Assembly: GCF_026151205.1 (NCBI RefSeq)
Contig: NC_087079.1
Location: 17,480,945-17,540,944 of the forward strand
From: Bolinopsis microptera
Taxonomy: Eukaryota > Ctenophora > Tentaculata > Lobata > Bolinopsidae
Direction of reading: 5' to 3'
DNA length: 60,000 nucleotides
Of the stretch, positions 1 to 60,000 are shown piece after piece (the stretch's first letter is position 1; every line of letters starts with the position of its first letter). A program made the translations under genes and the position numbers. The notes beneath the pieces are model-generated. The model worked only from the letters and a program-made list of their open reading frames with translations. It was not told where the DNA came from and ran no database searches.

Positions 1-335
1 GAAAAACTTTCCGGTAGATTTTCAGAATGCTTGAACAATTATCTAAGATGAAAATTTCCTCAGATTTTGAATAAAATTACTCCTTAATGGTTTAAAATTA
101 ATTTTAAAAGTTAATACTTTGTCAAAAATCAAGTTTTAAAAACGGTTAACTTGATGACGTCATCAAGGGGTGTTTATGACGTCAAATAATTTTTTTATAC
201 AATGTAAACTAAAGTATAAACAATTATTTGCAAGACCTGTGGTCGGAAATGGCTGTATCTGTTATACTTTTGAATCTATGGACACTTAAATACAGGCTAC
301 AATTGACTGGCAAAGCGTCTATCCCTGAATATATA
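1..335 (+). repeat. Partial copy of the 1-kb body repeat
   Basis: This stretch matches 1556-1890 almost base for base, including the GATGACGTCATCAAG palindrome and the segment ending in CAAAGCGTCTATCC. It is the right-hand third of a body repeat whose other copies lie at 860-1895 (same strand), 2983-3977 and 4326-5341 (opposite strand). The copy is cut by the window edge. I see no coding potential. Confidence 0.85.
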
Positions 336-351
336 TGTATGTATATATATA

Positions 352-860
352 TTTTACCAAAACCCATATTCATGGGTAGAGTGGACCGCTGCCAGTGTCT
401 CTCTTTCCCAAACAAAAGGAAATGATATTAATTTGATTGACCGTTCTCAAATGCAAAATGATACCGAGAATGAAATCGGTCGCTCGCTTTTCCCATTCAT
501 TCACGGCTTACGAATTGTAATAATTTTCGATTGATTACATGTCAATCAGATGCTGTAAAAATCTCTTTGGGTTGCGTTCGGGTCAATACCTAGTATTTCG
601 GGGTAAGGGTGGTAGTTATCACTTATTGCATTAGCTGAAGTTTATTGAATCTTTATTGCCGAGTACAGCTGCCTTTGGGTAGATCTTCTTAATCTATTAC
701 AATTGTAAATGAATGGGAAAAGCGAGCGACCGATTTCATTCTCGGTATCATTTTGCATTTGAGAACGGTCAATCAAATTAATATCATTTCCTTTTGTTTG
801 GGAAAGAGAGACACTGGCAGCGGTCCACTCTACCCATGAATATGGGTTTTGGTAAAATAT
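352..860. repeat. Hairpin module 1 (long inverted repeat)
   Basis: Bases 352-505 are the reverse complement of about 706-860, giving arms of roughly 155 bp around a spacer of about 200 bp. Arm landmarks are CCCATATTCATGGG at the outer end and ACCGAGAATGAAATCGGT, itself a near palindrome, near the inner end. Two further copies of the module at 3978-4310 and 5342-5672 have much shorter spacers. The paired arms look like terminal inverted repeats or a foldback element. No transposase is present. Confidence 0.85.
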
Positions 861-1895
861 CATCTCTTTTTGATTATAATGTCAGGGTACTTTATAAAGT
901 CGAAATATAAACTGATATCTTCATTAATTAATAAGGAGGAAGTTTCAACGATTTCGAAATTTTCCTTTAAAAACATTTCCTTGTGTTTAGGTAAGCTTAT
1001 CGGTCGATCACTGACTGAATATGCCACCTAATACTCATTCAAGTTGGCATTAAATTCATATATAATGACATTAAACTGTCGTGGCAAAGCAGAATTTGTT
1101 GGAAATCACGAATGAGCAAAATTCTCACCTTTCGCACGTGCAAACTTTGAGCGGACGTTGCGTGCGCATCCAATATTGAATCGCCGTAAATTTTTTCATG
1201 TAATTGTTTTATATATAGCTTGATAAGCATGCAAAGTTTCAAAGTATTTCAAGAAGAACTGTAATCACAACGGCACTCTAAAGTTGACAGAAAATGACGA
1301 AAACAGCAATTTTCAGTGATTTTAGCGATTTTCTATCAATTTGGGCGTGTCCCCACGTGTGCAACTTTTCGATTTTCAACTTTAAAACTAGCCTATAACA
1401 CAATTTAGACCTTTAGAAAGCAAAATTGAGCTCCACAACCCAAGGGATGGCCCAACACCAGAGAATACTAATTCACAACTTTTGTGTTTTTATAAAATTA
1501 TTCTTCAAAAAAGCACAAACTTCAATAGCGAATATCTTTATGAAGGAGCAAGGTAGGAAAACTTTCCGGTAGATTTTCAGAATGCTTGAACAATTATCTA
1601 AGATGAAAATTTCCTCAGATTTTGAATAAAATTACTCCTTAATGGTTTAAAATTAATTTTAAAAGTTATTACTTTGTCAAAAATCAAGTTTTAAAAACGG
1701 TTAACTTGATGACGTCATCAAGGGGTGTTTATGACGTCAAATAATTCTTTTATACAATGTAAACTAAAGTGTAAACAATTATTTGCAAGACCTGTGGTCG
1801 GAAATGGCTTTATCTTTTATACTTTTGAATCTATGGACAATTAAATACAGGCTACAATTGACTGGCAAAGCGTCTATCCCTGAATATGTATATAT
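860..1895 (+). repeat. 1-kb body repeat, forward copy
   Basis: It begins just after hairpin module 1 and runs to the TATATA stretch near 1895. It recurs inverted at 2983-3977 and 4326-5341, and its last third recurs at 1-335. Together the copies give a large mirrored structure around 1902-2980. No open frame of convincing length is conserved among the copies. Confidence 0.8.
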
Positions 1896-1901
1896 ATATA
1901 T

Positions 1902-2440
1902 ATCACGACAATCTGTCGTAAAACAGGGGTTCTAGAAAACCCATTTCCCGATACTCCTGAAACCTGAAACTTTTTTTGCAGTCGATTTGATCAACGTCTA
2001 GACGCCCTGAAAAATTTCAGATCTCTAACTCAATTTTAACATGGTTTTTAAGGCACCTGAATATGGCGATTTTGGGTTTTTTACCGAATTTCGTATAACA
2101 GTGCTGGCGAGTATTTTATGCAAATTTCTTAAAAATCTCAACATAACTATTTTTTATTCCTGTCATCTTTGACATCAAATTAGAATGTTTTGAACTAAAA
2201 ATAATTCTGCTTAACGACTTCCGATGAGTCTTAATGCCTGGAAAACTCCTGCCGGAGGCGGCGGCCTTCGGCCGCCGCCTCCGGCCGGAGTGCACGCTTC
2301 GCGTGCACAAAAGAGGCTTGTAACGTGTACCAAAGGGGGTATAATAGTAAAGGGGGTATAATAGTTAAGGGGGTATAATAGTAAATGGGGAACATAGTAT
2401 ACCCACAATAAATGCAACGGTCGTGCTTGCCAGCACTGTG
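1902..2440 (+). repeat. Central 540-bp repeat, copy 1
   Basis: The unit starts with ACGACAATCTGTCGT, a small hairpin, and is directly repeated at 2442-2980. Inside it CAGTGCTGGCGAG (about 2099) and its near inverse CTTGCCAGCACTG (about 2427) could bound a MITE of about 340 bp. It also carries two stable GC-rich hairpins at 2250-2307 and a short array of a GGGGGTATAATAGT motif at 2333-2385. Short open frames on both strands look like chance. Confidence 0.8.
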
Positions 2441-2441
2441 A

Positions 2442-2980
2442 TCACGACAATCTATCGTAAAACAGGGGTTCTAGAAAACCCATTTCCCGATGCTCCTGAA
2501 ACCTGAAACTTTTTTTGCAGTCGATTTGGTCAACGTCTAGACGCCCTGAAAAATTTCAGATCTCTAACTCAATTTTAACATGGTTTTTAAGGCACCTGAA
2601 TATGGCGATTTTGGGTTTTTTACCGAATTTCGTATAACAGTGCTGGCGAGTATTTTATGCAAATTTCTTAAAAATCTCAACATAACTATTTTTTATTCCT
2701 GTCATCTTTGACATAAAATTAGAATGTTTTGAACTAAAAATAAATCTGCTGAACGACTTCCGATGAGTCTTAATGCCTGAAAAACTCCTGCCGGAAGCGG
2801 CGGCCTTCGGCCGCCGCCTCCGGCCGGAGTGCACGCTTCGCGTGCACGAAAGAGGCTTCCGACGAGTACCAAAGGGGTTATAATAGTAAAGGGGGTATAA
2901 TAGTAAAGGGGGTACAATAGTTAAGGGGGTACATAGTATACCCCCAATAAAGACACCGCTCGTGCTTGCCAGCACTGTGA
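2442..2980 (+). repeat. Central 540-bp repeat, copy 2
   Basis: This is a direct tandem copy of 1902-2440 with scattered substitutions. It keeps the GC hairpin pair (about 2790-2848) and the GGGGGTATAATAGT-type array. It sits between the inverted 1-kb body repeats. Confidence 0.8.
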
Positions 2981-2982
2981 TA

Positions 2983-3977
2983 GACGCTTTTGCAGTAAAT
3001 TGTAGCCTACATTTAAGTGTCCGTAGATTCAAAAGTATAAAAGATACAGTCATTTCGAACCACAGGTTTTAAAGATAATTGTTTATACTTTAGTTTACAT
3101 TATATCGAAAAATAATTTATCGTCATCATCATCACTTGATGACGTCATCAATTTAAGTGTTTTTAAAACTTGATTTTTGACAAAATAACAACTTTTCAAA
3201 TCGATTTTAAAGCATTAAGGAGTAATTTTATTCAAAATCTGAGGACATTTTCATCTTAGATAATTGTTCAAGCATTCTGAAAATCTACCGGAAAGTTTTC
3301 CTACCTTGCTCCTTCATAAAGATATTCGCTATTGAAGTTTGTGCTTTTTTGAAGAATAATTTTATAAAAACACAAAAGTTGTGAATTAGTATTCTCTGGT
3401 GTTGGGCCATCCCTTGGGTTGTGGAGCTCAATTTTGCTTTCTAAAGGTCTAAATTGTGTTATAGGCTAGTTTTAAAGTTGAAAATCGAAAAGTTGCACAC
3501 GTGGGGACACGCCCAAATTCATTTAAAATAGCTAAAATCACTAAAAATTGTTATTTTCACGATTTTTACCAACTTTGGAGTCCCGTTGTGATCCAAGTTC
3601 TTTTTGAAATCTTCTGAAACTTTTCATGCTTATCAAACTATATATTAAATAACACTATGCAAAAATTTATGGTGATTCAATATTTTATGCGCACGCAACG
3701 TCCGCTCAAAGTTTGCACGTGCGAAAGGTGAGAATTTTGCTCATTCGTGATTTCGAATATATTCTGCTTTCCCACGATATTAAAATGGCATTATATATGA
3801 ATTTAATGCCAACTTGAATGAGTAAAAAGTGCTATATTCAGTCTGTTATTGACAGATATGCCTACCTAAACACAAGGAAACGTTTTCAAAGGTAAAATTT
3901 CGAAATCGTTGAAATTACCTCCTTATTAAGTTTCGACTGTGTAAATTATCCTGACATTATAATCAAAAAGAGATGAT
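2983..3977 (-). repeat. 1-kb body repeat, inverted copy 1
   Basis: It is the reverse complement of 860-1890 with modest divergence: the AAAACTTTCCGGTAG segment is seen inverted near 3285 and the TGACGTCATCA palindrome near 3140. It is followed by hairpin module 2. Confidence 0.8.
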
Positions 3978-4310
3978 ATTTGACCAAAACCCATAATCAT
4001 GGGTAGAGTGAACCGCTGCCAGTGTCTCTCTTTTCCAAACAAAAGAAAATGATATTAATTTGAGGAACCGTCCGCAAATGCAAATTGATACCGAGAATGA
4101 AATCGGTCGCTCGCTTTTCCCATTCATTCACGGCTTACGTATTGTAATAAAGCTTATTGAATGGGAAAAGCGAGCGACCGATTTCATTCTCGGTATCAAT
4201 TTGCATTTGCGGACGGTTCCTCAAATTAATATCATTTTCTTTTGTTTGGAAAAGAGAGACACTGGCAGCGGTTCACTCTACCCATGATTATGGGTTTTGG
4301 TCAAATATAT
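3978..4310. repeat. Hairpin module 2 (long inverted repeat)
   Basis: Arms of about 155 bp (3978-4132 and 4155-4310) are reverse complements with a spacer of only about 20 bp. It is homologous to the modules at 352-860 and 5342-5672. Short frames read through it on both strands because of its symmetry; they are not genes. Confidence 0.85.
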
Positions 4311-4325
4311 ATATACTATATATAT

Positions 4326-5341
4326 GTATAGACGCTTTTTGCAGTCAATTGTAGCCTACATTTAAGTGTCCGTAGATTCAAAAGTATAAACGATACAGTC
4401 ATCTCGAACCACAGGTTTTAAAGATAATTGTTTAAGCTTTAGTTTACATTGTATTGAAAAATAATTTAACGTCATCATCATCACTTGATGACGTCATCAA
4501 GTTAAGTGTTTTTAAAACTTGACTTTTGACAAAGTAACAACTTTTTAAATCGATTTTACACTATTAAGGAGTAATTTTATTCAAAATCTGAGGACATTTT
4601 CATCTTAGATAATTGTTCAAGCATTCCGAAAATCTACCGGAATAGTTTCCTACCTTGCTCCTTCATAAAGATATTTGCTGTTGAAGTTAGTGCTTTTTTG
4701 AAGAATAATTTTATAAAAACACAAAAGTTGTGAATTAGTATTCTCTGGTGTTGGGCCATCCCTTGGGTTGTGGAGCTCAATTTTGCTTCTTAAAGGTGTA
4801 AATTGTGTTATAGGCTAGTTTTAAAGTTAAAAATCGAAAAGTTGCACACGTGGGGACACGCCCAAATTCATTTAAAATAGCTAAAATCGCTAAAAATTTT
4901 GATTTTCACGATTTTTATCAACTTTGGAGTCCCGTTGTGATCCAAGTTCTTTTTGAAATCTTCTGAAACTTTGCATGCTTATCAAACTATATATTAAATA
5001 CCACTATGCAAAAATGTACGGTGATTCAATATTGTATGCGCACGCGACGTCCGCTCAAAGTTTGCACGTTCGAAAGGTGAGAAATTTGCTCATTCGTGAT
5101 TTCGAATATATTCTGCTTTCCACGATATTTAAATGGCATTATATATGAATTTAATGCCAACTTGAATGAGTAAAAAGTGCCATATTCAGTCGGTTATCGA
5201 CAGAAATACCTAACTAAACACAAGGAAACGTTTTCAAAGGCAGAATTTCGAAATCGTCGAAATTACCTCCTTGTTAATGAAGTTTCGACTAGCTGTGTAA
5301 ATTATCCTGACATTATATTTTTATAATCAAAAAGAGATGAT
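4326..5341 (-). repeat. 1-kb body repeat, inverted copy 2
   Basis: This is a second copy in the same orientation as 2983-3977, so modules here alternate as body, hairpin, body, hairpin in a tandem of about 1.35 kb. It is preceded by an AT dinucleotide stretch at 4305-4326. Confidence 0.8.
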
Positions 5342-5672
5342 ATTTGACCAAAACCCATAATCATGGGTAGAGTGTACCGCTGCCAGTGTCTCTCTTTTCC
5401 AAACAAAAGGAAATGATATTAATTTGAGGAACAGTCCGCTAATGCAAATTGATACCGAGAATGAAATCGGTCGCTCGCTTTTTCCATTCGATCACGGCTT
5501 ACGAATTGTAATAATGCTTATTGATTTGAAAAAGCGAGCGACCGATTTCATTCTCGGTATCAATTTGCATTAGCGGACTGTTCCTCAAATTAATATCATT
5601 TCCTTTTGTTTGGAAAAGAGAGACACTGGCAGCGGTACACTCTACCCATGATTATGGGTTTTGGTCAAATAA
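5342..5672. repeat. Hairpin module 3 (long inverted repeat)
   Basis: Arms are 5342-5500 and 5520-5668 and pair nearly perfectly. They carry the same CCCATAATCATGGG and ACCGAGAATGAAATCGGT landmarks as module 2. The module marks the right end of the inverted-repeat complex. Confidence 0.85.
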
Positions 5673-5739
5673 TCAATACATATAATATACTTCAAAAAAA
5701 AACTTCAAAATATATTGTTAGTTCATCTATCGTTCATAA

Positions 5740-6437
5740 GATGGGGTACTCTCAATAATCAAGTACATGAGTACCCGACCCGCCGCGCCACGCAAGCACC
5801 ACACTGCAATTGAAATTGGAGATTAATTAGAAAATTTTTTTGATTAGAAAATTTTTTTAAATCCAAGCAACTTTATTTTTATCGTGCACCCCCTATAAGA
5901 AGAAACCTAGCCAGAGTGGAAGTCGGCGCCCTCATTCAATTTTTGGAGAAAATCGCTCGCGCTCGCCAAAATTTGTTGGACCAGGACGATGTCCTAGCCT
6001 GGCAGCTCATTGCGCGTCGCAACGAGCTTCGTTGTTCGTCGACGTGCGACGAGCAACGAGACAAATTGCGTGGCGCGTCGGGTGGCACATCTTAACGGGC
6101 GATACGCGTATAAATTTCGATCGCTGACGTACAGCGAACATCACAGCTAAGAGTGGCGTCAGCTAGTAGGATTTCATCCTACAATGCAAGGCACATCGCG
6201 TTCATTTAGCTAACCAGGTGCTTTCGCGCCGCTGCGGGCGCGCTTGTTCCACAAGTCATTTCCGGCGGTCGCACGCTACTGCAAGCGAGAGGGCTATACT
6301 TAGAGCAACACATCGCGCCACAAGCCAAATATTTATCAACATCTTGACTAGCTACGCGGTCCTTTTCCGCATGCGCTCGCGCTGTGCTCAAAAATTGACG
6401 TCGTCAATCAATCAACATCAAGATTTTAGTTTTACAT
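5740..6437. other. GC-rich spacer with inverted repeats upstream of LINE
   Basis: The sequence is richer in GC and CpG than its surroundings. Near 5775-5805 a CCGACCCGCCGCGCCACGCAA segment is partly mirrored near 6065-6090, and 6020-6060 holds overlapping CGACG and CGAGCAACGAG palindromes. It could be a MITE, a SINE-like remnant or unrelated flanking DNA. No coding frame is convincing. Confidence 0.4.
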
Positions 6438-8324
6438 TTGACCTTTATGTCTCTAGTTACACCCTTGCACAAAAAGGGGAGTGTATACGATCCGAACAAC
6501 TACCGGGCGATAGCCGTGGCGAGCAATGTTGGGAAGCTGTTTTCAACTATCTTATTACAGCGCCTACTCACATTCCGGTCACTGAACTGTCCAGACACCA
6601 TAAACCAGCTAGGGTTCTGTAAAAAAGCACAGACGAGTGACCACATACTAACACTCTCAACTTGCATCCAAAAGTATGTAACGCAACGGAAAAAGAGGCT
6701 ATATGGATGCTTCGTCGACTACGCGAAGGCGTTCGACTCTGTGTGCCGAGATGCCATGCTCTATAAACTCTGGGAGCTAGGAGTAAGAGGTCGATACTTT
6801 CAATGTATCGAGCAGATGTATTCACATTCCTCAGCAAAAATCAAACTGTTGAACAGATTGTCAGAGACAATCGACATTCACTGTGGGACTGAGCAAGGTC
6901 ACCCGATGTCTCCTGAGCTGTTCAAGTGTTTCATCCACCAACTCTCCCTAGATCTGGATAACGCTGAGGAAGTCAACGTCCCTGAACTGAATAATGTTAA
7001 TATCACTCATCTCCTCTGGGCTGATGATCTTATACTTCTTGCCCTTGATCATACTGGACTACAGAAACTTCTAAACGTTTTACACAGTTACTGTATCGAA
7101 TGGGGACTAACCGTTAACATCGAAAAAACGGCAGTGATGGTGTTCAACCGTTCCGGGAGGCTCCTTAAAGAGAGTCTGACATTCCAACTCGGCGAAACCA
7201 ACATCACATCAGTTCGAGAATATTGCTACCTCGGGATAACCTTTACCCTCAACGGTTCTTCAGCAGTAGCACAGAACAAACTGAAGCAAAAAGGTCTCAG
7301 AAGCTACTTCGCGCTAAAAAGCAGTATTGACTTAAGACACTTCAGGCGAACAATCGTATTCAAGCTATTCGACGCGCTTGTGGTACCGATTGTGACATAC
7401 GGATGTCAGGTGTGGCTCCCAGAGACTCTCTTTGTCAGAAACTATCAAGATAATATCAACACCAAATCTCTCCTGAAGGAGACTGCAAGAGATCCTCTCG
7501 AAAAGCTTCATCTCTCATTCCTCAAGTGGACCTTAGGAGTGGGCAGAAAAACCTCAAATGCGAGTGTATGGGGTGATACAGGCCGCTGCCCCCTAGTGAT
7601 AAAGGCATCAAAGCAAGTATTTGGGTATTTCAACCGACTTGAGCAAATGGACAGAGCTGGTTGCACAAGTCTAGCCAGACAGGCGTTCATAGAACAACGC
7701 ACACTCAATCTGCCATGGTACAAAGGTATAGAAGATCTCCGACAAAGCCTTCAGTCAGTATCATCTCGCAGGTTGACCTACCCCAACCAATTCAAAACAG
7801 CACTACGTAGTACTTTTATTAACTGTTGGAACGAGGAGCGGCAAAACAACCGGAAGCTCAGTTTCTACAACACTATCAAAAGTGAATTTACAGCTGAAGC
7901 GTACCTGAACCTGCAGCTCAGTGGAGAAGAGGTGAAGCGGCTGGCGCAGTTCAGAATGAGTGCTCATAAGTTCAACATCGAGACCGGTAGATACGCCATC
8001 AACCGTGAAAATCCGCTCAGTCGCATTTGTAAGCACTGTTCTTCATCAGACCTTGAAGCTGTCGGTATACTGGCCGAACTACCAATGTTTGAGCCGATCA
8101 TTGAAGATGAGAAACACGTTCTCGCGGATTGTTCGCTTTACGACGACCTGAGGCGAAACATAGGTCAGCAGGCGAGAACCATGATCACCTCTGGAGCGGA
8201 GACCTTTGCCGACCTCTTCAAGGATATCCTATTGATCAGAGAAACTGCCAGATTCTTGAGTAAAGTGAACAAGCGGAGGTTCCCCCCGAGTGACAGAAAA
8301 GAAAAGGAAGGACCTACAACATGA
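6438..8324 (+). CDS. LINE reverse transcriptase, 5'-truncated
   Basis: A 628-residue open frame encodes the reverse transcriptase of a non-LTR retrotransposon, which copies element RNA at a nicked target. The recognisable sequence begins inside the RT N-terminal region (TPLHKKGSVYDPNNYR), so the endonuclease domain is missing and the listed start (a TTG codon) is not a true initiator. Motif A is FVDYAKAFDS with aspartate at about residue 94. The next block is GTEQGHPMSP (150-159). Motif C is WADD (194-197), with tryptophan in place of the usual tyrosine or phenylalanine. A C-terminal Cys/His cluster (ICKHC, then EDEKHVLADCSLYDDL) is the zinc-binding end common in Jockey/CR1/L2-type elements. 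The frame is uninterrupted, which suggests a young copy. The clade is not resolved by eye. Confidence 0.85.
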   Translation: MTFMSLVTPLHKKGSVYDPNNYRAIAVASNVGKLFSTILLQRLLTFRSLNCPDTINQLGFCKKAQTSDHILTLSTCIQKYVTQRKKRLYGCFVDYAKAFDSVCRDAMLYKLWELGVRGRYFQCIEQMYSHSSAKIKLLNRLSETIDIHCGTEQGHPMSPELFKCFIHQLSLDLDNAEEVNVPELNNVNITHLLWADDLILLALDHTGLQKLLNVLHSYCIEWGLTVNIEKTAVMVFNRSGRLLKESLTFQLGETNITSVREYCYLGITFTLNGSSAVAQNKLKQKGLRSYFALKSSIDLRHFRRTIVFKLFDALVVPIVTYGCQVWLPETLFVRNYQDNINTKSLLKETARDPLEKLHLSFLKWTLGVGRKTSNASVWGDTGRCPLVIKASKQVFGYFNRLEQMDRAGCTSLARQAFIEQRTLNLPWYKGIEDLRQSLQSVSSRRLTYPNQFKTALRSTFINCWNEERQNNRKLSFYNTIKSEFTAEAYLNLQLSGEEVKRLAQFRMSAHKFNIETGRYAINRENPLSRICKHCSSSDLEAVGILAELPMFEPIIEDEKHVLADCSLYDDLRRNIGQQARTMITSGAETFADLFKDILLIRETARFLSKVNKRRFPPSDRKEKEGPTT

Positions 8325-8660
8325 CTCACGGACTCAACATGCGAAACGTGGATCCGACAGTGTGTTATTTTCGTGTGCGTTTCACACTTTTGATTTAGTG
8401 TGGAAGTTATGTGTGGATTTAGGCATGGACACAAAGGACTGGTTGTTCGCGTCATGAACATTCCTTTTTAGAATAGCTCGGTTTTTAAACTCTTTAGACT
8501 ATAACCGTCAACCGTGCATTTTTCAGGACAGGTTTCGGTTTTTTCGTTTTTGACTTTCATTTTATCTTTATTTTTTTTTAATTTAGATCCGACACAATGT
8601 TTATTGTAATGATCATTTTATTTTGAAATCCTTTGAAATCCTTTGAAATCCCTGTCAAAA
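8325..8660 (+). mobile_element. LINE 3' UTR and repeat tail
   Basis: After the RT stop codon the sequence runs without genes to three tandem copies of a GAAATCCTTT unit at 8621-8652. A short tandem tail in place of poly(A) is typical of CR1/L2/RTE-type LINE 3' ends, so I place the element end near 8660. I did not find a convincing target-site duplication. Confidence 0.55.
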
Positions 8661-9109
8661 AATCTTTGAATTTTCAATCGGTGGTCGATGTTACCTGAGG
8701 ACCTCAGGCTTCGTCCTTACTTCGTCACAGGACGATCGGAGCTCGAAGAGCGTAGAGAGTGCTGGCTGGCGTCGTCCTGTGATGGTCGACGTATTTTTGC
8801 TTGCTGGGATCCGGCCGAATGACGCCACATGCAACGTGTAGGGTAAAACTAAAAACGCTTCCCTATATGAGATAATATGACAAAAATTGTTTTGGTCACG
8901 TGACCAGTCAATGACATTGATATTTCGCTGCGGACGGTTTGGTGGAGGGTTAGGGTCAACGTTTATACATTATAGGGTCAAAGTTAGGACTAGAGTTGTA
9001 CACTATTGACATTGTGAGGGTAATGGTTAAGGTTTATCACTAGCGACCTTTTCATCTGACCACAATATTGCAATTGCAAAATGCTATGTTGAATGTCACG
9101 TGACAAATT

Positions 9110-9520
9110 TAGCCGAGGGTCGGAAGTCGGAGGTCGGAAGTCAGTGGACTCTGTTGGAGTCCGGCGGACTCCGAGCGGAGTCCGCCGAGCTGGCGGAGTC
9201 CGCCAAGCTCCGCCGGACTCCGCCGGATTCAAGTCTGGCGGAGAGGTCCGGCGGAGTCCGCCAAGCACTCCGCCGGAGTCCGCGGCGGACCGGAGTCCGC
9301 CTAGTGGCTTAGTCCGCGGCGGACACTCCGCCGAGCCGCCGCGGAGCCGCTCGGAGTCCGCGGCGGACTTTAAAGTCCGCTCGGAGTCCGCTCGGCTCCG
9401 CTCGGAGTCCGCCAAAATGTACTCGAGTCCAGTGTAAATACATTTTGGCGGAGCACCGCCGGAGTCCGCTCGGAGTCCGGCGGCTCCGCCGCGGACTCTA
9501 CTCCGCGACGGATAGTGCCT
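9110..9520. repeat. GC-rich CGGAGTCCGC palindromic island
   Basis: About 400 bp consist almost entirely of variants of GGAGTCCGC and its complement GCGGACTCC in both orientations and at irregular spacing. It is not a fixed-period satellite. Open frames on both strands here (rich in S, R, P, G) come from composition and should not be read as genes. It lies about 400 bp upstream of the secreted LamG-like exon. The GC content contrasts sharply with the AT-rich flanks. Confidence 0.75.
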
Positions 9521-9916
9521 TTTATTGGACTGTATCGTTATGACGTGTCAACTGTCAACCGGCAAGTTCCCATGCAACAACAATCAGCATCGTGATTGAA
9601 GGCAGGGTCATTTTGTAATTGCTTGGTTTGTTACCTTACAGTTGTTATAACCCCAATTTAACGTTATATTATAACTTAGGTCTGGTGGCAGTTATACTTT
9701 TCTGTAACGGTCGGCATTTTGTTCAATTTTAATTAGGGTTTAACTGTATTCGGTTAAGAAAATTAGCTAATAGCTACCATTAAACTAACAATGATTAGTC
9801 CTCTTCTTGTTAATTTAAACAGACAAGTAATAATTAAACAATAGGGTTTAAGTTAAAATAACAAACGTATTTATAAATGATCAGTATTCACTATTCAGTA
9901 ATCTTAAACCAGGATC

Positions 9917-10279
9917 ATGTTTTTGCAACTCCTAACAGCCCTGCTAGCCCTACATTGCACCATCCCCACTATATTGGCATCAGAGAGATCCTTAACAAAG
10001 GCACTACAGTTCGGTACCACTCTTGGTGACTACGTAGAGTTTTCACCTGATATGAGCCAGGTCAAAGACTCCCTAACGGTGTGTTCATGGGTAAAGAAGC
10101 AGCTGACTGGCCCCTACAGATCCTGGTTTCACTACAAAACGTCCTCACACAGGGTAGAGATCCTAATATCAGATGCTGGTTACTACAACTACATTCAAAA
10201 CATCAACAACGACCTGAGAAATGCTGTTACAGTACCCCTCAACACGTGGACTCATCAAACTATTAAAGATCGATTTTGA
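9917..10279 (+). CDS. Secreted LamG/pentraxin-like protein, truncated
   Basis: The ATG at 9917 opens a 120-residue frame. Residues 1-21 are a classic signal peptide: hydrophobic, ending in TILA before SERSL. Residues 30-115 resemble the start of a concanavalin A-like (LamG/pentraxin) beta-sandwich: YVEFSPDMSQVKDSLTVCSWVKK, later VEILISDAGYY, then PLNTWTHQ. In such domains the WTH segment is normally followed by about 100 more residues. Here the homology stops at WTHQ and the frame ends 6 codons later, with no good GT donor before the stop. So this is either a truncated gene, a pseudogene, or an exon 1 whose donor I misjudge. The protein would be extracellular; its ligand is unknown. Confidence 0.5.
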   Translation: MFLQLLTALLALHCTIPTILASERSLTKALQFGTTLGDYVEFSPDMSQVKDSLTVCSWVKKQLTGPYRSWFHYKTSSHRVEILISDAGYYNYIQNINNDLRNAVTVPLNTWTHQTIKDRF

Positions 10280-10439
10280 GGGATAAGGAAGTGTTTATAG
10301 GTTCTGAAACGTAGCTAAATCGATTTTTCGTGCAATTTTAGGTTAGAAACGGTCCTCAAAATAAGTTAATAAGAAGGTCGATTTCTCGGTTATTTTTGAG
10401 CTTTCGTTCAGAAAATATTTCGGGGCCCTCAAAGGGGGG

Positions 10440-10575
10440 TAACAAGAAGTGTATCACCTCATCAGCCTGCTTAACATGTGCTCGACCTAAAATGTAAACA
10501 AACAATGATCACCTCCTCAGCCTGCTTAACATGTGCTCACTATTAATGTAAACAAACAATGATCACCTCCCCGCC
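10440..10575. repeat. Short tandem repeat, about 57 bp x 2.3
   Basis: The unit contains TCACCTCCTCAGCCTGC and ends with ATGTAAACAAACAATGA; two copies and a partial third are seen. It lies in the sequence that replaces the expected continuation of the LamG-like gene. Confidence 0.7.
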
Positions 10576-11969
10576 AGTATCCACATCTATACAACACGAG
10601 GTCTTGTTAATTAAATTATCGGTATTTCTATGGCTATTGTTGTTGTCTTAATGATGATGTATGCAAAAAGGGGAAAATTGTACGATTCAACTGATAAATA
10701 TAGAATTTGATTTGCTTTGCCTAGTCATTCAAAGGAAATAATAATACAAATGTATCAGAAAATTTTTATAAAATCAATATATTTACATAAGTATTTACAA
10801 ATAAACATCATTTTTGAGAGTTCAATAAGTTACTTGAACATTCTGCACAGCTGCAATTTTGACCATCATGAAAACAATATCATCTTCACGCAAAAAAGGT
10901 GAAAACGTTTCTTTTCTTCGTTAGTATGTTAAAACAACCCAAGATAATCGATATCCAAACGACAGGTTTTAACACGTCCATCATATGACGACTGACGTAC
11001 CCAAAGCATGAAGATTGATGTGTGAATGATACCAACTAGTATATATATGTGTACATGTAAACTAGACCTGCAACTAGTGGGAAAGAGCTGAAACTCCTCA
11101 CTTCAAAGATGTAGAGAGCGATATATAACCATACATCTGTGAAACGTCTGTCAACAAACTCTACAATGATTACAAAAGGTAGTCCGTATAGTAGAAGAAG
11201 TGATGACCGTGAAAATGCCAGTTTCTGAATTCTTCAATATGTTCAATAGGAAAGTTTATTCCTATACCCGCTCTTGAATTCAAACATAAGAAATCTAAAT
11301 AAATATTGATATCAGAGTTCATCTCGAAGCCTCAATTATGAACCATAATATTTATTTAGGGCATGTTTAGACATTCTTGATTAAAGAATCTCTTAAATCT
11401 CTTAAATCTGTTAAACAGATTAGATTATAATCTCTTAAACAGATAAGATTAGTGCCATTAGCCAATAAATATTGCTTGTGTCCCTTACCCAAATTAAAAG
11501 CTTTTTACCGGTTTAAAGAGAAGTCAAAAAAGCAGACTCTTAATAACGTTGAAAAATAATTCTGCACCACTCTATCACATAATCAGTCAATAAATGGGAC
11601 TTCTTTCATCATAATCAATCATCAACCTGCAACTGTCGCTCAGTTCACAAAGTTTCCGTAGAATTTGGCGGCCATGTTTCGTTTAGGCAGGAATGTGAGG
11701 GAGGTTGAGGAGGAGGTTGAGGAGGAAAGGGAGTGTTCACTTCCACCACCACCACCACCACCTTTAGCGAACTTCTGTACTCTGGGAGTGGGATATTAGA
11801 GTTGGAGATAACCAAACCAACAATTAAGGAGGGGGGTGGGTTGTTTGGTTGTTGATTACTTAATCAAAATTGTCTTTTTTACCCTTCAGAATAATAACAA
11901 TTTGACAATATTTTAATTCAAATTTCACTCAATTTCACCCTGATAGTGATAAAATTTAGAAAAAATCAC
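10576..11969. other. Non-coding stretch
   Basis: AT-rich DNA with only short chance frames. Simple repeats include AAATCTCTT repeats near 11388-11440, a GAGGTTGAGGAG purine stretch near 11700-11730 and a CCA run near 11742-11762. I see no gene. Confidence 0.5.
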
Positions 11970-12208
11970 TTAGGCTGATACTATGAATATATTAATTAGA
12001 AAGAGGGTAAATACTGAAACTGTCTCCAAATTTTGAAACTCAATGATCATTCTGACGAAGTGAAATCTATCATACTTGGGTTCAGAAGGGGCGTGAAACA
12101 GAAGATCCTTGCTGGACTCTATCGCAACCATGATATCTGCAGGACTGTTTTTGGTCTCCCACTCCTGATCTAATCCCTTCTGTTTGCACTTCGGACATTT
12201 CTTCTGTC
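11970..12208 (-). CDS. Possible coding exon with CxxC motif
   Basis: On the minus strand an acceptor-like TTTCAG precedes 12208. The frame then runs 78 codons to a stop at 11970. It starts GQKKCPKCKQKG (a CPKC knuckle that could hold half a zinc site) and has mixed charged and hydrophobic composition, unlike translated noncoding DNA. It lies 1.7 kb downstream of the terminal exon I propose for the ankyrin gene. It could be an alternative last exon of that gene (its entry phase would be 1) or an exon of a separate gene. I do not recognise the family. Confidence 0.3.
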
Positions 12209-12249
12209 CTGAAACTGAGTCTAGCACATCAGATTTAAGCAATTATTTA

Positions 12250-13918
12250 ACATGAACTGTGTAGTCACTAAGCGATTAGTGATAAAGAATGATGAGAGTT
12301 GTTTATGTTTTATAATTTCGTGCTTAAATTCCTCTGATGCGCGGCTTACGCGCGAACATACTAACTGCAGAAATGAAACTTTATCTTTAATAAAAAGCTT
12401 CGCGTCAGAAAATTTCAGTAGACCGTTTAGACTTTCATAACATAGTGAATTGCCCCATTTGATGACACTTCCAAGTTCCATTCTCCGATTTAGGGGCTAA
12501 GACTCTTTATTACACGACTGCTAATAGCTATAGTGTCTTAGCAACAGTATAAGGCTACCATAGGTTTCTATCACAGCACCATGCGAGGTGAGCACTTTCA
12601 GTACATGCCAAATCGACCATCTTAGAGGGGCAAAACCACGTGCTGAAGTTTTTCAGATCGGTAAGGGTACTTCATGACGGTATATCAAGTTGGCGTTTAA
12701 TGTTTTCCATCTTAACTAAAGTAATTTTATTATCTTAAAGTAAGATAATTTCCAAAAAACCGCCAATTCTAAATCTATAACCTAGTGATGTATGATCATC
12801 ACTGTTTGATCATACATTCCATGATGGAAAATTGCGCGAATAATGTGCTGCAAAGCTGCAGCTTGAAGATAGATATTTGATATTTAGCACGAGTTTTGTT
12901 AAATTATATGTGTCGCGTAAGACAGGTTTTACGTGACGGAGGGCCCGTTGGGTCCGAGTGCTATACGAAATTCCGCCCGCGAGGCGAGTATGATATGTAT
13001 TATATCCTGTAAAGCGGGCGCTTTACAGTTTCCAACAATCATAGCAAATAGAAGTAAAAGATTTCGAACTCAAGTTGCAAATTTACGAGAAAATCATGCT
13101 TTTGCCTTTGGTTTAAGATGCAGAACAGGGCAAAATTACTGATTGTCGAACACAATAGAAGAATAGAGAACCCACGAAAAACCGGCCGTTATCAAAAATT
13201 TTGTCAGCTTATTGCTTCATGTAAACGATCATAATGCAGGCACTCGCCATGAGTGTGAGTTCGTCAACTGTAAGCATCTATGACTAAAGTTACCAGGAGA
13301 GTTTGAGACGGAGAAAAGGAGAAGACGTACTATAATGGTATTACACATCAACCGAATCGATGAACAGTCAACGGGATGTTAATCACTTAATCGTTAACAT
13401 AGATTAAAAACTGTGTATCTCCATTCTCCATCAATCCATACTACGAGTAACAAAGAATTCCTGTTACCATGACAACACGTCATGTCAGATGTACTTAATC
13501 AGTTTTTTTAATTTAAAAAAAAACTAAAAAAAACTTTAAAAAAACTTAATCAGTGCACAGTGTGTAGGGCCGATCAAACAATTGGGTGCTCGCCATGAAT
13601 TTATCAACTGTATAACTATAAACTGACTGTAATACCATCAGTTACCAAGAGAGCTCGAGATCACGAAGTACTTACTTACGTAGTTTCAAAACAAAAAACA
13701 TAACAGGGCAAAATTTCTTTCGGGAACACAATAGAATTACTAGTAAAATTGCGGCCGAAAATTTCAAGATTTATTAACTGAAATAGTGAGCAATTGCAAA
13801 AATGAAAAGAAACAGTGGAGCGTGTATAAACAATAACATCAACTTAGACTTAAAGTCGCCACGAATTTGTGAGCCAATCATATTGCGCTGCGTGGAATAG
13901 GTGCTGAGGATAAGTGAT
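12250..13918. other. Non-coding stretch
   Basis: AT-rich sequence with small direct duplications: two similar blocks at about 13200-13330 and 13570-13680 share TGCTCGCCATGA and a following CAACTGTA. A poly(A) run lies near 13515-13550. An AATAAA in minus-strand sense near 13766-13772 could serve the ankyrin gene. I see no supported gene. Confidence 0.4.
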
Positions 13919-14023
13919 CTATAGTGCATTCCTTGAATATCGTTGACCGAGAAGCAGCTGAAGCACTTCTCTTAAGACTGATTGTGATCGATCCCAGACA
14001 AGATGTCTGGGATCAGGAGGCTG
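13919..14023 (-). CDS. Ankyrin gene, probable terminal exon
   Basis: The acceptor is GTCAGTTCAG just above 14023. The phase-0 frame encodes 34 residues (QPPDPRHLVWDRSQSV and a Leu-rich tail) and stops with TAG at 13919. It joins in phase to the exon ending at 14353. Confidence is limited because the opposite strand is also open here and the exon lacks a recognisable domain. Confidence 0.45.
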   Translation of the reverse strand, partial: QPPDPRHLVWDRSQSVLREVLQLLLGQRYSRNAL

Positions 14024-17000
14024 CTGAACTGACAGTGAGATGTCACGTGATCCAGTCCACTTCTTCATCCGGAGTTGTTGAAGCCAAAGTTAAGTCAAAG
14101 TATCTCACAAATTACCGTTTACAGGAGAAATGCATTTAAAATCAGAGGTTTAAAAGTATTTTTTAAAGAATTTATTTAAAACTGTCATTACTTTGATGCT
14201 TTGCGTCTCCGTTAGTGCGATTATAATTGAGATTGAATCAGCTGTCTGATTTGAAATTGAATTGCATCAGTCTGTCAACTCTGTCTGAAGGTTCTAAATA
14301 AAATCTCATTATAGAACTTGATTCTTTTTCGCGTTAGTTTATGACATCTTACCAAACTTTTCAGAATGTCCTGCCTCATTTCTTCGTGGCCTAAATTGTC
14401 TGCCCTGACACAACCAATCCACATTTTTATTGAGCCAAAACTCGCGGTAATGCAACAAGCAAAATTATCAAAATTAGCGGCGGAAAACTCGAAGATCGCG
14501 GAACATTCGCGGCAGAAAATATAAAATTGGTGGTAAAAGAATGAAATAATTGCTATGATAGATGCCAAAATGTATTATTCATTAACGTTAGCATTTGGTC
14601 GGCACATGGTGATCTAACGACCAACATAAGCTGTAACATTACCCTGCCTTCAGATAGAGGGGAGCGCCTTTTCCCCAATTTTAGTTATGCCAATACTACT
14701 CATTCTCGAGAAAGTCAAGTTATGATAACGTGGTAAAAATACTGCTGAATATAGCTGAACAGCCAACCAAATAATTGGGATTAGAAACTGAGAATGGCAA
14801 AGTAATCAGATTTGTATCGTCGCAGATAGGGGTCGTTCACATATTATTACGTAATCAGCTGAGGGGGGGGGGGGGGGGGGGCCGGGGGTTCCGAATGATT
14901 ACGCTAGTGTAATTTTGACACAATAGCTATGTGTAAAACCGATTACGGAGGGGGGGGGGGGGGGGGGGGTAAAACTGTTCCAAAAAATTATTACATAATA
15001 TGTGAACGACCCCATAACGTGAAAAAAAGTGATTCCGCACATGAAGAGATTTATCCCCCCCCCCCTATTTGAGATACATTGTTCAAGATAAAGGGTAGCA
15101 TAATTTTATGATTCCCACTTCCCTGTTATTGATTGGTTAATGCTCACCAGCTTTTCCCATAGCGAATGGCGATCCAACTTTTCGTGCTACGTCCATAGGC
15201 GTTTCTCCCTGAAAATATTCTCTAAGTAAGTTGTTACAAACTTCCCGCCTAATATTATACAATATTCAGACTTTGCAGCGATTTTAACTAAAGTTTAACC
15301 CGTACAATGCAGGAAACGTCGGCTAAAAGACGTGATCACGATATTGTAATTACGAAAACGAGAAAAGTTTTAAGATCAACCACATCATTTAATTTTTGCA
15401 AAATATTGTATAAAAAATTCATAGCTTTACATAAATTTAGAATAGTGACACAGGGTCTGAAGAATACGCACAGATATTTTATCAGGTAAATGGCAGTAAA
15501 ATTGCGCGGTGGTGTTTAGCATTGTAAAAAATCTCTAAGGTAGTCATATTCGGTTCTGCGATAAACGTTTTGTTGCTCTTCGCTATCAACTTGTGATGTA
15601 ACAAATTATTTATTTTTCTAATAGAACAAAATTCGTTCCAGTTCTGGTCATTCGGCTCAAGTGTTTGGCAAGTTATGGCAAATATCCTCTATAAACCACT
15701 TAACTTTATTGGCTCGATAATGTGGTTTTTAGTTCAACAATAGTCTTATATCATACTCCGCGAATCTAATTTCCCGTCAGTCTAGACGACTGAAATATTA
15801 ATGAGAACTCTTTGACTTAAGGGAGGGTTCAGCATGTGAAACTCATTTTAATATAAAAGTTGACGGCAAATCAACTTCTTAAGAAGTTCCTGACGACCAG
15901 TCAAATATTCCCAAAAGCTAGCGTCGGTGCTCTTCTAGTTGCAACAGCTGGTCTCTTGAGTTCTTACACAATTTTCTATTCAAATTGGATAAAAATAGCT
16001 CATGAGCAGAACGATATGCCCATATATGGTCTTATGTATAGAATTCGGTGATTGATAATAATTATTGACAAATGTAAATTTGTCAGTTATCAAAATAAAT
16101 GTGTTACAAGGAACTTGGACCTTTATTTATTTCCACGTGCTGTACAAGGGTTGAAACGGTCTGAATCGACTATTCATGACTGCAGTCACTATTATACGAC
16201 AAGTTCTATCCAGTCAAAACAATATTAAATCAGAATTTGCTCGCACTGAAGTCAACTCTGTAGTCAATTGCCTTACTCTGTAGTCAATGTACTGCTCTGT
16301 AGTCAATGTACTGCTCTGTAGTCAATGTACTGCTCTGTAGTCAATTGCCTTGCTCTGTAGTCAATGTACTGCTCTGTAGTCAATGTACTGCTCTGTAGTC
16401 AATGTACTGCTCTGTAGTCAATGTACTGCTCTGTAGTCAATGCACTGCTCTGTAGTCAATGTACTGCTCTGTAGTCAATGTACTGCTCTGTAGTCAATGT
16501 ACTGCTCTGTAGTCAATGTACTGCTCTGTAGTCAATGTACTGCTCTGTAGTCAATGATTTGTTAACGAACCTTGTTGTTGGTAGCTTCCTGAGAGGCTCC
16601 GTGATAAAGAAGACAGCTGAACGCAAGGATCTGTGATTTGGAGGCTGCTGCGTGTAACGGTGTGTTCTGACAACCTGTCACGTGAGCTAAATTAGTTATC
16701 TCACTCCGCAAACAATACTCCGTGTTATCTCACACTTTAGTTTATATTCTTAACTAAATAACGTTTTATAACAATTTTTTTTAGAGTACATTTAAAATTA
16801 ACCAATGGACAATCTAAAAAGCTAAAAGTAGCTGAAATTGTACCAAGAAATTTAAACATACTGTCAGTGGAGTTGGGATCGAGACCTTGTTCTAACATCC
16901 AGTGCAAACAGTTGATACTTCCGTTCTGTGCTGCCTGCAGGAAATTGAGCTGTGTTAGAAACGTTGATACTTCCGTTCTGTGCTGCCTGCAGGAAATTGA

Positions 17001-20000
17001 GCTGTGTTAGAAACGTTGATACTTCCGTTCTGTGCTGCCTGCAGGAAATTGAGCTGTGTTAGAAACGTTGATACTTCCGTTCTGTGCTGCCTGCAGGAAA
17101 TTGAGCAGTGTTAGAAACGTTGATACTTCCATTCTGTGCTGCCTGCAGGAAATTGAGCTGTGTTAGAAACGTTGATACTTCCGTTCTGTGCTGCCTGCAG
17201 GAAATTGAGCTGTGTTAGAAACGTTGATACTTCCGTTCTGTGCTGCCTGCAGGAAATTGAGCTGTGTTAGAAACGTTGATACTTCCGTTCTGTGCTGCCT
17301 GCAGGAAATTGAGCTGTGTTAGAAACGTTGATACTTCCGTTCTGTGCTGCCTGCAGGAAATTGAGCTGTGTTAGAAACGTTGATACTTCCGTTCTGTGCT
17401 GCCTGCAGGAAATTGAGCTGTGTTAGAAACGTTGATACTTCCGTTCTGTGCTGCCTGCAGGAAATTGAGCTGTGTTAGAAACGTTGATACTTCCGTTCTG
17501 TGCTGCCTGCAGGAAATTGAGCTGTGTTAGAAACAGTTGATACTTCCATTCTGTGCTGCCTGCAGGAAATTGAGCTGTGTTAGAAACGTTGATACTTCCG
17601 TTCTGTGCTGCCTGCAGGAAATTGAGCTGTGTTAGAAACGTTGATACTTCCGTTCTGTGCTGCCTGCAGGAAATTGAGCTGTGTTAGAAACGTTGATACT
17701 TCCGTTCTGTGCTGCCTGCAGGAAATTGAGCAGTGTTAGAAACGTTGATACTTCCATTCTGTGCTGCCTGCAGGAAATTGAGCTGTGTTAGAAACGTTGA
17801 TACTTCCATTCTGTGCTGCCTGCAGGAAATTGAGCTGTGTTAGAAACGTTGATACTTCCGTTCTGTGCTGCTTGTGGAATGTGGCTGTGCTCGCTTTAAC
17901 CTCGTACAGCTCAAACCACAGTGCATAATACACTATAATTATAATCATATCGAGATACTGTTGTATTTGAAAGTCGTGCAGGAGTTCAACCGCTTAAGTG
18001 GTGTGTTGGCGATAGTTCCATAGCTGTCCTCACTGTTCTGAATATTTAGATAAAAAGTACATTCAAGTTGGGACTGGTTAGTGTTTACAATTCAGGATCT
18101 GTTCTTTCCTACGTTTTGCTCAACCCCCTACCCCAGCCTATCAATTATTTCATTACAGAGTGAAATTTGCGATACCTTGTCGGCCGGCTGTTAACCACCT
18201 GTTGACTACTGACTTGCTGACTAGGTGCTATAATTCGTCACAGGTTTAAAATCGTTTTCCTCCATGACTTCTGAGTCAGAGAATTTTCTGTTACCTGTCA
18301 GAACTCGGACTAAATTTTGTGATCGGCCTTTCTGCCAAGTATTCTGAGGAAAACACACGTTATGATAGAGAAATGCGAACTTCCTTGCTGCCAGAATCCA
18401 GATGTTGAAAGATTTTAGTCTCTGGTGTATTTAAGGAACAATTTGATTTGAAAAGTCTCTCCTGACAAGTCAGAAGTATAATTATATGTAGAAGGGCCGC
18501 AGACTCCGAGCGTCTAGGTCTGCGTAATTTTACTAGTTGAGTAGGTAAATATGTTCTTTGAGTTTGAGTTATTTAATATTAAGGCACAATAATTGTGACA
18601 AGGATTCCTACAAATTTATTTCCGTATTTTCATTGATCCACTATTCAGTCTTCACAAGTGTTAATGATTGATGATGCTGGAGGCATGAGCACTTTTAATC
18701 TCCTCTTATGAAAGTCAAATATAGAGTTTGTTTTTTTCTCCATGTTGTCCGGAAAATAAAACCTACTTCCGTTGATCACTTCAATATTAGGCCGTTAATT
18801 AGCTTATACACGCTAATCTAACTGCATATAATGCGATTACTGGTGTAATCGTGTAATACATTCAGTTAGATTCGCGTACAACTCCACGGTTCAGGGTTCT
18901 GGTGTTATAATAAGTGCGATTAGTTTAAAATCGCACCAAATATAGAAAGAGCCAAATCGAAAGCAAATAACTATAGCTTAGGTAAGTTACAACTTAATTT
19001 CGACAGTAAATTGTCTGTCCTCATAACACTCGGGAAATTATCGGTTACCAGTGTCCACGATTTTTCGGGGAAATAATTCCCCACTTTCACCCAAAACCGG
19101 CAGATTTATATTGCTTCTCCTTTGCTTATCATGAATACCATGTTCTGCCTGCATTACAGATCATGCTCAACATGAGTTACTAAGATACTAATTAGTTATT
19201 ATATATCTGTCGTTAATGGCGATTCATTAAGCCGTCAGCTAAGTAATTAAACTTAGGCTAGACAGAAGTTATGCGACATAACGGAGGACTGTAAAATACC
19301 CACCATTAGGCAGCTAAGTATCACCTGGACAATAACACACCTGTCACTGTAACGGTAATAAATGTCAGCTGATCAGACGCCTAGCACTTAATACTCAAAT
19401 ACTCCGCAAGCAATCCTCCGTGTGATATTTTATCAGGGAATCACATGGCACTACCCTCGTGTAGATTATTGGACGGGAATATTGTATTTATGGCGTTTGC
19501 AGTTAGTTTACTTTAGTTTCCTATGGTTTCCCGCATTTGTTCTTGTATAAGTTATGCAGACATTTAAAAAATTCTCCATTGGTCTAGTATACTATACCAC
19601 CTACCGGTCCTCACCATCTCCAAGTATTTTGAATACACTAATATATGAGAGTAAAAGGAGGGCTAAATACCGCTACTAGTGAATTAATATACTTACTCGT
19701 AAGTCTATTCTATGCGAAACAACATATACTCGCTCAATTCGTATGTTGTTTCAGCTGCACTTTTGTATACAACTTTAACAGAGTTGAGGGCAATTCATAA
19801 ACTCAAACTGTAAACGACTATCCTTTGTACCAGAGGTAACATATAAGTGCGGTGGGTGCGGAGTCACACTATTGATCTAATACCGCACTTTTCCGCACCA
19901 TCGCTATTCGATTTATCAGATTTGTGCACTTGGTACTAATGTGTACAATAAGAACAGATCGGAATGCCCATAACTATGATTAGGGTAACGATATATTTCA

Positions 20001-23000
20001 AGCAATATATTTTGCCATGAATCTTGGCAAATGAATAACTTCTCAAGCTGGATTGCAATCTCTGGGGGACCACGAACCCCCTCCAACCAGTTTCATAGCT
20101 GTTCATTGTCATGTTTCCTTCGTGGAGAAGTGAAGATATTTGGTGGAGGACCTCATGGCTCGTAAGCCAAATATTAATTGTCCACTGATTTGACTAAAGC
20201 GGCCATGTCTAGGAGTTCTTTAGGACACACCATGGACATTATTCTGTTCAAAAGTAACGTTTTATGTAGTATATTAATTTGTTATACTATGTATAATAAT
20301 TTTTGACATCTTTCCATTACGAATGGTATTATTTGTGGCTCCAAAGGTTATCGCCGTTTGGCATGCACTGTTCCAGGAAAAATTATACTTCTGACACAAA
20401 CAATTAGTTCAGGAACAGTTAAACATTAAAAACACATAAAACATTACTTTTGAACACAAGAATGAACAATGGTCTGTCCTAATTTCATTTAGTTATTTTA
20501 AATATTTAAAATCTCTCGATTTTTGAATCCGAGAATTTGACCATTTTCGCCGGGAATACTCAAAAATATCTCAAAAATTATTTTTGAATCTGAGAAATTC
20601 AGCATGGATTTCTAATTTTCTCAAAAATTGTCCACTCAAAAATAGTGATATACCAAATCATTCAATTGAGATGAGAATGAATTTTTGAGAATGAGTTTTT
20701 CGCCTCTCCTGAAAACTCTTCTCAAAAATAATTTTTGAGAATGAGAATTTGGCCATTTTCGTCGGGACTCTCAAAATTCTCATGATCCCCCCCCCTATTT
20801 AGCTCGCTTTAAGCTTGACAAATGACAAGATCATCTGTCATGCTTAGAGCAAGCTAAATATTTAAAATAACTAAATGAACCGAAGACGATACAATTTCAG
20901 AATTACTTTCAATTTTAAACGTTTTAAAACGGGATAAACTACCAATAGTAGATTGTAAGTAGAAATTTCTTGGATCGCATCCTGGACACTCATAGTCTCA
21001 TACTCTCAGAGTCATATTTTAGTGTTTTTATTCTTCGAGTTTTGAACTGATTTAACATCCAATAATGTCAATGTAGGCCAGATATTAACCTTGTCCCAGT
21101 GTATAATATTTTACATGCCGGAAATGCCTGATTGTTAACTCAAGCAAATGTACTTTCAACAGATCACATTTTACAGAAATTAACAGTATTAACCGGTGGA
21201 ATAATTTAATATTTAACACAATGCGCGGCGGTTGAACGAACTTAACGTCATTCTTTTTGTATTTCTGCTGACAAGGATAGCACCTAATATTTTTTCCTTT
21301 TGTTCTGTATAAATTTATGATGATTTATACTAATAATCTCAATAAATAGGTGTGTCTGTCTGTAATTTACGAATGGTTAAATCAATCATTATTCATAATT
21401 GGGCAGTTTACAAGAAGCCCGACTGGTCCATGGACCACTGGTCTATGGACCACTCTAGGTGGTCCATGGACCACTGGTCCATGGACCACCTTATCACTGA
21501 ATAAGTGGTCCATGGACCACTTTAACAAGGTCCATGGTATCAGCAAGCACTTTAGCTTCCATTATCATATGATCCAATCATACGGTAGACTTCTTCGCTA
21601 AGATTGCAAGATGTCAGTATTAACTACGAAAAACGTCGCAGAGATATATAAGATGAATTGTGGTACACAGCCATCGTCGTTTTCGATATACAAGACAGAT
21701 ACTTGTACACCACTACTGTGTTTTCAATATGAGCCACTCACTACACAACGAAATCCATCGGATTACAAATACTGATGAGCATGCAAGGGATTTCCTCTTT
21801 CAACGTGGTATTCTGAAGTCCTCTCTTTCCTGTCCTGGGTGCTCTTCTGCTATGAACCTTGTACCCTGCTCCTCTAAGAAGTCCTCAGACCTTCTCATCT
21901 GGCGGTGTTCACCCTGCTCAAGGTTTAGGAACATACGAACGGATAGTGTACTCTCTGGACAGAAGCTCACCTTCTCACTATTCCTACAGCTGGTTTTCTA
22001 CCTCAGCATCAAATCCCTTGCAAATGTAGCTATCTCTCAGCTCATAGGAGTATCAGAGAACACCATCAGTGACTGGAAGACCATGATACATACAAGAGTA
22101 GCTGACTTTCTGGTATCCAATCCCTCTCCTCTCGGTGGACCTGGTGTTGTCGTGGAGATGGATGAGGCCAAGTTAGGAAAACGCAAGTACAATAAAGGAG
22201 CTTACAGAGAAGGGCAGTGGGTGCTTGGAGCTGTAGATCGGAGCAACGGTAACTGTTTCCTACTACCCTGTCCGAACAACAGCAGAGGTGCATCCACACT
22301 ACTCCCTCTGATTAGACGCTGGATCCTCCCTGGTTCTGTTGTCTATACTGACGAGTGGGGAGCCTATAACAGCCTAACTACCGCTGGCTACACTCATCAC
22401 ACCGTCAACCACTCGATCCAGTTCGTGGACCCGGCAACTGGCGTTCATACTAACACTCAGGAAGGACTTTGGGCTCATGTGAAAAAATCTGTTGTTGGAA
22501 AAACTGACTTGGAACTAGCTCTTGTTGATTTCATGTTTCGTAGAAGATTCCATGCCACAGGAGGGTCCCAGCAGATTTCTAATTGTTTTAATGGGTATCT
22601 TTCAGTTTTAAAAGCATAAATTTTTGATTATTTCTCCGTTACAGTTTCTAAAATCGCAGTTATTATATTGTTCTATTGATTACCTATTCATTCCTTATCT
22701 TGATGTGATAACTTCGTGTTACGGGATCCGATCCATTGGGCATTTGTGTCAAGCGATCTCTTCAGGTTATTACTCAAATATCCGATCATGTTGCGAAATC
22801 AAGCTTGTTAGGTATCAGGTAGTTTCCCGCTCCTTGTTAATCGGTGTCAAGTCTTCGATATATAATATGCGAACAGACAGTGAGAAGTATTGATTTTTTG
22901 CCATCGACCACAGTCTACTACATCCTTCAACTACATATTTGTACCCTCCACTACCCTACTATGGTTTACACATCTGACAAGGACAAGAGATTGAACAGCA

Positions 23001-26000
23001 TCAATTCCTGTGACCCAATCTGCAAACCCTACGTTCCGGATTCTCCTCCACTCCCACCAACCTTTATAGCTCCAGAGTCCTCTGCTCCTCCTTCTCAAGT
23101 CGCAGATACAGACCTGGATTTGTCTGTGCACACTGAGCAGATTCTCGAAAGATTAGAGAGTGGTGACGATCCACTGAACCTGCTACCTAGAGACCCCTCT
23201 CCTCTACCTACCTCCCCAACTGTCGACTCTCCCCTCAACCTCATCGAGATACCGCCTCCTCAACCACTACCAGAGAGCTCGGCAGGACCTATCAGACGGA
23301 GGAATACCACACGGAGGAACATGGAAGCAGCAATCCATCAACAATATCCTCTTGTTTTGGAGATGGTGAAGAGTGGGACGAGCGCAAGGCAGGCTATTCA
23401 GCAGATTCAGATGCCCAGATCAACGTTCTACAAGTGGCGTTTTGTTGCAGAAATGAAGCTTGTCGACTCCTCACACTATCATCACCTAGCTGATCAGTTC
23501 AAGGGAACCAAGCTGTGTGATCAATGTAAATACTGTTTATTTGAGGACTCTGCCTCTCTCAGAAAGACAGAGGAGATGAGGAAGAGCTCCGACCTTCTCC
23601 CTCTATCTATGTAAATTGTATGTTATTTACTTTTGTAATACTTATTATGGTCCGTTTCATGGCAAAAACATTTATTGATTTTGTATTAACCCTTCGGGGC
23701 TTGCGTGACCCTTATCATAGAACTGGTTTTCAGGACTGGCAGTCTGACCTATTGCCTTGCCAGCATAGGTGTACTTATATAGTTTTGCATGGTTCAGTTG
23801 CATAGTAGTGTCCGAATTGCACTGATTCTAGCCCGAGTAGTGTTCGAAAGGGCGCCCTGTTTTGACATACCTCCTGAGCCGGTACTCATTTCCTCTCTGA
23901 GCTAGCTAGTGTATATCAGTTTCTTGTTGGTGTTTTGTCTGTGTTTGTTTGTCCGTAGTAGGAATTTACTGTAACTTTGGAGACTGGGCGCAGTAATGTC
24001 CCAGAGGGTTTGTAACATCATGGATGCTGACTAAGCTTACCTGATCCTCTCCAACTTGTATTAGTACACTACTTCATTCACACCAGTCATTTCACTACAT
24101 TAAACTGATTGAGGTTATGCCCTTTGTACATGCTGAAGCGATATGCTATGATGAGTGGAATATGAGTTAGGATCAGTTTGGTCCGTTTCATGGCAAAAAC
24201 ATTTATTGATACTTATTATACATATTGCAATCATAAAGATGCCAATTTCAATTGATAATAAACAATTAGATATAATCTTCATGAGTTGACTTATGGTGGT
24301 CCATGGACCACTGTACCTTGGTGAAGTGGTCCATGGACCACCTATAGTGGTCCATGGACCACTGGTCCATGGACCAGTCGAGCTTCTTGGAGACTGCCGA
24401 AGAGAGTTTATTTGGTCAAGCATGAGACACTATGGACTTCCTGAGAAATATGTTAAAATCTTTCAGGCATTTTTCAACGGAACCATGAGTGCTGTCAGGG
24501 TTAATGGTGAAATGTCTGATTGGTTCTCTGTTAATTCGGGCACTGGACAGGGTGATATCCAGGGCCCTCCTATATTTAATTTTTGTCTGAACTTTGGAAT
24601 CTTTTTGGCCGAGGTTCACAAGGCAATTAGTCATGGTGCTGTACTGCAAAAGGAACTAAAGGGTGCAGATGAAAAAGTTATCATGGATAGTGACTACGCT
24701 GATGATCTGGCAGTGATGGACAATACTGAAGGGCTGCAAGAGTCCACTGATCTTATCGCTTATTACACCTCTTATGCTGGGTTAAAGATCAACGCTTAAA
24801 AGACACAATGCATGGCGATCAACAAGTGTGCGTCCCAGCGACCTTACACCGAAAGAGACAGTATAAAGCTAACAGTGGAGGGAGAACCTATTGAACCGGG
24901 CAGTAACTTTGTTTATCTTGGTGCCAACATCAGTGGTGATGGTACCATTGACCGAGATCTTGACATCAGGATCCAGCGTGCTAAGCTACTATCGTCGAAA
25001 ACACTATTATTTTTGTTTACCAATATCCTCAAACTCAAATGAACGTGTCCATATAGCAGTAATTGTTTCATTAAACATAAGGTAAATTCTATTGTCTGAG
25101 TCACAGGTCATTAGTTGTTCACCTAAATCATGAATACAATGATCATGATACGTAATAAATGGTAAACCACAACCAAGCAGACTATAAGTTAAAATAGTAT
25201 TATTGAACAAAGGTTACAGGCAGAAACATCATCCGTCGTCAATCTTCAGTGAATTATATAGCGATAAACTGTTCATTTTACTTTATATGATTCTACTGGT
25301 CGAATTTTGAACTATAAATTTGGCGAAATCATACAAGCTTTACAGAGCAATGATAATTGGAGAGAGAGAGAGAGAGAGAGAGATAATTGGATGTGTAAAA
25401 CTACGCAAGTCCACAATTTTGTTCTCACAATTTGTTGGTGTAATGTAGGTAATGTAGGTGTAATGTAGGTAATGTAGGTAATGTAGGTCTCTCATTTCCA
25501 GTTATAATGGGTACTTGAGAACAAGACGCACTGTTTTATACGGTATCCTTTGTGTATCTACTTAAATTGTGCAGTGCATTTAACTCTGTATATCGTTTGT
25601 GCCTCGTTGTCATTGACAAAACACGGAGAGTCATATAATTTGATTGATAATTTCCGTGTTTTTAAAACTGGAAAGCATCCCAAACCTCACATTAACTAGA
25701 CTAAATTTCAGATAAACATGTCCAACGGAACAGATCATCATGAACATCTAGGAGATCCCCCGATCAGAGGACTAGACTTAACCCTAGCTATCCTGCTCCT
25801 ATTCAGTCTTCTCCTGGGTACCACTGGCAACCTAGTCTCACAGTACTTCTTCTGGAAACAAACTCCACGCAGCACTAACAGCACCTTCTTCAAGAGGATA
25901 TATCAAACTATAAGCGGTGTCGACCTACTCATCTGCATCACCCTCTTCCCGGTGATAGAGGCGTTCTTCAAAGACCCTGAATCTCAGGCACCTGTTCTAT

Positions 26001-29000
26001 TTGGTGCTCCATGGTTCTGTTATAGTTGGGGACTGTTGTGGGAGGTCCTGCCTGCTATCTCTGTGTTCCTAGTGGCAGTTCTGAGCATATCAAGACTGGT
26101 TCTCTTGCTCAATCCTACCATACAACTGAGACCAGTCTTGTTTGGAGTACTGGTGGGAGGGTATTTTACCCTAACTGTGGGTGTCAAGTGCGGACTGATA
26201 TTCTCGCAGAACAAGATGGCGTATTGGGTGATTGCCAGACATTGCATCATGGTGTACGATGGCCCTGGTAAGGAGGCAGGTGAGCTAGATTTTGACTCTA
26301 ACCAGCTAAAAACGACTGCAGTAATGATGGTTCAGCTGGCTCTCCCAATCTTTCCAGTTGCAATGAGTTTTGTAACCACCATGACAACGTTATACAAGAC
26401 AGAGCGTGCTTCAAAGCGTGTCAAATCGTCCTCAAAAGCGCAGCACCAAGCTGGAATTACGGTAGTCATAGTGACCTTCGTCTACATCTTATTCAACCTG
26501 CCGGTGGTGGTGCACTTTGGGCTCATCCTCCGCTGTGTTGTGGAGCACTCCCGACCAGACACACTCGAGAAAGTGTGCCACTACGAGACCATCTACTCCT
26601 CGGCTAGTTCCTACTACTACATGTGGCCCTTTATGTATGTGGTGTGCGTAGCTCTAAACAGCACCGTCAATCCTGTAGTGTACTTTCTGAGAATGAAGCA
26701 GTTTAGAAAGTTTATAACGAGTAGGATTTATGAGAATTTTAGATCTGTAGTCACAGTTAGATTGAGCAACATGTCATCTTCTGCTTGAATGTCGGACTTG
26801 GATACTGGTGACTGGTCTCACATTTCACAAGGATATATTGTACTGGTGACTGGTCTCACATTTCACAAAGTCATATTGTTTAACCATGACAGTGTCACTG
26901 GTGACTGGTCTCACATTTCACAAGGATATATTGTTTAACCATGACAGGGTCACTGGTGACTGGTCTCACATTTCACAAGGATATATTGTTTAACCATGAC
27001 AGGGTTTTAAAGATAGAACTAGCTTGCAATGAAATCAAAATGGCCACTACCAAGCTAACGGACTAAGAATTAAAATTTTGATGAGAAAGTGATAAAAATA
27101 AATAACTGTTAAGAAAGTTTAATGATACTCAATTAGTTAATTTGAAAACCAGACAGTTTACATTTTTCCCTACCTTGGTCAATTTTCTCGAGTGAAATAT
27201 TTTGCATCATTGTTTTTGGTGACAAATATTGCTCTTGATACTTCAAGATAGTGGGTGCTGACGTTTTTAACCAATTATCAATAGTAACTACATACAAATA
27301 AGAAGTAGCAATGTACATCATTATTTTTACCAAGGTGATACAGTTTGTTACTTGCTAAATGACATGGTTATTATTCAAAATAAGATTATCAGTGTGGTTG
27401 AATTGTGTTCTTTATTTAATAAGTTGTTTCTTACAGTCGCCTTGGCATGGTTAGTAACCTCCTTGTATTGGTGTTTTTAATCATATGAGCTGGAGACAAT
27501 TAATGTGCAATGAATTATTAATCTGCTGAAAATATGTTGACACCGGACCATGTCACCGGACCATGTTAGATTCTCTACTATCGTCAGATGAATCGGACAT
27601 TTAAAGACTTTCCACTATTTTTGTTCATATATCTTTATCGACCAGGGACAAAAAAGCAGAGCTATCTCTGATTAACAACAACTCTGATGAGAAGCTTTTT
27701 ATTTCAACTTGATGTGATAATTTAGTACTATTTACTAATAGTTGAGGGTAGGGAGTGTTGCCGCCGCTAGACGATTAATGTAGGAGGTAGTTCCACAAAT
27801 TGGCGGATTAGTCTACTACTATACTCCTAATTAGTCTACTTCTAATTAAAGTTTCAACACTTCGTGAAATTAAGAAACGCACTGACAGGACGTTCAATAT
27901 TAGGTAGTCCTGTTAGAGAGCTATTTATTATTTAATATTCTTATTGGGTACCGACCATGATCAGTCGACTGTGGTACCACACAATTTCCGAACGTTAGCC
28001 GTCAACTCTGTTATTTCACTCCGATATTTTACCATCGGTTAGAGCCGGTTGTTGATTGCATAGTCGCGGATCTGGCACGAACCTTGTAAGCTCCTGATTA
28101 GTATAGCTCTGATCCTTGGTCAGCTGCGTTCTGGCTTGTAAACAGGGACTAAGTGAGGGTCTAGCAGTTTTATTTCGCTAATTAAGAATGTCGATCATAT
28201 CAACTGTTTTGTGATAACAGATCAGTTTAGTTTGAGCTGATTGTACTTCACAGGGTTCAGACGGACCATTGAAATATTTGAAAGTTTGATAAAACTACAA
28301 ACCTTGCAGCTATAAATCACGTGAGCAAATTTGAATCATATTTTTACGCGGATGTAATTGATAATCACTCGTGTGACCTGAAAACATCACCGCATGGCTG
28401 CACGTTACTGCATGTTACTGCACGTTACTGCATGTCACGCTCAAATCTATCACTTTATTGATATTAAGACCTCCCGCAGAGATAAGTGGCCAACATCTGT
28501 CTTCTCTGTTGTACAGTCAGCCACTCCTTCAAGCTGCTCAACAAAAAACACAATTCATTAACCAGTCCTTCAATATTTTAACCCAGCTGCCCCACCTTGA
28601 CGTCAGCTAGACCCAGACCCCTGCCAGCAATTGCCAGCATTACAATAACCTACTTGGCTACTGACGCAGTTTGTGAACTGTGAACGCTTCCCAACTATCC
28701 CGAACTATATAACAACGTGTTCTATGCTGTTATCTCATAAATCTGAGAGCTGCTTTGATTAGTTCCACTTCCATAGTGCCGTTCATCAGACATTTTAAAC
28801 AATGTTTTATTCACAGCACCACACCTCACAACGAAAATGTGGCACAAGGTTACCTCTTGCCAAACCACATATTATAAAGTTAACACCACATATAGTTTCA
28901 TACGATCACTTGTTATTGAATTAGACACATAAAAAGATTTGTTAAAATTCCTTTCCCACGGTGAAAGAACACTACTACACGTGCACGTGACTAGATAACT

Positions 29001-32000
29001 AATAAATCTGATAACGTAGGTCTCATGTTCATTAATATATTTTGTCGTGCTCTTTTAATCGAGAAACACTTATCTCGGTAAGCACAGAATTAAGTAGAAG
29101 CTTATCAAAATAACTCTTCCTCTCTATTATTTCATTGTGAGAGGGAGTCCAAAGAGAAAAAGTGGACTCAGGATTGGTTTTAAGAATGTTTTAATACCTT
29201 TCTGTGTTGTTCAATAAAATAAAATTAGTTGGCGGTTGCACTCTTTCTATGTTTCATATAAACAAGACTGGTTCTGGCAGAGCATTAAGAAGCCACCAGA
29301 GAATTTACAATTAGCCATGATCGTCAACAAATAAATGGGGCCTTTTTAACACCGGCATTATTCGCTGAAGAATGGCTCGAGACCGACGCAATATAATGGT
29401 TTATAATACAATAATACCTTCCCTTCTTCGGGCCACGCGTGATAATTCCCGACAGCTTGCTGGAGGGAATTTGCGGCCCGAAGAGCCGAAGGCATTATTA
29501 TATTATATCTATTGACGATGGCTCGTGTAAGATACGTGCGCATGATACAATATAGTGTGTAATAATATATAGTGCGCCAATGTTATTTGTTTTGAAACTT
29601 CCCACCGAGGTGACTCGCAGTATGTGCTGATAATACCTTGAGGGAAAAATCTGCAAATTATCAGCTCTCAGTGTCGACGAGTTTTAGTGCATATAATTCC
29701 CGGAAATAGTTATATTTTGGAATACTTTGTCCAATAAGATGCTGTGATTTGTCGCAGTGTGTTTACAGAAATATTACAGCTGATATCCCAATATTATCAC
29801 CCATTTGTCGCAGTGTGTTTACAGAAATATTACAGCTGATATCCCAATATTATCACCCATTTGTCGCAGTGTGTTTACAGAAATATTACAGCTGATATCC
29901 CAACATTATCACCCATTTGTCGCAGTGTGTTTACAGAAATATTACAGCTGATATCCCAATATTATCACCCATTTGTCGCAGTGTGTTTACAGAAATATTA
30001 CAGCTGATATCCCAATATTATCACCCATTTGTCGCAAAAGCAACTGATTAAATGTCGAGTTTCAAATTTGTAGCTCTTGTGCAAAGTGCTGGCAAATTTG
30101 CTACTAATTTGCTAAGTCAACTCCAGCACTGACTCCTACTAAATGTCCGCGGATCACCATCTTGCGCTTTATGCGCAAATAAAATGATACTGTTTTGGTC
30201 CGTATCGTAGTCATAATTCGTCTCTAGACGACTGACGAGACGACTGACGAGAGGATATCTTCAAATTATGACTGTAGGCTATTTTATCGAATTTTTTTTC
30301 TGGAGTCGACTGAGTGAGGAGCAGAATATTGGGGAATCGGATATGAAATTAGTGTCTACCTAGAATATGTGCTAAAAAGTCAAGCTGGTGCTCTGAAGTG
30401 ACTAAATCACTTAAAAAATCACTCAGATACACAAAGTACACTAGTTAATAGGCACATGTAGCAAGCAATCTGTTAATAACTTGCTTCACATGTTAATCAA
30501 TGGAATCACTAAATTAATAAGCAATCGTGTAATAAATTAGTTACTTTGTGAAGAAGATATTAATGCAACAAGTTGAAATTGTTTAATTATCTCAATATTT
30601 AACTTGAATTGGATTGTAACAGGAGATATTGAGAAAGACAGTACATATTAACAATATTATTATCAAACATTGTACAGTAAATATAGGGTCTATAGGGTTA
30701 TGTCTTCTCACGTATTCAAGTATTTATCCTATTATAAGTAAGTTTATAAAGTAGTTCAGCTTGCTACTATACATTTTTCTGTCATGCTCATAGTTTAGTA
30801 GTATTTTTATTACTGTTTCAAAATTGGATATGTACGGTTTTTTCCGGCCGAAATAGCACCAAATTGAAGGTGCTAGGTTGTTCGGGAAGGGAAAAATGCT
30901 TTCTATAAACTGAAGCATCACAGGAAACAGAGTAACCAGTTCACCCATAACAGTTCAGACTTTCAGACTATAAAAAGAGCTATCAAACCTAAATAATGAC
31001 AATGAGAAATACATCCTGCTTAACTTGTTTCCGAGGACTGAGTTTCCTTCTTCATATTACTACTTGTAATAAATAAACATCAATTTGTGTGAAGGCACTA
31101 CTTTTCAATTGAATATGGTAAAAAAGCTGATAATATGATAAAGAATCGTATACTCACAATGTGGCCCAGACATTTTCCCATGTTATCATTAGTAAGCATC
31201 AGATTTAGCTTTGCCTGAAATACAGTTAACGCGTTAGTCACTTCAAAGTGCAATTCCAAGGCTAGCCCTTGTAATATCTGAAGACTAACGTCTCATGTCA
31301 GCGATAGGACCAATTAGTATTATAGTGTTAATTGGCGCCTTGTTTGTTTTGGGCCTGTAACTTGGTGAAGTAAGTGCATTCGCACAGTTTACTGGACAAG
31401 GAGTTCAATCTGGTTTGTTGAGACCCACCAAATTATAGTATAATGAAACTCCCCACGCTGTCATGTGACATTTATTAAATAAACTATCTAACCCGACCAT
31501 AACCATAAGACATTTTTGAAGATGTTAATTTTCTCTGATCGACTACCAAGTGAAACAGTTATCTCAGGTTAAAATTGTACAGTAGAAATTTTCAAACTGA
31601 CTCGTCCGTATTCATTCTCAAATTATTTGTTATTTAGTAATGTTGAAAGTATTAAAACTTAATAAATCCTATCTAACTATAGAGCGATAGCTACGAAGCT
31701 GGGACAATATATTGTGGATACCGAGTGAGAAAAGCATTTCCTCGCCTGCCTCTCTGACGGGATTATCCATTTAACTTTACATGAGCCGACAACTTTACTA
31801 TAATTTATTAACTGCTAGTAAGGGAGAGGTTAAAGTTTGGTTTATTCAGGCGAATGCTAGCGTTAAGTTGCAAATGTTCAGTTGCAATTGCTAAATACTG
31901 TAAATTATGTTTTTTTAAAAGTATCTACCGACCAGTTCGAGTTCAGACGAGATATTTAATTAAAGATTTAATCAAATTTTCACTTTCAGTCGACCCTCTA

Positions 32001-35000
32001 ACTGCACAATCCATTTAATGTTGACCACTTAACTATAATTTGTTTATAAGTTGCTATCAAAGGGAGGCAGTGCAGTGGAAATTTGCAGTTTATTCGGAGG
32101 AACTTCCTCCGATGCAATGAATTCTGGAACCGTTTTAACTCCAGTTTTCCGTGGTGCTTCAAGCTTGCATGTTAATTATATCATATTAATTATTTTTAGA
32201 TGGTCTCTAAACTGCATAAAATTTGCCTGTGGCGCCTCTAGGAGTAGGAGGGTACCTCCCCCCCCCCCCCCGATTTTGCCCCTCTGCCCTTGCGATCTCC
32301 GGGTGATCGCCATTTGTTTCGGACACATGACAGGGCCCTAATCATCTTGTCGCACGGAGAAATCCCCAGAGCTAGAATTAATAATAACTTAAACTGATGT
32401 GGCAAAAACCTTTCAAAATCCAGCAAAAGCCCTAGCTGCAAAGGTAAAAATCTCTCGAAAAAAAGTCAGGTTAAAAAAATTTCAGCTTACGTTAAGGTGC
32501 CACTTTTTGGACTTATTTTCACCTATGACCACGGTTTTGTCCTGCTATATTGATATAATGGTTTCAAACGGTGACATGATATTTGACAGGCACTGGTCAC
32601 ATAGTGAGCGCAGTTTCAATCCTACATATTACGATTTAATCATTTCCCGGTAAATTTTGTAGATCCCGTCATTCCGCGACTAATTTGGATAAAGCAGACT
32701 TGTAGCTTAGTAACTACTAACTAGCTAGTACTCTAGTAACATGGTAAAGCAGACTTGTAACCTAGTAACTAGCTAGTAATATAACCTGGTATGGCAGTTT
32801 GGAATATTCTTCATTACCTCATTTCGCAACTTACTTGTGCAATACACGTAAGTTGCGAAATGAGGTAATTTTTAAATTGAAGCAATTTAAAAATGGCGCA
32901 GTTGTTTGAGTCCATTAGGATCATTACCACTACCACCACAACCACCAATCCTGGTTCAGTCTTTAATATTTCAATGGACGTTATTTAAACAACTTTGAGA
33001 ATTGATCTTATATACAAAGCTAAACCACTCAAACCGGGGCTACTTAACTATTTGGTGTCGGGACTGTTTCTATCTTAATATAACCGCGATATTTAGCCTC
33101 TCCAACAGAAAGCATTTGGTTAACTGCAGTTGATCCATCATGATTCATTCGACCTTTCCAATCAGAGGGTGAAATAATTACAAATATTTTTATTAATAAG
33201 CTGCAAAGGGAATTATATTCAGATAAGACGTTAACTCAGCGGTGTTTGATCTTAACATTCCAATTTTATTCTATTAAGCGTTTTGAATTATATTTCTTTG
33301 TCGGAACATCAAAGCAGGCTCGAACTCTAAATTGATTACCTGGGTTAAACGGTCCATATTGTAGAATATCTGACAAGCATATTCATCATATCTTTTAAGG
33401 TTTAAAATATCCCAGTTTTAGTCGAATGATGGTTGTTTTAATCAAATTAGGAAAGTTTTTTAGAGACACGTTTTTACTTCTTTGCAGTATATTCTGTTGG
33501 GGTCGCTCTAATCCCAAATACTGCGGCACAAGGATAGGATGGGTCTAATAACAGCGGTGTACATCCATTTGCATGTTTTGACCTTTGGGGCTAAGTATCT
33601 AAGGATTTGGACAGTAGTGTTGCCCGATTTTACAGGTCTAAGTGTCCATTTTTATTCCAGGGGAACATGACCATTTTGAGTTTTAAGGGCACTGATGGTC
33701 GATGGGTAGATCTTTGATTTGGCACCATTTCTGAATTTCTCTGTCGTGTTGATGGTTTGTTGGGTTCTGTCCCAAATGACATCCAAATTATTTCTTTCCG
33801 CTAGAGAGACAAGATCATCTGCAAAAGCTTGCAGGTAGCCTGGCTGCCTATGGTAGTATATATTTTACAGTGTTCAGGAATACACCTAGAACATATCCCT
33901 TCTTAGCTATTCGATAGTGTGAGTGACTTCATGCTTCTGTTGAGTAGCTCTTCCTAAAGCCAAATTGTCGTTTGTCGTATTCATGATCTCAAAATATTTG
34001 TGTTCACCCGTGCAACCCGACTGGGAACTATTTAGCCCCAGCCTAAAATATTTAAAGCCGTTTATTTCGTGACGCAGTTTAGAGAAATAAAAGGGGAACA
34101 TAAATGTTTAACCACACCATTTCAATCCGTGCCGATTTAGAAGTTTTCGGTAATTATGGTTTTAGTAAGTGTTGGTACGGTTAGGATTATTGGTCACGAA
34201 TATCACGATCTATAATATGTAGATATTTAGCACTATAACAAGGCAGAGTCCTTGTGCGTTGTGCAACTGCATACTTGTCACTGTTTATCGGATAGAACCA
34301 GGATCAAAATGAAAATGGATCACTCTGTTCGGGATGTCTACGAGTTTTAATAAAAGCGTTTTGAAATCTGCTGAAGAACTCTAATGATCCCAACAGAAAA
34401 TAGACATTTTTATTAAGTTATTACAAACTAATCGATTTGGCTATCACAGGACTATACGTTTAAAGCATAAGGTGTTTCGTTGTGAAGATTGCTGACATCT
34501 TCATCTCTAATATTTACCTACCTGAGTAATTCATATCAACGAGATAATTAAATTGATCAGTTCAATATGTTAAGAGAAACGCCCTTTTCCAGGGAACGAA
34601 TTTTATTTTAGAATTTCTGAAACAAAATATGAAACTTATAGAATTAAATCTGCATCGTCTTATAAGGAGAAGTTCGAGTTTAGGACAACGTGTTAAAAAC
34701 ATATCCCCTTGTTCTTCTGATATGAAAAGCTTTGGCAATATCTCAATATCCGCATTATACCGCATTATACATTATACCGACTTATAACGTAGCTCCTCTG
34801 GTGGTGGCACAAGATTCAGAGTCTTTCATTGTTTATTGAATACCTTTGAAACTGAATTCCAATAAATAGGGCCTGTTGGACAGCACCATCCCGGAGAATG
34901 ATAAACACAGCTTCTGCTTCCTGGAGAAGTTATTGTATATCCGTGGACATCATCCCAGTACGTTGCTTACAATAAAAAAGGTTAAACCCCCTTCTTGAAT

Positions 35001-38000
35001 TAATCATATGAGCTTCTCCTTCCACGAAAGAAGCTAAGCTCGTAAGAATAAGATAAGCTCTCAATACCAAGAATAACCGGTGGCATGACCGAGACCAATC
35101 ATAGAATCATGTCGTTCCCTCCCAGACTTTGACAGATCATAATAATTAATTGCACTTGTGAGGACTCCAATGGAAGTTCGTCTGAGATGATTTGCACGTG
35201 TACGCCCACCATGTCTAGCCTCTAATTTATCTGTCAACAAAATTATTAATAATTTTGTCTGGTAAGTTTCATGCTAACTTCCATTATCTTTCTAGAGCTA
35301 GGTGCTTTTTTATAGATTGCTTCCTGTTTGAGAAATATGCTGTCTAATTTCTGAAGCATGATGGTCCAGAATTCAGAGTGCAGCATTAAGAGAGACGATC
35401 TCGACAGGTAGAAAATTTAATTACAAAAACTCATTTTCCCCCCTTATTCACCTCTGCTTCTAAGTGTTCGAAATGAAAAGCGATTGCAAATTAAACACAA
35501 TACTCAATGCTCATTAAAAAGAAAATAGGTCTCCAAAAGCAATCTTTAAAATGACTGATTCTTGCATCCCGGATCTAATTAAAACTAATATTAGATGAAC
35601 CATTATTAATGATAATATGATTGGTTACGGGCAGGCCGGTTGAGTGGCTGTCAAGATAAATCGCGGGATTGTTCTTGAGTACATGCTATTGTAATAGTCA
35701 CGTGCTTGAGAAACTCATATTAGAATTGGCACGTGCTGCCCACGTGCTGCATAGCACCCCTGCCCTGTCAGTTTGATTGCAGTCTATAGGGTGACCCAGA
35801 GAAAACTAATTATTTCTCCTTTGCTTTCGATTGATGACAGAGCAAAGAAAAGCATTGTGTAAAAACTGAGCTGTAGTATGATCGAATAGTTTTGCGACGC
35901 AAGCCTAAATTCTGAACTGAGATTGAATTTTTAGCCGAACCAGAGTGATTCACATAATTCACATAATTCACATTTGCAATTTTCTGCATGGTTTTTACCT
36001 TTTGAAAACTCCAAAAATTAATTTTTACGGTCAAAACTTTTCTAAAATGTCTTCCAAAATGAGCTCAACTTTGTACATTCTTTTTGAATAAGAGGAAATA
36101 TTAACGCTTTGATACTTTTTACCTTGACAGCCCTGTTGGGTAGGTTGGGTGGGCTACAGGGGTTGGGTGGGCTACAAGGGTTTGGTGATGCGGGCTATAA
36201 CACACACTAAAACGACAAGTGGTTATAATCTGAGTATTGGATCGACCGGAATTCCAGCATTGTTCGGCCTATTTTTGAATCCTGGTTTTAAGTTAAGATC
36301 CCTGGGATCAAACTGGGATTGTTTAAATTCAGCTGAATACTGACGGTAATGTTATTTTCACAGAACAATTTAATGTTCGTACAATTATAGGCACACCATT
36401 GTGTGCCTTTGTAAATTGCATTGTTTCAATTCTGTAGGTCCATTTCCAGTACGTCGTTGTATTGTATAAAGTATTAGGCAATATCATGTTTTTCTGTAGG
36501 TAACCGTTTCAGAGCAAAATTTTCGTCTTTTATCTCAAATTCTTTATGCCTGTTTCATCTCTTCAACCTCTTACAGCAATGTTACAACAGCCCAACATCA
36601 ATTGCTTATGGGGGAAGGAATGCATCAATAACTAGTTTTCTGCCGTATATCATAAATTACCAGCTTTAATCTTTTAAGCAGCTTAGTTAGTTAGTTTGTA
36701 CGTAGAACTAGCCACTAAGCCACTACCCGTTTTTCTAAGTTGACAACCTGTTTAGCATCTTTATCGAGAGAGAATTTTGCATGAGATAGGTAGTGAGACT
36801 TTTGCCAGACAGACACTGAGTACTGACATTGATTGGATTTCTCAATCTGGTTAGATTAGTTGCAGTGAGGTACCGTACCAAATGACGTCGGTAAAGCCGA
36901 GTAATGAATACTATCGTGCTTCCAATCGACTATCATTTCATTAATCATTTTTCTATTTGACATTTTGTGGCTCAACCATATAACTTTGCCCATTTGAAAG
37001 TTTTTAAAATGATTGGATAGCAAAAAATGGAGCTTATGTTGCTGGCAGAAAACTAACAATGTCTTACTGCTTGAAGGTTTACATACTAGTGCTATTGCAA
37101 TATTTGTGATATTTTAAAGCTCAGTTAGACAGCTAGTATCGCAGCCGTCTCATCAAGCCCGGGAGTTGCTGCTTATTTCTTATCACATTTATAAGTCTCC
37201 CTCGTTCAGAATTAAATGCGTATTTCGTTTGAAAATGTTTTACCCAAATATACTGGATGTAGGAGATACTGATAGTGTCCAGTGCAGTATCGTACAAAAC
37301 TTTTCCATTAAAATATCCATTACCGTACCCGGTTCGACTTGGTACCCCCAATTGGTTGCTGTTCAGTAAAATGGAAACGATAAAAACCAAAAGTATCAGT
37401 ATCAAGACCCGTGCCATTAATCCCTGGCGGTATCTCGTCTGATAATATAATAGTATCTTATCGTAATTTCGTAATTTAGGTGGCTACTAATGGATGGAAG
37501 GTTTTCATAAGTTTGGAGTTGAAATAATAATACTAGTAATTAATACTAGTAATGGAGATATTTACCGGTGATATTTCCTTGGCAAATTTTGTATTTCTTT
37601 ATACTGACCAAAATGCCACTAAGGCATTTGACCCAGCCAAAAAAGTTTCAAAAGTATATCTCTCACAGTTTTCGCCTTGTAACCGTGTAACCTTGTAACC
37701 TTGTAACCTTGTGACCTTGTAGTCTTGTAGCCTTGTAACCTTGTAACCATGTAACCTTGTAACCTTGTTACCGTGTAACCTGGTTACCCCGTAACCTTGA
37801 AGTCTTGTAACCTTGTAACCCCAAAGTTACAAGGTTACAAAGCGAGGCCTTGTAGCCTCGCTTTATATCAGATTAGCCGAGACAACTTTATAAAAAACAA
37901 TAACAAGATGAGCTAATGAGATTGCCCACGAGCCTTATGTTATCTAATCAATGACAATAGTATCGTAGCAAACTGAACAGTTTTTGTCATAGTTTGTTGT

Positions 38001-41000
38001 TGTTGTTGTTTTCTAGTCACTACCTGCACATGAAATCAACTTGAAATAACTGAATCTTCAATACTTGATGAGTCGAAGATGAAAACTAATCTAAAACCAA
38101 TCACGTCCACATTCTGATAAGAAACCTTATTTCAAACCTTATTTATGGAGTCGCCAGGGGCGCACCATTTTCGAACGTGTCTTGTTTGTGATAGTCGCAA
38201 GGGGCGCACCATTTTCGAACGTGTCTTGTTTGTGATTTTCACACGATTCTACATTTTCCTCTGATCATTGCAGATCAAATTTTTAAGGCGTCAGTGCCGA
38301 GTTTATTTCTGGTGAACTCCCAATCAATAACTTTTTCCTATCGATGCAGTAACTTTTGTTACTACATTTTCTTCAGAATTCAGATGGGGCGTTCGCTTAG
38401 AAAATATGTGAATATGTTAACATACCCCACACCTGTGGCCTGTGAGCTCAGCTAAGTACCCCCTGATTAATGCCCCACCCACGCGCGTTGCTGGTCATGT
38501 GATACAACGTAACCACGTGTCTTGAGCACCTGCGTCGCTCAGTGAGCCCGTATTAGTAAATTGAGCTCACTAATACAAGATCTCTTTTTCTGACGCGACA
38601 CTGGACACAGTGCTCGTGGTAGTCACAGCGGTAACCTCACCTCAACCATGCGGATCAGGGCGACTCACACCACTATTGAGGAGGAGAGAGCGCAGCACTA
38701 AACCCATTAGAATGAGTAAATCATTATCACGTGATCAGTGCCGCGAGCGGGCGGAAACTGCAGTTTGTTTGTAACTTTCTATACAAGTAATTAGTTTTAG
38801 TTAATATTATGAGCAGCTCGGTGACAGGAATCAATGGTTCATTGTTGCTTGTGTGGGAGTGATTTTATTTTACGTGTTTGTTTTGGGTGGGTACCTAGTG
38901 TTTGTTGCTCGTTTTCACAGCTAATCAGCAATTGATGCGCAATTGTGTATTATATTGTAATCAAGGTCCGAAAATCTAAGGCGGGAGATTTGTCGGCACA
39001 AGAAATTAGGAGAAGGGTTAAGGAAATGGTTTGGATTTTGGTTTGGGTTAAGGTACTGGTTAGAGTATGAGAATTGTCTCTCCACCTAAACATAACCCTA
39101 ATTTTCTAACAAATCTCCCGCTGTATAGTCTCACGACATCCTGGACCCCGGTTATAATTTGTCGTGTATACCAACTCTTAGTGTCTCAGTATTTTGTGTG
39201 CAGACTTGGTGTTTGTTCTGCACTATTTCTGTGCCACTCATATCTTTAGACGCGTGTCATATTCATGATAACGTTTTTATATAATAATATTTCATAGATA
39301 ATATTTCGTTCATGTGTTCTGTTGTGATATAAAGGCCACTTGGTAATCTAACTAGTTGGGGCACACTTGGTAATCTAGCACACTTGGGGCACACTTGGTA
39401 ATCTAGCTAGTTGGGGCACACTTGGGGCACACTTGGTAATCTAGCTAGTTGGGGCACACTTGGTAATCTAGCACACTTGGGGCACACTTAATAATCTAGC
39501 TAGGCACACTTGGGGCACAAAATTGAAATTCCCGGGGCAAAGTTGGGGCACAAGGAGCGTCCTTCTCATTCCTACAAGGGATATTACAATTTAAACTGAT
39601 TTCTATATGAGTGAGTTTTATTATAAGGACCATTGCGATAATTTTACATTGAAATGTATAGATTTATTTTTCTCTCAGTCAAATTTTATACTTCAGTTAC
39701 AAATTTGCAAGCCAAACCAAATCTATCTTAGTATTGATTAGTAAATACTCCGAGGAATTTTTTCTCCGTTTGAACAATCATAATTTGTTGCATATACTGA
39801 GATCAAACTATCAATTTACAGGCTGTCGTCAAAAATGTTGCAAATACTCTCTAGTGAATACTCTCCGTATTGTTGCAAATACTCTCTAGTGAATACTCTC
39901 CGTATTGTTGCAAATACTCTCTAGTGAATACTCTCCGTATTGTTACAAATACTCTCTAGTGAATACTCTCCGTATTGTTGCAAATACTCTCTAGTGAATA
40001 CTCTCCGTATTGTTGCAAATACTCTCTAGTGAATACTCTCCGTATTGTTACAAATACTCTCTAGTGAATACTCTCCGTATTGTTGCAAATACTCTCTAGT
40101 GAATACTCTCCGTATTGTTACAAATACTCTCTAGTGAATACTCTCCGTATTGTTGCAAATACTCTCTAGTGAATACTCTCCGTATTGTTACAAATACTCT
40201 CTAGTGAATACTCTCCGTATTGTTGCAAATACTCTCTAGTGAATACTCTCCGTATTGTTACAAATACTCTCTAGTGAATACTCTCCGTATTGTTGCAAAT
40301 ACTCTCTAGTGAATTCTCTCCGTATTGTTGCAAATACTCTCTAGTGAATACTCTCCGTATTGTTGCAAATACTCTCTAGTGAATACTCTCCGTATTGTTA
40401 CAAATACTCTCTAGTGAATACTCTCCGTATTGTTACAAATACTCTCTAGTGAATACTCTCCGTATTGTTGCAAATACTCTCTAGTGAATACTGTCCGTAT
40501 TGTTGCATTACTAAGGTTGTGTTATTGAACCTGAATGGGGAACTTCCCCGCAGTTCACCACAAGTTCACCCCACAGTTTAATTGTGCGATTCATTTATAC
40601 CACAGAGTTCCTGCTTCTAGTTCTAGTACACAATCTTCTGCAATTAAAGCAGTGAGGTGGAATAATTGCACGTTTTAATAATGATAATGACACGGTTTCC
40701 TGGTAATTATTCACTAATTACCTGTAAAACCATTATTCTACAATAATTATTATTGATTTCTCTCCAGGAGATGGAATCCTTCTTGTTACCTGTCACGTGG
40801 TAACCTGTCATGTGGTAATGAGGCAGCTGGAAGTTCAATTATTTCACGTCACCCAACAACAATTGTCATGAAGTGATGGAGCGGTGTTTGCCGTTATTTG
40901 CTATTTGTACAGAGGTCACTCGCTACGGCTCCAATTCTGCAGTTCAACCGTTTTGTGACATTACAAATATCCTGACCGCATTAAGGTATTTTTAAGAATC

Positions 41001-44000
41001 ATTTTTGTCGGTAAGATCCTGTTTTATAATAATAATAATAATCTTCAACTTGTTAAGTAGGATTTATTGGCTATCTGCTACTCTGTTAGTTGGTTACAGC
41101 TTTATTTTTCAGTAGTCACATTGGTGTTAAAATACTTAGAAGTTGGTGCACGGAGACAAATATAGATAATAGAATGGCTTCTCTACAACAGAGAGGCAAA
41201 TATTGGTATTTGAATCTATTCTCTATATCGCAAAATGTCATGCCGCTCCCAAACCAGTATTAGCATTTTTCATTTGCCCTTGTATTAGTGAACTTGCTCC
41301 CAATAATATTTACTGATTAAAAAATTTCTATAATTATAATATGTTATATAATATAATATTTCATATCAAGATATGCTTTCTTAGATCACCACAACTCCAC
41401 AACCATTTGTGATTGTTGAGGATGTCTAAAAATGAGGAAGACAGATTTGATCCAATTTACGGACGGTCGGTGAGCAGCATACATACATGTTACATGGTAA
41501 GGTCTCCTCCTAGTCGTTGGAGTGGCCTGCATCACACACATCGCGTTGGCGGCGTAACATATGTCTCCACTGTACTCGATTGGTAGCCAAAGCTTCTGTT
41601 GTGTCGTTGTCGATGTTTTCAACACCTGTAAACTTAGCAGCATCTTCGAGTACGCAGGACTTCCAGTTCTTACGGGGTCTGCCCCTTGACCTCTTTCCAT
41701 AATTTGGCTTCCAGTTTAACAGAAACCTCGGTAGTCTAGAGTCTGGCATTCTAACTACATGTCCATACCAACGTAGCCTGGCAGCACTGATGAAAGTCTC
41801 AACTGACTTGATGCCAGCCCTCCTAAGAACTTCGTCGTTGGTCACATGAAAGAACCATTTAATCCTAAGGATCCTTCTCAAGGAGGTTTGATGGAAAACC
41901 TCGAAGCGTTTCATCTGCTTTTTGGTGGTGTTCCAGACTTCAGCTCCATACAACAAGATGGTGAGGACAGCAGCCCTATAGATCCTGATCTTGGTTGGAG
42001 TCTTTATAGTTCTGCTATTCCAAATGTTCCAGAGCTGACGAAAGGCGCCATTAGCCTTCTGGATACGGACATCCAGGTCTCTGTTGATTGTCCCATCCCC
42101 ACTGATAGTTGCACCCAGGTAGACAAAGTTGCTAACCTGCTCGACGGGTTCACCCTCAACCGACAGCTCAATACAATCATCCTTGATGAAAGGTCGCTGG
42201 GAGGCGCACTTGCTTACAGCCATGCATTGGGTCTTCTTTGCATTTATTCTGAGCCCAGCGTAGGAGCTGTAATGAACTAATAGATCAGTTGATTCCTGTA
42301 GGCCTTCCCCTGAGTTGTCCATAATAGCCATGTCATCAGCATAATCGGTGTCCAGAATGACCTTTTCCTCGACCGTCTTTATCTCTTTCTGCAGCACTGC
42401 GCCTTGACTGATGATCTTGTTGGTCTCAGCCAGAAATGCAGAAAAGTTTAGGCAGAAATTAAAGACAGGAGGTGCTTGAATGTCACCCTGACCTGTGCCT
42501 GAGTTAACATCAAACCAGTCTGTCAGCTCCCCATTAACCCTCACGGCACTCATGGTACCCCCAAAAAATGACTGAAATATTCTGACATATTTTTCAGGCA
42601 GCCCATAGTGTCTCATACTGCACCAAATAAAGTCCCTTCTGATAGAATCGAACGCTGCCTTGAAATCCACAAAATTAATGTAAAGAGGAATGTTAAACTC
42701 AAGACAGTTATGAATAATAGTTCGGAGAGAATAAATCTGATCAATACATGAGCGGTTCTGTCTAAATCCGCACTGATTTTCCCTGAGGAGACACTCCATA
42801 CCAGCATGTAACCGCTTAAGAAGAATCATCTGAAAAAGCTTGGATGCTGTAGACCTTAAGGTGATCCCTCTGTTGTTCCCGCAGACTGAAGTGTCTCCTT
42901 TCTTCCCAATAACAATGATCACACCCTTTAACCAATCTTCAGGAACAGTCTCTTCTTCCCACACTTTCTTGAATAGACACTCTAGTTGATCAACTAGAGC
43001 ACTCGCACCATACTTCAGTTGCTCGTTAGTTATCCCGTCCACTCCTGGGCTTTTGTTGTTCTTAAGCTTTGTCAGGGAATAACTAATCTCGTCTCTGGTG
43101 GGTGGTCCATCCGAACAAGAGAGAGAGTTAAAGTGGGGTTGGGGTGGTACTGTGTCAAGGTCGGCAAGGTCGACACTTGATAATGGTGAGCAGCACGGTG
43201 AGCAGCACGCCAATTGAAATAGCAATCAAACTAATAATAGTCTCATGTCTCAGCGATATTCAAAGATCAAAGATAAGATGCCTTATAAACCCATGCTTGT
43301 GATTCAAAGCTAGAGCTTCCGTTAAGACTTAAGAACACCGGAAGTCTGCATGTTTTGCGTTTATAAAGGAGCATGATACTTGAGCATAGAATATCCACGC
43401 TTTTATGGTATGTGTTTTTGACAGATTTGCTAATAATTTGATAGACACTGACAAGATGGCATCCAACAGTTACTGACAGACTTATTGTCACTGACCTGTT
43501 TAAGAGAGGTAGCATTAGTTCTGTCTGAGCCTTTAGTGTGTTGCGCCAGCAACAGGTTGAGGTTGCAGAGTCGGTCTGTGGTAACGCTGTAGTGGAGTGG
43601 CAGTCGTCCTTGTAAACATCGTACCTGTAAATTAGTTGTAGTTGTTGTGAACTTATAAACTAGTTATTTGTGTGTAAACCAGTTGAATTTGTAAGTTGTT
43701 TGTGTGTCGGATGATCATAATTTTATGAGAATAGATTGACAAACTAATATTAATAATTATAGTTCGAAAATCACTGTAGTTCAGAGGAAACATATACCAA
43801 TATAATAGTAGGTGCGGTAAAACATTTTAAATAGTATGACCCCAGTCCTGCCTACAATCGCCAAATTTGCAGTCTTTATTTAGGTAGTGGTACTCTCAGG
43901 TTGGATTATCCAACAGTTTAGTATAAAAGTATAACGTTGCTTTACACGATTGTTTAGTTTAAAACGTCGAATAACTTACAAGGTTTAATGTATTACACCG

Positions 44001-47000
44001 AGTTTCCTGACTAGTTTCCTGACTAATCAAGATGTAAAATTCTAGAATCGCCCTCGAAGATTTTACAATTACATGTGCAGGATGGTTGAGCTGACGATGA
44101 GCATAATTAGTTTTTGAATGAGCATAAATGAGGTAGGGTATTCACTATTCGGCATTGTAATTTACAACATTGGATTGCAACATTATGTGTGTATTAAGTA
44201 TTTCTAAACACATAATCTAGCTAGCTACAATTAGTTATTCATTTGGCAAGATTCATCCTCTTTTGTTTTTTTCCTTCAATCATCGATAGTATTTATGTAT
44301 TGTATTTTTTTCCAAAAAGAATTATTGATAGTACTATTACATGCCATCTGATAAAATGAATTAACAATGAACCTTCTGTGAATACGGAAGAAAATTTGAC
44401 TATATTATATGTATTATATAATATTATGTGTTTTTCCTGATTCGACACGTACCAAAGTTCGACAGAGGTGATTTATGTCGAACTTTAGTGCTGCCCGTCA
44501 GGTCTCTTCAGCCTTATGTGGACATGCTGAATTAGCAAATGAAGCGCTTGTGTGGTATGAATGAATAGCTATTAGTAGCAACTAGTAGCGATTCATTATT
44601 CAATCAGTAATAGCGTAGGATTCGGGTGTGTTAAACATGAAATTAATTCGAATAGCTGTTGACCAATAAAATAGGCTTCTGAGGGTGTTGTAAACCAGGA
44701 GCACCTACTTTTGAATAGCACAACCAGGCCATAAACCAAGCTTGTGGGTATCTAGGTTTATATTAATAGCACAACCAGGCCATAAACCAAGCTTGTGGGT
44801 ATCTAGGTTTATATTGATAGCACAACCAGGCCATAAACCAAGCTTGTGGGTATCTAGGTTTATATTAATAGCACAACCAGGCCATAAACCAAGCTTGTGG
44901 GTATCTAGGTTTATGTTAATAGCACAACCAGGCCATAAACCAAGCTTGTGGGTATCTAGGTTTATATTAATAGCACAACCAGGCCATAAACCAAGCTTGT
45001 GGGTATCTAGGTTTATATTAATAGCACAACCAGGCCATAAACCAAGCTTGTGGGTTTATGTTGATATTAGAATGAACGAGTGGCTTTAGGGCTCTGAAAG
45101 TTTGTCACTCTAATGTAAATTGTGGGAAATGGTTAACTTTAGTTAAGGTCTTATGACGTAGAGACATAAGACCTTAACTAAAGTTAACCATTTCCCACAA
45201 TTTACATTAGAGTGATACCCACAAGCTTGATAATGTTTCCCAGTGGTGTTGGAACTTGAACATTTTTTGTTTGTTATTCAGCCTTAGGTGCAACATATTG
45301 ATATATAAGCGTTGCCGATTAATTATTTTAATATTTTGTGGATTTATGAACCAGTCTACAAGTAGTTTCTTGAAGTATAATTCCTAATTCCTAATGCAAA
45401 TTGGACAAACAATTGCTGAGTCATAGGAGTTAAAGCGGTGTGCCCATATCCAGTATACACCGACTGAAAATATAATAATTAATGTAAATCTCGAGCTACA
45501 CTTGCGGGAAGATAGTTTTTTCTATAGAAATTAGAAGTGCATGGCTGTATAGTGTATACAGTGTATACAGTGTATACAGTGTATACAGTGTATACAGTGT
45601 ATACAGTGTATACTGTGTATACACTGTATACACTGTATACACTGTATACAGTGTATACAGTGTATACAGTGTATACAGTGTATACAGTGTATACTGTGTA
45701 CACTATACACTACATAGTGTACACTACATAGTATTTGTGATAAAAACAAAAACAAAACCATAATAATGGCCCCATATCCGTGTGATATGCCGCATAAAAA
45801 GAAAAGTTCAGTAATGTGCCATTCAAATGATGTGGGGGACACCACCATTAGGGGTGCCAGAGAGCATGTGCTAACTGGGGGACACCACCATTAGGGGTGC
45901 CAGAGAGCATGTGCTAACTGGGGGACACCACCATTAGGGGTGCCAGAGAGCATGTGCTAACTGGGGGACACCACCATTAGGGGTGCCAGAGAGCATGTGC
46001 TAACTGGGGGACACCACCATTAGAGGTGCCAGAGAGCATGTGCTAACTGGGGGACACCACCATTAGGGGTGCCAGAGAGCATGTGCTAACTGGGGGACAC
46101 CACCATTAGGGGTGCCAGAGAGCATGTGCTAACTGGGGGACACCACCATTAGGGGTGCCAGAGAGCATGTGCTAACTGGGGGACACCACCATTAGGGGTG
46201 CCAGAGAGCATGTGCTAACTGGGGGACACCACCATTAGGGGTGCCAGAGAGCATGTGCTAACTGGGGGACACCACCATTAGGGGTGCCAGAGAGCATGTG
46301 CTAACTGGGGGACACCACCATTAGGGGTGCCAGAGAGCATGTGCTAACTGGGGGGACACCACCATTAGGGGTGCCAGAGAGCATGTGCTAACTGGGGGAC
46401 ACCACCATTAGGGGTGCTAGAGAGCATGTGCTAACTGGGGGACACCACCATTAGGGGTGCCAGAGAGCATGTGCTAACTGGGGGACACCACCATTAGGGG
46501 TGCCAGAGAGCATGTGCTAACTGGGGGACACCACCATTAGAGGTGCCAGAGAGCATGTGCTAACTGGGGGACACCACCATTAGGGGTGCCAGAGAGCATG
46601 TGCTAACTGGGGGACACCACCATTAGGGGTGCCAGAGAGCATGTGCTAACTGGGGGACACCACCATTAGGGGTGCCAGAGAGCATGTGCTAACTGGGGGA
46701 CACCACCATTAGGGGTGCCAGAGAGCATGTGCTAACTGGGGGACACCACCATTAGAGGTGCCAGAGAGCATGTGCTAACTGGGGGACACCACCATTAGGG
46801 GTGCCAGAGAGCATGTGCTAACTGGGGGACACCACCATTAGGGGTGCCAGAGAGCATGTGCTAACTGGGGGACACCACCATTAGGGGTGCCAGAGAGCAT
46901 GTGCTAACTGGGGGACACCACCATTAGGGGTGCCAGAGAGCATGTGCTAACTGGGGGACACCACCATTAGAGGTGCCAGAGAGCATGTGCTAACTGGGGG

Positions 47001-50000
47001 ACACCACCATTAGAGGTGCCAGAGAGCATGTGCTAACTGGGGGACACCACCATTAGGGGTGCCAGAGAGCATGTGCTAACTGGGGGACACCACCATTAGA
47101 GGTGCCAGAGAGCATGTGCTAACTGGGGGACACCACCATTAGGGGTGCCAGAGAGCATGTGCTAACTGGGGGACACCACCATTAGGGGTGCCAGAGAGCA
47201 TGTGCTAACTGGGGGACACCACCATTAGGGGTGCCAGAGAGCATGTGCTAACTGGGGGACACCACCATTAGGGGTGCCAGAGAGCATGTGCTAACTGGGG
47301 GACACCACCATTAGGGGTGCCAGAGAGCATGTGCTAACTGGGGGACACCACCATTAGAGGTGCCAGAGAGCATGTGCTAACTGGGGGACACCACCATTAG
47401 AGGTGCCAGAGAGCATGTGCTAACTGGGGGACACCACCATTAGGGGTGCCAGAGAGCATGTGCTAACTGGGGGACACCACCATTAGAGGTGCCAGAGAGC
47501 ATGTGCTAACTGGGGGACACCACCATTAGGGGTGCCAGAGAGCATGTGCTAACTGGGGGACACCACCATTAGAGGTGCCAGAGAGCATGTGCTAACTGGG
47601 GGACACCACCATTAGGGGTGCCAGAGAGCATGTGCTAACTGGGGGACACCACCATTAGGGGTGCCAGAGAGCATGTGCTAACTGGGGGACACCACCATTA
47701 GGGGTGCCAGAGAGCATGTGCTAACTGGGGGACACCACCATTAGGGGTGCCAGAGAGCATGTGCTAACTGGGGGACACCACCATTAGGGGTGCCAGAGAG
47801 CATGTGCTAACTGGGGGACACCACCATTAGGGGTGCCAGAGAGCATGTGCTAACTGGGGGACACCACCATTAGGGGTGCCAGAGAGCATGTGCTAAGTGA
47901 TCATTAAAGGGAGCACTGAGGTCAGTATTGTGTACAAACAAAACGTGCTAATATAAGTAATTTATGCATATCAATATACTCCAACACAATCAGATGCCGC
48001 CTCGAAATATCTGTGTTTGTATGTATCTAGAAGTCTAACCTTTGTAGTAATAGAATATAAATTAGCCTATATGATATATCGCAGGCTAACTAATACTTTA
48101 AATTTCATCAGTTTTGGTAACATCGTTTTTTATTCGGCTCCTTGGTTTAGATCCATGATCAAGTCTCTGTACGGGGTACCTACCTATTGAGGGGTACCTA
48201 CCTATTGAGGGGTACCTACCTATTGAGGGGTACCTACCTATTGAGGGGTACCTACCTATTGAGGGGTACCTACCTATTGAGGGGTACCTACCTATTGAGG
48301 GGTACCTACCTATTGAGGGGTATCTACCTATTGAGGGGTACCTACCTATTGAGGGGTACCTACCTATTGAGGGGTACCTACCTATTGCGGGGTACCTACC
48401 TATTGAGGGGTACCTACCTATTGAGGGGTAGCGAAAACAGCTTTGTAGTTATCCAGTAACTACTTGCGTCGGTGTTCCCAGTTTTGAGGAGACTGTGAGC
48501 TTTTTAATATTGTTAATGACCGAAATTAAACTTGATTGAGTCGCCGACTAATATGTTGAACGCGCCTCACGCCTGAAAGCTTTTCTAAAATTTGATGCAG
48601 GTCTTCTGCTGCGACTCAAACATTTGTGATGCATTTCTCGATACCGTTATTATTAGATCAGTAAATTAGGCTGAACTTCCTTCTGAAGAATCCAGGGATC
48701 CTCCGGTTAAGAGTACCGATAAAAATTGATCAAATCGTACTAAATATTGAAATATACAGTTAAAGATGAGCGAAGCAGTGATGTAATACTCTCAGACGCG
48801 TGTTTATATTAACAGACGTGTGAACTAGGTTAGCAGGATCAGGTGTGCTCATAGGCAGTAAATTCACAATTATGACTTATTCATTCTTTAAATCATCATC
48901 ATGATAACGACCAATTATATTTTCGATTTTTTTAAAATCATCAAATATTCGGTATTTGGCAGTATTCGGTATTATTTTACCGAATATATACGGTAATCAA
49001 ATATCCCATGATTCGGTCGACCAAATATATTCTAAAATTTGCTTCACCGAATTTATTCGGTTCGACTGATTATTAAGTAATTCGGTCGGCCGAATATAAT
49101 AATATATATATATCTATTTGTGTTGAACAGGGCCAACACAAATAGAAGAATAAACAGGAAGAGCAAGCATGCTCAGCTACACGGACAAGTCCCATCTATT
49201 GAGACAATAGATCCTAACAAACTGAGCCACGCAGTCATCAACCTATCAACCAAGATCCAAGAGGTAACACCACACCAACTCTTCCTCTTCTATCTAGGGA
49301 AATCTTTTGCACCAACACCTGCATTACCAGATTATTCCAAGTTCAGACTGAACATTCTTCAGTTCGCCTACAAGCTTAGATGGGCATGGTTTTGGCACAC
49401 ACAACCCCAGCCAAAAGCAACACCTCCGACCATTGCAGCGATAAAAAGTATGGAAAGAACCCTCATTAAGTCGGATGAAACTAAGCCTTTAAAAGTATGC
49501 AATAACCACTGTTTAGAGCTTTACATAGAGAGAGTAACAAAAGACCTGTTACAAACAAACAGCTCTACCAGATCTAAGCTTCCTGACAATATCCCAGTAG
49601 AATCCAGAAAAGCCTTATCAGATATGGCAAAGTGGAAAGATGTTGTCATCAGACCAGCTGACAAAGGTTCACAATACTTCTTTTTAGACCGAGAAGACTA
49701 CATCAAGAGGGTTAAAGAACACCTAGATGCAGAAACCTTTGACACTGTTCAGAAAGAAGAAGCCGAGCATGCTACAAAGCTAGCAATTTCAGATTGGATA
49801 GCAAAGTATCAAGAAGAACCTGGTTTAACGGAAAAGGTCTACCATGCCAATGGGTTACACCTGATGACTTTTGTAAGCCCGGGAACAACTATGTCAACCC
49901 CAAAGCACACAAGCCAGAGAAGAATTACCCTGGTCGTATGATTAGCACAGGATGCGCATCAGCAATCAAGAATCTCTCTGCACTTACAGCGTATGAGCTT

Positions 50001-53000
50001 ACTAAGGTTGATCTAAAATATGCCATCCAGGACAATAATCATATACTAAGAAAACTCGATGACTTGAATAACTCTAAATCCCTTGAGGGCAAGACAGTTA
50101 TTCACGCATCCTTTGACATAGAGGCTATGTTCCCGAGTATCCAAAAGGAGGTAGGATTGGAACAATGTAGGCTCCATTTGGACAAGAGAGAGGACCCAAT
50201 ACTCTCTACAGATTGTATAATAGATGCCTTAGAGACAACTCTAGACAACAACATAACAGAGTTTGAAGGTGTCATATACAAGCAGAAAAAAGGAACTGCA
50301 ATGGGACCAAAGAACGCTTGTGCTTATGCAGATACAGCCATCGACAAGATAGACAGAGATGTCATGGAAGGGACTTGGAGCCACCCTCCTCTCCTATGGG
50401 CCAGATACCGCGATGATGTGTATGTCCCTTGGACCCATGGACAGGAAATGCTCGAGGAATTCCACTTATGGCTCAATTCTAGAATGCCAGGCATAAAATT
50501 CACGTTGAAAGCTTCATTAGAGGGCACTGAATTCTTAGACACTTTTATATACATGAAAGCAGGCCAACTACATACCAAACCTTACAGTAAGCCATGTGAT
50601 GACCATGCCTTCCTAGTTCCCACCTCTTGCCATCCTACACATACCATAAAAAACATACCTTATAGCACTGCACTTAGAATCTTTAAACTTACTTCTGAGC
50701 ATGATGAGTACATACAAGCACGAGCACAATACACAAGCTATCTTGTGGCAAGAGGTTATAGCAATAGCTTAATTAACCAGGCCTTTAATAAAGTGGAAAC
50801 CAAGAGCAGGCTCTCCTACTATCAACAACAGAGACATAAGGAGGATGACAGTAGCAAAGGGAGACTCATTCCCCTTGTAACAGATTTCAACCCAGGTCTC
50901 CCCAACATAGGACGGATACTTAACTCCCACAAGCACATCCTCCGTCTAGATCTCGAGCTTTGCAAGGTGATTGACCCTGATGGTATTTTCACCTCTTTTA
51001 GAGGGACAAAAACACTTCATGAGATTCTTATTCATAGCAAACTCCCTCCTGTTGAAGAGCCAGCTGTAGAAGATCCAGGCCACGCCTCTCCAGACACAGC
51101 TGAGGATTCTGATTCTGGAGGTTGCTTCCCTTGTGCTAAGAAATGTGATCTCTGCAAAAACTTCCTGAAACCATCAACCACAATCGGCAGTTTCCACACC
51201 AACCAAGTATTCAGTATCAAAGGACGATTGGACTGTGATACCAAAAATGTTGTGTACATAGTTAATGATGATATTTGTAAGTTAAGTTATATAGGATGTA
51301 CTTCAGACTCTTTAAAGGTTAGATTTAGGAACCATAAATCCCACATTAAAACTCAAAGAAGGACTTGTGAACTTTCCTGCCATTTTATAGATAATGAGAT
51401 TTTGCACAATCTTGACCGTACAACCACTAAGTTGTTTACCAGTACTTTAAGTAAGGACATTAATGTTTCTATTATAGAGCAAGTTGACGTTGGGAATTTT
51501 GAGCAATGTGCCCAGGATAGACTAAGTATTTGTAAACAAAGGGAGAACTTTTGGCAAAACCAGCTTAAAACTTTAAAGCACTTTGGAGGGATGAACGTTA
51601 GAGAAGAAAGATGATTTTCTTCTTGCATATTTTATTTTCTCACCTCTACCACTCATTTGGGATTTCAACCCACCATAACTTGAATTGCTGAGTTACATAA
51701 ATTTCTAAATTTTAAATTTCTTCTATTTGATTGATTGATGGATTGATATTTTGAATAAATTTACTAACATGTCTTTATATCAGGATGACTGTAAAGGTAC
51801 ATTTTACCGACATTTGAAGTCAAGGCGTTGTTTTACTGATAGTTGTGGCTAACTAATAATATATATATATATAATCGCAGGTTAAGCAGTACTTCAAATG
51901 TCATCAGTTTTGATAAAATCGTATTTTATTCGGCTCCTGGGTTAACAGATCCTCCTGGGTTAACAGACACGATTCTCAAGTTTCTATACGGGGTAGCGAT
52001 ATACTTTCCTTATAAGTATAACTATATGGCTGTTCAGAGTTCAACAACCTAACTAAGGCGAACAGGGAATATTCATGGTATTTAATATATATGGTCGTTC
52101 TAAATAGATATAGCAGCTTGGAGGGGGTTATTTGAAACATATAAGTAATACGAAAAGTTTGTCTTCAGCAGCTTTAGTGCGTTAAACAGGGAAGCTTTAG
52201 ATTGGTTATCAGGTGTTATACAGCAGCCTTTATTATATAACATCCTCAAACATTACTCTAAGTTTTAAACACCTTGACCCACGAAATACTGCAGAATAAA
52301 ATGTTCAGTAACTTTATGTATGTTAGTCTGAAAACCTGTACTAATAATGAGCTGTTTTATGGTTTTCTTTTGTTTTCTTGTACATCTCATTCGTTTAATG
52401 TTTGTGGTATATCTATATTAATAATCTCACAAATCTTTGCGTCAGTGCGTGTGTAATTTACGAACAGCTTAATAAAGAAAACGGTAAGAGTTATGGGACT
52501 TAATTTTTCGCTTTTTCGGTATAATGCCGACTAAACTCTGACGAAGCCAAATGATTAAGGTTTTTAAAAATTGACCGACGATAAATGATTGGTGGTTTTG
52601 TACCCAAAGTGATACTAACATTTCCCACTTTCTGTCCTCCTCTCTCTCCCTCACAGCTTTACCTGTATTCGGAAATCACGCTAATTAAGTTTTACTGTAA
52701 ACTATGTTTCCCACTTTCTGCCCCTCTCTCTCCCTTATATAATGTAATGAACCTACCGCAACATTTCATAATTAATGTTAATTATGTTTGAGTGTGTAAT
52801 CCTCATCAGCAGTGGCAATGTTTCATGATTTTGTTCTACTTCTAGGTGTGTTCTTGATTGCTAGGTGATTTTGTGATGATCAGTGCGGGTTTCGACTGAA
52901 CGGGTTCATATTATTGTACCTTTTTAGCTGCGACAGTGGAATCCAGCCTCCTTACACTCTTACCCTATATAAAATTACAATGATATTTACTATATCAGTT

Positions 53001-56000
53001 ATTTAGAATATATATTTGCAAGTATCCACACTATATTTACATTACACGTTCAACGTGATATCATTATCAGTGCAGTGTGTACAACAGTGTGTACAACACC
53101 AACTACACCGATCAATTGCCAATCTACGAAACATTTTAATTATTATTATCACTTCGCATTATCACACGCAGTTGTGTGTAATCAGTGTAGCTTGTGTTGC
53201 AAATATCGAGCTCTCTTATCTTTTGTAAATTTGCAATAAGTTCAGTTTGCTGCTACCGCGTAGCTTACCTTTGCGTGTGTACTTGTACATTACTATACAA
53301 GTACACTATGGCGGATGACCCTACTCTGACCCGATCCCAGGAGTTGATTAAGGAGTTCAACTATGATCAACAGGAAGATGTGGAAGGCTGTGTTGCACGC
53401 TGGTCCAGTCAGTTAGGAAAAGACCTGCATATGGACTACAGTGAAATTGACTACGACAGTCGTGAAAAGATCAAGACTAAGGATAAACAGACTCTGTCTG
53501 GCTGGATTGTGAAGGCAGTGGACCTTGTTCGTCGGCAGAATAGTCAGATGTATCTCTTGAAGGAGATCATCGAGTGCTTCAAGACGGAAGCACTAGCAGA
53601 CAAAGAAAAGGTGATCAGACTGCAGGGCCAGCTGCTGATGCAGAAGGACGAACAACTACAGTTGCTTAAGACGTCTGTTGAGGAGACAGTGCAAACAACG
53701 GTGGAGTCAGGGATTCAGAACTATAGTGCAGCTGTTCAACGGAACAGTGCAAGTGGTACGGTCTGCAACAGTAAAATCCTGAAGAAGGTGATGAAGAGTG
53801 TGGCTGCAGAGGAGGACAGGAGCAAGAACCTGATCGTGTTTGGGCTGAAAGAAGAGGAGGAAGAACAGCTTCCAGCGCTAGTTACCGCAGTTTTGGAGGA
53901 GATCGGGGAGAAACCTCGCTTCGAAGCGACTAGAGTCGGTTGGAAGAGGCCAGGTAGTACGGCTATCCGACCAGTCAAGATCACCGTCCCAAGCTCAACA
54001 GCGGTTCATCAGATTCTGATGAAAACAGGGAGACTGAGGGAGACGCACAAAGATGTATGGATATGTCCAGACAGATCCAGCGAAGAACGAGCAACAAGGA
54101 AGCATCTGGTCACTGACCTGAAGAAGAAAAGGGCTGAACAGACTCATCTCGACCACTACATCCGGTACGGGAAGGTATGTAGCCGTGATAAGAAGTCATC
54201 ATGAGTTATTCATGTCTCTCGGACACTGATCAGTATATGAAGGAGTGATGAGTATTTTAAGAATTTTCAGACGTTATCTGTATTTGAGAGACAACTATAT
54301 AATTTGAATATTTTATTATTTGATTGTTTCACACTTTTCATATTTCATAATTTTATTACTAGGTGGAGGTGATGTTATTGAGACTTTGGGCGGCCATAAA
54401 ACTCCTGTTTTGAAAGTTGTCCTCTGTACTTGTTTCACTGACCCACGCTTTATAGCATTTATACATTTCGGCCCATTTTATATGTTTGTTCGATTTGCTG
54501 TACATTTGTATATTTGCTATTTTGTAAAAGTTTCAAATCAAATCAAATCAGATGGTAGGCCCTATAATTATACGTATTACGTGATGTGCGCTCAGAATTA
54601 AATTTACTCTAATGCGGTTGGTTTCGACTGAGCGAGTTTGTACTTTTGCACAATTTTAAATTTTGCACTGTTTATACTTTTGCAAGTCAACTGAGATAGT
54701 GAAGACGAAGTCCCGGCCGTAGCCACGTATTACACTAGTATTATATAAAATATAAAAGTCAACAATATCATATTCATCTACTTACACTTTTTGGAACCGA
54801 TTCTTGAAAGAGGATGGTTTTATGGAGTTGTCTAATGCAGTAATTCAGGATGTCTCTTTCTCTTCAAGTGTTTAGAAAAGATCATTCTGTACCAATTATA
54901 ACGGTTTACTGGTTTAATGATATTAACAATTTTGGCGATCCAGGGAGCATCTAATTATAATCTACGATCACGGTTCCAGAATTGCGTACAAACTGACTTA
55001 ACTGGGTGAATTTTGTTTCGCAGCTCATATTAATGGGTCGAGTTATCTCCTTTTTGATTACTTTATTAATTGAAAATTTCATTTTAAATTGGTCGTTATG
55101 ACGATTTAAAGAATGAATAAGTCATAATTTAGAATTTACTGCTTATGAGCACACCTCCTGCTAACCTAGTTCGTGCGTATGTTAATATAAATTCACGTTT
55201 GAGAGAATTACATCACTGCTTCAAGTTGAGACGTTCGCTCAACTACCCAGGATTAACTGTCAGCTTTTGATTAAATATATTCCAATACTTGGCAAGATTT
55301 GATTAATTTAGTTGATTAAAATTTGACCAGTAAACCGTTCAGGCACCAGCCTCACCTGAGACAAACTATTGAAAACATGCAAGAGTCGACGACAAGTCTA
55401 GTATTTTAATAAATCGTTTTAAAGATGGTGCCGTTACCATTTAGTCTATAAATCACCTCCCACTATAATTGAAAGTTTCTCTATATATTTTATAGGTGCG
55501 GTTAAATCCCATTTTAACCAATAGTTGAGCTGAACATGCGAGTAAGCAGTTAAATTGTGAAAGCTGCCCAGGAGAAAGACAAGTTTTATCGAACCGTTAT
55601 TTCGATGGTGTAACCGCTAAAGTGTGTGTATATATATATATATATATGAAACTGATTTAATCACCATTTCTAAAAGCTTCTCATCAGATGATGCGCATGC
55701 TGTTGTTTTCAAATGCACGTGCAGTTTTACACAGTCTTTGAGTCTTCGTTTTTAAGGATAACGTAGTGTGAAGAACAAAGACCGGTAAATCTTTATTTAT
55801 CATCAATCACATGAACTAGTGATTCAATCAATAATCATCAATTATCTAATAGGCAATAATGACGAAAAGTAACAACAGTTTCCACTATGCAACAGAAGCA
55901 CTTACACAGAGTTACTCAGACTACACATTTGGAACCATTGCTTTGTTTGGCTTCGCAGTGGGTGAGTACACATTTGGAACCATTGCTTTGTTCGGCTTCG

Positions 56001-59000
56001 CAGTGGGTGAGTACACATTTGGAACCATTGCTTTGTTTGGCTTCGCAGTGGGTGAGTCTATACTGATACATCAAAGTTTGGGATTTCTTATCAATTTATA
56101 CCTTCATAGATTGCGTTCAACATCGAACTATTGATATAGACCAATGTCTTTGCCACACCACCCTTGTGGAAGACTTCAAGCAGCATGCTGCTTTGAATCA
56201 ATCAATTTTACGCAAATTGCATTATTTTAAATGTGAATTACATTCAAAACAGTTTATGAGATTTCTTTTATTATTAAATAGCTAAATAGATAAAGTTAAA
56301 TTTTATTCAGCACTATAATTACATCGGTAAATATTTGATTAATTCTATTCTCACGACTACGAGTCACGCTTTCACGCCGCCGATCACATTAGGCCTTTAC
56401 TTGCCAGATTATTGTTGTTTCTAAAGCTCGTTTGTTTTAGGGATGCCAGGAAGTATGATGACGTTTGGGTACTTCCTCAGCAAGGAGAAGAACATTAGCT
56501 CCATTCAGTATATGATGATTAGCGTGGTCGACAGCATCATTACTTTCCTCTTCCTCTTCAATGGTTAGTTGTTTAATAAAGAAAATTCCTTTCATTTTTT
56601 CAAGAAAATTTCTGATTTTTTCTGATTAGACTCAGAGATAAAAATGAACATAAATCACGTACAAACAATAAAATAAATCAAATTAATTGTTATATAGTAG
56701 TGTTGAAAGTATTAAAAAAGTATTTTAATTGAAAGTATTAACAAATTATTTTAATGCTTTCAAGTTCACTATTTACTGTTTAACAAATAATTTGAGAATA
56801 TGAGTATGACGTAAAAATGTCGATGTACGTGATGTACCTTCATTAGAAAATTGTCATCATTGAGTGTATTCAGAAAAAATAAGACATTTTTTGACAGAAT
56901 CATCAACTGAGACTCAATAGTCAATATCATTCAACGACTTAATCAGATTATTCCTCAAATTTGTATCAATGATCATAAGATTAGTACCTTAGTGGTGGGT
57001 TTTGGAAAATTCCGCCATATTTTTCCCGGTCATTAATTTTCCCAGTCATAAATTAACCCGCTATAATGTTCCCGAGTAAGGTAAACTAATAGTAATACAT
57101 TTTGATGCTTGGTGGGTTTTGGAACATTCCGCCATATTTTTCCCGGTCATTAATTTTCCCAGTCATAAATTAACCCGCTATAATATTCCCGAGTAAGGTA
57201 AGTAACCAATCCGTAAACTCACATTCCTTACAGGGTTATCAGAGTTCCACAACAGTGCCCTGATGTTCCAGTACGAATGGTTCTGTGTGTCCTGGGCGTT
57301 TGCCTGGCAAGCGTGTACCCGTTTCTCCATTTTCCTGGTGGCAGTTCTGAGCATCAGCAGAACTGTTTCTTTAGTGTACCCCTTCTACAAGATAAAGAGG
57401 AAAAGTATTCTCATCCCAATAGGGATCTACCTGATGGTAGTGCTGGGACAACAGATGCTGCCCATCATTGCTGGCAAGTCCTTCTGGTACGCGCGCAGGC
57501 TCTCCATGTGTACCTGGCTCCTCACAGATGTAGTTAACCTCAACTCAACGGAGTTCAAAGTGCTTCACTTCTCATTCGTCACCTTGGAGTATGTCATCCC
57601 TGCATTTCCTATACTGATCAGCTGCGTCATCACTATCTGTCTCCTGAACCAGAGAAGAAAGTTCAGCACCGGCCACAGGGTCCCAACTGAAGAGTGAAGC
57701 CACAAAAACAATAATTTATCTATCACTAGCTTACATTTTTTTCAATGCACCCCTGATTATAGTCTGCATTCTAGAATCAATCACAGTTCTATCAGATTTC
57801 AGATTCCAGATCCAGCAATTTGGCCTGCCAGTTCCGGTGGTCAACTTCATCTACACTCTTATAGGAAACCATGCTGTGGCTCTCAACTCCACCACCAACG
57901 TGGTTATATACTTCTGCAGGAAGGAGGGTCTCAGGAAGTTCTGTTGGAAAGTCCTCACTTGTTCCTGGGAAGAACTGCATACGGATGGAGCTAACATTGC
58001 TTCCAGCAGGAAAATAGGACTGTACAAATCACAACTCAGCAGTAGAAACAACACTATCAGCACCATCTTCTCCCCTAAAGGCAATAGTCCACTTTCCACT
58101 GGCAAAGAAAACAGTGTGGATGCTTTGAGAAGGCAAGAGTCCATACTTGTTTGACAGAATTCGATAATTTATCTTTTGTTTAAATGAATGTTTTGAGTTA
58201 TCGCGAGATAGACAAAGAAATGACATCAAACTTGTGACTCAAGATTCTGTTACGGTACATGTTTAATTTAACATTTACTGCTAAACTATTTCATATTAAT
58301 AATCATATTAGCATATTGAACAAGAAATTTTTCCCCTGCTTATTAAATGAAGAGCAAACAAACTCAATTTATCAAAAATTTCTCTTTGAAAGTATTATAA
58401 CATTTTATGTCAGTTGAATGTACAAAACTCCGATTTACTGCAAACCCCGATTTACTGTGGCCATCTACATAGGGCTTACACGTTTATTTTCTCTCAAAAC
58501 CCCACGGTACTCTAGTAGAAGGGAGGAGTTGCTACTTGAGCACGGTAAATTAGGGTTTAACTGTATTGTGTGAGAATTTTATGCTCATTAATTTTATGTT
58601 TGGGTTGTTTGTATTACGTTTTAACGAATCGAATATGATTGATTAAATTCACAGCTGATATACGTGGAGATTCTGGAAATCTCTCAAAAACAAAATAGAA
58701 AAAAAAATGCTGAGCTGGATTTGAATGGAATTTAAGCGAAGATGTTTTTTAATTATTTATTCGCTGTAAAATCTTGGTTTTTAATTTAACATTTAATTAC
58801 CTGTAGATCGACCCCTCTCTCTAGCAAAGTTTTCAAACTGCTGTTATCTGCTACTGTTGATGCATAGTGACTGCAAGTCCGACCTGTAGAAATACAAACG
58901 TTAATCTGGATGTAGTTTATCCTATGTTAGATGACAAGTTGCAATTAGATCTTGTCCAACACTCAATCTAGTGTTAAAACCTAAACTGCATCACAGTTAG

Positions 59001-60000
59001 TAGCCACAATTCACATCTATAATCATTACTGTACAAGTCAAATCTAAATGTTGAAGGTGAAGTACCATGAATATCAGGGAGGTCGACATCAGCTCCATAT
59101 TCCAGCAGCCAGTGAATAGTTTCACTCTGGTTCATTATAGCAGCCAAGTGTACAGGTGTTCGATGATTTTCATCCCTAAATATAAACATGCTATTATACA
59201 CTGAGTGGCTGAAGCTAAGAGGAGGAAGACTTGATCGTTAAAGCTCAACAAGGTCCACATATTTTTAATTATCTTACCGCTAAATTTCTTATCAAACGTT
59301 GTTATACCTATAAAGATTTTGATATCTAAGTGAAAATGATCATTGCCTACCTAGCAGCAATTTGAGCAGAATTCGCACACAATAACTGGACACATTGAGA
59401 CTCTCCGTGGTAAGCAGCCACATGCAGAGGAGACTGTCCCCTGCAATCTGCAATCTCAACACCTCCATATTTTAGCAGCTCCTCTACTACGCTGGTGTGC
59501 CCTCCTGTTTAGTGAGCAGTTACCATTGATATTCAATGTGTTTAGTAAGCAGTTACCATTGATATTCAATGTGATTCACCAGTTATAGTGAACTATATCA
59601 ACTAAATACACTTTTTTGATCAATAAGACAGACTGGAAAAAATGAAGAAATAATACAGAAAGGTGAGTTATATTTCAAAAAGCTGATTAGTCATTCATTA
59701 GGCATGAAAGACAACCTATTCAACATCTATTAAATTATTTCACAAAATAAAATGCAATGAAATGAATCAACATAATTCACTTTTACTGTGTGAGACATAA
59801 TTTCTCCGTTCGACCTAGTTACATCTTGGTGACAGTTAATGACACACAATCTTTAATTATCTTTCCTAAAGTTATAGAGAAGCTATATGAAGTGTAAATA
59901 CCTTGACATGCTTCATGCAGAGGTATTCGTCCAGTGTGAGATGCAGTCAGTGGGTTAAATCCAGCTTTAGTCAGTTCACACACAATTCCAAGATGTCCAT
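13919..60000 (-). CDS. Ankyrin-repeat gene, multi-exon (gene span)
   Basis: Ten exons with matching phases and a probable last exon give about 345 codons. The gene continues beyond the right edge, so its N-terminus is missing. In coding order the exons are 60000-59902, 59504-59351, 59175-59066, 58883-58801, 43624-43496, 31214-31158, 16949-16862, 16674-16571, 15208-15148, 14399-14353 and 14023-13919. The translation is a run of about eight ankyrin repeats with clear signatures such as GRIPLHEACQGGHTSVVEEL, SPLHVAAYHGE, RTPVHLAA, TPLHAAAS and GETPMDVARKVG. Ankyrin repeats are protein-binding helical hairpins; no catalytic or membrane domain is seen in this part. Three introns exceed 12 kb and contain two receptor genes and most of the mobile DNA. 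The specific family is not identified. The exon chain rests on my manual splice calls; transcript data would settle it. Confidence 0.8.
14353..14399 (-). CDS. Ankyrin gene exon (47 nt)
   Basis: The acceptor is GTCAGGGCAG and the donor GTAAGA. The entry phase completes an aspartate codon begun in the preceding exon. It encodes DNLGHEEMRQDILKSL, a plausible last ankyrin helix. An alternative acceptor five bases upstream would bring a stop codon, so the downstream AG is preferred. Confidence 0.65.
14829..15013. mobile_element. MITE with poly(G) tracts
   Basis: The ends GGGGTCGTTCACATATTATT and ATAATATGTGAACGACCCC are inverted repeats, with a second inner inverted match around TTACGTAAT. The element is 185 bp and flanked by ATA on both sides (14826-14828 and 15014-15016), a possible 3-bp target duplication. 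The interior has two G runs of about 20 bases. Similar small elements with GGGTCGTTCA-type ends and homopolymer G or C are widespread in invertebrates. There is no coding capacity. Confidence 0.75.
15148..15208 (-). CDS. Ankyrin gene exon (61 nt)
   Basis: The acceptor is ATATTTTCAG, the donor GTGAGC. It encodes GETPMDVARKVGSPFAMGKA, the start of an ankyrin repeat of the GETPLDVAR type. It enters in phase 0 from the exon ending NNK at 16571 and leaves in phase 1. Confidence 0.85.
16251..16556. repeat. 19-bp minisatellite
   Basis: About 16 copies of TCTGTAGTCAATGTACTGC lie head to tail; two copies have a TTGCCT variant in place of GTACTGC. The array begins 15 bp from the donor of the exon at 16571-16674, inside the downstream intron of the ankyrin gene. 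Confidence 0.95.
16571..16674 (-). CDS. Ankyrin gene exon (104 nt)
   Basis: The acceptor is CACGTGACAG, the donor GTTCGT. It encodes a full ankyrin repeat: CQNTPLHAAASKSQ, then LLYHGASQEATNNK. The split codon with the preceding exon (A|GT) gives serine. The phase fits both neighbours. Confidence 0.85.
16862..16949 (-). CDS. Ankyrin gene exon at edge of 52-bp array
   Basis: It encodes LNFLQAAQNGSINCLHW followed by MLEQGLDPNSTD, a good ankyrin repeat. The donor is GTATGT. Two in-phase acceptors lie 15 bases apart, CTAACACAG (exon to 16949) and TTTCCTGCAG (exon to 16934), so the residues LNFLQ may be optional. The first 37 bases of this exon together with its acceptor are repeated about 18 times upstream in the intron (see the array at 16912-17876). 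Confidence 0.85.
16912..17876. repeat. 52-bp minisatellite built from a splice acceptor
   Basis: About 18.5 head-to-tail copies of a 52-bp unit. Read on the minus strand the unit is GTTTCTAACACAG (intron end, with a CTAAC branch-like motif and acceptor) followed by the first 37 bases of the ankyrin exon at 16862-16949. Copies are nearly identical; recurrent variants are CCGTTC/CCATTC and GAGCTG/GAGCAG. One copy near 17532 keeps AACTGTTTC, whose AACTGTTT matches the real exon. This points to an origin by duplication across a shared GTTT. Confidence 0.95.
17877..20483. other. Intronic non-coding stretch
   Basis: This is part of the large intron upstream (in gene sense) of the exon at 16862. 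It is AT-rich with no supported gene. Three short segments look locally inverted-repetitive (for example around 18800-18870 and 19700-19745) but are too degenerate to classify. Confidence 0.5.
20484..20879. mobile_element. MITE-like element with 25-bp inverted ends
   Basis: TTCATTTAGTTATTTTAAAT at 20484 is mirrored by ATTTAAAATAACTAAATGAA ending at 20879. The interior is rich in repeated TTTTTGAGAATGAGAA phrases, and a second hairpin (TAGCTCGCTTTAAGC with GCTTAGAGCAAGCTA) lies at 20811-20862. There is no coding frame and no clear target duplication. Confidence 0.6.
21420..21545. repeat. Left palindrome array of the Merlin-type element
   Basis: Six copies or near copies of the 12-16 bp palindrome GTGGTCCATGGACCAC lie within 125 bp. 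The first three align with the right-end array in inverted order, so they are part of the terminal inverted repeat. They are natural candidates for transposase-binding sites or cruciforms; this is inference. Confidence 0.85.
21729..22619 (+). CDS. Merlin/ISXO2-like DDE transposase
   Basis: From ATG 21729 the protein has 296 residues. Residues 35-63 hold a two-knuckle zinc site (CPGC and CSPC). Residues 94-117 (LANVAISQLIGVSENTISDW) form a helix-turn-helix. The catalytic core follows: D145 in VVEMDEAKLGKRKYN, D208 in VVYTDEWGAYN, E245 in VHTNTQEGLWAHVKKS, with spacings of 63 and 37 residues typical of the ISXO2 domain. The enzyme cuts and joins element ends in the nucleus. The frame is uninterrupted and all three acidic residues are present, so the copy may be active. 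The ATG is chosen because the upstream in-frame extension has no methionine. Confidence 0.9.
   Translation: MSHSLHNEIHRITNTDEHARDFLFQRGILKSSLSCPGCSSAMNLVPCSSKKSSDLLIWRCSPCSRFRNIRTDSVLSGQKLTFSLFLQLVFYLSIKSLANVAISQLIGVSENTISDWKTMIHTRVADFLVSNPSPLGGPGVVVEMDEAKLGKRKYNKGAYREGQWVLGAVDRSNGNCFLLPCPNNSRGASTLLPLIRRWILPGSVVYTDEWGAYNSLTTAGYTHHTVNHSIQFVDPATGVHTNTQEGLWAHVKKSVVGKTDLELALVDFMFRRRFHATGGSQQISNCFNGYLSVLKA
22961..23614 (+). CDS. Second ORF of Merlin-type element, HTH-like
   Basis: From ATG 22961 the protein has 217 residues. Residues 24-110 are proline-, serine- and acid-rich and probably disordered. An Arg-rich patch follows (IRRRNTTRRN, 111-120). Residues 130-165 read as a helix-turn-helix of the pipsqueak/homeodomain-like kind (LVLEMVKSGTSARQAIQQIQ then MPRSTFYKW). 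Residues 186-192 are CDQCKYC. The ORF starts 341 bp after the transposase stop, on the same strand and inside the inverted repeats. Inference: a DNA-binding accessory or regulatory protein of the transposon. I know of no standard Merlin partner protein of this kind. It could also be a captured host exon. Confidence 0.65.
   Translation: MVYTSDKDKRLNSINSCDPICKPYVPDSPPLPPTFIAPESSAPPSQVADTDLDLSVHTEQILERLESGDDPLNLLPRDPSPLPTSPTVDSPLNLIEIPPPQPLPESSAGPIRRRNTTRRNMEAAIHQQYPLVLEMVKSGTSARQAIQQIQMPRSTFYKWRFVAEMKLVDSSHYHHLADQFKGTKLCDQCKYCLFEDSASLRKTEEMRKSSDLLPLSM
23615..24294. other. 3' non-coding part of the Merlin-type element
   Basis: There is no coding frame. A 32-bp segment, TGGTCCGTTTCATGGCAAAA plus ACATTTATTGAT, occurs twice in direct orientation (23647 and 24179), 532 bp apart. 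This suggests an internal duplication or two nested insertions. Confidence 0.6.
24295..24385. repeat. Right palindrome array of the Merlin-type element
   Basis: Four GTGGTCCATGGACCAC-type palindromes within 90 bp. In inverted orientation they match the left array at 21420-21500. Confidence 0.85.
24399..24985 (+). pseudogene. LINE reverse transcriptase fragment
   Basis: It is closely related to the RT of the LINE at 41510-43225 (shared MRHYGLPEKYV, TMSAVRVNGE, SGTGQGDIQ, DYADD). It covers only the middle of the RT domain, from just before FIWSSMRHYG to just past the DGTIDRDLDIRIQ segment, with one in-frame stop (TAA at 24797). Motif C, YADD, is intact. It begins at the exact end of the Merlin-type element, so the missing 5' half was lost or displaced when that element arrived or later. 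Confidence 0.85.
25362..25382. repeat. (GA)n microsatellite
   Basis: About ten GA dinucleotides. A short TAATGTAGG repeat follows at 25440-25488. Both lie upstream of receptor gene 1. Confidence 0.9.
25718..26788 (+). CDS. Rhodopsin-class G-protein-coupled receptor 1
   Basis: A single-exon gene of 356 residues from ATG 25718. Seven hydrophobic segments lie near residues 20-46 (GTTGN in TM1), 60-84 (D69 in TM2), 100-126, 138-160, 198-226, 246-272 and 298-324. Cys101 at the top of TM3 and Cys176 in the second outer loop can form the usual disulfide. The DRY motif is replaced by SISR (residues 123-126) and TM6 has FNLP; TM7 ends NPVVY (318-322), followed by a basic helix 8. N-terminal NGT and NST sites may be glycosylated. 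The ligand is unknown; it would signal at the plasma membrane. It lies inside the 14-kb intron of the ankyrin gene on the opposite strand. It shares the FLVAVLSISR segment and ALNST..N in TM7 with receptor gene 2. Confidence 0.92.
   Translation: MSNGTDHHEHLGDPPIRGLDLTLAILLLFSLLLGTTGNLVSQYFFWKQTPRSTNSTFFKRIYQTISGVDLLICITLFPVIEAFFKDPESQAPVLFGAPWFCYSWGLLWEVLPAISVFLVAVLSISRLVLLLNPTIQLRPVLFGVLVGGYFTLTVGVKCGLIFSQNKMAYWVIARHCIMVYDGPGKEAGELDFDSNQLKTTAVMMVQLALPIFPVAMSFVTTMTTLYKTERASKRVKSSSKAQHQAGITVVIVTFVYILFNLPVVVHFGLILRCVVEHSRPDTLEKVCHYETIYSSASSYYYMWPFMYVVCVALNSTVNPVVYFLRMKQFRKFITSRIYENFRSVVTVRLSNMSSSA
26802..27005. repeat. Tandem repeat after receptor gene 1
   Basis: Four imperfect copies of a 41-59 bp unit containing ACTGGTGACTGGTCTCACAT and, in the longer copies, TTGTTTAACCATGACAG. 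It starts 13 bp after the receptor stop codon, so it probably lies in the 3' UTR. Confidence 0.9.
27010..29390. other. Intronic non-coding stretch
   Basis: AT-rich with short chance frames only. Small repeats are seen: ATTAGTCTACT twice near 27815-27840 and CACGTTACTGCATGTTACTG near 28401-28440. No gene is supported. Confidence 0.5.
29390..29515. repeat. Foldback sequence
   Basis: CTTCTTCGGGCC at 29420 and GGCCCGAAGAG at 29472 pair, continuing inward through AATTCCC and GGGAATT and outward through AATAATACC and GGCATTATTAT. It is a near-palindrome of about 110 bp, possibly a small MITE. Confidence 0.6.
29746..30035. repeat. 56-bp minisatellite, about 5 copies
   Basis: The unit runs from ATTTGTCGCAGTGTGTTTAC to CCCAATATTATCACCC. 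One copy differs by a single base (CCCAACATT). It lies within the large ankyrin-gene intron. Confidence 0.95.
30036..31157. other. Intronic non-coding stretch
   Basis: AT-rich; no supported gene or repeat apart from a duplicated GACGACTGACGAGA phrase near 30222-30250. Confidence 0.5.
31158..31214 (-). CDS. Ankyrin gene exon (57 nt)
   Basis: The acceptor is CTGTATTTCAG, the donor GTGAGT. It encodes AKLNLMLTNDNMGKCLGHI in phase 0 at both ends, so it joins the exon ending SLKQ at 43496 to the exon starting LNFLQ at 16949. It is very short and isolated by introns of 12 and 14 kb; phase agreement and both consensus splice sites support it. Confidence 0.75.
31215..33487. other. Intronic non-coding stretch
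   Basis: No gene is supported. It holds a C homopolymer near 32259-32270, a duplicated AAAGCAGACTTGTA block at 32691-32785, and the hairpin listed at 32813-32869. Confidence 0.5.
32813..32869. repeat. Perfect 22-bp hairpin
   Basis: Perfect inverted arms of 22 bp (ATTACCTCATTTCGCAACTT plus AC) flank a 13-base loop. Confidence 0.9.
33488..33846 (-). pseudogene. Degenerate LINE reverse transcriptase relic
   Basis: Reading the minus strand from 33846, the frame gives PGYLQAFADDLVSLAERN, that is RT motif C (FADD). It continues through a thumb-like region to KWMYTAVIRPILSLC, with two in-frame stops. It differs from the other three RT sequences in the window, so it represents a separate, older LINE family. 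The rest of the element is not recognisable. Confidence 0.75.
33847..37132. other. Intronic non-coding stretch
   Basis: AT-rich DNA with no supported gene. Small local repeats include TTCACATAA (three copies near 35948-35970) and GGTTGGGTGGGCTACA (two copies near 36142-36176). Confidence 0.5.
37133..37417 (-). CDS. Small ORF with signal-anchor, hypothetical
   Basis: An ATG-initiated frame of 94 residues. It starts MARVLILILLVFIVSILLNS, a good signal peptide or type II membrane anchor, followed by a hydrophilic, basic stretch with VPSRTGYGNGYF. It ends MRRLRY and a stop. No family is recognised. It lies in the 12-kb ankyrin intron on the same strand as the host gene. It could be a chance frame, a first exon or a small secreted-protein gene. 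Confidence 0.25.
   Translation of the reverse strand: MARVLILILLVFIVSILLNSNQLGVPSRTGYGNGYFNGKVLYDTALDTISISYIQYIWVKHFQTKYAFNSERGRLINVIRNKQQLPGLMRRLRY
37676..37870. repeat. CTTGTAACC short tandem repeat
   Basis: About 17 irregular copies of CTTGTAAC(C) end in an inverted copy (AAGTTACAAGGTTACAA) and a 10-bp hairpin, AAAGCGAGGC with GCCTCGCTTT. Confidence 0.85.
37871..39336. other. Intronic non-coding stretch
   Basis: Two tandem copies of a roughly 50-bp block containing AGGGGCGCACCATTTTCGAA lie at 38154-38236. At 38970-39120 GCGGGAGATTTGT and ACAAATCTCCCGC are inverted and could bound a 150-bp MITE. No gene is supported. Confidence 0.55.
39337..39552. repeat. GGGGCACACTTGG tandem repeat
   Basis: Irregular array of TTGGGGCACACTTGGTAATC units with interspersed CTAGCTAG. 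About ten GGGGCACA cores. Confidence 0.9.
39833..40507. repeat. 35-bp minisatellite, about 19 copies
   Basis: The unit is TGTTGCAAATACTCTCTAGT plus GAATACTCTCCGTAT. The main variation is TTGC/TTAC, the two forms largely alternating between 40030 and 40300, which suggests a higher-order two-unit period. Confidence 0.95.
40508..41369. other. Intronic non-coding stretch
   Basis: No gene is supported. An (AAT)n run lies at 41028-41042 and a duplicated CCTGTCACGTGGTAA/CCTGTCATGTGGTAA pair at 40790-40819. Confidence 0.5.
41370..43230 (-). mobile_element. LINE, 5'-truncated, minus strand
   Basis: Extent of the second non-LTR element. The 5' end falls near 43230, where RT homology begins. The 3' end is placed at the TATATTATATAA-type tail near 41340-41370 (minus sense). 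It lies in the 12-kb ankyrin intron in the same orientation as the host gene. It is related to the RT fragment at 24399-24985. Confidence 0.75.
41510..43225 (-). CDS. LINE reverse transcriptase
   Basis: An uninterrupted frame of 571 residues. The pre-RT segment (DEISYSLTKLKNNKSPGVDG) leads into the RT: INFVDFKAAFDSIRR (motif A), SGTGQGDIQAPPVFNF and DYADDMAIMD (motif C, catalytic YADD intact). The thumb and C-terminal region follow (FVYLGATISGDG, LRWYGHVVRMP, GKRSRGRPRKNW), typical of LINEs whose polyprotein ends in a basic RPRKNW-type segment. The N-terminal endonuclease is absent, so it cannot move on its own. The first methionine lies beyond the homology, so the true start is outside the truncated copy. 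The clade (RTE-like or a neighbour) is not resolved. Confidence 0.9.
   Translation of the reverse strand: MLFQLACCSPCCSPLSSVDLADLDTVPPQPHFNSLSCSDGPPTRDEISYSLTKLKNNKSPGVDGITNEQLKYGASALVDQLECLFKKVWEEETVPEDWLKGVIIVIGKKGDTSVCGNNRGITLRSTASKLFQMILLKRLHAGMECLLRENQCGFRQNRSCIDQIYSLRTIIHNCLEFNIPLYINFVDFKAAFDSIRRDFIWCSMRHYGLPEKYVRIFQSFFGGTMSAVRVNGELTDWFDVNSGTGQGDIQAPPVFNFCLNFSAFLAETNKIISQGAVLQKEIKTVEEKVILDTDYADDMAIMDNSGEGLQESTDLLVHYSSYAGLRINAKKTQCMAVSKCASQRPFIKDDCIELSVEGEPVEQVSNFVYLGATISGDGTINRDLDVRIQKANGAFRQLWNIWNSRTIKTPTKIRIYRAAVLTILLYGAEVWNTTKKQMKRFEVFHQTSLRRILRIKWFFHVTNDEVLRRAGIKSVETFISAARLRWYGHVVRMPDSRLPRFLLNWKPNYGKRSRGRPRKNWKSCVLEDAAKFTGVENIDNDTTEALATNRVQWRHMLRRQRDVCDAGHSND
43496..43624 (-). CDS. 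Ankyrin gene exon (129 nt)
   Basis: The acceptor is AATTTACAG, the donor GTCAGT. In phase 0 it encodes VRCLQGRLPLHYSVTTDR, then CNLNLLLAQH and a polar tail to SLKQ. The GRLPLHYS phrase is the start of a divergent ankyrin repeat. Phase 0 at both ends matches the exons at 58801 and 31214. Confidence 0.8.
43625..44715. other. Intronic non-coding stretch
   Basis: AT-rich start of the 15-kb ankyrin intron (gene sense: its 3' part). There is no supported gene. Confidence 0.5.
44718..45055. repeat. 51-bp minisatellite, about 6.5 copies
   Basis: The unit contains AATAGCACAACCAGGCCATA and CAAGCTTGTGGGTATCTAGG. Because 51 is a multiple of three and the unit has no stop in one frame, it produces an artificial frame of 17-residue repeats (WVSRFILIAQPGHKPSL). 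I do not regard it as a gene. Confidence 0.95.
45105..45215. repeat. Perfect 111-bp hairpin
   Basis: Arms of 51 bp, TCACTCTAATGTAAATTGTG ... AAGGTCTTATG and its exact complement, flank a 9-base loop (ACGTAGAGA). The absence of any mismatch indicates a very recent origin. Just outside the right arm is an inverted fragment of the neighbouring 51-bp satellite (ACCCACAAGCTTG). Confidence 0.95.
45547..45728. repeat. GTATACAGT 9-bp palindromic satellite
   Basis: About 18 copies of GTGTATACA(GT). The orientation of the asymmetric base flips (CAGTG to CACTG) around 45609-45650 and flips back, so the array contains an inverted block. Frames on both strands are artefacts. Confidence 0.95.
45833..47896. 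repeat. 43-bp satellite, about 48 copies
   Basis: The unit is GGGGGACACCACCATTAGGG plus GTGCCAGAGAGCATGTGCTA ACT. Copies are nearly identical; the common variant is TTAGAGG for TTAGGGG, seen in scattered copies, plus one CTAGAG variant (about 46420) and one copy with an extra G (about 46350). It is the largest array of the window, inside the 15-kb ankyrin intron. Confidence 0.97.
48065..48180 (+). repeat. Dispersed repeat, left copy
   Basis: It matches 51867-51992 (ATATCGCAGG..., CATCAGTTTTG, TTTTATTCGGCTCC, TACGGGGTA). In the right copy TACGGGGTA runs directly into GCGA; here an 18-bp satellite sits at that very point. The two copies flank the Penelope-like element in direct orientation. 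Confidence 0.75.
48172..48432. repeat. 18-bp satellite, about 14 copies
   Basis: The unit is GGGGTACCTACCTATTGA. It has one T variant (GGGGTATCTA) and one C variant (ATTGCGG). A period of 18 keeps a frame open (RGTYLL repeats); not a gene. Confidence 0.95.
48700..48935 (+). repeat. Dispersed inverted repeat, left copy
   Basis: The core GAAGCAGTGATGTAATACTC, AACTAGGTTAGCAGGA, GTGTGCTCATA and GACTTATTCATTCTTTAAAT is found in reverse complement at 55083-55330. The copies are perhaps 75-80 percent identical by eye over about 230 bp. It is a dispersed repeat or MITE family without coding capacity. Confidence 0.75.
48950..49119. other. ATTCGG-rich palindromic segment
   Basis: Many ATTCGG and CCGAAT motifs alternate (for example ATTTTACCGAATATATACGG, TTCGGTCGACC, TTCGGTCGGCCGAATATA), giving overlapping small hairpins. 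It directly precedes the Penelope-like element and may belong to it or be its insertion target. Confidence 0.5.
49120..49941 (+). CDS. Penelope-like element, N-terminal frame
   Basis: A 273-residue frame covers the N-terminal domain and first RT segment of a Penelope-like element: VINLSTKIQEVTPHQLFLFY, then DVVIRPADKGSQYFFLDRED (the conserved PADKG block before the RT core). Homology continues in the other frame from about 49850, so these two frames are one protein interrupted by a one-base shift. The first codon is TTG and no ATG fits, so the 5' end is probably truncated. Confidence 0.85.
   Translation: MLNRANTNRRINRKSKHAQLHGQVPSIETIDPNKLSHAVINLSTKIQEVTPHQLFLFYLGKSFAPTPALPDYSKFRLNILQFAYKLRWAWFWHTQPQPKATPPTIAAIKSMERTLIKSDETKPLKVCNNHCLELYIERVTKDLLQTNSSTRSKLPDNIPVESRKALSDMAKWKDVVIRPADKGSQYFFLDREDYIKRVKEHLDAETFDTVQKEEAEHATKLAISDWIAKYQEEPGLTEKVYHANGLHLMTFVSPGTTMSTPKHTSQRRITLVV
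49794..51614 (+). CDS. Penelope-like reverse transcriptase with GIY-YIG endonuclease
   Basis: A 606-residue frame; the real homology starts near 49850 with WVTPDDFCKPGNNYVNPKAH. RT core: FDIEAMFPSI (motif A), KKGTAMGPKNACAYAD (motif B) and ARYRDDVYVPW (motif C, RDD). A Cys cluster follows (CAKKCDLCKNFL). The C-terminal GIY-YIG domain reads VVYIVNDDICKLSYIGCTSD, then LKVRFRNHKSHI, and ends RENFWQNQLKTL. This RT plus GIY-YIG order defines Penelope-like elements, a class distinct from LINEs and LTR elements. The catalytic residues appear intact; a single frameshift separates it from its N-terminal part. Confidence 0.93.
   Translation: MDSKVSRRTWFNGKGLPCQWVTPDDFCKPGNNYVNPKAHKPEKNYPGRMISTGCASAIKNLSALTAYELTKVDLKYAIQDNNHILRKLDDLNNSKSLEGKTVIHASFDIEAMFPSIQKEVGLEQCRLHLDKREDPILSTDCIIDALETTLDNNITEFEGVIYKQKKGTAMGPKNACAYADTAIDKIDRDVMEGTWSHPPLLWARYRDDVYVPWTHGQEMLEEFHLWLNSRMPGIKFTLKASLEGTEFLDTFIYMKAGQLHTKPYSKPCDDHAFLVPTSCHPTHTIKNIPYSTALRIFKLTSEHDEYIQARAQYTSYLVARGYSNSLINQAFNKVETKSRLSYYQQQRHKEDDSSKGRLIPLVTDFNPGLPNIGRILNSHKHILRLDLELCKVIDPDGIFTSFRGTKTLHEILIHSKLPPVEEPAVEDPGHASPDTAEDSDSGGCFPCAKKCDLCKNFLKPSTTIGSFHTNQVFSIKGRLDCDTKNVVYIVNDDICKLSYIGCTSDSLKVRFRNHKSHIKTQRRTCELSCHFIDNEILHNLDRTTTKLFTSTLSKDINVSIIEQVDVGNFEQCAQDRLSICKQRENFWQNQLKTLKHFGGMNVREER
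51615..51866 (+). other. Penelope-like element 3' region
   Basis: AT-rich non-coding sequence after the stop, ending near a TA stretch at 51857-51874. I see no pseudo-LTR copy upstream. Confidence 0.45.
51867..51992 (+). repeat. Dispersed repeat, right copy
   Basis: The partner of 48065-48180, without the 18-bp satellite. It contains its own small duplication, CCTGGGTTAACAGA twice. It represents the pre-expansion state of the left copy. Confidence 0.75.
51993..53190. other. Intronic non-coding stretch
   Basis: AT-rich. CCCACTTTCTG...CTCTCTCCCT occurs twice (52622-52652 and 52710-52737). The right part (about 52950 on) may be 5' UTR of the ORF1-only LINE that follows. No gene is supported. 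Confidence 0.45.
53308..54204 (+). CDS. LINE ORF1-like protein (coiled coil + RRM-like)
   Basis: From ATG 53308 the frame has 298 residues. Residues 80-130 (YLLKEIIECFKTEALADKEK, LQGQLLMQKDEQLQLLKTS) predict a coiled coil. Residues 170-255 (RSKNLIVFGLKEEEE, RVGWKRPG, IRPVKITVPSS, KDVWICPDRS) match the RRM-like domain of LINE ORF1 proteins, and ERATRKHLVTDLKKKR follows. Such proteins bind element RNA as trimers and act as chaperones. No ORF2 follows. The frame is intact. A host-captured gene is an alternative. Confidence 0.8.
   Translation: MADDPTLTRSQELIKEFNYDQQEDVEGCVARWSSQLGKDLHMDYSEIDYDSREKIKTKDKQTLSGWIVKAVDLVRRQNSQMYLLKEIIECFKTEALADKEKVIRLQGQLLMQKDEQLQLLKTSVEETVQTTVESGIQNYSAAVQRNSASGTVCNSKILKKVMKSVAAEEDRSKNLIVFGLKEEEEEQLPALVTAVLEEIGEKPRFEATRVGWKRPGSTAIRPVKITVPSSTAVHQILMKTGRLRETHKDVWICPDRSSEERATRKHLVTDLKKKRAEQTHLDHYIRYGKVCSRDKKSS
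54205..54565 (+). mobile_element. 3' region and tail of ORF1-only LINE
   Basis: Non-coding sequence after the ORF1 stop ends in four tandem AAATC units (54533-54551), a tail like those of LINE 3' ends. This implies that ORF2 was deleted and ORF1 plus 3' UTR were mobilised together. Confidence 0.5.
54566..55082. other. Intronic non-coding stretch
   Basis: No gene is established. A minus-strand exon-like segment at 54786-54861 is discussed among the rejected items. Confidence 0.45.
55083..55330 (-). repeat. Dispersed inverted repeat, right copy
   Basis: Reverse complement of 48700-48935 (see that entry). The pair brackets 6.1 kb containing the Penelope-like element and the ORF1-only LINE. Confidence 0.75.
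55331..55858. other. Upstream region of receptor gene 2
   Basis: Non-coding; a TA dinucleotide run lies at 55627-55646. It would contain the promoter of the receptor gene. I see no defined element. Confidence 0.4.
55859..58154 (+). CDS. Rhodopsin-class G-protein-coupled receptor 2, three exons, frameshifted
   Basis: Exons: 55859-55961 (or a longer form to 56006 or 56051), 56441-56563 and 57234-58154. Phases agree (1 and 1) and sites are good: GTGAGT donor, TTTGTTTTAG acceptor, GTTAGT donor, CCTTACAG acceptor. Exon 1 gives the N-terminus and TM1 start (YTFGTIALFGFAVG). Exon 2 gives the rest of TM1 and TM2 (VVDSIITFLFLFNG). Exon 3 gives TM3 to TM7: FSIFLVAVLSISRTVSLVYP (SISR in place of DRY), TM6 YLSLAYIFFNAPLIIVCIL and TM7 ALNSTTNVVIYF (NVVIY in place of NPxxY). 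Between RRKFSTGHR and KSEATK (about 57676-57695, third inner loop) the frame shifts by one base and the upstream frame ends at 57697. A pseudogene, a polymorphic allele or a sequencing error are possible. It is a paralogue of receptor gene 1. Confidence 0.82.
55924..56058 (+). repeat. 45-bp triplication spanning exon 1 splice donor
   Basis: Three tandem copies of a 45-bp unit (ACACATTTGGAACCATTGCT ... GCAGTGGGTGAGT). Each copy holds 15 codons (YTFGTIALFGFAVGE) and the donor GTGAGT (at 55962, 56007 and 56052). Since 45 is a multiple of three, use of any of the three donors keeps the frame. Confidence 0.95.
56990..57207. repeat. Tandem duplication in receptor gene 2 intron
   Basis: Two copies of a segment of about 95-118 bp (TTTTGGAAAATTCCGCCATA ... 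CCCGAGTAAGGTAA) lie directly before the exon 3 acceptor. The copies differ at a few positions only. Confidence 0.9.
58155..58800. other. Non-coding stretch between receptor gene 2 and ankyrin exon
   Basis: AT-rich. It is the 3' flank of the receptor gene and the 5' part, in gene sense, of the 15-kb ankyrin intron. No gene is supported. Confidence 0.5.
58801..58883 (-). CDS. Ankyrin gene exon (83 nt)
   Basis: The acceptor is TTTCTACAG, the donor GTAATT. It encodes GRTCSHYASTVADNSSLKTL then LERGVDLQ, a divergent ankyrin repeat with the typical LL.RG.D helix end. Entry phase 1, exit phase 0. Confidence 0.85.
59066..59175 (-). CDS. Ankyrin gene exon (110 nt)
   Basis: The acceptor is TTTATATTTAG, the donor GTACTT. 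It encodes DENHRTPVHLAAIMNQSETI, then HWLLEYGADVDLPDIH, a canonical ankyrin repeat. Phases fit both neighbours. Confidence 0.9.
59351..59504 (-). CDS. Ankyrin gene exon (154 nt)
   Basis: The acceptor is CACTAAACAG, the donor GTAGGC. It encodes GHTSVVEELLKYGGVEIADC, then GQSPLHVAAYHGESQCVQLL and NSAQIAA. It holds the end of one ankyrin repeat and most of the next. Confidence 0.9.
59505..59901. other. Ankyrin gene intron
   Basis: A short intron of 397 bp. It carries a duplicated segment, GAGCAGTTACCATTGATATT and AAGCAGTTACCATTGATATT, starting right at the acceptor of the exon at 59351-59504 (59513-59573). Confidence 0.7.
59902..60000 (-). CDS. Ankyrin gene exon, cut by window edge
   Basis: The donor is GTATTT. 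It encodes GHLGIVCELTKAGFNPLTAS then GRIPLHEACQ, spanning two ankyrin repeats. It continues past 60000. Confidence 0.9.

Follow-up and report, generated by a model that had tools for sequence, protein, structure and literature searches.

The DNA analysed here, called the window, is a stretch of 60,000 nucleotides from the ctenophore Bolinopsis microptera. Its minus strand encodes ankyrin repeats, and the exons of this ankyrin gene were placed between 60028 and 58801, followed by an exon at 31214–31158, a 73-nt exon into which a 52-bp minisatellite extends, and a probable last coding exon, the stop codon of which lies at 16564–16562. On the plus strand, a GPCR-like gene bears a second, shorter array at the end of its exon 1. 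Table 1 summarizes the positions. The ankyrin frame, the splice sites and the phases were found intact across the last exons of the ankyrin gene. The minus strand, followed as far as 30 kb below the window, gave no other convincing ankyrin match; one weak row of 20.8 bits at approximately −3700 was not ankyrin-like. The intron that bears the minisatellite also carries a transposase ORF (21657–22616).

Table 1. Features of the ankyrin gene and of the GPCR-like gene, in window positions
Feature	Positions	Strand	Evidence
Poly(A)-signal-like AATAAATAAA	16122..16131	−	
Probable last coding exon (SCQNTPLHAAASKSQILAFSCLLYHGASQEATNNKVR, then stop), acceptor ACGTGACAG	16562..16674	−	
Ankyrin exon, 73 nt (AAQNGSINCLHWMLEQGLDPNSTD), donor GTATGT	16862..16934	−	Pfam PF00023/PF13637; length-matched alignment to another ankyrin frame
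Real 3' splice site (predicted): CTAAC branch-like motif, ACAGCTCAA, TTTCCTGCAG	16935..16958	−	Sequence
52-bp minisatellite, intron end and exon start	16906..17871	−	TRF and unit listing
Region with 17 decoy 3' splice sites	16987..17843	−	Unit listing and translation
Single 53-bp copy, reads CAACTGTTTCTAAC	17507..17559	−	Unit listing
Leftmost copy: exon half only, 3' splice-site half missing or decayed	17848..17871	−	Unit listing
Upstream exon (AKLNLMLTNDNMGKCLGHI), donor GTGAGT, acceptor TATTTCAG	31158..31214	−	
Exon 1 of GPCR-like gene, first donor used	55859..55961	+	Uninterrupted paralog aligns with joined product from end to end
Second mirage, three 45-bp copies of exon end and donor	55922..56057	+	TRF; single-copy paralog L067
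Exon 2 of GPCR-like gene (MPGSMMTFGYF...)	56441..56563	+	

Anatomy of the ankyrin array and its true acceptor

The array was characterized by TRF (period 52, 18.5 copies, 98% matches) and by a listing of its units on the minus strand, which gave 18 full copies, the true exon start being counted among them, and a leftmost half-copy. The unit consensus reads CTAACAC[A/T]GCTCAATTTCCTGCAG up to the boundary and GCAGCACAGAA[C/T]GGAAGTATCAAC after it. Each full copy contains a branch-like CTAAC, then TTTCCTGCAG, then the first 24 bases of the ankyrin exon. The tandem unit therefore spans an exon/intron boundary, which is itself predicted from the sequence. In every unit, CTAAC lies approximately 20 nt before the end of TTTCCTGCAG, and it is a plausible branch site. 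The minus strand of the window contains TTTCCTGCAG 18 times, always inside the array and once in each of the 18 full copies; the plus strand lacks it. These observations agree with the main proposals of an earlier first-pass annotation, namely that the minisatellite was derived from the 3' splice site of an exon in the sense of the ankyrin gene and that about 18 copies carry a branch-like CTAAC with an acceptor. Its unit length of 52 bp was confirmed for 16 of the 17 copy spacings, and one spacing was 53 bp. It had also counted some 18 decoys before the real exon; there are indeed many acceptors with TTTCCTGCAG, of which 17 are intact decoys (first exon-like base after the AG at 16986, 17038 ... 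17819), the leftmost copy, at 17871, retaining the exon half alone.

The array varied little, with a C/T difference at a single exon site in 4 copies and one additional T. This T, which is present in the true exon (CAACTGTTTGCAC), was kept in the 53-bp copy, and the other inner copies read CAACGTTTCTAAC. CACAG was present in 16 of the 18 full copies and CACTG in the other two. The variants among decoys fall at three sites, represent few independent events and all lie outside the branch motif and the acceptor core; the variation among array copies gave no sign that decoys were being disabled. The left flank resembled the unit marginally (anchored P 0.009, local P 0.13), compared with 98% likeness in the array.

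Further copies were sought in the genome (264,652,675 bases, 232 contigs). Searched as DNA, 301 bases covering exon and array gave no copy elsewhere, all eight matches being to the locus itself, and both matches from a protein search with the exon were also to the window's own locus. Matches may escape such DNA and protein searches for the array or exon, and there are remote ankyrin relatives. No close homolog lacking the ankyrin array came to light, so the pre-array state was not seen. A search of the genome for COX1 gave no match.

The exon was taken as 16862–16934 because of its ankyrin register, its Pfam score and its match to an uninterrupted ankyrin frame. Joining 31158 to 16934 yields DNMGKCLGHI/AAQNGSINCLHWMLEQGLDPN with normal ankyrin spacing, and the Pfam Ank score was 39.4 bits with this acceptor versus 34.6 bits with an acceptor at 16949, which would add LNFLQ to the spliced product. 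Moreover, residues 14–80 of the spliced product aligned with 201 nt of an uninterrupted ankyrin frame at another genomic site, with 67 codons covering the 67 residues and 37% identity. The exon had previously been read as 16862–16949, with 37 of its bases in each copy and with CTAACACAG as an acceptor. The start at 16949 was rejected on the ankyrin register, the lower Pfam score and the loss of CTAACACAG in 2 of the 18 copies, and the exon bases carried by the array were reduced to 24. Use of CTAACACAG as an acceptor is also unlikely because its AG and the branch-like A are approximately 5 nt apart. AGs very near the branch can be bypassed, as described in PMC1431707.

Predicted outcome of upstream acceptor use

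The message expected from the true acceptor was translated, as were those from the 18 upstream positions, including the degenerate leftmost one. With the true acceptor, the frame was open to the stop in the last exon; by contrast, a premature stop was obtained from all 18 upstream acceptors. With one extra unit, the true exon is read out of frame and a TGA in it ends translation 2 nt before the last exon junction. The remaining 17 cases end at the TAA of a copied CTAAC, with 93 to 926 nt left to the last junction. As the unit length is not a multiple of three, this TAA soon falls in frame. Consequently, the earlier expectation that the frame would be kept when the extra units numbered a multiple of three was rejected. 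Stops far upstream of the last junction generally trigger NMD. Messages with two or more extra units, in which 93 nt or more separate the stop from the last junction, would thus be expected NMD targets, while the product of one extra unit would be truncated. Judged from these translations, choosing a wrong acceptor copy would yield a truncated protein and would not fine-tune it.

Immediately upstream, the true acceptor has the same sequence as most decoys, and it is set apart by how far it lies from the donor and by what follows further downstream. Predicted local RNA folding did not favour the real acceptor: with each of the three window sizes, the accessibility of its 10-nt site was below the decoy median. 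An RNA structure exposing only the true site was accordingly unsupported, the true site being the less accessible one. The fold of six units had an energy of −57.1 kcal/mol, and among 200 arrays of letter-shuffled units 71.5% were at least as stable.

A second array and the frequency of arrays at splice boundaries

The second array, in the GPCR-like gene, duplicates an exon end together with its donor. All three of its GTGAGT donors (55962, 56007 and 56052) are in frame and would add 0, 15 or 30 residues. A paralog that is uninterrupted at this point (C6:4602015-4602239) matched the first-donor product from end to end, with 63% identity over 75 residues in 75 codons. Another paralog, on a different contig (C4, locus L067), showed identities of 98.4, 95.3 and 97.9% over three aligned stretches. 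It has one 45-bp unit instead of three, and the alignment gap of 90 bp corresponds to two units; the intron length differs as well. By these alignments, a 5' splice-site array has been gained or lost within 2–5% divergence, suggesting that array change is rapid here. The Pfam match to the receptor family was weak (7tm_1, E 0.0056, below the cut-off) and came from the later part of the gene.

Array coverage was counted for arrays of at least 3 copies with a period of at least 10. These arrays occupied 9.5% of the window bases, and 0, 0, 8.4, 7.1, 59.7 and 0.4% of its six 10-kb neighbours. In 30 kinase loci (113 kb), used as a gene-rich control, the coverage was 1.2%, and these loci held 14 TRF rows with at least 3 copies. 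The 25 ankyrin loci (80.9 kb, some overlapping) contained long coding ankyrin repeats and scattered short arrays. Two of the 15 splice boundaries placed in the window lay inside arrays when compared with all 55 TRF rows, a count that was made after the arrays had been seen; a narrower count with 4 TRF rows and 12 boundaries gave 2 of 12. Approximately 1.4 of 15 boundaries would be expected in arrays at 9.5% coverage and 1.8 at the 12.0% covered by all rows. The observed number is therefore near chance for a repeat-rich window, and no special targeting of boundaries need be assumed. At the kinase-locus coverage of 1.2%, the expectation would be 0.2 of 15, which the observed 2 would exceed, and against this control boundary targeting is possible.

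Origin, splicing behaviour and related systems

Minisatellites across exon/intron boundaries have been described in amphioxus as "mirages" (PMC3087553, PMC3902484), in Adh3 and the globins BflGb6 and BflGb9 (PMC3087553), to which TnC and PGBD5 were added by PMC3902484. As these sources describe them, BflGb6 resembles the ankyrin array in repeating the 3' end of an intron and the 5' part of an exon, and BflGb9 resembles the second array in that the 3' boundary of an exon is duplicated. The 52-bp unit of the ankyrin array falls within the 10–72 bp of the Adh3 units; its 18 copies compare with 6 and 3 units of 150–160 bp in BflGb6. Adh3 arrays are reported to be somatically unstable, and the Adh3 data together with globin RT-PCR suggest regular splicing (PMC3087553, PMC3902484). 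The ankyrin array also differs from the amphioxus mirages in its host, a ctenophore.

The likeliest reading, which we consider quite probable, is that the ankyrin array is likewise a mirage minisatellite that arose by ordinary expansion and that its last acceptor is the one used. A tandem duplication would have happened across the intron/exon boundary of the ankyrin-repeat gene, its first step perhaps at TGTTT, a short match shared by exon and intron. This match is proposed because CAACTGTTTCTAAC, CAACGTTTCTAAC and CAACTGTTTGCAC differ at the T, the original intron side being gone. The T may then have been lost, and slippage or unequal exchange probably multiplied the unit until there were 18 near-identical copies. 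The spliceosome would mostly use the last copy, because this is the sole copy 73 nt from the exon's donor and, following an intron of 14 kb, the exon would be recognized by exon definition. The one to three copies closest to it would be expected to take some of the splicing; if only these leak, added distant copies should matter little. Thus, the array is probably neutral or mildly costly rather than a regulator, and the gene probably still works despite it.

It is unlikely, in our judgement, that the array acts as a copy-number rheostat, a bank of poison acceptors in which longer arrays lead to more NMD or truncated protein and so set the level of functional message. The 17 decoys do share TTTCCTGCAG with the true site and every decoy product contains a stop, and an intragenic repeat with effects of copy number on splicing is known from the VNTR in intron 6 of hTERT (38-nt block 6 repeats), where a minimum repeat number is reported to be needed for skipping of exons 7/8 (PMC6562651). 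The hTERT repeat differs, however, in acting inside the intron through proposed RNA:RNA pairing, and its units are not described as acceptor copies in the cited parts of that report (PMC6562651). Moreover, regular splicing was reported to be undisturbed by the amphioxus mirages (PMC3087553, PMC3902484), and under exon definition the nearest copies alone would compete, so that any effect would saturate. In a self-limiting form, which we regard as improbable, array length could set gene dosage without ever lengthening the protein, as mis-spliced products terminate because CTAAC holds a stop codon and the unit length is not divisible by three; the lineage may have enough such arrays for this to provide heritable expression variants.

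The array might instead help splicing, with its repeated branch and pyrimidine motifs and the exonic GAACGGAAG making a 73-nt exon easier to recognize behind an intron of 14 kb. The whole recognition block is repeated in each copy, but the usable-looking AGs in the copies would divert splicing and no result of this analysis favoured a helper role, which seems very improbable. Inactivity of the exon or gene, the array having grown in a decaying gene, is equally hard to credit: the intron holding the array also holds the transposase ORF, but the intact ankyrin frame, splice sites and phases over the last exons argue against decay.

Human internal tandem repeats at exon–intron boundaries in segmental duplications are likewise boundary minisatellites and alter splicing between paralogs, with mean units of 30 bp in four copies; some are reported to form new introns through cryptic sites (PMC2812944). 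Unlike these repeats, the ankyrin-array unit appears to lack a strong donor. It has a good acceptor and two GTs, GAA/GTATCA and AAC/GTTTCT, both of which are poor donors by eye. NAGNAG tandem acceptors also offer rival acceptors for one exon; their AGs, however, lie 3 nt apart and in frame, whereas use of an ankyrin-array copy would always truncate the product. With acceptor spacings of 52 nt, and once 53 nt, the array is not a NAGNAG acceptor. In C. elegans, a minisatellite is reported to be enriched near alternative exons of some genes (PMC4039745).

Mirages are already known but rarely reported, and the ankyrin array is a further case, probably in another phylum than the amphioxus cases. 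It has more copies than the globin mirages and, in addition, a built-in stop. The finding extends mirages from amphioxus to a ctenophore, and the pair of GPCR-like genes, with one and three copies, presents both states of such an array side by side. The ankyrin array also constitutes a natural experiment in splice-site choice, in which one exon has 18 nearly identical acceptors and distance is almost the sole difference among them. If the last acceptor is cleanly used, exon definition alone can resolve the 18; if it is not, array length would be a dosage allele.

Repeats at the ankyrin gene and elsewhere

As CCTGCAGG is palindromic, the plus strand of the 52-bp minisatellite (16906–17871), which repeats the 3′ splice site of an ankyrin exon on the minus strand, carries 18 acceptor-like TTCTGTGCTGCCTGCAGG sequences. 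The 19-bp minisatellite begins 5 bases past the ankyrin stop codon and probably lies within the 3′ UTR. In the 33-bp duplication, the branch-like ACTAAAC was copied, while the complete AG was not. Very long minisatellites were observed at 45833–47896 (43 bp × 48) and, in its own coordinates, at the locus L010 (L010:1–4836; 49 bp × 98.7).

Features in the window
Feature	Position	Strand	Context or basis
19-bp minisatellite, 15.7 copies	16256–16556		Probable 3′ UTR of ankyrin gene
33-bp duplication	59506–59573		Adjoins acceptor of ankyrin exon starting at 59504
GPCR-like gene, first	25718–26785	+	
GPCR-like gene, second	about 55859–57941	+	
45-bp unit × 3	55922–56057		Exon end and 5′ splice site, GPCR-like gene
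Reverse-transcriptase-like ORF, first	6399–8321	+	Pfam search
Reverse-transcriptase-like ORF, second	41513–43225	−	Pfam search
Reverse-transcriptase-like ORF, third	49743–51611	+	Match below Pfam cut-off
ISXO2-like transposase ORF	21657–22616	+	Pfam search

GPCR-like genes and mobile-element-like ORFs

Among the mobile-element-like ORFs, the third reverse-transcriptase-like ORF also showed a weak GIY-YIG match. The two GPCR-like genes were related to each other, and both were located between ankyrin-gene exons, in the orientation opposite to that gene. The Pfam 7tm_1 match was weak for the second gene, and the Pfam search of the first gene returned no 7tm_1 match.

The 45-bp array

The GPCR-like gene with the 45-bp array was compared with its paralog at L067, a locus on another contig (C4) of the same genome. 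The two were 95–98% identical in three stretches, and the 45-bp unit was single-copy in the paralog, compared with three copies in the window.
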